This document shows positions 1 through 64,000 of a stretch of 64,000 nt of DNA, in pieces. The DNA is from Nautilus pompilius (taxonomy: Eukaryota; Mollusca; Cephalopoda; Nautilida; Nautilidae), in the NCBI GenBank assembly GCA_018389105.1, contig JACATO010000980.1:930001-994000 (forward strand). Direction: 5' to 3'. Position numbers and translations under genes: made by a program. The notes beneath the pieces are model-generated. The model did no database searches. It saw only the letters and a list, made by a program, of their open reading frames with translations, and had not been told where the DNA came from. Positions within the stretch are counted from its first letter, which is position 1. The number at the start of each line of letters is the position of its first letter.

Positions 1-2897
1 AGTGTAAAATGTTAATTGTGATTGATGGATATTTCGTTACATCAGTTATTTAATTTCACTGATAAAAATTTTTTAAATAAGTTAAAATGTGGAAATTAAC
101 CATCACTGTCTGGCATTTACTCCTGATTCAAAGAATGAGTTGTTGTTCTTTAAAATACTTTTTAACATACATCTGATAACATTTTTTAAAGATTTTTTAC
201 AACAGTACTAGCAGCCAAATGTCATTCATAATTCTAAAGCATTTTGAAAGTAATGAAACAAAAAATATGCTTCACTTCACATACTTGAAAACTATCATTA
301 AAGTCCAGTTGATTTCTTGTCTTATATCAGGTAATGATACATAACATCAATGTGATCTGCAACATTTTATTTTATATCTTCTAGTTAATTTTTATTGCTA
401 ATCAATTATAAGGACATCCTCAAGAATCATGAATATGTATATTCCATTCCAAACTATTTTTTGTAGTAAAGAAATGTTGATAAATTTGAATCTATTTAGT
501 CTCATTTTAAAGATGGTAGAAATTCCAGCCATTAAAAAATTAGATTACTCACTTTAATTTCTAAGTGAGTACATAATAGATTTTTGTTGGAGGATTTGGA
601 GGTAGGTTGAATGAAAGAAAGCAAAAAAACTAAAGTGTGTGACCAACTTCTGAATAGAACAGAAATAGTAGTCACTTTCTGTGCAAAAGTAGAATATTAA
701 AAGATTTTGATAAAGATAAAAAGGGTGGCATTTAGTTTGGCTTTAAAAAAATGGTTATTATAATTGCCATCATAAACAGCTGTCAAAAGCAATCATGCAA
801 CCAAAAAAAGTATTTTAACAAATATACCAATATTTCAGAGCAGACTTCCGCAATCCAACAGATGCACTGTACACATGAAAATTGTCACAAGATTCAAACA
901 TAGTGTATAGATTTTTTTGTTTGTGGAAATTAAAACAAAAACGGTTGCTAAAATTCTAAGAACACCAATAAAAAGGTGCAACATCAAACTATCTGCATAT
1001 AAACAGAGGCAAAAAGACAGGTGAAATAATACATTAAAAATATCACATCCAGTTTCCTCTTTTTAACCGTAACAATGTGAATAGCTTTTAACCAGTAGTA
1101 ATTTACATTATTTTTTTTTTAATTTTCTTCGGAAGATTAATGAACTTTCAAACTCTTATTTTTCTAACAATGATTTGTTAAAAAATTATCATTCTTATTC
1201 AGAATTCAAAGCGTTTTATTTGCAATCTTAACTTATTTATTTTTCTCTCAATCAGCATTTCTAAAGCAAGCAAGAGTAGTCATTCTCAGACACACACCAA
1301 TGGCCGATCACTATAAATTCTCAAACATTTGGAACCAGGAGTAAGTGTTATTCAAGCTTTTGCCACAAGAGGTAAGGCTACACTTCCTTCACAAATTTAA
1401 GCGGTTAACTTTTTAAAAAAAAAAAAAAAAGTCAATCATTTTCTGAACATTTTTAGCAAATATGAAGTCTGAAACAGATTTGGCAACACTTGAGGCAAGA
1501 GTAGAGTTTTAAAAATAGGTGTATACCATCTCACCTCCAGAAAACTTGACAAGGCGAAGGTAAATGTACTTAAAAGCCTGAGTTAATTGTCACTAGTAAA
1601 CTAATCTAAAAAGATAACTTTGCTTAAAGAATGCGAGGCTGACCTCCTTTTCCAGTTAAAAGTAAATAATTTCTTTTGCTATCCAAACTCTATAATATCC
1701 AAATATGTACATTTTATGGTAGTGGACAAAAAAATTCTTCTAATTTGTATAATAAAGTTTACAGATTTTTTTTTTTAAAAGAGAAGTATATCTAATGAAC
1801 TAGCTTTAATGGGAATGCTTAAAAAGGAAAAAACAATCAGCATAACAGAAAGGAAATAAAGGAACGATATTCCGATTGTCTATGTTAATGTGTGAAGAGA
1901 GATTTCATCATTTTTTAATCTAAAGTTAGCATAAGAGCTGAACAAGATCTAGATATCGAAATAAAATGCACGACTTGTAGATTCTGGACGAATCATATCA
2001 ACAGTTTAGAGTTAAATCACACAAAAATAAACCAAAAACATAAAAAAATACCCAGCACTCAAAATGGTGTTTCTATAAGTTTATCGGTGAGACAACCTAA
2101 CAATTTTGTTCATGTGTGTGTCTGTGTGATGTATTAAACTGAGGTGTAAATGCTTTATTAGGAAACTATTCCCAGTGCAAAAATCAGCATATTCACTGAG
2201 CTTGCTACCAAATGGAATTATTTTAGTTTTTAAAACTGTTTTCTTTACTTTTCAAGAGGTTGGGTTTCTGAAGAATACTTAAATTAAATAGTTCCTTTAA
2301 CATTACTATTTTATAGTAAAAACGTTGTTTTAAGTGAAGTCATTCATTTAAGTGCTAAGAAATTCATATTTTCTTATACTTTTTGAATAATTTGTGCGCA
2401 TGTGCGCGGCATGCGTGTCTTTAAAGTTGAAAAGAGAAAAATTACACCAACCTTTAATAATGATCAGGTCAGACAGCACATATCGATATCATACCTAGCC
2501 TATTATAAGCATAACTCATCACCGAAAACCAATAAAACATATAAATCCAATGACTGAGGTATTTTGAATATAGATATTGTTACTGGAAGTAACAAAAAAA
2601 AAAAATAATAAATTCTAGAAGTCATTTCAGTGATAATTCATTGTTTCTGCTTAAGAACAGAATTTTTATTTCTGTATGTAGTACATTTAATAAAATGCAT
2701 ATTCTATAAAGCTAGCAACAAAACCAAATGAGCAGTTATCATTTCCATTATAGTTATCTCATTCAAACTAATGTCAATTAGAAGACACTAAGAAGCAAAA
2801 ATTAGAGAACAACTCATGTCAGATATCTTATTTGTTTTTTTTTTAATTTAATGCACTGAAAACAAATGGAAAACTGGTGAGACTTTTAAACAAGTTA
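1..2897. other. Gene-free AT-rich stretch, probable 3' UTR and flank of the minus-strand gene
   Basis: I find no conserved coding exon here on either strand. Because the minus-strand gene reads a TAA stop at 2898-2900, the right part of this stretch is probably its 3' UTR. The TAA lies inside a sequence that could also be a splice donor (AAG followed by GTAATA), so another exon further left is possible, but none was recognised. No transposon ends were seen. The sequence is AT-rich with several poly-A and poly-T runs. Confidence 0.4.
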
Positions 2898-3015
2898 TTA
2901 CCTTGAACCGCCTTTCTTTTCTCCTTTATCTTTGAATTTACTTTCTTTCTTTTGCTCACTTGCTATAGATAGCAGTTTGTTTGTATTGTTGTATGGCTTG
3001 CCACCATCTGGACTT
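2898..3015 (-). CDS. Minus-strand gene, probable last coding exon
   Basis: Thirty-eight codons follow the acceptor TTTATAG: SPDGGKPYNNTNKLL continuing to KKGGSR, then TAA. The reading phase matches the previous exon. The base composition and lysine-rich coding style also match it. Confidence 0.6.
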
Positions 3016-3148
3016 CTATAAATAAAGTAAAACTCAATTTACTAATTACATACTGTTAAAAATCTCCTTATTTAATGCATTTTTATTCTACACAAAATTG
3101 TAAACATTTAAGTATTTGCTTACAGTCAGCAATTTGCTTATAATGTAA

Positions 3149-3191
<43 letters not shown>

Positions 3192-5135
3192 TTATTATTA
3201 TTAAAAGAAATACAAATCAAGTAATGTATGGAAGCTGTAATCTATTTTCTAGGCTGCAAGACTGAACAGTTTGACATGACTTCAATAAATTAAATGTTAC
3301 CATGAATTATTAATGTTGATTTGTTGTTAGGCCCCACCCTCTACTTTGTCTACTTTGTCCAAGACTGCCAGATCTGTTAAATGGGATATGCCCAATTTTC
3401 ATTTTTATAATCAGCATCTGCACATTTGTTGGCAACCAACCAGTTTGCAATGATTTGCCTTCGGTCACAGATATCTGAAGATGACTTTAGTTGTTTTTTA
3501 TTCCACTTGTATTCTTAAAGGGTGTAAAATCAGAGAAATCCCAAAGCTTTTCTTTGTCAACTGTTTAGCATTGTCAAGGTATAGACAAGAAAACCTAGTG
3601 AAGATGTAACTTTCAAGGCACCACAGAAATGTCTTTTATTCTTCATTTTAAAAGTTATTTATCACATTTTCAACTTGATAGACAGAACACATGCACTTCA
3701 CACTAACAATAAGCTGAAAGCCATGAATGGTCTGAAGAAATGTATAATCAGACATTCTCAAAAAAATCATTAAAATATACAGACAAAAAGAGTTTTATAA
3801 CATCATACTTTTAAATCAGAGAATAAGGTAATGAAGGAATACATTAAATAAGTATCATAAAAATGTCTAAACTTTTGTTTATGATGAGTTTCCAGAACAA
3901 GAATCAGGAAAATTTGATGATCAGCAATTACTTTTAGAGCCATGCAGTATCAATCAAAGAATTTGTGACATTAAGTGTATTTTTTAAATGTGTATACCCA
4001 AACCACCAAAAAATAGTACATGAAAGGTTTTGAATATTAGTAATCAAAGACACATTTGCTGCATTTCAGTGTAAGTTAAGAAAACTGCAGGATGAATTTT
4101 AGAAAAAATAATAATCAGTTACATAAATCCATAGGTAAACCAGACAAGTTACTATTAATTGATGCACTGTTGATATAGAATTGGTAGCCACAGTATAACG
4201 ATAATTCAGTTCCTTGAGTTAGAACTCGAATTTAAACCAAAATAACAAAAGTCAATAAAAAATATTACAATCATCATCATTCTTACAATTAGTTTGAATG
4301 ACATATTACATATTTTTTTGCATTTTATCAAAAGAAAAAATAAAGAAAAATTAGTAGAGCTAACAGATTTATGAAAAAATGTTGGAAGAGTAAATGATTC
4401 TTTAGATGTTAAACCTCTTATTTCTGTATCTTGTAAGGGATACAGCCATCTTAACTCATCCTCTTTGAGTTCAGCTTTCTATAAATTACTAAAGCATAGT
4501 TAAAGATTATTTGATTTTTTTTCTAGCCTGATGCTTTCAACTTACTTGCATTGTTCTAAAAATTATTATCCCCACAGCCAATATATTTGAGATACTATAC
4601 TGTTTCCATAGTAATTAAAATATTATCATTATCATGCCATTCTAGACAGTTATAACTAACCTTTTTCTTGTTTGTATTTTGTTTTTCATGTCTCAAATAC
4701 CTACACCGTAGTAGTAGTAATATGATTTGTTTACAGCTCAAGAACTTACCCCTTAATAGCATCTTTCAAACAAGTAAATTTTATATCCTCTTTGTTTCTT
4801 TTTCCACTAAACCTTGGTTTCTCTTTTGGATAATCAAGATTTTCTTCTTTGCTGAATTTGCTTTCCATTTTTTTGTTGCTTTGCACAGGCAATTTTTCAC
4901 TTGCGCTTTTGCTTTTAACCACATCTCCAAATAATTTTGAAGTCTCTCCTGGATTTCCAACAGTCTCCTTCTTTGCTTCTGCTACTGGTTCATTCACATC
5001 ATTCAAACTACTTGGTGCAGGTAAATTAACATCAGAATAAGTAGGCACATTTTTTGAAATTTCTGATGGTTCACTTGCTGCAATCTGCTTTTGTTCATTT
5101 TCAATTTCTGGTGTCTCTTTCTTAATACTGCTCAT
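2898..5135 (-). CDS. Unrecognised charged 167-residue protein, two coding exons
   Basis: The start ATG is at 5135-5133, directly after an acceptor (TTTTTCAG, exon from 5159). The first coding exon runs 5135-4750 and ends at a GTAAGT donor. The second runs 3015-2898 after a TTTATAG acceptor. The phases join cleanly (GG plus A makes a glycine codon), giving 167 residues and a TAA stop. The protein begins MSSIKKETPEIENEQ and ends KGEKKGGSR. It is rich in Lys, Glu and Ser, with no signal peptide, membrane segment or cysteine motif, so it is likely disordered and soluble. I do not recognise the family and assign no function. A 5' UTR exon probably lies near 6342-6420, head to head with MCM10. The stop codon overlaps a possible donor, so a longer product cannot be excluded. 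Confidence 0.65.
3150..3203. repeat. (ATT)n microsatellite
   Basis: About 50 bp of ATT repeats with one interruption, in the intron between the two coding exons of the minus-strand gene. Confidence 0.95.
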
Positions 5136-5159
5136 GATAAAAAAAAAGAGAGAGACAGT
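4750..5159 (-). CDS. Minus-strand gene, exon with start codon
   Basis: This exon starts at 5159 after the acceptor TTTTTCAG, has 24 nt of leader, and starts translation at 5135. It encodes 128 residues plus two bases and ends at 4750 before GTAAGT. An open frame extends upstream of the ATG to 5198, but it crosses the polypyrimidine tract and acceptor, so it is not used as the start. Confidence 0.7.
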
Positions 5160-5299
5160 CTGAAAAACAAAAGGTAAATAAAATACATTTATACACACTA
5201 ATTCTTAAATTGCACATGAAGATACATAGAAAATTTTCTTCACACCTCAGACTATTCCACCATATACCTTTATTTGTCTTGTATGTGAATGCAACTTTC

Positions 5300-5447
5300 T
5301 GCATTTAGATATGCATGGTGTGCATCAAATGGACCTTGCATTTAGATATGCATGGTGTGCATCAAATGGACCTTGCATTTAGATATGCATGGTGTGCATC
5401 AAATGGACCTTGCATTTAGATATGCATGGTGTGCATCAAATGGACCT
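5300..5447. repeat. 37-bp tandem repeat, four identical copies
   Basis: Four head-to-tail copies of a 37-bp unit containing ATATGCATGGTGTGCATC. I see no difference between copies. The repeat lies in the probable first intron of the minus-strand gene, about 140 bp upstream of its exon with the start codon. Identity between copies implies recent expansion. Confidence 0.95.
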
Positions 5448-5979
5448 TGAAGAAAAAAAATTCTAAAATTTCCAGATGGGATAGCAAAAACGATATTCTT
5501 CAGCACACACAATATATAGCTATTATAAGCTGATGAAAGTGTTTAAAATAGTCAACCGTGTTTACATCAAAATCAAATTAAAGAGAATCTCACAACATAA
5601 AATATAAACATTGGTAGTGTTTTGTGCGCAGATGTTTCTAACCCTCTCCATAAAAGGTAGCATTTAAATAATTTTAAAAAAAACAACGATTTATTAAATG
5701 TTACACCTGAAAACAAAATAAACTAATAATTTTTTTTTTTTTAAATGAATCACATAATGTTTGTTGTGGTGATAAAATCTTCTGCTAATAACAGAAAACG
5801 AAAATAATATTAGCTGCTGCTGCTTCTTCTTTTTTTCAGTATTAGATTATTCGCATTCAGAGGATGTGGGTCACAACATTATTTATTATTAATTTCACTC
5901 TTTAGAAATATATAGGCATGAATTAACACTAGATTCATCGGGTTAATGCAACACGTCTTTATAAATGAAATAAAGCAAT

Positions 5980-6480
5980 TTCCTGCCAGCAAAGCCGAGG
6001 CTACGAAATGAACTGCTGCCCGGATCCGGACTTACTTATTACCTACCTACACCCGACATCCCGAGTCGAATAGCCACAAAAGACTGATATCTGTAGCAGC
6101 GAGAATACCCGTGGAGTTATTCGCGTGATATAGATTGTTGGATCTGTAATACTTATAAGTCCCCACAGGCGGGAAGCTGTCAGCTACCCGCTAATAACCC
6201 GAATTAGACGAGAACTTTCCTCGCCAATCGAGAAAGGAGAGACGACGACGACGTGTCTGACTGCGAAATGATTTACCCTGGCCCTACCCTACAAGAGACC
6301 CATCTGGGTAAGCAAATTACCTATAGAAAGATAAAGCCTACCTCGATTTCGTCTACATCGTTCTTCTACTTTTTAAGATGACGGAATAATGAACACGCCC
6401 GCCTTCGGGAACTATATAGTCTAAAATGGTTAGCAACCAAAACTAGTGAAAACGATGAAAATGGCGTCTGCATAAATTCC
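5980..6480. promoter_or_regulatory. CpG-rich head-to-head promoter region with first exons
   Basis: This is the most GC- and CpG-rich unique stretch in the left part of the window, in a very AT-rich setting. On the minus strand a probable non-coding first exon ends at 6342 with donor GAG/GTAGGC. Upstream of it are a TATA-like ACTATATAG near 6413 and a YY1-like AAAATGGCGTC near 6468. On the plus strand a donor-like GG/GTAAGC at about 6309 could end MCM10 exon 1. If both are real, the two first exons lie close together and each gene starts inside the other's 5' region. Transcription starts are inferred, not seen. Confidence 0.45.
6342..6420 (-). other. Probable non-coding first exon of the minus-strand gene
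   Basis: A splice donor (GAG/GTAGGC) at 6342 on the minus strand follows CpG-rich sequence and a TATA-like box. The short ATG here meets TAG at once, so the exon would be 5' UTR. The 5' edge is a guess. Confidence 0.35.
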
Positions 6481-6893
6481 GTGTTGGTTTTGGGGTTGCA
6501 TTCAAAGCAACACATTTGTATCTATTGCTAATAAAGCAATGGCTATATGAATATAGTTGATTTTTAATGTTAATAAACATATCTTGCGTTAGTATATATT
6601 GAATTTTTGTAAAATATATGTGCTTTAAAATGCTAGCTCCTTTTTAAAATATGGCGCCAAACAATCTTTTGATATTCACTTCGGGCAGATTCAGATTCCT
6701 TGTCTAAAGGTCTGGTTTTGTTTATGCACTATTAAGGGAGATATGTGCTAGGATATGATTTTAACTTTATCATTTTATTTATTTTGCTCGTTTTTTGTCT
6801 TTCCATGACTTGCTCCGCCAAGAGGTATTTGCTAGTGATAGCAACAGTAGTTATAATGCTCTCGTGTCATCTATATTAAAAAACCCCAAAACT
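6481..6893. other. Unique sequence between promoter and 54-bp array
   Basis: No exon or transposon end was seen here. It contains one more YY1-like ATGGCGCC context near 6650. Confidence 0.4.
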
Positions 6894-9800
6894 CTGTTGG
6901 GCTGTAAACATTAACTAGAGACTGGTCCCTTTAGTACAACTATCAATCTGTTGGGCTGTAAACATTAACTAGAGACTGGTCCCTTTAGTACAACTATCAA
7001 TCTGTTGGGCTGTAAACATTATCTAGAGACTGGTCCATTTAGTACAACTATCAATCTGTTGGGCTGTAAACATTATCTAGAGACTGGTCCCTTTAGTACA
7101 ACTATCAATCTGTTGGGCTGTAAACATTATCTAGAGACTGGTCCGTTTAGTACAACTATCAATCTGTTGGGCTGTAAACATTATCTAGAGACTGGTCCAT
7201 TTAGTACAACTATCAATCTGTTGGGCTGTAAACATTATCTAGAGACTGGTCCGTTTAGTACAACTATCAATCTGTTGGGCTGTAAACATTATCTAGAGAC
7301 TGGTCCATTTAGTACAACTATCAGTCTGTTGGGCTGTAAACATTATCTAGAGACTGGTCCGTTTAGTATAACTATCAATCTGTTGGGCTGTAAACATTAT
7401 CTAGAGACTGGTCCGTTTAGTACAACTATCAGTCTGTTGGGCTGTAAACATTATCTAGAGACTGGTCCGTTTAGTATAACTATCAATGTTGGGCTGTAAA
7501 CATTATCTAGAGACTGGTCCCTTTAGTACAACTATCAATCTGTTGGGCTGTAAACATTATCTAGAGACTGGTCCGTTTAGTATAACTATCAATCTGTTGG
7601 GCTGTAAACATTATCTAGAGACTGGTCCGTTTAGTACAACTATCAATCTGTTGGGCTGTAAACATTATCTAGAGACTGGTCCATTTAGTACAACTATCAA
7701 TCTGTTGGGCTGTAAACATTATCTAGAGACTGGTCCCTTTAGTACAACTATCAATCTGTTGGGCTGTAAACATTATCTAGAGACTGGTCCCTTTAGTACA
7801 ACTATCAATCTGTTGGGCTGTAAACATTATCTAGAGACTGGTCCGTTTAGTATAACTATCAATCTGTTGGGCTGTAAACATTATCTAGAGACTGGTCCGT
7901 TTAGTACAACTATCAATCTGTTGGGCTGTAAACATTATCTAGAGACTGGTCCATTTAGTACAACTATCAATCTGTTGGGCTGTAAACATTATCTAGAGAC
8001 TGGTCCGTTTAGTACAACTATCAATCTGTTGGGCTGTAAACATTATCTAGAGACTGGTCCGTTTAGTACAACTATCAATCTGTTGGGCTGTAAACATTAT
8101 CTAGAGACTGGTCCCTTTAGTACAACTATCAATCTGTTGGGCTGTAAACATTATCTAGAGACTGGTCCCTTTAGTACAACTATCAATCTGTTGGGCTGTA
8201 AACATTATCTAGAGACTGGTCCCTTTAGTACAACTATCAATCTGTTGGGCTGTAAACATTATCTAGAGACTGGTCCGTTTAGTACAACTATCAGTCTGTT
8301 GGGCTGTAAACATTATCTAGAGACTGGTCCGTTTAGTACAACTATCAATCTGTTGGGCTGTAAACATTATCTAGAGACTGGTCCCTTTAGTACAACTATC
8401 AATCTGTTGGGCTGTAAACATTATCTAGAGACTGGTCCCTTTAGTACAACTATCAATCTGTTGGGCTGTAAACATTATCTAGAGACTGGTCCCTTTAGTA
8501 CAACTATCAATCTGTTGGGCTGTAAACATTATCTAGAGACTGGTCCATTTAGTACAACTATCAATCTGTTGGGCTGTAAACATTATCTAGAGACTGGTCC
8601 CTTTAGTACAACTATCAGTCTGTTGGGCTGTAAACATTATCTAGAGACTGGTCCATTTAGTATAACTATCAATCTGTTGGGCTGTAAACATTATCTAGAG
8701 ACTGGTCCCTTTAGTACAACTATCAATCTGTTGGGCTGTAAACATTATCTAGAGACTGGTCCCTTTAGTACAACTATCAGTCTGTTGGGCTGTAAACATT
8801 ATCTAGAGACTGGTCCGTTTAGTATAACTATCAATCTGTTGGGCTGTAAACATTATCTAGAGACTGGTCCGTTTAGTACAACTATCAGTCTGTTGGGCTG
8901 TAAACATTATCTAGAGACTGGTCCATTTAGTACAACTATCAATCTGTTGGGCTGTAAACATTATCTAGAGACTGGTCCTTTAGTACAACTATCAATCTGT
9001 TGGGCTGTAAACATTATCTAGAGACTGGTCCCTTTAGTACAACTATCAATCTGTTGGGCTGTAAACATTATCTAGAGACTGGTCCGTTTAGTATAACTAT
9101 CAATCTGTTGGGCTGTAAACATTATCTAGAGACTGGTCCGTTTAGTACAACTATCAATCTGTTGGGCTGTAAACATTATCTAGAGACTGGTCCATTTAGT
9201 ACAACTATCAATCTGTTGGGCTGTAAACATATCTAGAGACTGGTCCGTTTAGTACAACTATCAATCTGTTGGGCTGTAAACATTATCTAGAGACTGGTCC
9301 GTTTAGTACAACTATCAATCTGTTGGGCTGTAAACATTATCTAGAGACTGGTCCCTTTAGTACAACTATCAATCTGTTGGGCTGTAAACATTATCTAGAG
9401 ACTGGTCCCTTTAGTACAACTATCAATCTGTTGGGCTGTAAACATTATCTAGAGACTGGTCCCTTTAGTACAACTATCAATCTGTTGGGCTGTAAACATT
9501 ATCTAGAGACTGGTCCGTTTAGTACAACTATCAGTCTGTTGGGCTGTAAACATTATCTAGAGACTGGTCCGTTTAGTACAACTATCAATCTGTTGGGCTG
9601 TAAACATTATCTAGAGACTGGTCCCTTTAGTACAACTATCAATCTGTTGGGCTGTAAACATTATCTAGAGACTGGTCCCTTTAGTACAACTATCAATCTG
9701 TTGGGCTGTAAACATTATCTAGAGACTGGTCCCTTAGTACAACTATCAATCTGTTGGGCTGTAAACATTATCTAGAGACTGGTCCATTTAGTACAACTAT

Positions 9801-10069
9801 CAATCTGTTGGGCTGTAAACATTATCTAGGACTGGTCCCTTAGTACAACTATCAGTCTGTTGGGCTGTAAACATTATCTAGAGACTGGTCCATTTAGTAC
9901 AACTATCAATCTGTTGGGCTGTAAACATTATCTAGAGACTGGTCCCGTTTAGTACAACTATCAGTCTGTTGGGCTGTAAACATTATCTAGAGACTGGTCC
10001 ATTTAGTACAACTATCATCTGTTGGGCTGTAAACATTATCTAGAGACTGGTCCATTTAGTACAACTATC
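6894..10069. repeat. 54-bp minisatellite array, 59 copies
   Basis: Counting each unit by eye gives 59 copies of a 54-bp unit that begins CTGTTGGGCTGTAAACATTA. Variation is confined to a few sites: C, A or G in GGTCCNTTTAG; TACAAC or TATAAC; CAAT or CAGT at the unit end. The first two units read TTAACTAG where the rest read TTATCTAG. A few units carry 1-2 base indels, mostly near the right end. Because 54 is a multiple of 3, long open frames with an 18-residue repeat arise by chance; they have no coding context. The array ends 72 bp before the first recognised MCM10 exon. Near-identity of units points to recent turnover by unequal exchange. Confidence 0.98.
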
Positions 10070-10141
10070 GGGTCTGAAATAATTTAAGTGGGTGGTTTAT
10101 TATGCATTGTGTTTCCAACATTTTTTCTTATTTGTTTACAG

Positions 10142-10181
10142 TTAACTCAAGTTACAGGTAAAACAAGCAGTGAAATGGCTG
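10142..10181 (+). CDS. MCM10: MCM10 exon 1 of those found (start codon)
   Basis: Acceptor TTGTTTACAG, 33 nt of leader, then ATG GCT G at 10175-10181 before GTAAGT. The trailing G joins AT of the next exon to give MADDRCDLE, which fits the family N-terminus. Because it has an acceptor, a non-coding exon must lie upstream, probably across the 54-bp array near 6309. AAATGG is a good start context. Confidence 0.75.
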
Positions 10182-13100
10182 GTAAGTATTACTCTCCTTA
10201 TGTTGCTGATAACAGAGTTAAACAAGGAGATATGATAAATTTCAGGGGCACTTTCAGCCTGTCACTAAGTGATACTAGAGATGGAACATCAAAATAATTT
10301 CACTAAGGTGTATTCTTCTAATTCCGTTTTATACCTAAGTATTAAAAAAACAAAATAGAAAGCTATGTTTTCATTTGGTGTTGTTTGAATTATCTCTTTT
10401 TATATGATCATATTAAAGTGGAAACCCTTTCAGCTCCAAAATTTGTTTTGAGAACAAACTAACAAAATTACTCATTTTCTGCTTATGATTGTTTTTCTTT
10501 TGTGCCTAACATTATTAGGTAGAGCTAGAAAATTCTAATTGTGGTGTAGAGAGAGGAACTGTGTGAAATTTATCTAGATGTGTTCCACGTTTTACCATTA
10601 TAGCTGTTTATAAGTGAAGTTTATCTTACACCTGTTAACTTTGTGGTGAGGCTAAGAGGTAGCCAGCCATCCAACTTCTTCTCATAGGAAGGAGAGATGT
10701 GATTTACTCAGGTGCTTCTGGACAATTTTCTCTCTCTGTAGTCCCTATGAGCTCTGGAGAAAAATGAGTTAACATTTGGGTTGGTGGTGGTTTATTTAGC
10801 TCCTGTGGATCTGGCATCCATCCATTCCTCCATTTTTTTTTTGTCTATCCATCTGAATCTGAAATATAATTTTTGGTTCAGGAGTGTTTCTAAGCTGGAT
10901 GAAAGAGCTTGAAACACATCTAAACATGCAGAATTTGTTTTCTGCCTTGTAGTAGGCAGCCTAATGTTTGCTTGATTAGCCAAGTGTCCAAAGAATGTTG
11001 TATGCTACTTGCACTGGAGTTTATGATTGCATTTTTTTTTTGGTAAGTGAAATCTTATGTATCTTCTGAATATTAATTCAGTTGGAGTAGATTTGCCATT
11101 CTTTAAAGCCTTAGAGCTACTTCAAGCTATCTACTGGACAAAAAGGGCTGGGGGGGTAGGCCCCATAGTCATTATGCTTCAGGCAGGTAAAGACAACGTT
11201 TGTTCAGTCTCATCAATGAGGCATCTTGGATAATCTATCAGTTTCCATTTCCACTTATTTTCCTTCATGGGAAGAACTAAGAGGAGTATTTTCTAGTGTA
11301 TGTCAGATGAATAGCTATCTAATAAAAAGTTTTAGTAATTTTTCCATAGGTCCTTTTATGTTGAGTCGGCCTTCCCAAACTTGTTAGTAGTGGGACTTAG
11401 GTACATACTTTTATGTTCAATAACATTTCCTACTTTGCCATAATTTTCTGTGAGAGGGTTATTTTTCTCTTTCTTCATGTTTCTTTACAAGTTTTATAGA
11501 ATTTACTAAGATTATTACTTAGTTTTTATGGATTCTAGGATTACATTGTAGGTAGCAATTTTGTTATCAGCATTAAAGGCCTTTGCTACCTGCTGGGGGA
11601 AAAAGTATTTGCCATTTTTCTGTGATATTGCTAACCCTATGATAGGTTGTGTTTTTTATCTGGCACCTATTTTGCTGTGATGATATTTAATCCACTGAGA
11701 TCCAGGTGAAGGTTTATTTTCTGTTTATTTACCAGGGTTCACACTTTTGTTCACCAGGTTGGCTTCTTTAGTAGTACATACCCAGTATTATATTCCTATG
11801 ATTTTATTTCTACACAACAATTGGGGAGTGACTAAACTATCATTACCATTTCCCTACCTATATAGGCAAAGTTATGGGCTAGCCAGCCTTTTAGTTTAGT
11901 TTTTACGTTGTCAGTTAGCTGTTGCTAGTTGCCCTTATCTACATTTATGTGTCTGTCTAAGAGAAAGACTGCCCAGAGTTTTTATTCTGTTTCTATCCCA
12001 TCTAATCCCGAAATAGTTAGGGTTGCATTGCATTTTCCTGAGAGAACTCAATTATGCATCTTGTGTTTTGGCTTTGTTAATGCATGCACCAGATGTGTCC
12101 TCATATAGTTTAAGCTTGTCAAAAGGGCTCTTTGTGTTCTTGAGAACAATTGTGGTGTCATTGGCATACTGTGTGATTTTAGTCTCTATGTTAGTGCTAA
12201 TTGATAGTCTATTTTCTTTTCAGCATGAATTGCAGGCCAGTGGCTCTGCCATATTCCATGTGATGATTTAAAAATTTTCCCTGAATTCGAATACTAATGT
12301 TTTCATCTGATCGATGGCTAGCATGATGGTTGGGAAGTTTGTGTCTATTTTATGTAACATTTGTCTGATGTGTTGAAGGAAGTCCTTAATGGATTTGCCT
12401 TGAACTGAGTTGGTTTGGTCTCCAATAAATATTTCCTTCACAACTTTGGCTAGCCTATTTGCTAAAATCTTAGCTATAATTTTATAGTTATAATTTACAA
12501 GGCTAATAGGCCTCCAGTTACCTAAACAGGTCCTATCACCTTTCTTATACAATAAGGTGACAGTAGCACTGTGTTGGCTAAGTGAGAGGACCTCTTGTTT
12601 AAATGCACTATTAGCTACCCAAATCAGATTGCTAACTGGAAAGTATCCAATTCTTTTATAGAACACCAGTGTGAGGCTGTCACTCTTGGGAGGTTTATCA
12701 TTATTTAATACCTTCAAAAAAAAAAATAAACTAGCATTTTTATTTCATTTCATTTATAGATTTTTCACACAGCTTGGCTTTTGTAGGTGCTGGTTTATGT
12801 TTTAATTTTTCCAAAAGAGTATAAGTTTGGAGGCTTGTCTACTTGTTATGGAAAAACTGTTTTTAGTACCAAGCAGCCATCTTTAGATTTTAGACTTGTC
12901 CTTCCTAATCTGCAGAAGGCTTTGATTTGTGCTCTAGACCTCATTCTTGCACTGTTTGGAAGCTAGCTAGTTTCGCTAAATGTATTCTAATGGCACAAAT
13001 CCTATCTATGTTAAGGGAACCTAATGCTGCATTGTTAAGTTATATTTTGAGATAATGTTTAAGATTAGCTACTCTAAATTGTCTACACACACTGCAGATC

Positions 13101-16100
13101 TGACAATGCTGAATACTGATTTTCTTCAGTGTTAGTTTTCCATTTGAAAATATTGGGAATCTATTTATTTGCATTCTCCAGTTTTCCCAGAATGATTGAA
13201 TGCTCTTGACATTCTAACTTTGTCAGAATAGTTTTGTTGGGCTTCCAAGGTCTTCTGGCAGTTTTGACTGTAAAACTAGTGCTAACCTGGGAGTGATCAC
13301 TCTAGGGGATCACCTTGTGAGTAACATCCTAGAAGATATCTGCTAGTTCAGAACTTAAATACACTGGCTATTTCAGTCAACTATGAGTAATGAGTTTATA
13401 ACCTAATTTCAGGGTGTTTATTACTAAAAGTATCTGCCAAGCCATGCTGCAAGCACAAGGTTTTAGATGTCCTCATTGATTAGTGCTGGGTCTCTCCCTG
13501 CGTGTCTAAGTTATGGTTAGGAATGCAGTTAAAATCACCCATTACCTAGACTGCATCTGCAGGGTTAATTGAGTGTGATCCCTCAGAATGTTTGGTGCGT
13601 ACGCTAACATTATCAGGGCCTTTGTTTGATCCTGTAGTTAATGATGGCTACGATTAATCATCCAGCATTATCACATTAACTAGGTTGAAATTCAGCTTTG
13701 TGTGGAATAAGATGGTTACTTTGTGTTCATGTTTGGTAAGAGTTTCTGGTCTTTCCACTAGCTTAATTTAGAATTCTACTTCTAGCCTAGTTTTGAGATG
13801 GAGCTTCTGTAAACAGGAAATGCCTGTTTTACTGTTTTCTAAATCACCTAGCTTAGGAAAGTGTTAAAAAAGTGATTTTAAATTTGGTCCCTCTGACATT
13901 GAAAGAAAGCAATTTCTTATCCGTGATCACTTTCAAACTTCATGTGTCCTTGGACATTATGCTTAGTTTAATATCAAGAAATTTATTCAAACAGGGTAGG
14001 TTCCACCTGTTTCTACCTCCATGGAATCTTCAGGCTCTCTTGTCTAGCTACGATTTTGACATAGTCTTTTGTGGGCTTGCTAAGGAGGACCGTATTTTTC
14101 ATCAGTGTTACCATGGGATCATCTGAGGCTGTTCCTATGGTTTATCTTTGCTAGTTTTGCAAGAGCATGATCATACTTGCCAACTTTTCAAAATTCTAAT
14201 GGGGGAAATTTTGCACAACTCACAGCAAATCAAGCAGTTTACAAGCAAAACCATTTAAAGCCCATCAATTTGTAAATACCCACAAATTCTTTGATTTTGT
14301 CATTTGTTTTAAATTCTGCAGGTCTCAAGATATCATGATATTTTCATTTTTGTAAATTTCAGACTTAATCTAAAAACAATGTGTTTTTTTTTTTTACTTC
14401 CGGAAAAAGGGGTTGAGGCACCAGATGTACATGTGTATATATATATAATACCATGTGGGAGTAGTTTCTTTGGCTGTCCCTTTTTATGGTTTTACCCGTA
14501 CTTAGTTGATGAATTATTTCAAATATGCATTTGTTTTCATTTCTGAAGACCTCGTAATCATCTTGAAAATATTGTTCTCAATTGCTAAATTGTTCAATTT
14601 CCTATGTTGATTGGAAATATTAAATGAACAAGTAAAAACAGTTATGTCAGATTTTATTGTATTGATAGACACTATTTAATAAACTATATCATTACATTTC
14701 AATCAGAAATGAAAGAGAAAGATAGCTACTATTGAAAATAGCACACATAATTTGGAATAACACAATAAGAAACAAGAATTTTAATCTTACTAAACAATGA
14801 AGAATTTCAAATTTGGTGCAGGGGTTTGTCTACCCTGGGCCTTTTAAAAAATTTTAATCTAAATGAAAACAATAAATTATGAATACAACATAATCAGTCA
14901 GAGAATTAAAGCATTCCATAAACATCAAGTGTAAAGTAAAATAGGGCCTACTTTGCAAAATGCATCTGTTTTCGAAGTACATTTGGCCACCCAAGGAAAT
15001 TCTGTTTCCCAAGGCATCTGGAATATGCACTCATGGTGTTTTCTCTTCGCCTTTGTTACCAAAGAAGCCATTTTGAGAAATCACATGAACAATCACGCTT
15101 GGTTTAGAACGATATATACAATTGGTCGTCGTCTTTGTATAATCAGTTTCCATTGACCAAGAAGAAAGTGGAGCCCGATTTCCGGTATGAATCACGTGTT
15201 TACTCAACTGGTTTTGTTGTAGAGAGCAAATGATTAGCTGATGTTTACTGGGAAATTTTGAATGTATGAAAAACTTAATTGTAGTTATGCCAATCAGTAT
15301 ACTTCCAGAAAAAATCTGTGTACTTGTCTAAAATCAGATCAAAGGTCCAAATTTGGGAGAGTTGGCAAGTCTGCATGATGGAATCTGTCTTTTTTGCCCT
15401 TCCCTTTGCTTTTGATTGGTGTGGTGTTGGCTCTGCCACCTTACATTTTGGGGATGTTTCTTTCCCTTGCCTGCAATTACAAAATCATTTACTATAATTT
15501 CAGGCCCAAGTTGGCGCCTGCTGCAATCTCTGAAGCTTTGGGACTGTGTAGCACGGGCAGAGACCACCTCTCACTTTCTGTGCCTCATGCTACCTTTGTT
15601 GTATTCACACACTGCAGCTTCAGATCTGGGATCTGAAACCACCTCCATCATATTGCTTCTGCCATTTTGCAACTCTAGGCTGGTCACTGTACAAGACATC
15701 CATTAAGTGTACCCATCACTCTTCTTGAGATACTTTCTGATTAGCACTTTTCTGTTTCACTGCCCTGACAGAAGGCATGCCATGCTTATAATTCACAAGT
15801 ACCTTCCATTGTCTGCCAAGAGCGGTGCCAGAACAATTTAGCAGGCCAACAGTGAAAGAAGACCTCTCACTTTTACCCATCCTATTCCACAACATTTAAG
15901 AGTGTTTTTTGAAAGGACATCAGCATCCTCATCTATCTTGCAGATGATTTCCATTGTGCCACTGGACTTTGATAGTATGGTTCCCATTTATAATAAATGG
16001 TTGGGATGAGATTTTACTTCTTGATAGCTGCCTTTTTCACCAAGTTTTCCTGCAGCCAGTAATTATAGCCATCAGACTCCTACTACTGCATCACTAGAAA

Positions 16101-19100
16101 ATGAGAGTGGCATTCAAATTTCCCAAACAGTTGAGATCTGCAGAAGGTCCTCTGTGCAAATGTGTTCATGTTATCTAATGTGATCTTTGTTTTATTTATT
16201 CACTCAAGTAAAGGAGAAAACATTTACATTTTTACAATACATCACTGTTGAAACAATTAACAAAACTGGGTGTGGGGTGTAATACGATTGCTAATATCCT
16301 GTAATAGTGCCAAAGTGATAAAGGTTAATTAACATGATGCTCATTTTAGTGTAATGCTTAGATGATGACAGCAGTAGCTATAAGTTATTTTGAGTGAATA
16401 TCAAAAACAACTGCTACAATAACAATCTCTGTCCTTGATGGTACTCAGACTACACTGGCCGACATTTCCTGCTGACTAAGATTTGACACTTTGTTTTAAC
16501 TAATTTTGGGGTACTGATTTCAAAAATAAAATCGGGTTTTGCCTATCACGTCAAACTTATGTTCTATGGGATCTTAAAATGGTTAACTTTTTACTTGGTC
16601 AACAAGGAGGATACATGGAATATCCATGTTTCTTGTGCCTGTGGGGTAGTAGAGCTAAGGACAAACATTAGACTCGGAAGAACTGGCCGGTGAGAACATG
16701 CTTAGATGTCGGAGAACCGAATATCAAAAACCAACCACTAGTAGATCGGGTAAGAAATCATCTTTCCTCCTCCTCCAAAGCTCTAAGCATAGAAGGTGAC
16801 TGTTTAAGTACATATGCACAACATTTCCTAGCCTCAGTTATGAAAAAATAAAAGCTGGTATGTTTGACGGGCCACAAATCAGAAAACTGATGAGAGAGCA
16901 GCATTCCACAAGCTCCACAAATGATATGGAGAAAAGAACTTGGAATTCTTTTGTGGCTGTTGTGAAAAATTTCCTGGGAAACAAAAAAAGCTGAAAATCT
17001 GGGTTGCAACACGAGCATAAAGGTTCATTTCCTCAACAGTCATCTTGATAAATTTCCTGAAAATCTAGGTGATGTAAGTGATGAGCAAGGTGGAAGATTC
17101 CATCAAGATATACAAGCTATGGAGGAGTGATACCAAGGAAGGTGGGATACTCACATGATGGCCAACTACTGCTGGAGTATTAAAAGAGACTGTCTGGAAA
17201 TGAAGCAGTCCAGAAAAGCCTACAAACGAAAATTTAATCCATGAAGGAAGAATGTGTCATTTACTGATATCAGTTAATGTAACTAAATAAATAAACCCAT
17301 GTCTGTCATTGTTTTGTTTATTTGGTATTCTAAATGAAATGATAAGAATATTCTGGATTAGTTTGTGCCCATTTTTGACTAAAATTCATTCAATTCTAGC
17401 ATCGATTTATATTTTTCTATTTCAATATTTTGACCTGATATGTCATAGTTAACCAATATATTTGTTAATCTCAAAATTGATTCATGGTATTGTTTGTTGG
17501 AATGGTATTCTGAATAAAATGATAAGAATAGGATTGAGGTGATTGAGGAAATCGTTGTAATCAGATACTTTTTTATGACGATTGATTGAAAATGGGGGTA
17601 TGCTGTAGAGCAAAAACTTGATGTGATAGGCAAAAACCGATGTGATATTTGAGTTCAACCACCCACCCCAATTAGTCCGAAACAAGTCTCAGATATAAGT
17701 CAGCAAAAATTGTGTAGACCAGAAATGTACCTGATTAGCCTTGACAACCTAACATGAGTGCCTACCAGAACTCTTCTGCTCAGAGGTTGGAAGAAACCAA
17801 AAACAGTACCCAGAGGAAATCCATATGAACAAAAATCTACTTGAAACATTCCATGAAGTTTCTGCATTTCACAGATAAAATATCATTCATTGTGCTTTCT
17901 TTTGACACTTTAGATGACTCTGTTGCCATCTTCAGGATATTTGAGGTGTTCATAAAATCTCCAAAAAGCTATCCAATACTGGAATAGCACTGCCAGATTC
18001 TGTAAAAGGGCCATTTGATGTTGTGTGTTACAAACCTGAAACAACTTTGTTTCCTATTTTCTTAGTTTCTTAGTTCATAACCTAAATGAGAGATATATTT
18101 GATAAATTGTATAATTCACTTTCAATGGATATTTTACTTATAAATTGACATATCAAATAACCATTTAAATAGAATATGAAATTCTGGATTTGATCTTTTA
18201 ATGTTACATGTATTACATTCAGAGAATTTCATTTCAGAGGGTCGTACAATAAAAGTCCATATTTCTGTGAAGTTTGTAATATATTAAACTTAAATGCATA
18301 ATCTAAATATGTGGTAGTGGTTAGTGTTTTCAGCATTAAGATATTTTTCTCACTTTTTCAAATTCCTTTGTTTTTGGAGAGGCCATGTGGCCCAAGCACA
18401 CGTTCCTTAAAGCTACCAAGTGGCTCTCATTGATCAAGTCACAAATGGGGGTGTCTCAAGGAAAAGAAGTAAGTATATTCTAATATAAAAATTTTTAATT
18501 TTTAAAATCAATCTATGTTGAATGATTGCAATCACCATTTTAATGAAATCTCTATTGAAACACATCCCTTAGATTAAGAAAATGAATACCATTTGATTTA
18601 TTTTGCCTGGGAACTGTATGTACATAATTCCATAATTAAGAACTAAATTGCCCTTTTTTTTCTTTAATACTTAAATCTATTGTTGTTTAAAGGTATTTCT
18701 CTACTCATTCATCTGTAGTACATTAATTTTTCCATTTCCTTTATGTTGTAGGTCACAACATTGCAGAGATAGTTGCAAAGCAGACAAAAGTGTAAGCTTG
18801 AAGATTACAATTTCCAGACAAAGGAAAATAAACAAATAGATGAACTTTGCAAAGCTAAATTCAGCGATCAGGCAGACAAGAAAGATGAGATACATGCAAA
18901 AGAAAGAGAAAAAATTTAATTGTGTAGACTGCAGAAGAAATTACATAAAAAAGGGCTGAAACAACACAAACAACAACATCTTCTGGAAAAGGGTTTAAAA
19001 CCCCTCAATCTCTGGGGAAAGCTATGAATAACTGCTTGGAATGATGGTATGAAAAAGTAAAGCCCAGAAAATAAACAATGTTTCTGAGAGAAGCTTGCTT

Positions 19101-22100
19101 TCCTTAGGCTACAAAATGTATTTTTACTGAAAGATCAGCCTGTTGATCAATGTAAAGAAATTTTATTCTAAAACTAAAGCAATGTATTTTGACTACACTA
19201 ATGATCTGAATGAGAGTTGCTGGAAAGAAGGATATGATTGCAAGGATGGTAGGAATTTGTTCAGTGTATTGAAATTTTGGTCAAAGAATGGTTCATGGTT
19301 GAAGCTTGAAATGAAAAGTGGGTGTGTGCGTGAGCTTGTTGAACTAATTACTAATGATTTCCCTGTATTTCAGGAAAATGTAAGAACAAAAAAGATTCAG
19401 TCTGCCTTTATTAAAGACATATCTGATCCCAATGTAATTATACCTCATAAAATATTCTATCATGTGAATAGGTTGTCAAGAAAATTAGTCCACTAATCCC
19501 AGTCAGTTCATGTGGACAGTTCAGATTTGATGTTGAAGTTTAATTTTAAATTCTAACTTTATTTTCAGAAACTTCAAGACATCAGACATTTATGTTTATT
19601 TGTTTTGTTGCTTTCAAATTATTGTAAGAAATATACTTTTAAAAATAAATGAGTATCATAGAAATAGAGAAATTTTTCCAAATTAAAATTGTTACTTCAT
19701 CTGCATAATGAAGTGTATAACTACAAAAGTGAATGTAACACATGTAACAGAAGTATGTAACAGTATTATGTTTGTTACACTTTTATCAGGACTTAGAGAA
19801 TAATTTTAGTCTTGTTGTTCAATTTGATACTGGGATTGTGATGCTAGTTCATGTCTTGCTTTGATGATATGGTGATGTGAATATTTCACAGATTTTTTTG
19901 TCACTTACAACTGTCGTGTATTGCACCTTAATGCTTTTTAATGGCCATGCTGTCTGTCTTATATAGAATTTGAGTTTTTGAAATAAAGTCAGATGATTGT
20001 AAACCATCTGAAACTATGGTTGTAAAAATTCTACATTTAGTTTTTTTTCATGGTAGTGTTCGAGGTAGACCCTTTGGGGACCACTTTTCATGGAATGTCC
20101 CAAAAGTCTTGTTTGTCAGTCCACTTAAGAAATGCACATAAATCTTAAAAATATTTTTCCTTCTTGGATGTCAGCATTTTTATGCTGTTGTTTATTCTAT
20201 TTTATTAGGATATCTCACTTAACTAGATTATGTATTAGTTGTGAATTCTTATTTTCCTGGTTTTGCAGCGTTTCAGACTTTGGCTGGCTGTACATTTAAT
20301 GTTCATGTTTAATATTTCCAGATGACAGATGTGATCTGGAGACTTTAGCATCTTTTTTGGAGGAGGACTTAGAAAATGAGGTGAAGCAAGCAGAGACTGG
20401 TAAAGAAAATCCTTGTTACAGATCACGTAAGAGCATTAAAATCGTTTCTTTATTTTCCTTACTATTTTACTATGATCTTACATTGCTTTCCAATTTCTAT
20501 TTAATACTAAAACGTAAATCTGTCAAATAGATGGTGAATTAACAACCTGCTTCTGCCTCAGAAAAACAAAAACAAAAACTACAAATCTAAATTATTGCAT
20601 AGTCTCTCAAAGGGGTGGAAAAACAAAATTTTTGCTGTTTACTCTGTGTAACTTAAGGATTTGTTTAAAGATGTCCATTCAGACTAAAGAGAAATAAATT
20701 TACTTTAATGATCAGAAAGGTTTCTCTTAGCATATTTCTTTGTTTCATGTTTTTAGACATTTTTACAATTTTATTAATTACTATCAGATGTGAAACTATT
20801 GACTCACCCATTAAGCTCAAGAACTTAAGCAGTAGACTTAATTAGGTAAGATCTTTTTAAATCTAAAGTTAAATGAGTCAATTCTTAAGTTATAATAATC
20901 ATTGCTAAAAATGTTTTTAGATAACTGCTTTTATAGCCATAGATTTTTAAGTGATTATGTACATACATCTAAAATGTAATCTACAACCAAAATGTGCAGA
21001 TATTCTTACAAAGTGAGACTCAAGAATAGAATTTTGTCAATAGTCAGAAAATATTCTAAGTAGGACAGGTGTTTCCACTTTATTCGGTTGTTTACATACT
21101 CGTGCCCAAAATTTGTCTGCTTCATGGCTGAAATTAATTTATAAAAATGGAATGTGGTGTTATTTAAAGCTTGACTGCTGCACAACAGTGAATAATGGAA
21201 ATTTGATAAATTCAAATATGAATTTAAAAAGAGTTAGAAACTAATTATGATTTATTTCTTACTATAAAAGTATTGCTTGAAAAAAGACAAAGAACATAAG
21301 CATAGAAGTTTTCTTTCCATTTCAATATAAATACTGTGCATAATTTTATGCTAAGCTTACTGTATTAGATTCTTGTGAAGCTCGGCCTGATACCATTATA
21401 CTCGTGCTATTTTGCAAATGTTTTACAGCTAAACTAAGGGGGGTGGGTAATTATTTTTTTCTGAGACTGCAATATTATTAATTTATATCTGTATAGTTGG
21501 TAGGAAAATTTTCCATTTAATGCAAATTTGTAGAATAATAGGGATTGTTATGTATGTTCATCTACTAATGAATATTATAAACAAAAGCATCTGATTGAAG
21601 GTGTAATAAAATTGGATTTATTTACTGGAATTTATCATGACAGATATATTCAAGTTTGAAAAGCCATGGGTTTTTTTTCTTTTTAGAACTAACGATTAAT
21701 TTAAACACTTTCTCTGGTCTTTGAAGTTTATATGATGGGTACATGTGCTAATAACATTTTTCAGTTGCATCACAAGTAATTTTTTTAAAATACACATTGC
21801 TCATAAATAAATTGACAGCATTGTGTTGCAGATGGAGAGAAGTTAGACAAGATGTTTGCTTTGGTGAATGAAGAAAATGAAAAAGGCACTAATGTGAAAG
21901 TTGATTGTAATAAAGCAATGGCAGTACCTTCAGTGAATGTCTTAAACAACCCAGACTGTGACCTTCAAGGTAAGTTAGCCAGATGGCAAGAAAGAACCTT
22001 TGTCTGTGTGGTCCGTGCTACTTTAGTGCAATGTGATGTTCAGATTAGATGATAATGTTGCAGTAGCTCATGACTTTAGATACAATAGAAAGAATATCTG

Positions 22101-25100
22101 TATATCATAAGCCCAAGTAAAAGTGCATTAGAGCCCTTGTTTATAATTGAAAGAACTCTGCCTATGACTTTTTCCAATAATTACATATCAAAAATAGATA
22201 AGCTTTGAGGGTTATCTTTCTTTGACCTTTTACCATGAAGTTAAAAGTATTTCACTGCATGTGTGCACATTTTGATAAGGAAAACTTTTAAAAACTACAG
22301 ACACATCTGAGTAATTTTCTAGTCATTGTCTGGTCAGATTTTTAATATCAGTTTGTTTTGTTTTTTTATATGCATGGCATGGATTATAAAGACTTGTAAC
22401 ACGTGAAATCTTGTGGTCCTGCACCAGTAACATCACTACCATTGGTGAAGTGAAAGTAAACTTTACTAACTTTGCCATTCTGTGTATGAAGACATTAGGC
22501 TGCTTTAAAGAAAAACAAACAAAACAGTAGAAAGTTGCATGTCTGTCAAAGTTTGAAAACAAAATCTTTTTTAGCTGAATTAAGGATGATGATGAACCGG
22601 ATGAAGGAGCTGGAAAGAAAACTAGAAGAAAAGCAGTCATTGGAAGTGAGCATGCCTTCTAGTGGACAGAATGTACCACAACACAATGTTAAAGGTAAAA
22701 TTTCTATTTCATTAAATAGTGTTATGTTAAATAATTAGTGTATGTTGTCATTTACTTTAATGGGTTTGTAATGTTTAAATTTTTATTGGATATTTTGACT
22801 GATAAATACAGTTTTGTGAAACTGGGAGAAAAATACAATAAATAATATTTTGGATCAAATTTAACTTAAGTTTTTTTGTATTCAATGAGAACCAGGTATT
22901 CTAAAAAATTTCCTGGATGCATATTAGATATGCTGTAGTAAAATTATTTTTACATGGTTTTGTTTGCTTTTCTTTAAGGTGCTGCAACAACAGTAAAAAA
23001 TGTTGATGTCGATTTGTTTTCTATTGAATCATCAGCTAATGTTGAAGTACCAGCTCGGCTACCAACTCTGGCATCAGCAGAGAATTCTCTGTCTTCATCC
23101 TCAGCGAAAATCACATTTAGTGAGAGTGACAGTGACTGGGAAGACATGGAAGGTGGTATACTAATTTAAGTTTGCTTCTCTAACGATATCTATTAAAACA
23201 AAAAACATTGAAATTGGCTTCATTCAAACTGAAGAATGTCATCAATTTCTTCAACTTTTCTAGGTAAATTTTCCTCTCTTGAAACTAAACTGGTTTCTAA
23301 AGCACTTTCTGATGCATCTAGAATTTCCTATATTCCAAGCTCTACTAAATGCATAGCACCCATCATGCTGTAGTTTTTCATAACTTGTGAAATGACAGTT
23401 TCCAAAATAGAATCTATGACAAACTAATTTGCATAGGAATTGATTTTTGTAGTGCTGCTTGATGCTACAAATGATACCTCAGTTCAGGGTGTGAATAATG
23501 TAAGTGGTGTTAGATAGTAAAAAGTCAAATCTTTAAATACGAAGAGTTAGATTATGCCAAGTTTTTGGTTTTTTTATGGCAACTGTATTTCTTTAAAGAT
23601 TATGATGTGTACAGCTCCTTCAGTGTTCTCATAGCCCAAGATTGCCCTTGCAGGCTCAGCCACTTTTTGTACACAAAAAGTAGTGCAGTGGCAATGGTTA
23701 CATTATAGGTGGAGCAATCCTTCCTCATTGGTCTTTATTTTCCATAAATGATCCATCCTTCATGCTCTGACCTTGATCTCCATAGAGAGTGGTTTACCTT
23801 ATGGCCAGCTATCAGTCGGCACTGACTTGGAATGCTCATATGTCCCACCTGCAGACATCTTGGAAGTGCAGTTTTGAGTGGCCATGAGGTCTCAGAGCAT
23901 CTGGAATATTGCTATAGAGCAGGGGTCGGTGAACTTTTTTACCTATTACCCCAAAATATATTCATTTACGCCAACATTACCCCCCCTTTATTTGAAAAGA
24001 AGAAAATCATAGATTATTTGAATTCAAAAGGTTTATTGAATCTATTTACATGGAGAATATGATGTTTTAGAGAATGATGCTGTTTCATTTTTGATATAGT
24101 AACATCAAAATTTGGACATTTTGATGTCAGAGCAATTTGGATACTGTCTTCAGGGTCCAATTGATTTCTATGCTTTGTTTTTATGTTCATTAGAGTGGAA
24201 AATCCTTGTTCGCAAAGGTAGGTTGTTGCAAAGGGCAGCAACTTTTTGACTGCCGCCTCGTGCAATTTTGAAAGCCTTTGCAGCTGTTGACATCCAAAAA
24301 CATGACACATCTGCCTTGTATTCAAATTCAATACGTGCTTCATTATTGGATCGAAGTTCAAGAATTGCCTCTGCCAATCCCTGAGGCTCTTCTGGTACAT
24401 CAGCAATTTCACATTTAAAGGGATCTATAACCCAACTGACAGTATGTGAATCAAGATCTGGAAAGTAATCAGAGAACTGCTCTTTGAGTTTGGTAAGATG
24501 CCATATAACTGCATCCTTGATGTTGTCAAAGGTAATATTTTCTCAATCTACCAAAAACAAAGTTAACTTTGAAAAGGCAGCTATCTTGTTTTGTTCTGCT
24601 TTCTGTCTCCAATATAAAAGCTTTGATACAAATGCTGAAATCTTTTCTCTGGCTGAAATTATATTGATGCTTTTTCCCTGCAATTCTTTGTTCAATGCAT
24701 TCACATACTCAAAAATATCAACTAAATATGTGAGATGTGCAACGCATGAGGAGCTTGTGAACTTATCTGCGAGAACACGTTTTTTCAACCAAAAAAATTT
24801 CAAGTTCAGTTTTGAGAGCCAACACTTGGTTCAGAACATTTCCACGTGATAGCCACCTAACTTCTGTATAATAAAGTAGTTCTGTATATTCAGCCTCACC
24901 ATCTTTACATAATTCTCGAAATAATCGCGTGTTTAGTGCATGTCCTTTGACAATCTTGATAACATCATGCATGACGGCTTCCAGTGCAGGTTCCAAATGC
25001 TTCACAAGCAGTGCCTGGCGATGGATCATACAGTGGTTAACTTCAACTTTTGGATTATTCTATCTCAACAATGCCGAAAAACCACTAACATGGCCCAACA

Positions 25101-28100
25101 TAGCTGGAGCTCCATCAACAGACACAGCAATGCAGTCTTCCCACTTTAAATTAACGTTATTAAAGTATTCGTTAACTTTATTGAAAACATCAATTCCACG
25201 GGATCGCAACTCTAGAGGAGAACAAAACAACAATTCCTCTTCAATTGAATGTAAACTTCTGTAGTGAACATACACAATCAGCTGTGAAATACTACTGACA
25301 TCTGTACTCTCATCAAGCTGAATAGCAAACCATTTACTCTCCTTTATTGAAGAAATAACTTGTTCCCTCACATCATCTGCTAAAATAGAAACTTTTTCTT
25401 TCACAACTTTTGCAGACAAGGGTACTGAGTTTAGTTTCATGGCTTCTGCTGGACCACACATAATCTCTGCCATTTTCAAAGCTGCATGTTTAACCAATTC
25501 CTCACCAATTGTATATGGTTTCTTTTTTCGGGCAATCAACCAGGCCACTTCAAAGCTAGCCTTTGATGCTGAACGTTGATCAAATGTACCTCTCTTGTTG
25601 CTCTCGAGTCTTTGTCTTTTGACAGACATTTACAAAGTATTCCTGAGGTTTGGAAGACACATGTGGGTGCAAATTATCCAAGTATTTCTTCAGTTGACTC
25701 TTTTTGAAAGATTCTGCAGTCATTACGTTCAAACAGACAACGCACTGTGGTTTCATTATTCCTTTGTCTTCTATTTGTGTAAACCCATAATTGAGGAACT
25801 CTCCCTGGTATATTCTTTTTCTAGTTGATGTCATCTGAAGGGTAAAAGAGACAGTGATTTAAAAAGTTTTAACCCTTCAGCAAATGCGTTTTTATATGAA
25901 GGACGTTCAAGTCAAAATGGGACTTTTAAGTTTATAAAAAAATAACAAATTTTAATTAGTGAAAACTTCATTCATTTTTCGATATAGTCCCCTGATACAC
26001 TCACCCCAGCGTTAAACTGAAGCCTGGAAAGCTTGAGAATAGAAAAATTTGTCATTACGACTGAACTAACGTCTGTATTAGGAGACTTTATTGAAAAATT
26101 AATGCAGTTTTCCCTAATTAAACTTTGTTGTTTTTTCTTATAAACTTAAAAGTCCGGTTTTGATTTGAACGTCCCTCGTAGCCACACGAGGACAGGCGCA
26201 AAGTGGAGGAAACCACCGCATTTACAATATGTTTAAGTCAGTTCTGTAAAATCGGCGAACATTTTTTTTGCAGATTGAAAATAATAAAACTTTATAGAAA
26301 TTATTTTATGATAAATTAAATAATGAATGAATAAATTTATTAATAGTAAACCTTTGCTAACAAAACACTATCTTACCTTTACCTTGATCATCGGAGTATT
26401 TGAGCATAAGATAAAACAATAGGTGACTAGGCCAAAATGACGTATACAAGATGTTCTCTTCTGCCGGCTGCCAAGGAGCCACAACTAACCACAAAATCGG
26501 AGCGAGCTATCCGACATCTGGTATAGGATGAAAACGAGGTATGCAACATCAAGGTCACTGAAGTGGTGGAGTGTATGGCCACCCGCTTGTTCTTCTGTGA
26601 CGATCGATTTGCTTATCATTCTCGATAAGGCCTGTCCGGTAATTCTACTGTGGCCTCGCATATCTGTACACTAATCCATATCCACCCCCCCCCCCCACCC
26701 ACAATACCTGCATTACTGACTCACTCATTTACCTGTCAACTTTTAGTTCATTATTTTATACTCAAATGAGTTTGCTTACCTACTGCACGGTTGTCTTTGT
26801 TCTTGCTCTCGTGTCCTGGGATTCGCCTAGTTCAATCCTAGTTCAAATTCATTACACTTTCTCTTTCTGTCTCTATTAAGTCCTCATTACCCCCCAAGAA
26901 TTTCATTTTTACCCCACTTGGGGTAATTTACCCCGGTTCGCCGACCACTGCTATAGAGGATGAATCCATCTTCCATGTGATGCATGTAAGCAAGCCAGTG
27001 TAGCCACCTTCATTTGAGGTTGGAGAGCATGCAAGGCATTCTTGCCCTCGCTGGCACCTCATCATTGGTTATCTTTTACCATCGAATGTTAAAAAGACTG
27101 CACAAGCAACAATGGTGGAACCTGTTTAATTGCTTTTCAATGTCTGGTATAAGTTGTCCATGTCTTGCTTCCATACAGCAGAGAGGTGAGGATACATGCT
27201 TGATAGACACTGACTTTGAGGTTCTTCTAGATTCGCTGCACCAACTTAACAAAAATTGAAGCTGTCTTTCCTAGATGTGTATAAGCTGCTTCATCAGTGT
27301 GGATCCTGGGCAGCTGATTATTCATAAAAAGCAACACCACCTTGCTTTGCTCTTTCATTCTGTCACTTTGCAAGAACTGCTTGTGTCATTTAACTGTTAG
27401 TGTTGCTTTGATAATCAGTTGGTAAAGGTTTCACCTTGTCTGACCATGTTTGGTTGGTGCATAACAACATAAGGCATTTTTTTCTCATTTTGCAACCACT
27501 CACCTCAATTTTTTATGTAGATTAATCAGGTGGGGCACAATAGAATAGTCTGGTCTTTTCACAATTGTAAATGAAGTTGGGTAGGTAGTCTGCTGACAAT
27601 CTTGCTAAAATTTCACTCCATGCATCAGCAGCAGGTTTGTTAGTATCACCTTTTTAACCAAAAAATTTTTTGTAAACAAAGGTTGTGTCTCACTTTTCAG
27701 CAACACAGGAATTTGTTTGATGTTTCAAAGCTTTCCACAAGCAGGCATTAATCAGGACATTTTGAGCTCTTTACCTAAACAGCATTCCAGGTCATTGGCT
27801 GGCTGCCTTTTGTGCTTCTGTTTCTCTCCTGATTCATTCTTTTCTTTCCAAGCCCTTCAATATGCCTGCTTTTTTCTATTTTTTTTTTCCAGAATTTTAG
27901 AAATTTGAGATTCAGAAATGCCATGCTTCTTTCTATCTTGTTTTATAATCTTCAGTTCCTCCACCTGCTCTGTTAAGCTGTCTTTGAGAGAAATGCAATT
28001 TGATACCAACACAAACAGTAGAAATGACTGAAAGCCACATCAAGCTGATATTCTGAGAGGGGGGGTAGCCAATCACATGGCAATGAGCAGCAAGTTAAGC

Positions 28101-31100
28101 TCTAAGCTAAAAATTTGCTTGTTGGTATATTCAATGGTCAAAAGTCTTGCTGAAGCAAGATTTCTACACACCACACTTGCATATAAGCAGGAAAATGCAG
28201 TAAAACTAATTTTTAACAATAGGAAGTATGAAGGAAAAAAAGACTAGAGAGATAATTGCATTAAAACCAAGATTGCTAATAATCAAATTGCAAATACAGC
28301 ATTAGAATAGATGTGCAACTTCCAGATATTTTTCTTCAGTGTATATAAACATAACAAACATTTTCATTATTTCTTAGTAAATAGGTGATTAATTTTATAA
28401 TTAGCATAGACTAGAAATGTGTCTATTTTTTATTTTTAAAGGTGAAAAGCCTCAGCTGAGTAAACAAGGAGAAAAAATTAAAAAATTAATCAAAAAAGAA
28501 AAAAGAATTGCTCATGTACCAACATATGAAATGCAGAAAAATATTCAACAAAAGTGTAAGTATTTTAACATATACAGGCTTACCTCCCTTACTTTTCAGC
28601 AGACATTTGCCTTGTTTTGTGCACTCTTATTTCTTTCATATGGAATGTTTTTCAAGAAAAATACATTCTTAAATATTCATTTTAAAAAAAAGTTAAAGTT
28701 TTTATATTGTCTTTTGCAGTTTAACGATGCTTTAGACAAAAATAATGGAGATTGGTGGTAAATATCACGGTTAATCAACATTTACTGTTGTTGAATAAGA
28801 CAGCAGGACAACAGGTTTCTGGATGGAAGCATTCATCACTTAATAGCATTAACAGCTGGACTGCTTGAATCTCTAGAATTTTTCAGCTACTGGCACTACA
28901 AACTGAAAATATTTATTGTTTCTGGGAAATGCTTTTTGCCTTGCTTGGTATTTAGAATCACAGTATACACCTTTCTTCTGCTTGCACAGTGAATCAGTGT
29001 AGAGCACACTTAATACTATGTGGGGAAAATTGGAACGCATTCAGAAGTGTGCTCACCAATTTTGTAGAGACGGTTTACACGTGGAGAAAGCGGTTGGTAG
29101 TGGATCATCAGGGTTCAATTCCACTTTCACTCCAATGCCTCTCAAGCCATCTGATAATTTGAAGTTTCATTTTCAGTCAATTTTACCTTTGGTTTCTCCA
29201 TAGGAGCTATTGGCATGGGGGATACAGGCTGAAGTCACAACAAGGCTCATCAATGGCTAGGACAGTGTACTCTACCTTTTTTGGCCCCATTGTGCCTTGC
29301 TCACCTGCTTAGCTTCACAGTGCTTATTGCACATGAGTGAGACCCAACTTGCATTTCTTAAAACTGATGTTAAAAATTAAAATATACATGAATGAAACCA
29401 TGTATTCTGGGCCTGTGCAAAGAAGCAAAGGGTATAGATGGTTTGTTCCTTAGGTCTGGCTAAGCATCTAATAGAAAAGTTCTCTTCCATATAATTGAAA
29501 AGAAAAATTCTCAAATTGTTGTTTTAGTGATGCATGGTCCAGAGCACAACAGAGAAATAGCAGCCAGATCTGTTCAGATACAAACCAAAAATGATTCAGT
29601 CACGAGGGATTCATTCTTTGGAATAAGAATCAAGTAAGGATTTTTATTTTGTGCCAAAATAATTTTCAAAGTGTGTATTAGCACATTTTTCAAATATTCA
29701 GATGTTTGTTTGTTTTCTTTTTTAATTCTCTCTACTCTACATATATTATGTTACTAGGTTATTGGGTTTGTTTACATAGTGGCCTTTTTATGTAACGTTT
29801 TAGTAGTTGTGATACTCACTCTGTCACTGCTTGCATCTGTGGACTGTGAAAAATATTTAGTGAAAAGATTAAAATTATTGGCTGCATCATTCTTCATTTT
29901 ACACATTTTAAACTTTTTAACTGTTTTAGGAATCCTTTAATATCTATGGACATGATGAAACTGAAGATGGAAGGAAGAAAGATGGTAAAATTGTCCAGTC
30001 TTCATGTGAAAAAGAAAACAACTGACTTGGCTGGAGATTGGGTCACCATGGGCATAATTGTTCACAAAGGAGATCCCAGGCTGTCTTCTAGTGTAAGTTC
30101 TCTCTATTTGCTTGTAGTTTAGATTATTTTTTTTAATTGTCTAGAAATTTAAGGGTTGATGAAAAACAGTCCCACTTGCTTCTCATAAAAATATCACATA
30201 CAAGCCATCTACAAGGTAAAGAAATATATATTGCTATTTATGAAACTGGTTCAGGCTGTTGCTGTTAAAGTCGATTGATGGTGATTTGCTCCATTTACTT
30301 TTAATTCCTTTGCTAAAGAAATGTTTTCTATCATCAAACCTTATAGGTAGGTTTCCTTAAAGACTTTGGGTTCTGATGAGCCTGTTCCCAAACATTTAGA
30401 GGAATGTGTTTCAGATAGTTTTCCATATGTTCATCTGAAAAGTTCTGGTTGTGATGTGAACATCTATTGATGGAAATCTACACTGTGTACAAAAAAAGAA
30501 GTATGAACAGGAAGTTTGAAGAATCTTTTCCAATATTAGAATTGTTTTTCTTTTATAAATTATGCACCCATTAGTTAATGTGTTTGTTTTGAAAGATTAT
30601 TCTCATTAAATGTGTGTGTGTGTCAAAAAGACAGGATGTGTTAGTGGTGGAAAGTGCTGTCACATGAAAGTGTACTAAAGAAAGCTGCCAACAGTGGTTA
30701 CACAGAATCACATTTAATAGCCATTTGTTGTTTAAATAAATATATGATTTTACAGTTTTCATTTCTGGGTTGTAGCAATAGGATGGAGTTAGTTTAACAC
30801 TAATTTTTGTTTGTTTTTAGGGAAAAACATTCTGTATCTGGAAGTTGTGTGACTTGCTGGACTGTGATCAGTGTGTGGCATTCTTTTTGTTTGGAGAGGT
30901 TTATAAGAAACATTGGAAGAATAATGTTGGAACAGTTGTTGGCATTCTGAATCCTAGCATAATGGATTCCTCTGAAAAGGTTGGTGTTTAGCCTTGGATT
31001 ATATTTATTGGGCTGCCGAGAATAATGTCTTTGCTACTGACTTTTCATAATAAGAGAAAACAAATATAAAATTATTTTGGTGGCAGTGCAATCTTTTGAT

Positions 31101-34100
31101 TAGTGCATAGAGAATCTTTCTCTGGTTTTAATCACTGAATTTTAAAGAAATGAGGAATAAGTAAATGGACCAAAAATAATAGTAAGTTGTTATGTAATCA
31201 GCCAACCTGTTATATAACACAACTTTTATGTATGAGACGTTACTGTTTTGCATTTTTTGTCATCTTGAATGAGGAACTATAATATTATAGACAATTTATT
31301 TGTAAATTCTATCAACCCAAAAGGGAGCACCTACCATCATGGATATGTTGTTAGTGTGGTTAAGCAATTTTAACAAGGTCTGATATGAAAATGTTCTTAA
31401 TATTTTATCAAGAGGACTTAATGGGTTTTATTAGCTTATGCTCAAATCAGACTCTGTTGTTATTAACTTTAACAGGTAATTTTACTGAACAGCAAGATTG
31501 ATTTCTTACTAAAAGTCTTGTTTTAAAAGTTTAATTCAGAGATAGCCTTCACAATTAATCATCCCCAGAAGTTGATGGTTATTGGGCAGTCCAGAGATCT
31601 GGGAACCTGCCAGGGAAAGAAAAAAAATGGCAACCCCTGCACCAACATTATAAACAGGTGACTGAATTAATTGTGTAGAGATTTATTTTAGAAAAATTGA
31701 TGAATCAGTCAGTTTTAAAAATGCTGTGTATTATACACAGATGTGTCAACAAAAAATTTCAAAGGTCTTATTTAAAAGTAGCACATGTTGATTTAATAGT
31801 TTAGATGTTTTCTTTAATTAAAATAGAAACCAGGAAACAAAATTGTATCACTTCAGTATTTGCTGTGGTAATTTTCATAATTATCATTGGTCAGTTATTG
31901 AAGTTCAGCTGTAAAGGGATTATCCTTTAAACTGGCTGCTAGTAGTCTACTGTGCAAATACTGCTGTGACTCAGTCAAGTTTTGCATCTATATCTGTTTA
32001 AAATTAATTTTAGTTCACAAGCACTTTTAGACAAGTGACATTGTTATATGTGCAATACTTTAATAAAACAACAAGTTACTTATTATTATATCTGGATATT
32101 TTTTCTTGTAGAAATAGAGACCAGAAAATTGAGAGGAGGAAAAGCGGGTTAACTATAATAGCAACAACATGTTTAAACAGAGATTTATTATTATATTAGA
32201 AAAAAAACTGCAAAATGGATATATATTTTCAAGTTAAAGGATACTTTGTTAATGAGTAGATCTATTTGAGAAAACTTTCAGCAAGACGTTTTTCTTAAAC
32301 TTTGTTTTCTTGCATGGCTGGCATGGATGCTCATATGGATTTTAGGTAAAAGTGAATATTTCAGGAACTGAAAGAAATATAATTGGTTTTTTTTTTTAAA
32401 AAATGCCTTTGAAATCATCTAGACATAATTTGTAATTTTGACTTTAATGTTTTGAGCAAAAATTAAAATTGCTTGTTGATCGTCTCCCTTTGATTGATCA
32501 CAGCTTAAGTGCATTCAAAAGTACGTTTTTCTTTCCTATGACCAAGACACCAGTGTGAGTACTGTACATACCATGTGAAGGCTGCCTACCAGAAATCCTA
32601 TGCAAAAAGGACTGAACTGAACACAGGGTAACCATTTTTTCTTGTCGATAGTATACTGTTTGTTTTTTCTTGTTAAAAAAAAAATTATTTAACAATGATC
32701 AGTATTGATGGCTGGAGCTTTTGATGTTTTCTGAATCTGTAAAAACGTTGTCAGTTTCTTAGATTTGTAGTTTTATTGGTAACCTTCCCATGTGTTGTTT
32801 GTTAGTTAGGTTAAAAACTACTGCAGTTCACTAGTAAGAGAACAGTTACTGGTGAAAAGAAGTACAGCATAAACTGACATGTTTTTAAGTTAGCTCCTAT
32901 CTAGGGTAGACACTTTAGAATCTGAACTGCCGTTGATATTTTTACTTTAGTTCAGTGTTCTGTTTAGCCATAAAATATTTTTATGATAACACCTAAGTAG
33001 CAATTCACATCTGAGAATCAAAAAAAAAGAAGGGTATTCCAGGGAAAACATTACTTTCACTTTTGCAGATAGAAGTTGAAGACTGAGGTCCTGTCTCTGT
33101 CCGTGATGGATTTCACAGGGCATGGTTAATGCTTTGTAGTCAGAACTTGTTGGAAAAGCATTTAATATATGACAGAGTGCTGAAACATTGACATTTCTGA
33201 ATTACTAACCAAATAGCAGTAATATATCAGAGTTATGCCCATTCAAGAGATCCACCACCTAAAATACAAAGCAATCTCTTAGGGCTTTGTTGACACATAA
33301 AAATACTTTTTTAATATTATATATATATATATATAATGGTTTGGTTGTGGAAGAATAGTTCAGGAAATTCTTGGTTTGTTAAGTCCTTTATTAAAAGAAT
33401 TACAACTTTTTAAAACTTGTTAGGAAAGTTATTGGTGCTGTGTTCATAATATCTTTTACCATCACATATCTATTAAGTAGTTGTCAGAGTTCCAGCTAGC
33501 CCTTTTTAGCATGGCGCCACGCCATGCCTCTGGTCTACAGCGCCATGCCTCTTTGTACAATGACATGCCCCAAATGGTGCAAAACACAAAGCCCGATTTT
33601 CCTTTTTGTACAGGTATACAACCGCCGCATGCAGAACTTTTTGAGCGTCCCCTGGCGGGAATTTTCCAGCCGCTCTGCGGAGTTGTAACTTGTGCGCGTG
33701 CGCATTATACACCATTTAGTTTACGCTTCGAAGCATAGCACGAGTACACAAAAGACCTAACAAAAGAGCGGCAGTCTTAAGAGTATTTTTCTTCAACGTT
33801 TTAACATACAATCTAGCCTAATTCAAGGTCGTCAATTAAAGCTATTGCATTTCATTATATTATGAGAACTTGTAAATGTATATATACATGCATTGACTTT
33901 GTTGCAAATAAATGTGAACTTGTAGGTTTGTATGATTGCATAAGTTAGTAATACTTCACTTAACACCTACATCATACTAGTATTAAACTGTTATTTATCA
34001 AATTTGTCTTGTCATTAATGCAAATAAATGTGCCCACAATACCATGCTTCCGCACCGTGACTGCACGCGATGTGCCCTGTTTTATAATATTTACCATGCC

Positions 34101-37029
34101 CGTTTGAAAATCTAGCTGTAACACTGGTTGTAATAGTAAAGTGGTGGAAAGCTTCTGAAACTTCTCAGTATAGACATGTGATCTCTTCCACCAGACTTAT
34201 TGATAGCTATTCTGTTTGCTGATCCAGTTTCTAAGGCTGTGCTATAGATCTTGACAGTTGTAAAGTTAAAAAAAAAATTATTTTACCTGGTTCCAGTTTT
34301 ACAGGTGTTACCCCAAAGGTATTTGAGAAGAAACTGCTTCCTAAGGGTGGCATGTATTTCTATCAGGGCCAGTCATTTACATCACTTCGGTAAGTACAAT
34401 TTTTTTTATACAATAGTGTCTCAAGCAGGTGTTCTGAAAAGGGCTGATGATGGAGAGAGATTAATTCATGCTTCTGGTATGCTGTTGAAGGCAAGCATAA
34501 CTGGAAGTTAGATTTATGTAGCATGATTTCAATGTTCTAGTCAAAGATATTGAAAGTGATACTTTATAAGGTAGCAGGTGGAAAAGAGTAGTAAGGTGGA
34601 TCAGTGATTTCCTAAAAATTTCCAGCTGGAACTCTGGTGGTGATACCACATTGGACTAATATATTGTAATTACTGAGCAAGAGATATTTCTAAAGAGAGA
34701 CGTGATTTTATCATAATGAAGAAAGTGCAGAACAAAATGAATACTTGAGTAATTAATTTATTATTTTCCAGAAATTACTCTGTAACATCATTAGGTGAAA
34801 CTTAGTACAGATGTATAGTATTAGTGGTGATCATGAAGATTTTGCTAAATTTTATCAGGTTTTCTTTAGTTTTTCAGATGAAATCTATATTTGGACTCTG
34901 TGACATGTCTTTAATCAACATCACTACCCAGCTGATCTTCCAGTGTGCCCACTAGCAGCATTTCTTTCCCTCATGGTTTAATAGGATGGACCTTAGGAAT
35001 GTATAGTAGTTTTGTTTTTTTTCTCAGCAAAGATCATATTAGTTAGCAACTCTGATTACCAGATTGATGCTGATAATGAAAGATGAAAGGAACTGATCTC
35101 TTCTTGATGGCGCTTTTCTTTATTTCAGAGATTCTTTGTCAGAATTTCTAGTATTTTTTGGTTTGCCACAGGATAATTTTTTACCTTTTTATGTGTGTAA
35201 ATGGGCTTGGAGATAGGTGTTTTTGTCAGTATAATAATAGTGTCTTCGTCATCATCTCCCTTCAGAAACTGAGAACTCATATCATCCATCACACACAATA
35301 CAGCCTTTCATCACATGTTAACAAACTGTTTGACTAATTTTGGCAAGAGTCAATAATGGTTCCTTCTTTTCCCACAATGAACTCCTTTGACATATTTATT
35401 AACTAAGCAATGTCTAATCTTGTTTTCTTTTTTGAATTTTCAACAGCTTTTCTGTCATATTCTGACTTCCTTTCATCACCTGTAATTTCATTGTCCTCTG
35501 TTATTTTAAAAATGTTTCACTAAAAAATCCTTTGGTTTGGTTCACATGGGCAGAAAAGGAAAAATTTTTGGGTTGTGATTTCATTTTTGGTTGAACTAGT
35601 GCCCTGTGTTGGCCTGTACCTCTGACATTGGATGTAAACTTGTTTCTCAGTATAGTTGATCATACTTAATATGGACTCATGAGACCACCCCTTACAAGAC
35701 TGTGATCCACATAATGGAGTTTCTCGGTTATGACTTTTGTGATAATTTCAATGTTTGTGTTTTAACATTAGCGTGTTACAGGAATATGTATTTTATCAAA
35801 CCTGATATCATTGAGTCTGTTAAGTGAACAATCTCAATTGTCATGTACAACAGTACACAAGATCCTAATTTTATTATTTCTGAGTGTATCTGATTGAAAC
35901 TTGATGCGTGCTATCCAGGCATCCAACAGATTAAAATACTCAAAGTATTTTTCATCTCGTCCAAACTGTTGCTGTGGTAATGACAGCTGTCTTAGATTTT
36001 AGCATGTATTCTTGTTCCAACTACCTGGGTAAAAAGACAGTAGATATACCAAAACAAAACACAAAAATTGTTCAGTGGTGTAATTACTATAGTTATATGT
36101 GAGAACAGATATGTTTCAAGCATTACCTTGTGGTATCACATTTCAAGGCTCTCACTGCATCTCATTTAGAATCAATGATTTGATATATTGCAAAATAACT
36201 ATATGTGTGTGTGTGTGTGTGTGTGTATCTAAATGTCTAAACTTGTTTTGTTCAAAATTTTGGCAAATAGTTTCAGAGATACACTTCATAGTTTGTTGAA
36301 ACTCTTTAACCTAGTATTTGAAGATCTACATGTATACATTGGGTCATTTCAAAAGCTCCAGTCCTATACAACCTGTCTTCAGAGCTTTCTTGGTCTGGTC
36401 ATCCGCTTTAGATTCAGCCTGCCTAATTCATTCATTGTTTTTCAGCTCAGCAATATGCATTGTATGCTTGTCTGGATTGAGTATCTTCATTTCTAATATT
36501 TCTGCAAACTACAGCCAATGCCAAGCCCAGTAGCCACATGAAAACTTCCCCAGAATTTTATTTTCAGGAAGCAGGATCTACAAAACGGAATGAAGACATT
36601 CTTACACTTTTCAGTGGTGTATTGCATGTATAGATTTGTTTATAAGAAACATACAAATAGTTTGCTTGAATTTTGTAAACAAAGGCCTTTTTAGATGATT
36701 TGAAAATTAAGGATGGGAAAAATTACTTTGGAAAGGTTGGATGGGAATTTTTTTACTTTGACTCAGCCAACATCAGAAATTCTCTCCCAAATTTGTTTTC
36801 ATCATTTTTGTGCCATGACTATATATTTACTTTCTAAACCTACCCCAGATATTTGGCTCTTTATTTTCAAGTATTTTTTTGTTTGTTTGCTTCTAACTAA
36901 ACCTAGCAATGAATTGAGTTTTTAGTGTTTAAAATCTATATTTTATTATTGCATAGTTTCGAAATTAAAGTAAAAATCATCAAGAGAGAGTTTATTGGGA
37001 ATTAAATGAAGTACACTATATTTGGTGAG

Positions 37030-37064
<35 letters not shown>

Positions 37065-40000
37065 TAGTACTTTACATTTAACTGATGTTAAGAAAGGCTA
37101 GAGAATGGTTGTTTTTAGAAATCTTGAGGTATGTATTGATGGTGGTTTGAATAAATGAGATTTTGAGAAATAAAATCAGTCCTGCATGTGGGCTTAAACA
37201 AAGGAAGTGAGTGACAAGCTTGTTGCTTAGGTAGATTCTTTAATACATACTCACTTCCTTCTCTTTGCTAGTATTGGTGCTAAACCAAAGCGAGATCAGC
37301 TGACACTGAAGAATCTCCAAAAACATCAAGTTCAAAGCAGAAACCAAGTAACAGTGCTCAATCTGCATAACTTGGAACCAGAATACACAGAGAGCAAGCT
37401 GCAGAAGCTGAGTGAAACCAAGGAGATCTTGTAAGTGCAAGCAAGCATAATCTTAGCCATTTTGTGCATTGAGAAATAATTTGGGATGGGAGGAAAGTTA
37501 CAGTAACACCCTCTGAGAAATACTTTCTCAGCAAAGGAAGGGGGTTACTGAGCAAACAGGTTCTTCTGATAGTTCAATCAGGTTTTCAGTTTTTCTCTGC
37601 TGCCTTGCCATTCTCATGTGATAGAGAGACAAAACAGAGAGATTGCTGTGTGGATGATATGCGTGCGTCCATAACATGGGAATTTAAAAAAACAAAAAAG
37701 TTTTAGGTAGAGAATAAATACTCTTTTAATTGAACAGTTTTCAAATTGAAAGCTTTTCTTAAAATAAATTTTCTCTTTTTTTTTCAAATTTGTTTAGAAG
37801 CTTACCCAGTATTCAAAAATTTAAGGTATTTTAAAAATAGGCAAGTATTGAAAGAGACTCTTCGCAGAATAATGGACTAAATGTTTGCATTACTTCTTTT
37901 TAGCATGATATTGCTTTAAATCTTAACATTTGTTTGTATTTTTTGTTGTTTTCAAGAATTGTAAATGGAATCTGAATATATTTTTTCTGAAGTAATAGCT
38001 TATTAAATCTTGTGAGGCTGGCTTATAAAAAATGTACTCTATAATCTGAATATTTATGTGTGCAAAACTAAAAATGTGTTGATAAGTTTTTTAAATATTC
38101 TTATTGCCAACCAGTTTAGGAGGAATGTGCAGATCTCTGAAGACTTATTTTATTACCAAATTATTTTTTACCTTGCAGCACTGACCTTTTGATGGTGCCC
38201 TCTGTTGGGTCATCAAACTTGGTGAAACATTTGATACTGGAAGAAGAAAAAAATGGTATTTTTTTTTTTTTTTTAAAAACAAAAACTAAAAGAAAAGCAA
38301 GCAAACAGATAAACACTAAAAACTTAGAAAAAATGTGGCTTAAAGTAGATGAGGCTGTTTGCAAAGTCTGGCTTATTCTGTTGAATCCTATGTAGATTGA
38401 CTCAGCACAGCTACTCTCTGTCCAGCATCCAAATGCACTCATGGCTGCCTTGCTGGCTGTCAGTATAGGGGTTGGCATTAGCAAATGATAAATTGCCTTT
38501 ATTTTGGTAATTTTGTTTTCATTTTGATATAAGTAATGTATTTTCATAATATCTACAGAGAAACAAATATAATGTGTCACATCTACTTAGAGATCTTTAC
38601 CTAACATCTGCAGTTGTAGGATGGCTCTATTTTGTCTTTTTTGTTTCTTCATTTATAATGTAATGCTGTACCTGACTGTTATTTTATTTAAACTATATAA
38701 TACTGTTGTTGAGACAGCATTGCATAGAAGAACTCAGCAGCCTCAGTATTCAAATAGACAAAATTTCAGGGATCAGTTCTTGGAATTGCACAACTTTTAA
38801 CTTGCACTAATTTTTTGTTAATTTTGTTTAATAGCCTCGGGTATTGAAATTAAGAAACATTGACTTAAATTTGCCATTGACAACTAAATCTTTCCTACAC
38901 CAAGTTAGTTTTCCAGAGACTTCTAAGGTTTGTTGAAGTATAAATTATTATAGGAATATTTCATCTAATTCCCACTAAGGCATTTGGGGCATTTGTTATT
39001 TAAGGCACTAGCTGCCAAAGGTAAAATTTTGCCATTTACAACCTTGTTTTACAGTTCGCTTTAGTGATGCTAAAGAGTTAATCCAGTCAGTCTCAGCAAA
39101 GGACTTGCTGAAGCAACACAAAAAAAAAATGGAAGAAAAACAAAGGAAATTTCAAGATAAAAAAAAAATGATTGGTTCACCACAGTTGCCTAAGCTGGGA
39201 AGAGGGGTTCTGCTTGGACATGAAGTTATTTTGGATGACTCTTCAGCATCAAAATTGGTGCAGCAAAGTAATGGTTCACAAAACTTGGATTATAGCATTG
39301 CCAAGGTAAAGATCCTTTTTTGTTGATTTTTAATTGTAGAAAGAATTAGATTAAATTTATGCATTTGATATAAAAATTTGCAAAAGTAAAGATTCTTTAT
39401 TCCAGTACAATGTAGAGGGAAGTTTCAGAATCATGATTTGAGAAATCATCACTTCTAGAAACTATGTGAGTGCAGAGAAGTATTTGAGAGAGAGAAAAAC
39501 TAAGATATGCTCTCTTCATAGTTGCCTTAGTTACCATTGTTTAAATTACCTGTAATTTTGTCTTATTTTTTTTCTATATATTTTCTTTTTTTTTTTATCT
39601 CTTACCATTTAACAAAAATTTACAGCAATGTCAGATAATATTTCCTGAGTTAAAACTGATAAATGTACAAATTTCTTAGAAGACAAGAAGGAATAATCAA
39701 TTACTCAAACCCTGGATAGAGGTGGCCCAGTGGCTATACTATTGGACTGCTGGGGGCTGAATGCCCAAGTTTGATTCCTGGTCAGCTCAGTCTCGCACAC
39801 CCCTTGCATTGTTACTTCTCACTCTTCTTTGCGAGCTGGTCAGGTGGGTCTTTTGTGGGCATTCTGTTAGGGATTTTTTGGCTGAAGTTGGAAATGACGG
39901 GCCTCTTGTTGTGCATTGCATCATTCAGTAGCAGATAAATGCAGGACCACACTTGTTTAACAGACTTGTCTGTCTCGAGTGTAGATAGATTATCTCAGAG

Positions 40001-43000
40001 ACTGGTGGTGTAGGACACGACAACTACTACAGCCTGATAAGCTAGCACTCCTGCATGATCAGTCACAGCAGCTTAACCAAGTATGCTTCACTTTATACTC
40101 ATCGGGTTTGAATGGCAATCTTACTGATTTTATATTTGTATTGTACCATCCTGTTTAAAGTAAACTGGAGGAAAAACAAACAAACAACTCGGTTAACACA
40201 AATTTGTAAATTTCTGTCACAATTTTTTTTTTTTTTCAGAATTCTTTACTTTAATCACAAGTTTTTATAAATTATTATGAAACAGTAATATTTAATCTGA
40301 ATTAAGATTATTCTTTCCTTAATTAATGCCAATGTCTATTCTCTATCTTGGTATTTTTTTTTTTTGATATGTTATATGCCTTGATATTTATGATATATTT
40401 AGAATGATGCTATCAGTCACTCGCCCGCCCACCCACCAACTTCTCATGTTTGTGTTTTTTGTCCTCTTGACTGTTATAATACTCCTGTTTTTTACTACCT
40501 TCGTTAGGACATAATTTTAAAATAGAAACTGAAAAAGAAAAATAGTTGCAAATAAATCAGGTCTGTAATTGATTAGAGATAATTTAAAGTAACCTGAGAT
40601 TTTGGAATTTGTTAACATTGAAATCAAAAAGAAATCTAAGGTACAAACACTCGTATCCAGCGCTAATGACAAGTAAAGGATTAAACAATTTTATTCAGAA
40701 CAATGAAATAAAATATTGTAATACTTATTTTCCTTGTTTGAGGCAACTTGTGGAAAATCTTTTTAAATAATGTAGACTAATTTTTGTCAGTTCTCAACCT
40801 TTTAAAAAAATGTTTGTAGTCTCCTCTCTTTTTTTTGTCAGATGGCACTGTATTGTTTCAGTGGTTGCAATTCCCAGCTTTGAGAAAGAGAGAGAAGAAA
40901 ATCTATACGAAGCAAAGGACAAATGAATTCACTAACATTTTTTTCTTAAAATCTGTGGTTTTGTTCTGAATCAAAGAATATACCTGGAGTTTTATAATTG
41001 AATGTTTATCACGTCCAAATTATTGTCTACACCTACTAATTCAAAGAAGGAGATTTTCTTGTTTCGGCAGAGCATTGGGAATAACCAATAGGTCATAGGT
41101 TTAAGACATAGTATCTCAACCTTTTTCACTCCATTCCCCCCTTCATGAATTCTCAACATTCGTGTGGCTCCCCTTTATTTTTCTCCCAAATCCCACCCTG
41201 CCAAAAAAAGCGCAGAAAAAAAAAGAATAAATAAAATGTTGATGAAGAGAACACCCTTGCTTTATTAAAAAGTTTACAGTCATAATTATCTTATATTGAT
41301 AGATTTCTGTGATATGCTTAACTTACATCACTAGACTACAAAAGACTAGCAGACAATAGCAAATTTGATTTGGATGGGAGAAAGTTCAATTAACCTCTGC
41401 ATACTTTATCACACATCAGTGGGAAGGCTGATATTGTTTCTTTTCAGTCAGTTGACGAATCCGAGGTTGTGTCACTGACAATGCACATCTCATGTCGGGG
41501 TCCACATCCAATCGGTTGCGGCTCTTATTCTTGATTTGTAGAAGGGTGGAGAAACCAGACTCACATAAATAGGTAGTTGAAAAAGGCAAGAGTAGTCGAA
41601 GTGCAATCTCACTGACTTTTGGATATGACTGATGCATCGAACACCAGAATACATTCAGAGATTTTTCTTCATAGAGATCTTTGGCAGCAGAATCATGTTT
41701 GAGATCAAGGAACTCGTCCTGAACATCACTGGGAATGGTAGTAATATCAAGAGTGCCAGAGAATGGATTCCTTACCAACTTCCCTTCTTCCTCCTCGAAT
41801 TCTGGGAAGTACATATTAAGTTCAATTTCCAAGGATCTCAGATGCTGGGTGATTTCAGTTTTAAGTAAGGGTCAAGCAGACTATCTTCTTCATTCTCGTC
41901 AAGGACAGCTGAAAGGTTTTCAAACATGGCAACATTCCCGGCACCGACTTTCCTTTGCCAATTCTGGAGCTTGGCAAGAAATCCACGAAGACAGTCCATC
42001 AGGTGAAACACATTTCTTTCATTGCCCTGTAGCTTCAGATTCAACCTATTTAGCTGCTCAAATATATCTGCTAAATATGCAAGACGTGCTCCCACAAAAC
42101 CTGATTGAAGTGACTCAACAGATCATCTTTCCCTTGCATTTCCAGGAACAATTTTAGCTCCCCCCGAAGTTCAAACACTCGATTCACAACATTGCCCTTG
42201 GAAAGCCAGCGCACTTTGGAGTAAAAGAGGAGAGCTTCATGCTCCGAATCCATGTCTCTACAGAGGTTCTGGAAAAGGCGAGAGTTCAGAGCTCCAGCTT
42301 TTACAAAGTTGACGCATTTGACCACTGCCTCCAGGATCTTGCAAAGTTCATCAGGGAGGGTTTTCGACGCCAGTGCAAAACGAGGATCATACAATGAACC
42401 CCCTTGGCATTCGGAGCTACTTCCTTGACACGCTTCTGGAACCCTGATTTTGATCCCAGCATCGCTGGAGCCCCGTCTGTACAGACTCCACAACAATTTT
42501 CCCATGGGATCCTGTTAGCTTTGAAGAAAGAATATAGCTTTTCCATCACATCTTCAGCTGTTGTGGTGGTCTCAAGCTGTGTACATAAAAGATATTCTTC
42601 CTTGATATCACACAAGAAAACATACCTAACAAACAACACGAGTAGCTGTGCACACGAACTCACATCCGTTGACTCATCCAGTTGTATTGCAAACATACCA
42701 GCTGGAGACGATTTGATCTCCTGTATCACTTTTTCCTTTATGTCATCTGACATTTCATTAATTCTCCGCTTCACTGTGTCGTTTGACAAGGAAATTTGTT
42801 GAATTTTACGTTCATTTGCATCTCCAAGAACACGCTTGACCATCTTTAAAGTACATGGCTTAATTAAGGTTTCACAATTTTCACAATTGTGTGGGGGGGC
42901 TTTCTTTGCTTCGCTATTTCAAGGGCAACCTCGTATGATGCCTCAACTACACTTGAGGTCTGTTGTTGGAAAAGCACCAGTTGCATCCAGTTTCTGTTTT

Positions 43001-46000
43001 CCCAAACTACTTTCGTGGCGCCTGAAGAAATCGGGGTCTTTTCAGCATACTGTGGATGGATGGTCTGCAAATGATGCTTCAACTTACTAGGCCTCATAGA
43101 ATCGTTCCCCAACACTTTGAAGCACAGTACACACTGAGGTTTCTCGATGCCATCAGCGAGAATTGATGTAAATCCGTAGCTAATGTACTCTTCACTGTAC
43201 TTCCGCTTCTTAGTAACACTAGTAGCCATCGCAAATCTAGGGAAAATAAAGAAGACAGACCATCAGAACAAACATTAAGTGATAAGACAAAAGAATGAAA
43301 TGAAGGACAGATAAATAGGACAAGTGATAAAATGACAAACACACAAATATCCACATAATAATACATCCATGGACTCACACATTAAGCACACACACAGTCA
43401 TACACAAACATACACAGAGAGAGTAAAGATGATAAACATTCACACTCAAGCTAGCAAGCTGAAATGTACTTTCTACAGCAAGAACACACCTCCTTTGACA
43501 AGCACTGCCCCAATTGAATAATTAGAAATGTATAATTTGCAACAGCCCACCATGGCCCCCCTAAATTATTGCCATGGCCCCCTTGGGGGCCATGGCCCCC
43601 AGGTTGAGATTCTATGGTTTAAGACATTCAACTATGCAGAACACTTCACCACAGCCACCTGTCTGTGAACTGGTAGGGAGAGATTGATGGAATTACCAGC
43701 TTTGACAAAAGGTGCTTCATTAATTTACAAATGGTAACTTGCCTAGTATAACCATGTTCTCACCAGTGTACCCCCCCTTTATTTGCCTCTCTTGCTGGAA
43801 ATTCTATAACTTTGTATTTTCAGTTGATTGCAAATCTAAACTCATGATAATTATATTTAAGTTGTGAAAAGTTTAGAACTTTGGCACAAAGCATAATGAT
43901 GATAATAAATTCATTATTTTATTGTGTAGAAAATTGCCATTTCAAAAATCCAGTCTAAAGGAGGAATTCTGAAAAAAGATCCAAATGCAGTAAAGAGGCC
44001 ATTTTATGACATTCAGCAGAACATAAAGAAGCGAACAGTTGACACTGTTGCAGGTTAGTCCATTCTTAACAAATGTTCTATGTTCTGTTGAGTTGTGCTC
44101 TTAACTGATCATCAATTCTTAGCTCATCTTAAACAAGGTCATCTGATAGCCAAGTAGAAAACATGCCTATATTATTATCATATACCTCTGGAAAATTTTG
44201 ATTTCTTATATTATTTTATGCAAATTTTAAAACCATAGTTTTTTATTTGTGTACATAATTTCTATAATTTAGTAATGAGTTCTAGAGTTTTCTATTTTTC
44301 TTTTTCTATAAATCTCACTTTTTACCATATAAGCTAACTGACTTTGTAATAGCAAACAAATAAACATTTTTTTGGTCTTTTTAACTATACGAGGTCTGTC
44401 CAAAAAGAAACCGAACTTTTAAAACAGCATGCTCACGACTGCCGTGCTGTGTATTGGTGACCTTGACCTTCAGTAAAAAGAAACGAACTTTTAAAACAAC
44501 ATGCTCACGACACGTGCCGTGCTGTGTATTGGTGACCTTGATCTTCAGTCTAATAATAGCCGCAGCACACACGCCATTTCATTAGTCATCAATCTACATG
44601 CGCTAGAGTGAACGTATGTTTAGTGCACTTGGCATTTTGTCGGCAAGTTGAAAATGAAGGATCTTGAAGAGCAACGTGTTTGTGTGAAATTCTGTTTCAA
44701 ATTGGGAAAACTTTACGGAGACTTTTCTAATGTTGCAACAGGCCTGTGGGGAGGATTGTTTGAGCTGTACGAAATGTCACGAGTGGTACCAGTGTTTAAA
44801 ATCGGGAAGAACGTCCACCGAAGACAATCCCAAATCTGGATGACCTTCCACAACAACGACGACGATCACATTGAGGTGTGCTGTGATCCATGGAAATCGT
44901 CGCCTGACTCTCCGTGAAGTTTCCAAAGAAGTAGGCATCTGTAAAAGTTTGTGTCACATGATTTTAAAAGAAAAATTGAACATGCATCATGTAGCTGCAA
45001 AATTTCTGTCACGTCTGCTGACAGATGAACAAAAAGAGAACTGAGTCACAGTCAGAGCTCTTTGATCGTTTGAATGCTGATGAAAGCTTTCTGAAAAAAG
45101 TCATAACAGGTGACAAAATGTGGGTGTATGGCTACAACATCGAAACAAAAAGGTAGTCGTCACAGTGAGTTGGATCATTATCGCTGTGACCAAAAAAAAG
45201 CACATCAGAGTCGCTCAAATGTGAAGGTGATGTTGATCACCTTTTTTTGATTGGAAGGGCATCGTTCATCATGAGTTTGTTCCATGTGGTCAGACGATCA
45301 ATAAAGAGTTTTACTTGGATGTCCTGAGGCGGTTGAAAGAGGCAGTGCAAAGGAGGAGGCCTGAAGCATGGAAAAACAAAACCTGGATGCTGCACCATGA
45401 CAATGCACCTGCTCATGCATCACTCCTTATCCGGGACTTTTGGGCAAAGCACGAGATGACTCTCGTCCCCAAACTGTCTTACTCTCCAGATTTGCTTTTC
45501 AGAAAGCTTTCATCAGCATTTAACGATCAAAGAGCTCCCGACTGACTGTGACTCGGTCCTCTTTTTGTTCATCTGTCAGCAGATGCAGCACAAATTTTGC
45601 AGCTACACAATGCATGTTCAATTTTTCTTTTAACATCATGTGACACAAACTTTTACACATGCCTACTTCTTCGGAAACTTCACGGACAGTCAGGAGATGA
45701 TTTCCATGGATCACAGCATGCACTTTCTCAATGGGATTGTCTTCGGTGGATGTTCTTCCCCATTTGAAATACTGGCACCACTCATGACATTGCATACAGC
45801 TCAAACAATCCTCCCCACAGGCCTGTTGTAACATTAGAAAAGTCTCTGTAAGTTTTTCCCAATTTGAAACAGAATTTCACACAAACACGTTGCTCTTCAA
45901 GATTGTTCACTCTAGTGCATGTAGATTGATGACTAACTGATGTGGCATGATGCAGCTATTATTAGATTAAAGATCAAGGTCACCGACACACAGCACTGTA

Positions 46001-49000
46001 TTCGTGAGCAGGCTGCGCCGGATGGTTGGCACACTGTTTTAAAAGTTCGGTTTCTTTTTGGACAGACCTCGTATGTATGTGAGGGATTGAATTTGAGTCC
46101 CAGTCGGGACTGGCTCAATTTTGTGTAACACCGGTATGGCTTTTGCTCATGGCCACCCATGTTGAAAAGTGCTTGTAAAACTCATTAAATATGTAAGCAT
46201 ATGGTTCCTAAACTTGTAATGAAGATAGTTATCTGCAATCCTCAAAAGCATGATGACATATGAAAAACAAAACACACATCATCAGGTGTACAGTCGACCC
46301 TCGCGTAATCACCTTTCGGCATTCGCGGCCCCGCTTATTCGCGGAATTTTCCATAGAACCTAACTAATAATTGTTCGTGGAAACCCCCGCATATTCGCGA
46401 ATCACAAATATCTTCCGCGATTTTTTATGGCTTTTTTCGTGGCAATATATATTTTTTCCTGCTTTTTAACGCTAAATTATTAATAACAATATAATTTACT
46501 AATTTTGTAACATAAATTCAGCAAAATATCAATATAAAATAAACGCTTTTGGCTGGAGGTTTGAAAGTAGCCAATCAGAGAGCGTTATTCATTTCTCCTC
46601 GCTGCTGATTGGCTGCTGCCCACGAGGCGCTGTCTCAGGCAGATGCAGCCCAGCAGCTCCGCATCATCCCCAGTTTACCGCATATAGCTATCTCGAGTGT
46701 TTCTCTGAGAGTTGTATTTTTATTAAATAATTATTATATATTTTACTTATATTTTTTATTATTATTTTACGTTATATTTTGACGTTTATAGGCATTTTTA
46801 TGGACCACGTCCAATATTCGCGGTTTTTCACATCTTCTCCTCGGGTGCTCAGGGACGTAACCCCCACGAATACCGGGGGACAACTGTATATTAATCAGGC
46901 TTTTATTTTGAAGAAATGTGTTTTAGAGTATCGACCTTTGTAGGAGAAACCACTTTGATCATTGGATTTTTACATTATGATCGAGTCTTTGGAACCATCT
47001 GTCTATTTCTGACTTTGTTTAGCTGCGTCTTAAAGATAGAAATTGGAAGTGCTGGTCTGCCAGTGGAAGAAAGTCTAGTATTATGACAGCTCTGGCCAAG
47101 AATGGCTTTCTTTCTTTTTTGCAGCAACCTACTTGACAGTACTGCAAACGTGAAATCTGTCATATTTTATAGGGTATTGTATAGTAGTGTTACTTAGTAT
47201 TACTAACTCGAGACTAATTAACAGTAAATAAGTAACATTCTATAGATGTGCAACTTTTGAATTATCACTAGAAATTTGCTTTATAATTTCTAGATTTTCC
47301 AACCAAACTTATAGAATTTCTATTGTCTCTGGTACATAAATAACTACATTATTACATAACACAGGTGGTTTCTCTTAAAGAATTAATTAATCTCAATCAG
47401 CTATCTGGCTCTGCTGCTTTCTGGTTGGTCACAAACAATCAAGGTGTATTATTGTGTGGACTGTTCTATATAGTTGAATAAGTGTTTTTTCTTCTTTGTG
47501 GAACACAAAAGTGATCCTTGTTTTGCTGTAATGGGTCACATCTCATACATACTGTGAAAGAAAGAGGGGTTTTATAAAACATGAATAGACGTGGGTGTAC
47601 CATTCTAGTTTTTAGTCATTAAGAAAGACAGTAATTTTCATATATGGGAACGTGTGGTTCGCATGTTGCAGTATTCGTCTACATTCATTTCCATGCAGTA
47701 GCTCGGCATGGGGTTTTTTTTATGTAAATTATGAAAGATTGTGAAAAAACACCAGTATTGCCTGCCAGCCAAGTCTTTCCCATTGTTGCCGTCAGGATTC
47801 TTTAAAAAGTGTGAGAGCGGCCACATTCTGCAAATTCTTTGTAATGTAGTAGCAAAAGAACAGGTGTAAGGGAGGTCGTATAGGGATGAAGCTAGAATTG
47901 ATTTCCAGAGCAAAGTAAAAAAGAAATCATACCCCAGAGTGAGCTGTGAAAACTGCTGATTTGTGCGTTGATGCAAAATCTCCTTAATGGACCTTAAATG
48001 GGGAAGAAGTTGAAACTCTTTCCATAATATTTTTTTACATTGGTTGTATAGTTTTGCTTATTTTAGATGAAGGAATAAAGAATTGAAGAAAATCCACGGA
48101 AAAGAAAAGAATTGAGATGTCATCTGCAGCTATTTTAAGAAAGATTTAACTAACTGATCAAATTATCATCACATCACATATGAGGTCTGATCAAAAAGTT
48201 TCAGGACTAAATTTATTCAGACAAAACTAAAGCACAAAACAGTTAATCAAATTTATCTCCTTCAAAGTAGTCCCTGCCTACTAATTGAACACAGTGATTC
48301 CAGTGCCCCTGCCACTTGTTGAAGCATCTCTGGTACTCTTCTTTCTTGATAGTTTTCAGTTCCTGTGTCATATCCTGAAACCTTTTTCACTTTAGAGTGC
48401 ATTTCAGTCTGGGGAATAGAAATCTGGTGAATATGGTGGTGAGGAACCAGTGGAATGTTGTGCATAGCCAGGAATTCTCATGTGGAGAGTGCTGGATGTC
48501 GTGGTGCAACATCCACACACCTGTCTGCCATTTCCAGGCCGTTTCTATCAAACTGCATCTCATAGGCATTCGTTTTCAGGATGGCCAAATAAAATCACCG
48601 ATTCACTGTGTGAATGTATGGAACAAATTCGTGGTGCACAACACCCTCAATGTCAAACAACACAATCAACATAGTCTTCACATTTGAGTAAACCTGTCTT
48701 CCTTTCCTTGGTTGAAGCAACGATAGGGTCATAGCCATAAACCCAAATCTCGTCACCTGTAATGATGCTGCATAGAAAGTTTTCATCTCTGGCTACATGA
48801 TCAGTGAGGCAATGCTCCTTTTGTTCTGGAGTGAGAACTTACAGGATGAACTTTGTGGAGACTCACCTCATTCTCAAATCTTGAGTCAAAATCGTTTGGC
48901 ATGTGCTGTAGGAGATGCCAACTTCTTCAGCCACTTCATGAATCATCATTTGTCTGTCACCACACAAATCATGTCATGAACATGTGTGATTGATTCCTCA

Positions 49001-52000
49001 CTGTGTGGGGTTGATGGACAGCCGGAGCACAGATCATATTTGATGGAATTTTGGCCATCTTTAAACCGAGAAAACCACTCAAATGTTTTTGAACAGCTGA
49101 ATGCTTCATCCCCAAATGCTGTTCTTAACATTTCATAGGCTTCCGTGGCTGTCTTCCCGAGTTTCACACACAACTTGATGCACACACGTTGCTCCTTCAC
49201 AGCTGTCATTTCACAATGGGAGAAAAAATAAACACATTTTCACAGAACTGCGATGACAAACAAGATGCCTGCTTCCCACCAGAGGTGTTACATCTGCAAG
49301 CGTTGCCAACCACACCCTCTTATTAATATCCCTATAGTGTAATTAATTCCCATACAATAAATTTAGTTTTGACCAGACCTTGTATATAGTTTTAGGAATT
49401 GCTTATTCTTGTCTGTTGTGCATTTTGAGCTAAGACTGAGAACAGCAAAAGTTGGTTTTAATTCTGTTCTTCATACTTGTTGATATTGTGTGTGTGTGTG
49501 TGTGTGGTGTAAGTGCATGTAATTTTATGTAATCTCTGCTCCAAACAGCAAGAGTAAGTAGGGTATGTGGCCAAAGACATGATCAACTGTTTCCGTGGGC
49601 CAGCTAGACTTTCTCTAACTCGGTCTCTTGGTGGATGAGTCAGGAACATGAGCCTCTACTACTCTCTGCTGCATCCTACTCAAATTTGAGAACCCCATGA
49701 CTGAGCTAGTTGAAAGCGTTTTTATCATGTTTAGCGAGATATTCTAGGACTGACCTTTTTCACTGGTTATAGGTGGGAGACTGTTTTGTTTTATTTCCAT
49801 AGAATTTTGAATCCCAAGTAATTATACATTAGTTTACTAGTGAACTGATAGTATGAGGTGAATTACTAAACAAAAAAAAATGTTATCTTAATATAGATTT
49901 ATTACAGTCATGTCCCACTTTTAAGACTGCTGTCTGTGTTCTTTTTTCACTTGTTTAGTTACAAATGTCATAAGCTGCTGGTTCAGATTTTCCATTCACT
50001 TGATTTCTTACTAATACAGTGTCCCTTTGATAGCATTCTTTCAGTCATATCTTACAGCGGTATACAGGTGATTTCCTTTCCCCTTTTTTTGTTTGTTACT
50101 TTAGATGTGTAGCAACTTTTTGGAACATCTGAAATAAAATAAACCATCTGTTGACAGGTCCATCTACCTCTAGTAGGCAGTTCTGTTATGATATACGTAC
50201 ATATATAAAGAGGTTTCAGGATGAAGTCATTGGTAAAGCAAAAGAAATATCAAATTAGGTTAATGTTAGCTGCCATCTTCAGACTTTATTGCTACAAATG
50301 GCTGGATACTTTGGAGGGTTAGCTGTTCTGCACAAACTTCTCAATGCTTAACAAATAGGTTCCATAACTTTTCTTTGAGATTAATTTAATACCAGTGAAA
50401 GGCATGTTCTTGTTCATTACTGCACAGCTAAAAATAAATTAATCATTTTTGTGCTTTCATGATGTAGCAGCTGTAGTTTGTGGGTTTGCATAATATCCAT
50501 CACTAGTCTTAAATGTAAGCAAATTCACCTTCAGGTTGGGGCTCATTATTGGCTCCCTTTTTCTCTTCATAATGCTCTGAAAAATGCTTTAACTTTTACA
50601 ATTTAAACCTTAAAATATATACCATATTGATTCTAATTGCTATCTGGAGATGGGCATTTTTGATAGCTTTTTGGGACTGAACCTGGGGAATGGTATTAAA
50701 TTTTGTTTTTATATTGAGTATATGCATCTGGCCCCATAATTTTATTACATGTTAGTCAGTGATGTTATCTATTTGTGATGCATTTTCTACTTTCACAGTC
50801 AGTGAACTCAAGTCCTACAGAACAAGTTAAGCCACAACACACCATGCTTGGTATTCCATGACAGTATCTGTTAAGGACATAAGACATGACATACATCGTG
50901 AACCAAAATTTGATTTTACTCCATTTAGTCTTAAGGGGAGGAGAAGAATCCTGAAAGTCAACCTTGGAAGGCCTATTTATTTGTTTTAGTTTTCATTATT
51001 ACCTAATGACCTAGTACAGGAGAGAATCTAGGTTTTGAAGAAAACAAAAAGAGGGGACTTGAATGCAAATGTAAGCAGAACGATGGGGTTTTGGTGTATG
51101 ATGAAGGGGTGAGAGGAGGATCTCCGAAATGCTTTTTTTTTTTGTATTTCTTTGTAATATTTCATTTTAAAGAGGTGGTGAAGAATTTAACGACTCTTGG
51201 GTTATACTTAATAAGGAAAATATTATGGAATAATAAATGCAAATAAAATCTGTAGTTTTTAAAAAAAACAAACAGTGAACTTTCATGGCCTAATAAGCTT
51301 CTTTCAGTTAATCATGTCGGTAATGATTGTGGCCAGGAGGTTGCTAGCAGAAGTGTCCACAATAGTATCAGCATCCAACTTTGACTTTATGGAAAGAAAT
51401 AGCGCACAGTTAACCTCTGTTTGCTTGTTGTGCTGCATGGATCTGTGTACACAAGTTTCTAAATAGAATGGCTCTTTTGGTAAGCAAGAGTATCGAAATT
51501 CTGGCAGTGCTTGAGTTCTGTTGTTTGTTCAGTCGCTAACGAGTCCTGAAGAGTGCTTATTTTCATTCTTCCATAGAGCATGCAATCTAATTTTCTTATC
51601 TGAAACACAAAACTGTTTTTCTACCTTTCTCCTTTTCTGTCAGGCAGGAGACATGGACCATTTCCTTTGATATTTAATGTGATTGATTGATTGATTGATT
51701 TATGTTTATTTAAACTTTTGAATATGAGATAGAAAATGGATCTTTCGCATTATTAGCTTTCTGGATCAGATGAATTGACACTGTTTTGCACCATATTCTG
51801 CTTTCAATTGCTGATCACCATTTTCGTGGATTGTAACAGGTTTGATGTTATCCCTATAATATTGTGGCTAATGGCTTAGTAAACTAAAACAGACAAAGAG
51901 TGCAGTGGAAAAGAGCAGCATTTAACCCTGATGCTGTGGCAACAATCCATGAGTTTAATGTCCCATTCCATTTCAGTTTTGGTTTATTTTCATATCATAA

Positions 52001-55000
52001 AACGTTTATACAAGTAAAACAATCTTTAGAGACGTGTTATTTTACCAGTCTAGTTTCAAAAAGATTTTACTTTACTTGTAGACACTTTTTCCATGTTTTG
52101 TTTGTTGTTTTAAGAAGCTAATATGTGACATTTATTGCCTACGGTTAAATGTTACAGCACTGAAACGATAAATAGGGATAAATGCAAATTAAACCATTCT
52201 TGAAAAATTTCCATTATTATCCAGATTTTTTTATTTGATTGCCAAATAACAGGGAGATGTTGTTTTGAATAGCCCTTCATAGCTATTGGGGACTCACTAA
52301 GTATACAAAAACTTGGAGAATTATAATATCTGCCCATCCTTTAAAAACTAAATAAACCCACATTTTCCTTACTTAATAAAAAAAAAACTAATAGTCTTCA
52401 ATTTTAAATTTTTAATTAAATTTGATGAATACTTAAAGATTAACCTACTGATGCAGGTGACATGCAAAAGATTTCTGGGATGTCACTTGACTTAAAGGCA
52501 CAACATTTAAATGATGATTTGCACAGTGAACCCAAGGTATCCATTGGTGAGAGTTGCTGGAAATGAGCTACACATTCATGTTGCTTCTCTGTTGTGTTTT
52601 TGGCTTCATCATAACTCAGGGTTCTACAGTCTTGTGGAAGAAGAAAAACATTTTAAATAATCCAGAATATCATCACAAATTGTGATATCTTTTATACTAC
52701 ACAAGCAGTAGTTTTAATAAGATTTGATGAGGTTTAAAAGTCTTTAACTAGAATTCAAAAAAAACAAACAACCAATTTGCTCCCAGTTTGAACTGACTGT
52801 TCCTTACGAACTTGCAGACCATACAAAGGCTCAATGATTGGCTGGTTCTTTTTTTTGTTTGTTTCATTACAGAAATTTATGAAATTTTAGAAACTCATTT
52901 CTTTCACTGACATCTATACATTCTTTTAGCATAATATCCTCAGCATTAATTTTAAATGCACTTGTTAATTGCCTTATGACGCTGATGTTGAATTCATCAC
53001 AATATTCCCAAATAAAAAAAATCCTTGGTGACTACATAGTTCACTAAAGCCCTTTACAGGGGGATGCAGCAATTTATTTGTTGCATGCTGCCCTTTCTGC
53101 ATTTGCTCAGAAAAACTGCAATCTGTTCATTTTGATGAATTTTGTAATGCTTTTATGAAAGCTGTTGATAGTCCAGTGCACCGTATTCATGTCAGACTTT
53201 GCATCTTTTTTACTTCTTTATCAGCAGCACTATACTTGTACCCTGTCACAGAATAAAACGTGCAAAAGTCATGAATTCATCTTCTGAATAAGACATACAG
53301 ACAAAATGTACTAAACCATGTATATTTACAACAGTGCCAGCATGTACCATCTTTAATTTAAGGAAAGTTAAAAATGGTCCCAGTTTGTTGAGTTTAGATT
53401 ATTCTCCACAGAATTACCCCTTTATGTCATTGACTTTTTTTTTCATTGTCAACTTCAAATGACTTTTGTGATGATGTGGCTGGCTCTGCTTTCACTGATG
53501 ATGCTTAGGCAGCTTGTAGTTTGTTAAAATGGGGAAAATATACTCTGAGATTTATTATATCTTAGGACTTATATAGTATTTGAAGGGGGGTTATTGTGTC
53601 GAGTGAATAGTGCAGGAAAAAATGAAGTATTGCGTCAGAATTATTTTTTTGTTGGTGTTTATTATTTTAGAGATTAGCAGCAGTTACAGCGCATTTATGA
53701 TGTATGGATGTATTTGTTTGGAGCTCCAATTGATGATAGATCCCTTAGCTGGGGCATTTACACAACTTCCCTTGATTGGGTGTGGTAGAACAGGAAAGCA
53801 AGCTAAATAAAAAAAACAGGCATTATGGGTCCGGCAAGAGTAGGTAGTAGAGAAATGTGTAAGAATTGGGTGACCAACCACAGAGTTACTTCCAGCAATA
53901 GGTTGCTTATAAATCCCAAACTGTAACACACACGTTAATGTTTGTGTGTTTAATGCTATATTTATAGTGTGCAAGTTCCATGCATACATGTTTGGGTGAA
54001 CACTACAATAATGAAAAACTAACTGAAAAGTATTATATTATATTAAACAGTAACTGTACCTATATTGAAAGTAGTAGACCATCTTAAACACTACACTTTG
54101 AACTTATGAATACAATTGAAAATACTAATCAAAGTACTCTAAAAAGAATTTTTTCCTAAGCAAAAAGTCATCAGATATTGTTTGTTTTTCTTAAAAAAAG
54201 CTTAATAGATTTAACATCCTATGTTAATGGTGGTCAGATTGTTGCTCCCCATGCACACTTGCTGCCAAGGTGAAAGAATGATCTCCTAAAGTTGTAAAAG
54301 TCTTTATACTAGGTCATTGTAACTGTTACTCTGAACTTGATGGAAGATTCCATATGATTAATGAGTTCACAGGAGACACTCAACTGTCCATCTATAGTGC
54401 TTTGAATGTAATTAGTATGTTGAAATCAGTCCTAAATCACAGAAGTAATGAGATCAAAACCAGGAAACATCACATGAGGGTTACCAACATATATAGTTTG
54501 AGTTGTGTCTTTTTGTGTTTCTGTAAAAAAATTTTAAATATTAATAGTAGCTTTTATTGGCAACTTGTTGGTCAAGTTAAAAGTTTCGGTTGAGCACCAG
54601 TTGCTATTAGAAAGAAAAAAGTGAATAAGTTTTGAAAAACCCAGAAGTTGTATCACAGTCAGCAGTGTTTGATAATCGTGTTTGTAGCATTTGCAGAAAA
54701 GAGATTTATTTGCACATGGGAAAATCTGTGACATTTAAAATTATTTATAAACAAGCTTATGTGTACAAAATAACACAGTGGTAGCCAATTGAAGATCCAT
54801 CTCATTAATGTTTTTAATGCATTCAGACTATTGTTTTCATCACTAAAGTATCATTTACAGATTTTTTAATAAAACACTATGTGGTTCTTAGTGTATCCAA
54901 CCATACAGGAGTGTTATTTTCCTCTAATGTTTCCATACAGAGATATAACCTAAAAGTATGGATGTGGGCAAACAAAGTCAACCAGATAGTGAAAACTGTG

Positions 55001-58000
55001 GCCTATGAGGATTCACACATTACTGAATGTATGAGGATCCAAAGCTTTTGGCTTAGCAACTGATGGAAGTAATAATATTGATGACAAAATTAAATCCATT
55101 TGTGGTGAGATAATGATAAAAGTATTGGCATGTAGGGTCATGTCATTGGTGCTTTCAGTACCTGCTTGCAAAAACCTTCAAATGGTAAGAATATTTTTAA
55201 AGTTATTGCATCATTAAGTTTCAGCAAATAGCAAAGCACTTCATAGGTCTGGCATTTTTTTGCAAGAAAGAACATGAACAATTATACATAGCAGTGTCCA
55301 CATCATCTTATTCATGCAGCTGCCAGGATCCTGCTTATCAACATATACTATTTGTTATCTAGACAAGAACTTAAGAAATTTCAAGAACTGTGAGGACAAG
55401 GTGGCTTTCATTACACAGGAATAACAAGAACACTTAAAAGTGGTTAGCCTTAGCAGAATTCTTCAAGGCATATAGAAAAAGCCAGCAGAAGCTCTTTGCA
55501 TAGGAAATACTCGCACTTTAGTACTATGTATGGCACTAGATGACAGAAAGCAGCAAATTGGTGTTGGGGCTTCTGAGGATAGTAGACGTAAATGTGATGG
55601 CAGTTGAATGACTTTCTTGTTAATGATTTTTTTCCCTCAGACCAGCACCAATTAGTAGGTAACCAATTAGGTGGCAAAGAAATCAACTAGTTCAGCTCAT
55701 GCAGGTGAACAGAAAATTCTTACCTGATAAAAGATGGCAGAATATACAGAGAGCTGTTTTATGAATACAGAACTTGTTTACTCTTCTACAGAAGGATGAG
55801 CCCTTTATACTCCACATCTCATGGATCTGTTAAGAGACTGGGGGGATTTTAGGATTATTCAATGAAGTAAGGTTTGACTACTGAGAATCAAAAGGAAAAG
55901 TCTTACATCTTTATTGGTGAAAAAGCAAGAAGTTTTCTTATGGACATGAATATTTTTATGGCAGGGTTAGAAAGTTTTTTGTGCCTGCTAGTGCTGTTCC
56001 TTTTGGACAGATTTCCATGCTTACTGAAGTAAACTGATGCTTCAAAGGATGATATTAATGAAGAATTTCTCAAGTACCATGTTGGAGAATTTCCATATCA
56101 ACAGCACAAAAATGGATGGATACTCCTTGGCACTTAATTCCTCAGATTAAAGATGTCAGCAAAGGACAATCAATGCATTTTTGTCTCACTTTTGAACAGC
56201 TTGATATACTAACAATATTCTATATGGTGCTGACTTTTCAGTGTTGTGAACAGTTAAACCTGAAACTCTAAACTATCACAACTCACAAGACTATGGCAAT
56301 AGCTAATTAATTCGTCTATTAACAATAATTTGCTTTAAAAAAATAATTTTCCCATACTTGGTCCACAGTAAAACAGCTTTAAGGGTTGGCAACCCATGCC
56401 ATGTGGACAGGTCTTGTATGATACATGAATTGCCTGATCAGTCAGGATCACTTTTGGAAATGCTACACAGTTACAGAATACATCAAATGGACCAACATGT
56501 GATATCTTGTGATCCGACAACTGAAGGCTGTGAGGTTACAATCTATGATGCTTTGTTTCAGTCAGTGACAGGTCACACCCTCAACTCTCTATCTCTGATG
56601 AATCATGGCACCAAAAGTCCTCTACATTTGTTCAATACAGCGCCAGAGACCAGAAGCTGGCAGGATGAGCAGTCAACAGCATCTGCTCAACTATTATTCT
56701 GAATTTTGTTTATGTTCCTTATTTGGGTTCTCCATCTACCTTGCCTATATAATACACTGCTCTGTGTATTTCTCTTGCTCTCTGACAATGGCAGTGTTTG
56801 CAACTGTCAAAATTTTGGCTAAAAGGAAAGCTAGATTAGATCTTCATTCATTTTAAGCTGCAATAACAATCCAATTTGGATTTGTATCTGAGGAGGATTT
56901 GCAGTTTGTGCTTCCTGCTGTGAAATTGTAGTAGTACATAGAATACAAAAACATTTTTAACCAAGCATGAAAAAATTTAAGTTTTTGACAAAACAGGCAA
57001 TTTAAAAAAGATTAGTATTGGTGTATGAACATCAAAGCAGTATTTTCATGTGTATAAGGACTGGTAAAAATCAAGTTGCAAAAAGACTACAGGATTGCAT
57101 TGTGAAGCATTGTGAGCCTTATACAGATGGAAAATTTTTTCAATACCTCTGACTTTGTTCAGTGATTTGCCAAGTAAGGACATGGCTCAAATAAAAGAAA
57201 TATCAATCATTGCAAGGACAATTGAACAACGTTGTGAATTAAAATGCCAAAGTTTTCAGCATGGTACTGGATGAAAGCGCTGATATTAATGACCTACCTT
57301 GTCTTGTCATTATTGTGAAATACTATGCTTCAGAATCAAATTGAATAAGAGAGGAACTTTGTTGCTTGGAACTGTTCTATGAAACAATAGAAGCTGAAGA
57401 TTTGAAAGCTTTTAATTTAAAATTTTAAATAGAGTTGTTGACATAAAAAGGATCTTCACTGATGGTGTACTTGCTATGATTGGGAAGGATTGGGAGGTTA
57501 AACAGCTCCTGAAACAGTAAATTGGCCATGTCTTTGTCAAATTTTACTGCATTGTTCATCAAGAGAGTCTTTGTATGAAAAATGCTGTGGTAGCTACTGT
57601 GGAGGATTGTGAATTTTCTTGTTTCTCGCTCAGCTTTAATTCACAGAGTTCAGAACCCTGATGGAAGAAATGGACTGTGCTTATACAGACATTCCTTTTC
57701 ACAGTAATGTTCATTGGATTAGCCATGACAAAGTGAAATGTCCTGATGCCATTTGGGAGCTTAAAAGGAGCAAAACTACCCTGAACTGAATGATGAAAAG
57801 TGGTTAGGGAAGTTGAGGTTTCCATCGACATTACATCTAACTTAAACAAATGTAACTTTCACCCCCAGAGTACAGGACAGATAGTTCTGCATCTGTATGA
57901 AAACCTGAAGTCATCTCTTGCAAAACTGGAGATTTTTTCCATGGTTATTTGCATATCAGATTTGCACTACTTTTGTCATCTCAAAGAGAGGTAATCACAT

Positions 58001-61000
58001 TATGCTGTTGAGGTCAGTGAGATTGGCTTGTTGTTTATGCAAAAGCTGAAATCTGAATTTTCTGAAAGATTTACAACATTCTGGACCAGTGTTTCTATTC
58101 ATCTTTAAGCCTGACCATTTCAGAGAAAATGATGTCATGTCTTTATTTTAGTGGATGAACGTTGAATAATTTGAAATGCAGCTCAGATTTAAAAATCTCA
58201 AACTTTCGTATGCATCAAAGTTCACAAATTTGTGGATTGAACTTGAAACTAATAAAAAAATAATCAGGGTTGTTTCTATTTGATCTGCTGGGCTTCATTT
58301 CCTGAGAATTAAACTGTTTGAAAGACTAAAGGCTTATGAGAAAATGGGAGGGCTACATTCTACGGCTGCAGTTACGCAACTTGCTTGGTACTTTACCATC
58401 CTATTCACTCAATAACCATATAATGTAGAATACAGAAATAGTATTACCTTTAATATTAAAAATATAGTGAACAAAAAAGCTTTATTTACCTTTAATATCA
58501 TGATGGTCATGATCTTGGATGGGAAGGCTGGTTGGTGGTGGTTATTCCTTTCATGAGGTTAGGGGGGTGAGTGGCTGTCCTTATCCTCAGAACTGAAAAT
58601 TGAGATGGGAGGAAAGGATATGCCACTGATGGTGGAGGAACAGTTGAAATAGCACAGGATTTCTGACTGCTTTGTTGTCTTTTGGGAGTCTTACAATAAG
58701 ACTGTGGACTGCCAAACTCTGGGAAACAACAACAACGTGGGATCTGTGTGTTGACCAGGGTTACCAACTTTTGTTTTGCTGCCATTACCAGATCTGCCTA
58801 TTTTCTTTACCAAATTGAGTGTTTTATTACTGAATGTTTTTCACCTTCATAAAAATGCACAGAAAGTTGTGCAAATGGCATATTCATGGCCAGTGGTACT
58901 TAATTACCAATAATTTTGTTTGTTATTACATAACTGTCATCACCAAGCCATATTTTTCATTACCAGATTTCCTTGCATTTGGTAATGAAAATTACCAATG
59001 TGAACCCTGGTGTTAGCATGGATACAGGCGCTCTTGAAGCGCCACTACACTGTAGTGGCAGAAGCTGGAACGTGACACGCGTAAATCTTGGATACTCAAA
59101 ACTTTAGTTGACAAAGGAAGACTGTAGTTGCCTTTGTTATTCTTTTAGTCTTAAGGTCCACATACCATTGTAAGCAGATATTTTCACATGAAATTTGCTA
59201 GCTTGCCTAAGGAAAGGCAGAGGCAAGGATCCCACTAACTATGTACCAGGACTTTCCAAAAGAAGTGATGGATTTTTGAAGTGCATTCAACATGTAGAAT
59301 ATCTTTATCTATTATTTGCTTGCAAAATGTAGTCATTCTAGTCTGAACTCCATCAGCACACTTTTATGTTGTGAAAGCAACGTGCAGCTCCAGCACACTA
59401 TTCTTGAAAGTTTGCCAATCCTTGATCTAGTAGATAATTTACCAGTAAATAAATGCTGAATTATTATTAACCATTGGCAGGTTATGTAGTAAAAAAGGCT
59501 ATTTGTTATGTTTGTTCTTAATGCAAGTAGTTTTCTTTTAAGTTTTTTGTTCTCTTGCCCCTTTTTAATAAAAATCTAATTTTTCAAAAGTAAATGTTGG
59601 CAATCTTGATTACATAAGCCTGGGGGCAGTATTCTGGGCTTGCTGAAACTTATTTAACTGCATGATAGGTAAACTATTACAATATGTATTAATTAATGTC
59701 TGTGCAATGTTCCTAGTTAAAGCTTTCCTAATTTGCCTAATATTATGTAAATAGCAAAAAGGCAAGCACTACAAATTCCACGTGTCTAGTTTCATCTGAA
59801 AATCAAACCAACAGCCCAGATTCCTTACATTTTCTACAGATGGCATCATTGGTGTTTACTAAAGTTTATTTTGGCCAGTTGCCTAGTGACAATAATAATG
59901 AATTCCATTTTATAATCATTTAATTTGATCTTGTTGGCAAGCATGTCATTCCCCAAAGCTTTAACTGCTACACTTTATCAACCTTGAATCAGGTTTTAAA
60001 GTAACAAAGTTGTGTATCATCAGTGTAGGCATAGATGTTTGGCAGAGATTATTCCACAATACTAAGTAGTTTACTAACATAGATTACAAAAAAAAAAGAT
60101 CCAAAACAAGATCTTTGTGGAACTCCACATTCCAAGTCAAATTGTTTAGAAAGCACACTGCATATTGAAACACAGAACAATTTGATATATACTGAAGAAA
60201 AGTATGCCAGTACAGTTCCTGATAGGCCTATTTTAGATTGCAGGTGACCACAGTGATCAACTGTGTCAAATGTTACACACAAATCTGAAAGAACACTGAC
60301 ACTCCTTATTCATATAAAGATGTTTTGTTTAACCTGATGGAGAGCAGTTTCTGTTCTGTAAAACTGTCAGTATGCTGAGTGAAATTTAGAATATTAGTCT
60401 TGAGTAGTGGTGTGACTTTGCAGTTGATTAAAAATAGCATTGACTTCAATAGGAGATGAACAAGAAGAGCTTGCTTCAAGTTATCAGAAAATAAACTAGA
60501 TTCAAGGGATAGGTAGTGAGTACAGGAAAAAGAACTTCAAGTAGATCATGAGGATGTATTCCCAGAGTGTGCAGATTCTGCCAGTGAGAGATGGTTCTAG
60601 TTAAATCACTAGTATGGCATTTCTGCATGTTTGGCCACCAGATCTTATATCTGTGGATTTCTGATAAATGGGAACTATCTGAAAACATTGGTGGTTTTGG
60701 GGGAGGGGTCACAGTCTCACCCAGATCTGTGCCTTTAAGACCTAAATACATACACAGCTAGTACCCCTTTTTTTCTTTTTAAATATCACAATGTTTTTAA
60801 GATAATTTTTAATATTTTCATTAGATATAAAATTTGATTTAGATGTTTATAATTAAAATTAGTGTTAGCCTTATTAACTTTATCTGGCAATATTAAACAC
60901 ATTTTCTGACAAATCGTTAATGATGTAACTCCCTTCTGAAACTGAATTGTCGATGATAATAACCCCTTTATTAAAAATTCACAGACATCAATGAAAACTG

Positions 61001-61636
61001 AATTGTGGAAAAGTGCCATTCCACCCTGACTGCAGTTTGTGAAGAAGTTTTTAAGGGCTGTGATAATCAAGAGGATTTCAAATAGCTTTAAACTCGACCT
61101 ATGATTTGTTTGTAGCTCAGGAACCCCAGACATTCTGGCCAGCCTCCATCCATCCCTTTTATGTGATGATGTCATGCAGTGTGCTGACCAGCCCCCCCCC
61201 CTTCCAAGCTACAAATATCTGTTAGCTGAGGTTACAGACCCGCACTTGATGTTTTTTTTTCTTTCCTCTGCAGCTGGCTCAGTGGAAAAGGACGAGCCAA
61301 CAGCACCTCCAAAGAAGAAGCAGAAATCTAGATATCTTGGCAATTTAGATTTGAACAGCAAAGATGTGCAGCAGTTAATCAAAATGAAATCTTCTCATGA
61401 TGGTTTAATCAGACAGGTGAGCATCATTTTGGGATGGGTTCTTCCACAAATATGCACAACATCAGTACTCGCTTAAAAGACAAGAATGTTTCTCACACGG
61501 TCTTTATTTTGTATTTTGATAGATGGAATCTGAAAAACAGGAAACTTACTTCAGTGAACTCGAAAAAAAAGAAAAATATGAGGAGAAGATGACATCTATT
61601 ATGGAAGTTACTTGCACTTTATATTCCTGTAAACAA
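10142..61636 (+). CDS. MCM10: MCM10, DNA replication initiation factor (18 exons, C-terminus outside window)
   Basis: MCM10 binds DNA, the CMG helicase and polymerase alpha-primase at replication origins in the nucleus. Eighteen exons join in phase to 752 residues; human MCM10, from memory, has about 875. Residues 1-18 read MADDRCDLETLASFLEED, like the vertebrate N-terminus. Residues 84-105 form a predicted coiled coil. The OB-fold covers about 280-385, with GKTFCIWKLCDL and NVGTVVGILNP. The zinc motif is C389, C399, C411 and H414 (CX9CX11CX2H), within LGTCQGKKKNGNPC and CEYCTYH. PKLGRGVL and SKIQSKGGILKKDPNA match conserved C-terminal blocks. The visible part stops at EVTCTLYSCKQ, where the C-terminal zinc region begins. 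I see no stop or frame break in any exon, so the gene appears functional. Transposons fill its introns but not its exons. Confidence 0.96.
10182..10640. other. Start of MCM10 intron 1, no feature seen
   Basis: AT-rich intron sequence between the first exon and the LINE. Nothing recognised. Confidence 0.5.
10640..14150 (-). mobile_element. Decayed L1/Tx1-like LINE
   Basis: Minus-strand pieces occur in LINE order. An endonuclease block reads VMGDFNCIPNHNLD near 13500. The reverse transcriptase reads LYKKGDRTCLGNWRPISLVN within 12268-12717, and its active-site box reads ITQYANDTTIVLKN near 12150, where the family has YADD. Several stops and frame changes separate them, so the copy is dead. The edges are approximate because no target duplication or tail was seen. 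The WRPISLLN style and SGAKINK-like sequence after the box suggest the L1/Tx1 group; other endonuclease-type LINEs are possible. It lies in MCM10 intron 1 in antisense. Confidence 0.75.
14172..15373. mobile_element. TIR DNA transposon, non-autonomous, family unknown
   Basis: The ends form a short inverted repeat: CATACTTGCCAACTTTTCAA on the left and CAGACTTGCCAACTCTCCCA on the right read inward. A 6-bp direct repeat, CATGAT, flanks both ends (14166-14171 and 15374-15379). The 1.2-kb interior has no recognisable transposase. Confidence 0.6.
15380..16452. other. Intron 1 stretch with no recognised feature
   Basis: Short open frames occur on both strands, but none resembles a known protein. It may be old repeat sequence. 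Confidence 0.35.
16453..17714 (+). mobile_element. Decayed DNA transposon with long inverted repeats
   Basis: About 100 bp at the left end (TGCTGACTAAGATTTGACAC and on) matches, inverted and diverged, the right end (TGCTGACTTATATCTGAGAC and on); both share TTTTGCCTATCAC. Outer ends read TA/CACTGGCC and AATTGTG/TA. Inside, on the plus strand, decayed protein reads FDGPQIRKLMREQH, VVKNFLGNKKAENLG, VHFLNSHLDKFPENLGDVSD and YQGRWDTHMMANYCWSIKRD. I recall this block from uncharacterised transposon-like proteins of many invertebrates, but cannot name the superfamily. The CACT start suggests the CMC/Chapaev group; that is a guess. At 1.26 kb it is an internally shortened copy. Confidence 0.65.
17715..18730. 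other. Intron 1 stretch with no recognised feature
   Basis: AT-rich. A less AT-rich island at about 18380-18470 has no exon-like reading supported by homology. Confidence 0.35.
18730..19560 (+). pseudogene. Decayed transposon-like coding fragment, unclassified
   Basis: The 117-residue frame at 19143-19496 reads YTNDLNESCWKEGYDCKDGR followed by NLFSVLKFWSKNG. Just upstream, broken frames contain KTPQSLGKAM, SPRK-like and coiled basic sequence. The order (basic coiled part, SLGKA, then a Cys-spaced block) resembles uncharacterised transposon proteins found in invertebrates, but I cannot name the family. No ends were found. It is not an MCM10 exon: the phases do not fit, and exon 1 joins exon 2 directly. 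Confidence 0.35.
20322..20426 (+). CDS. MCM10: MCM10 exon 2
   Basis: Residues 3-37. Acceptor AATATTTCCAG, donor GTAAGA. Encodes DRCDLETLASFLEEDLENEV, similar to the vertebrate N-terminal acidic leucine-rich segment. Intron 1 before it is 10.1 kb. Confidence 0.9.
20427..21831. other. MCM10 intron 2, no further feature seen
   Basis: AT-rich intron; short open frames on the minus strand have no support. Confidence 0.5.
21832..21969 (+). CDS. MCM10: MCM10 exon 3
   Basis: Residues 38-83. Acceptor TTGTGTTGCAG, donor GTAAGT. Encodes HGEKLDKMFALVNEENEKG; acidic, weakly conserved linker. Confidence 0.85.
22575..22694 (+). CDS. MCM10: MCM10 exon 4 (coiled coil)
   Basis: Residues 84-123. Encodes ELRMMMNRMKELERKLEEKQ, a heptad-rich coiled coil like the one used for self-association in vertebrate MCM10. 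Donor GTAAAA. A minus-strand open frame overlaps it and is a shadow. Confidence 0.9.
22979..23152 (+). CDS. MCM10: MCM10 exon 5
   Basis: Residues 124-181. Acceptor TTTTCTTTAAG. Serine-rich and acidic, ending SESDSDWEDMEG. The donor GTGGTA is weak, but the phase joins exon 6 correctly. Confidence 0.8.
24014..25834 (-). pseudogene. Broken hAT transposase with BED finger
   Basis: The order on the minus strand is: BED zinc finger (25834 down: YGFTQIEDKGIMKPQCVVCL, LKKYLDNLHPH); RNase H-like core with QLDESTDVSSISQLIVYVHY and SVDGAPAMLGHVSGFSALL; HALNTRLFRELCKD and EVRWLSRGNVLNQVL; and the C-terminal dimerisation block LLPFATTYLCEQGFSTLMNI. A TAG stop interrupts the core at about 25060. Frame changes fall near 25620, 24800 and 24400. 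The full product would have been roughly 600 residues, usual for the family. Confidence 0.93.
25897..26178. mobile_element. 282-bp mariner-like MITE inside the hAT element
   Basis: Long inverted repeats of about 35 bp begin TGAAGGACGTTCAAGTCAAA on the left and CGAGGGACGTTCAAATCAAA on the right, flanked by TA on both sides. There is no coding capacity. It interrupts the 5' non-coding part of the hAT, so it is younger than that insertion. Confidence 0.85.
27340..28441. other. Right part of MCM10 intron 5
   Basis: Minus-strand fragments such as NPAADAWSEILARLSADYLP hint at more old element sequence, possibly the 5' part of the LINE, but I cannot identify it. No ends seen. Confidence 0.3.
28442..28555 (+). 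CDS. MCM10: MCM10 exon 6
   Basis: Residues 182-219, lysine-rich (GEKIKKLIKKEKRIAH), ending before GTAAGT. Lies after the 5.3-kb intron 5 that holds a LINE and a hAT element. Confidence 0.85.
29000..29300 (+). repeat. Possible tRNA-derived SINE fragment
   Basis: GGGTTCAATTCCAC at about 29109 looks like a Pol III box B, and AGCGGTTGGTAGTGG about 25 bp upstream is a weak box A. There is no clear tail or target duplication. Confidence 0.3.
29528..29633 (+). CDS. MCM10: MCM10 exon 7
   Basis: Residues 220-255. Acceptor TTGTTTTAG, donor GTAAGG. Ends DSFFGIRIK, matching the FSGLRLRRP-type block that precedes the OB-fold domain in vertebrates. Confidence 0.88.
29930..30092 (+). CDS. MCM10: MCM10 exon 8 (start of OB-fold domain)
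   Basis: Residues 256-309. Encodes MEGRKMVKLSSLH and DWVTMGIIVHKGD, matching the family's MTGRKLIRLSQI and DWVTFGVILKK. Donor GTAAGT. Confidence 0.95.
30821..30979 (+). CDS. MCM10: MCM10 exon 9 (OB-fold core)
   Basis: Residues 310-362. Encodes GKTFCIWKLCDLLDCDQCVA, FFLFGEVYKKHWK and VGTVVGILNP, the best conserved part of the protein. Acceptor TTGTTTTTAG, donor GTTGGT. Confidence 0.98.
31530..31657 (+). CDS. MCM10: MCM10 exon 10 (end of OB-fold, first zinc ligands)
   Basis: Residues 363-404. Encodes EIAFTINHPQKLMVIGQSRD and the ligands C389 and C399. The in-phase acceptor is TTGTTTTAAAAG ending at 31529. A competing AG ten bases on would meet a stop codon. Donor GTGACT. Confidence 0.92.
31658..33484. 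other. MCM10 introns 10 and 11 flanks
   Basis: Apart from exon 11 at 32547-32627 and an (AT)n run at about 33319-33337, I see only AT-rich intron sequence. Confidence 0.45.
32547..32627 (+). CDS. MCM10: MCM10 exon 11 (last zinc ligands)
   Basis: Residues 405-431. Encodes HQCEYCTYHVKAAYQKSYAK with C411 and H414 completing the zinc motif. The in-phase acceptor is CTATGACCAAG, with a short pyrimidine tract before it. Donor GTAACC. Confidence 0.92.
33485..34126. mobile_element. 642-bp TIR element (hAT-like MITE), CpG-richer than its host intron
   Basis: The ends read CAGAGTTCCAGCTAG on the left and CAGTGTTACAGCTAG on the right, read inward. A 5-bp direct repeat, GTTGT, flanks both ends; hAT elements normally make 8 bp, so the class is uncertain. 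The first 250 bp hold CpG-rich sequence with repeated GCGCCATGCC words. There is no transposase. Short opposite open frames in it are not genes. Confidence 0.65.
34297..34389 (+). CDS. MCM10: MCM10 exon 12
   Basis: Residues 432-462. Acceptor CTGGTTCCAG. Encodes GFTGVTPKVFEKKLLPKGG, which aligns with the FSGGRIPKKFARRG stretch of vertebrates. Donor GTAAGT. Confidence 0.9.
34390..37271. other. MCM10 intron 12, no coding feature recognised
   Basis: Contains a (GT)n run at 36206-36228 and an (AT)n run at 37039-37065. The open frames near 36099-36533 overlap each other in different frames and lack homology. Confidence 0.45.
37272..37430 (+). CDS. MCM10: MCM10 exon 13
   Basis: Residues 463-515. 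Acceptor CTTTGCTAG, donor GTAAGT. Encodes KRDQLTLKNLQKHQVQ; a weakly conserved linker after the zinc domain. Confidence 0.88.
38179..38255 (+). CDS. MCM10: MCM10 exon 14
   Basis: Residues 516-541. Encodes TDLLMVPSVGSSNLVKHLI, matching ELMDLPTCGARNLKQHL of vertebrates. Acceptor ACCTTGCAG, donor GTATTT. Confidence 0.9.
39055..39305 (+). CDS. MCM10: MCM10 exon 15
   Basis: Residues 542-625, the longest exon. Encodes SVSAKDLLKQHKKKMEEKQ and LPKLGRGVLLGHEVILDDSS, matching the SISASALLKQQKQRM and PKLGRGVLEGDDV blocks. Donor GTAAAG. Confidence 0.95.
39710..40140 (+). repeat. tRNA-derived SINE
   Basis: A tRNA-like head carries box A at 39724 (GGCCCAGTGGC) and box B at 39769 (GTTTGATTCCTG), about 45 bp apart. 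A non-tRNA body follows, with ACACGACAACTACTACAGCC and a 3' part near 40080-40140. There is no coding sequence. The exact 3' end and target duplication were not found. It lies in sense in MCM10 intron 15. I recall similar bodies from mollusc SINEs; this is memory, not proof. Confidence 0.7.
41416..43229 (-). pseudogene. Nearly complete but frameshifted hAT transposase
   Basis: It starts at MATSVTKKRKYSEEY (43229). The BED finger has KPQCVLCFKV and LKHHLQTIHPQ. The core has FAIQLDESTDVSSCAQLLVL and CTDGAPAMLGSKSGFQKRVK, then HCMI, ALNSRLFQNLCRDMDSEHEA and VRWLSKGNVVNRV. The C-terminal dimerisation block has LRLLLPFSTTYLCESGFSTL and SRNRLDVDPDMRCAL. I count four frame changes and no other stop: in a run of seven C near 42898, near 42390, near 42085 and near 41835. 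All main family motifs are present, which suggests a fairly recent death. Confidence 0.93.
43571..43596. repeat. Perfect 12-bp stem hairpin at hAT end
   Basis: GCCATGGCCCCC and GGGGGCCATGGC are separated by TT. The same word recurs twice nearby. It lies just inside the right terminal repeat of the hAT and may be a subterminal transposase site. Confidence 0.85.
43930..44053 (+). CDS. MCM10: MCM10 exon 16
   Basis: Residues 626-666. Encodes KIAISKIQSKGGILKKDPNA, matching the LAAITKLRAKGQVL block. Acceptor TTATTGTGTAG, donor GTTAGT. It lies 313 bp after the end of a hAT element. Confidence 0.93.
44390..46071. mobile_element. Fold-back mariner element
   Basis: Both ends carry CGAGGTCTGTCCAAAAAGAA read inward and are flanked by TA. 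The plus strand from about 44654 encodes mariner transposase pieces: EEQRVCVKFC, TGDKMWVYGYN and WMLHHDNAPAHASLL, ending just after YSPDL, before the expected third catalytic Asp. From about 45497 to 46071 the sequence turns round and repeats the first half inverted (minus-strand frame 45834-45520: LTVREVSEEVGMCKSLCHMM). So the element is a large imperfect palindrome with a loop of about 400 bp. The left arm also has a 75-bp tandem duplication just inside the end. It is non-functional. Confidence 0.9.
46291..46886. mobile_element. 596-bp pogo/Tigger-type MITE
   Basis: Ends CAGTCGACCCTCGCGTAATC and CAGTTGTCCCCCGGTATTCG, read inward, are flanked by TA target sites. CAGTNGNCCC ends are typical of pogo/Tigger elements. 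GC-rich ends surround an AT-rich middle, and no transposase is encoded. Confidence 0.85.
46889..48178. other. Intron 16 stretch with no recognised feature
   Basis: A minus-strand open frame at 47976-47638 (112 codons) has no recognisable motif and no coding context. Confidence 0.35.
48181..49382 (-). mobile_element. Decayed mariner element, 1.2 kb
   Basis: Inverted ends TGAGGTCTGATCAAAA and CAAGGTCTGGTCAAAA are flanked by TA. The transposase on the minus strand starts at 49209 (MTAVKEQRVCIKLCVKLGKT), with the helix-turn-helix part SCSKTFEWFSRFKDGQNS, then GDEIWVYGYD (first catalytic Asp), EGVVHHEFVPY and WMLHHDIQHSP (second). The third Asp region is missing. Several frame changes are present. 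It is related to the fold-back mariner at 44390-46071 but is a separate family. Confidence 0.88.
49385..54880. other. Intron 16 stretch with no recognised gene
   Basis: Contains (GT)n at about 49486-49507 and (GATT)n at about 51680-51702. The many short open frames lack homology and coding context. Some of this is probably repeat sequence too old for me to identify. Confidence 0.35.
54960..56310 (+). pseudogene. Possible old hAT-like transposase remains
   Basis: Around 55030-55100 broken frames read ITECMRIKAFGLATDGSN-like sequence, similar to the ATDGSND block of some hAT transposases. Further pieces to 56310 are not identifiable. No ends were seen. Confidence 0.25.
56850..58380 (+). mobile_element. 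Decayed hAT transposase copy (GTF2IRD2-like)
   Basis: The order on the plus strand is: CASCC-type BED remnant near 56910; SSIFMCIRTGKNQVAKRLQD and EPYTDGKFF (57035-57150); VFSMVLDESADINDLPCLVI near 57260; FTDGVLAMIGKDWEVKQLL near 57460; HVFVKFYCIVHQESLCMKNA near 57530; and LKSEFSERFTTFWTSV near 58050. This is the order seen in GTF2IRD2/ZBED-type hAT transposases. Many stops and frame changes make it much older than the two hATs in introns 5 and 15. Ends were not found. Confidence 0.75.
58756..59009. mobile_element. 254-bp hAT MITE
   Basis: CAGGGTT starts it and AACCCTG ends it. The flanking 8-bp sequences GTGTTGAC (58748-58755) and GTGTTAGC (59010-59017) match at six of eight positions, as expected for an old target duplication. 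The interior is built from repeated TTACCA words, and no protein is encoded. Confidence 0.75.
59590..60440 (-). mobile_element. Decayed CR1/L2-like LINE, reverse transcriptase part
   Basis: The minus strand reads, in order, QSAYRQFYRTETALHQVKQN near 60360, FDTVDHCGHLQSKIGLSGTV and CGVPQRSCFGSFFFVIYVSK (60282-60049), YTDDTQLC near 60015 (YADD box with one change), TRQLAKINFSKHQ near 59880, then a diverged tail to about 59590. This is the standard layout of CR1/L2/Jockey-group reverse transcriptase. It is 5' truncated and broken, in antisense in MCM10 intron 16. Confidence 0.8.
60441..61273. other. End of intron 16
   Basis: Two minus-strand open frames (60751-60476 and 61175-60786) may be worn LINE 5' sequence, but I cannot identify them. 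A poly-C run lies near 61190. Confidence 0.35.
61274..61416 (+). CDS. MCM10: MCM10 exon 17
   Basis: Residues 667-714. Acceptor TTTCCTCTGCAG. Encodes PPKKKQKSRYLGNLDLNSKD and LIKMKSSHDGLIRQ, matching ARKKRREQLAYLESEEFQKI and KAKSKHTGILKEA. Basic KKKQK could serve nuclear import. Follows the 17.2-kb intron 16. Confidence 0.93.
61523..61636 (+). CDS. MCM10: MCM10 exon 18 (last in window)
   Basis: Residues 715-752. Encodes ETYFSELEKKEKYEEKMTSI and EVTCTLYSCKQ, where the paired cysteines open the C-terminal zinc region. Ends in phase 0 at GTAAGC. The remaining exons, about 100 codons by comparison with vertebrates, were not found before 64000. Confidence 0.93.
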
Positions 61637-64000
61637 GTAAGCAATTTGCTTTTTGAGTCTTTGTACTGCCTTGATTGCTAATTATCAGGTAAAACTACTT
61701 ATTTTGTTCCACATTGTTTATGTCATGGTAGCTCGTCTATAGAAAGATAATGACAACTTGTTTATTGTATAATTTACATAAAAGAAATTTTATAAGTTGA
61801 TGAATTGGTAATTTTGGAGATATTTATTGCTGAAGTCTATAGATGGTGTCAAAAAGATTAATGGAATCAGTTTTTTTTATTCAACATTGTCTAAGAGAAA
61901 GAGAGAACTTTATTAACATTACAGAAATTAAATGGCATCAAGTAATAGGATCTCTTTTAGGGTAAGAATCTGGATTTTCAGAGAACGCTCTTTCTATGAT
62001 TAAATGTATATTTCTTTCTTACCTTATTAGTTTAGCATTATATTGTTTAGTCATTGAAGCTTCCTTTAAGAGGTTGAATCATTCAGCAGTTTTAACTGAA
62101 GCATCATCATGGTTGGAGACAGTTCATTTTCCAAGTTAGAAATTAATATCCAGAAACAATTTTCAATGTTGATTTCTTTGTGTTCTCTGAGGAATAACTG
62201 CTCTTAAATATGCCCTGCTTCCAGCTCAGAAATCTTCAGACTAATACAGTACAGTTTAATAAGCGACATAGTTGGACTGTCTACCTCACTACTCTGTAAT
62301 CAGATTTTCAGGTTCTGAGGATGTTTTCCCTTAGATTCATTCACTCCATTTGAAACCTCATTGAGAATTCTTTGTCAATAAATCATTGGCATGATGCTGT
62401 CTTGGTGCTGGTTGTCATATTTACTGTGTATCCACATCCATGGGGCATCAATGTACTTATTGGAGTTTGCACTGTCTCTTGAAAACTACTATACTTTAGG
62501 ACTTCAAAAAAAACGTTGCATTGAAAAGATTGCATAAGATCAGTAATCAGGGCTGGATTAGTGGTCCCATACAACCATACAATAGAGATTTTTCAAAAAT
62601 GTTTGATTACCAGTTGGAAAGCTAGTAGTATATCAAGGAAATGTTTGCTGTTTCTGTGCAACTTGGTCATGTTTTTATTCAGATTATGTAGATTTATTCA
62701 AGCCATCCCCCCTCTCTTCCCTGAAGTCATTTTTGCAGTAAGGGTGGTGATTAATTTGCACCTATTTAAAAATGGATCAAATTGGAATTTTACTTGAAGA
62801 AATTGACAACAAAAGATTTTTAAATACTTGGAATCAAATTACAAAAACCCTTGTCAACAAAGAATTGCCAATATTTTATAATTAAGGAAAGTCAAAGTAC
62901 AGTTTGTTTCCATGAGCAGTCTGTTGATATTTCTTTCTTTTTCTTTTTAAGAAAAAGATATCTGTCAGGATTTCTGTATTTCATTTGAAATATCAGAACA
63001 TCTTGGAATGTTTTTGAACAAACCAGTCATCTTGAAACTGTACTTCCATGCCTCATTTGCTTTCTGGCCACCACTCTAACATGCTAACAGGACCCATGAC
63101 AATATGGCCACATCATTGCAATCAATAGCATTATTTTTGTTTTGTTTGATAGGAATTTTTAACTGATGAAGGGAGACTGGAATTTGCACTAACAGCAGCA
63201 GTCCCAGTAGAGAACTAGTAATAATAGTGCTCAATAGAGAAGGTTATTGGCAGCTAGACTGAAGTCAAACATTAATTTCATCTTGTGAAAGAAAACCAAG
63301 TGAGGCAACCAAAAAATTTATTGGAATACAGATCAGTAGTACACACTAAGAGATTTGATTCTCATTCTTTCAAACATGAGGATAATTCTAAAAAATTTGT
63401 TCAGTGTAGACAGAAATGTAGTTGTTTGTAGTATAGCCTTTTTAATTATACGTTATCTTTAGCAAGGAAGGCATACACACACACACACACGTAAGATCTT
63501 TCTGCCCACTACAGATAATTTTAAAACAATTTCACTGACATAATAGTTGTTATATACTTTTTTTAAGTTTATGTATTTTTGAAAACATGCTATTGTCTCT
63601 AATTACAGCAATCTTTTTGTAGCCATGTTGGTTGTTGGAGTCTTTGGTCATAATTTATTTTGTTTTGAAAAGAAAACGGAGATGTATCTTCAATGGATAG
63701 GTGTCTTTCTTTCCTCCCTTCAATGCTTCTAAAGCATCTACTTCTATTTTTTTAATTGGTAAATTAATTTTTATTGCTTAAATAATTTTAATATAGATAA
63801 AACTAAAAATTCCATGCTCTTTATTTTTCTTTACAGAATTTCTTAAATTAAAATTCTTAAGAGAAAATATGGCATACCGTTAAAAATAACTGAGCCTTGC
63901 CAGGGAGACAAAGTGTGCATTAAGGTGGTGGGTTTTTGGGTGTGCTACATCACAGTAAAACTTTGAAACTTTTAGTTCTTGTTTGTAAACTGTTGTAGCA
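61637..64000. other. MCM10 intron after exon 18
   Basis: I looked for the next MCM10 block (paired Cys and His followed by a WH..R.F.CPC-like stretch) and did not find it. An (AC)n run lies at about 63474-63490. Confidence 0.5.

Follow-up and report, generated by a model that had tools for sequence, protein, structure and literature searches.

The MCM10 gene and the place of the array

The stretch of DNA analysed here, referred to as the window, is 64,000 nucleotides long and contains a predicted MCM10 gene with a minisatellite array of 54-bp units at its 5' end. The features of the locus are collected in Table 1.

Table 1. Coordinates of the array, its subdivisions and the predicted parts of MCM10 (positions within the window)
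Feature	Positions	Strand	Remarks
CpG-rich stretch	5901..6500		CpG o/e 1.04-1.30 vs window mean 0.28
Candidate exon 1 5' splice site GTAAGC	6308..6313	+	98.8th percentile of window GT sites, approximate weight matrix
Minisatellite array	6893..10069	+	59 head-to-tail 54-bp units, last cut off at 50 bp
First two units	6895..7002	+	Sole units with A at unit position 20 (edge variant)
18-unit block, first copy	7649..8620	+	972 bp, no indel
18-unit block, second copy	8891..9857	+	967 bp; 0 substitutions, 5 one-base deletions vs first copy
Predicted MCM10 exon 2	10142..10181	+	Start codon 10175, donor 10182; splice scores and in-frame join
Start of predicted MCM10 exon 3	20322..20441	+	In-frame join; coordinates give the part read, not the full exon
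Stop-free stretch, part of MCM10 OB-fold	29850..30119	+	PF22379 E 9.7e-12
Stop-free stretch, part of MCM10 OB-fold	30821..30988	+	PF22379 E 3.1e-19; PDB 3h15/3ebe E 1.7e-15
Stop-free stretch, zinc-finger match (CEYCTYHV)	32542..32628	+	PF09329 E 5.9e-05, below cut-off (23.2 of 28.8 bits)
Stop-free stretch, Mcm10 CCCH-type zinc motif family	39012..39323	+	PF24863 E 2.4e-06, 28 bits vs cut-off 26.8
Stop-free stretch, Mcm10 CCCH-type zinc motif family	61523..61678	+	PF24863 E 2.9e-08

Pfam matches were obtained for four of the seven stop-free stretches picked by eye as MCM10 exons, and no Pfam match was found for those at 20300, 22499 and 61105. An OB-fold, a zinc finger and a CCCH-type zinc motif region follow one another in order on one strand, with the zinc-finger match (PF09329) lying below its cut-off, and for the stretch at 30821..30988 an alignment to solved MCM10 structures was obtained (PDB chains 3h15 and 3ebe, E 1.7e-15). 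The ATGGCTG of predicted exon 2 joins the exon at 20322 in frame, reading MADDRCDLETLASFLEED. Among the AG sites of the window, the predicted acceptor of exon 2 (10142) ranks at the 96th percentile, and among the GT sites its predicted donor (10182) ranks at the 99.8th, as scored with approximate splice-site weight matrices. The Pfam matches, the PDB chains 3h15/3ebe and the in-frame join of exons 2 and 3 bear out the identity given to the gene in the initial annotation and confirm, at the level of sequence, an animal MCM10 gene downstream of the array.

Within the MCM10 gene region, positions 44402-45542 look like the remains of a mariner-type transposon, in which a 75-bp repeat of 2.0 copies (92% matches, TRF) is followed by a transposase fragment at 45237-45542 (PF01359, E 1.7e-07). 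Six long stop-free stretches on the + strand (19131-19493, 24469-24846, 24875-25261, 41723-42154, 54282-54590 and 56307-56699) gave no Pfam matches at E 0.001.

The CpG-rich stretch at 5901-6500 probably corresponds to the promoter and first exon. A CpG-rich gene start in a window with depleted bulk CpG suggests an animal with a methylated genome, and nothing further. The array lies between this stretch and the exon that carries the start codon (ATG at 10175), just where it had been placed at the outset. The GTAAGC at 6308 is the top-scoring donor between the CpG-rich stretch and the array. If this donor joins the acceptor at 10142, the predicted intron 1 would extend from 6308 to 10141, and the array would make up approximately 83% of it by our own arithmetic. 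Judging by these predicted splice sites, the array most likely lies within a transcribed intron 1 of MCM10, in which case it would be transcribed and then removed along with that intron. Against this placement, the donor at 6308 is itself predicted, and the AG sites at 6710 and 6689, which precede the array, score slightly above the predicted acceptor at 10142 (4.1 and 3.1 vs 3.0), so that further 5' exons are possible.

Units, variants and unit order

As initially annotated, the array comprises 59 copies of a 54-bp unit; TRF reports a period of 54 bp, 59.0 copies and 97% matches at 6893-10069 on the + strand, which moves the start by one base. When the array was split at a fixed unit start, 51 of the 59 units were exactly 54 bp long, and the mean pairwise identity of these full-length units is 97.8%. 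There are 17 distinct unit sequences, the cut-off last unit included, and the commonest is present 17 times. The XbaI site TCTAGA occurs 56 times inside the array. A head-to-tail unit of 54 bp in 59 copies falls within the range that defines a minisatellite (units of roughly 7-100 bp).

With at most three mismatches allowed, a 19-bp core of the unit is found 59 times in the window, every time inside the array and on the + strand, compared with a mean of 0.02 in window shuffles. No degenerate copies of the unit were found elsewhere in the 64-kb window by pattern search, blastn gave nothing beyond a chance-level 12-bp match, and an nhmmer search of the window with the first array unit returned no match.

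Mobile elements such as Helitron-like ones can carry inner tandem repeats. The array could accordingly be imagined as the inner minisatellite of an element of this kind, or as a copy of a genome-wide satellite, although we regard such an origin as improbable. Inverted and direct matches between the two flanks (70, 150 and 300 bp) do not go beyond those in shuffles; no inverted repeat was found within the left flank, and the right flank contains one 13-nt palindrome. Searched by blastn against the rest of the window, the flanks and the unit gave nothing significant (best E 0.078). Exact matches of a unit 31-mer and 19-mer in viral and prokaryote collections also numbered 0, which carries little weight for an animal repeat.

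Two other tandem repeats occur upstream in the window. A second minisatellite, of 37 bp and 4.1 copies (100% matches, TRF), is found at 5300-5449, directly upstream of the CpG-rich stretch, and does not match the 54-bp unit by blastn. The other is a TTA microsatellite with 18 copies, at 3151-3203.

All 51 full-length units are combinations of alleles at four of the 54 unit positions, which agrees with the earlier observation that each unit varies at only a few sites. The most variable of these sites follows GGTCC and has C in 24 units, G in 22 and A in 13, where three of the 24 C units have a deletion there or at an adjacent base. The site in AGTA[C/T]AAC has T in seven units, a site near the unit end has G in nine, and unit position 20 has A in two of the 59 (Table 1). 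Each substitution allele is present in at least two of the 59 units and none is private to a single unit; a C in two units at alignment column 37 is a product of gap placing and not a private allele. The haplotype counts include every allele combination for two variable sites separated by 17 bp. This is possibly due to exchange with breakpoints inside units, with recurrent mutation as the alternative.

When the order of the units is compared with itself at an offset of 23 units, 0.53 of positions match, as opposed to 0.18 in shuffles (0/1000 shuffles). Matches are also raised at offsets of 5 units (0.31, p 0.007) and 28 units (0.32, p 0.028), although these two were chosen out of 34 offsets and are weak when taken singly. 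Neighboring units are not significantly alike (offset 1; 0.24, p 0.13). Repetition at offsets 23 and 5, but not significantly at offset 1, indicates that blocks and not single units were copied. The longest repeated run consists of 18 units (972 bp) and recurs 23 units on, whereas unit-order shuffles (1000) reach at most seven units. The second-copy unit at 8945 lacks the variable base and its allele was assumed; omitting this unit gives a run of 16 units. Between the two block copies lie five units without a match. Variant units that are reshuffled by block duplication or exchange are characteristic of minisatellites, and the repeated 18-unit run, which 0/1000 shuffles reach, is of this nature.

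Together, these results fit an array that grew recently through multi-unit block duplication, as other minisatellites do, and the array looks like an ordinary, recently grown minisatellite of a well-known kind. It is hypothesized that a 54-bp stretch became tandem and founded the array, which would then have grown by the copying of multi-unit blocks, either through unequal exchange or through replication-linked block duplication. In the process, a few old variants would have been reshuffled and spread across the array, with new substitutions yet to appear. The initial annotation had deduced active turnover from the purity of the array. Past turnover is indeed recorded in the unit order as a block duplication, but ongoing turnover does not follow, as purity speaks for recent growth only.

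Small indels and the assembled length

Setting aside the cut-off last unit, eight small indel events are present in 7 of the 59 units, of which seven are losses and one is a gain. The loss of a T from TTT is of the same kind in two units. Comparison of the two copies of the 18-unit block shows 0 substitutions and five one-base deletions, all of them carried by the second copy. For three of the eight indels, in the units at 9214, 9699 and 9806, the loss of a base from a homopolymer run is certain, another three have an ambiguous ancestral unit so that a run is perhaps involved, and two lie outside runs. Enrichment of indels in base runs, which make up 22 of the 54 unit bases, is not significant even for the most favorable count (6 of 8, p 0.055). 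The probability that five of five differences would be indels is 0.031, 0.004 or 0.00006 for indel fractions of real mutation of a half, a third or a seventh, respectively, these fractions being assumed values. Rather than real mutation, the small indels most likely reflect residual errors in the sequence or the false duplication of a block. Decay at the 3' edge is an alternative reading of the cluster after 8970, but decay should add substitutions as well. Since the five deletions all lie in the second block copy, the count of 59 units needs checking.

It is possible, although in our view doubtful, that the array is real and its assembled length wrong. The block at 8891-9857 would then be a false duplication, a second allele placed in series or a poorly polished 3' part, and the actual allele might count about 36 units (59 minus 23). 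The deletion-only differences of the second block copy point in this direction, as does the array-wide count of eight indel events in seven units vs 0 private substitutions. One study gives deletions as the commonest error of nanopore reads, with mismatches close behind in raw reads (PMC8486125), and false duplications in assemblies are documented in another (PMC9516828). Against a wrong length, raw mismatch rates are not far below deletion rates in the former source (PMC8486125). The absence of substitutions would then imply their removal at a consensus step. A simple false join would also match throughout, whereas the 18-unit block at an offset of 23 leaves five units unmatched, although a second allele of different structure need not match throughout. 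Furthermore, the indels could be wrong with the length being right. A note of caution for such arrays is that copy number and small indels may stem from sequencing or assembly and not from biology.

Function and comparison with known arrays

The array is most likely neutral, with no function beyond the length that it adds. The fold of a two-unit sequence does not surpass that of shuffled sequences (z 0.56, with 139 of 200 as good), and the unit has no G-quadruplex pattern on either strand. An origin from a known RNA or tRNA was considered and rejected: at gathering score, Rfam gave no match in the window, and tRNAs are likewise absent from it.

A coding array was also considered and rejected. 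Of the six reading frames of the unit, one is open and gives runs of up to 513 codons, but indels interrupt it and the array lies upstream of the start codon, both of which speak against coding. By our own arithmetic, any particular frame would be open in about 4 of 10 random units of 54 bp. If the indels are sequence errors, the argument from broken frames becomes weaker.

The heptamer GTAAACA, which we take to be a forkhead-type motif, occurs in 59 of 59 units and 75 times in the window, compared with 14.5 expected. The array might therefore be an intronic regulatory element, in which each unit would contribute one GTAAACA and the number of copies would set the strength of an MCM10 enhancer or silencer. 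We consider this decidedly improbable, as the 59 copies descend from one unit and represent a single chance event, and the 16 occurrences outside the array are about the expected number for the window. Precedents exist in humans, where two reports state that VNTR genotype can track expression, including a case in the first intron of DPYSL4 (PMC8096271), and that long CACNA1C alleles accompany lower expression in fibroblasts and testis (PMC13131567). It is extremely unlikely that the array acts on MCM10 as a young enhancer or silencer with variable copy number. If this were true, replication would alter the length of the very repeat on which the dose of a replication factor depends.

It is very unlikely that the array disturbs or tunes the splicing of intron 1 through weak decoy sites in each unit, among them the pyrimidine tract TCC[C/G/A]TTTAG, home of the most variable position. 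Such sites do occur. Among 3' sites, the strongest decoys reach 0.2 in 21 units and 1.2 in a single unit, compared with 3.0 at the predicted acceptor (10142). Among 5' sites, the strongest decoy reaches 1.2 in 21 units, compared with 4.1 at the predicted donor 6308 and 6.7 at the predicted donor 10182. The decoy values, obtained with an approximate weight matrix, are weak, and sites equal to or better than the best decoy account for about 8% of AG and about 6% of GT sites in the window.

We consider it highly probable that the array is a minisatellite in the predicted intron 1 of MCM10 that grew block-wise and most likely has no function, which is the best joint explanation of the observations. 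The array would matter more only if its copy number were variable and linked to MCM10 expression. As it stands, it provides a clear, small example of block-wise minisatellite growth beside a core replication gene.

Satellite arrays with higher-order repeats are built from blocks of variant units that recur as a whole. The MCM10 array resembles these in that its 18-unit block recurs at an offset of 23 units. It differs in being single, short and located at a gene, with no dispersed family in the window, and in having two 18-unit copies that lie five units apart, where such satellites have several block copies head to tail. A second comparison is the human DPYSL4 VNTR, a tandem array in a first intron, as the MCM10 array most likely is. 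In that report, the link of the DPYSL4 repeat to expression was tested in many individuals, whereas the MCM10 array is known from one assembly (PMC8096271).

The third comparison is the human 30-bp VNTR of CACNA1C (TRACT), as described in one report (PMC13131567). The gene, unit and species are different, and population, expression and disease data exist for TRACT alone. No de novo change was seen in a four-generation pedigree of 23 people, and with such stability in mind, purity alone is no proof of present turnover. Like the MCM10 array, TRACT is a kilobase-long intronic array whose main unit variants differ by one base, and these variants are read there as growth of the repeat tract in the past followed by mutation. 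CACNA1C offers the example of an array that grew in the past, has unit variants differing by one base and is now stable (PMC13131567).
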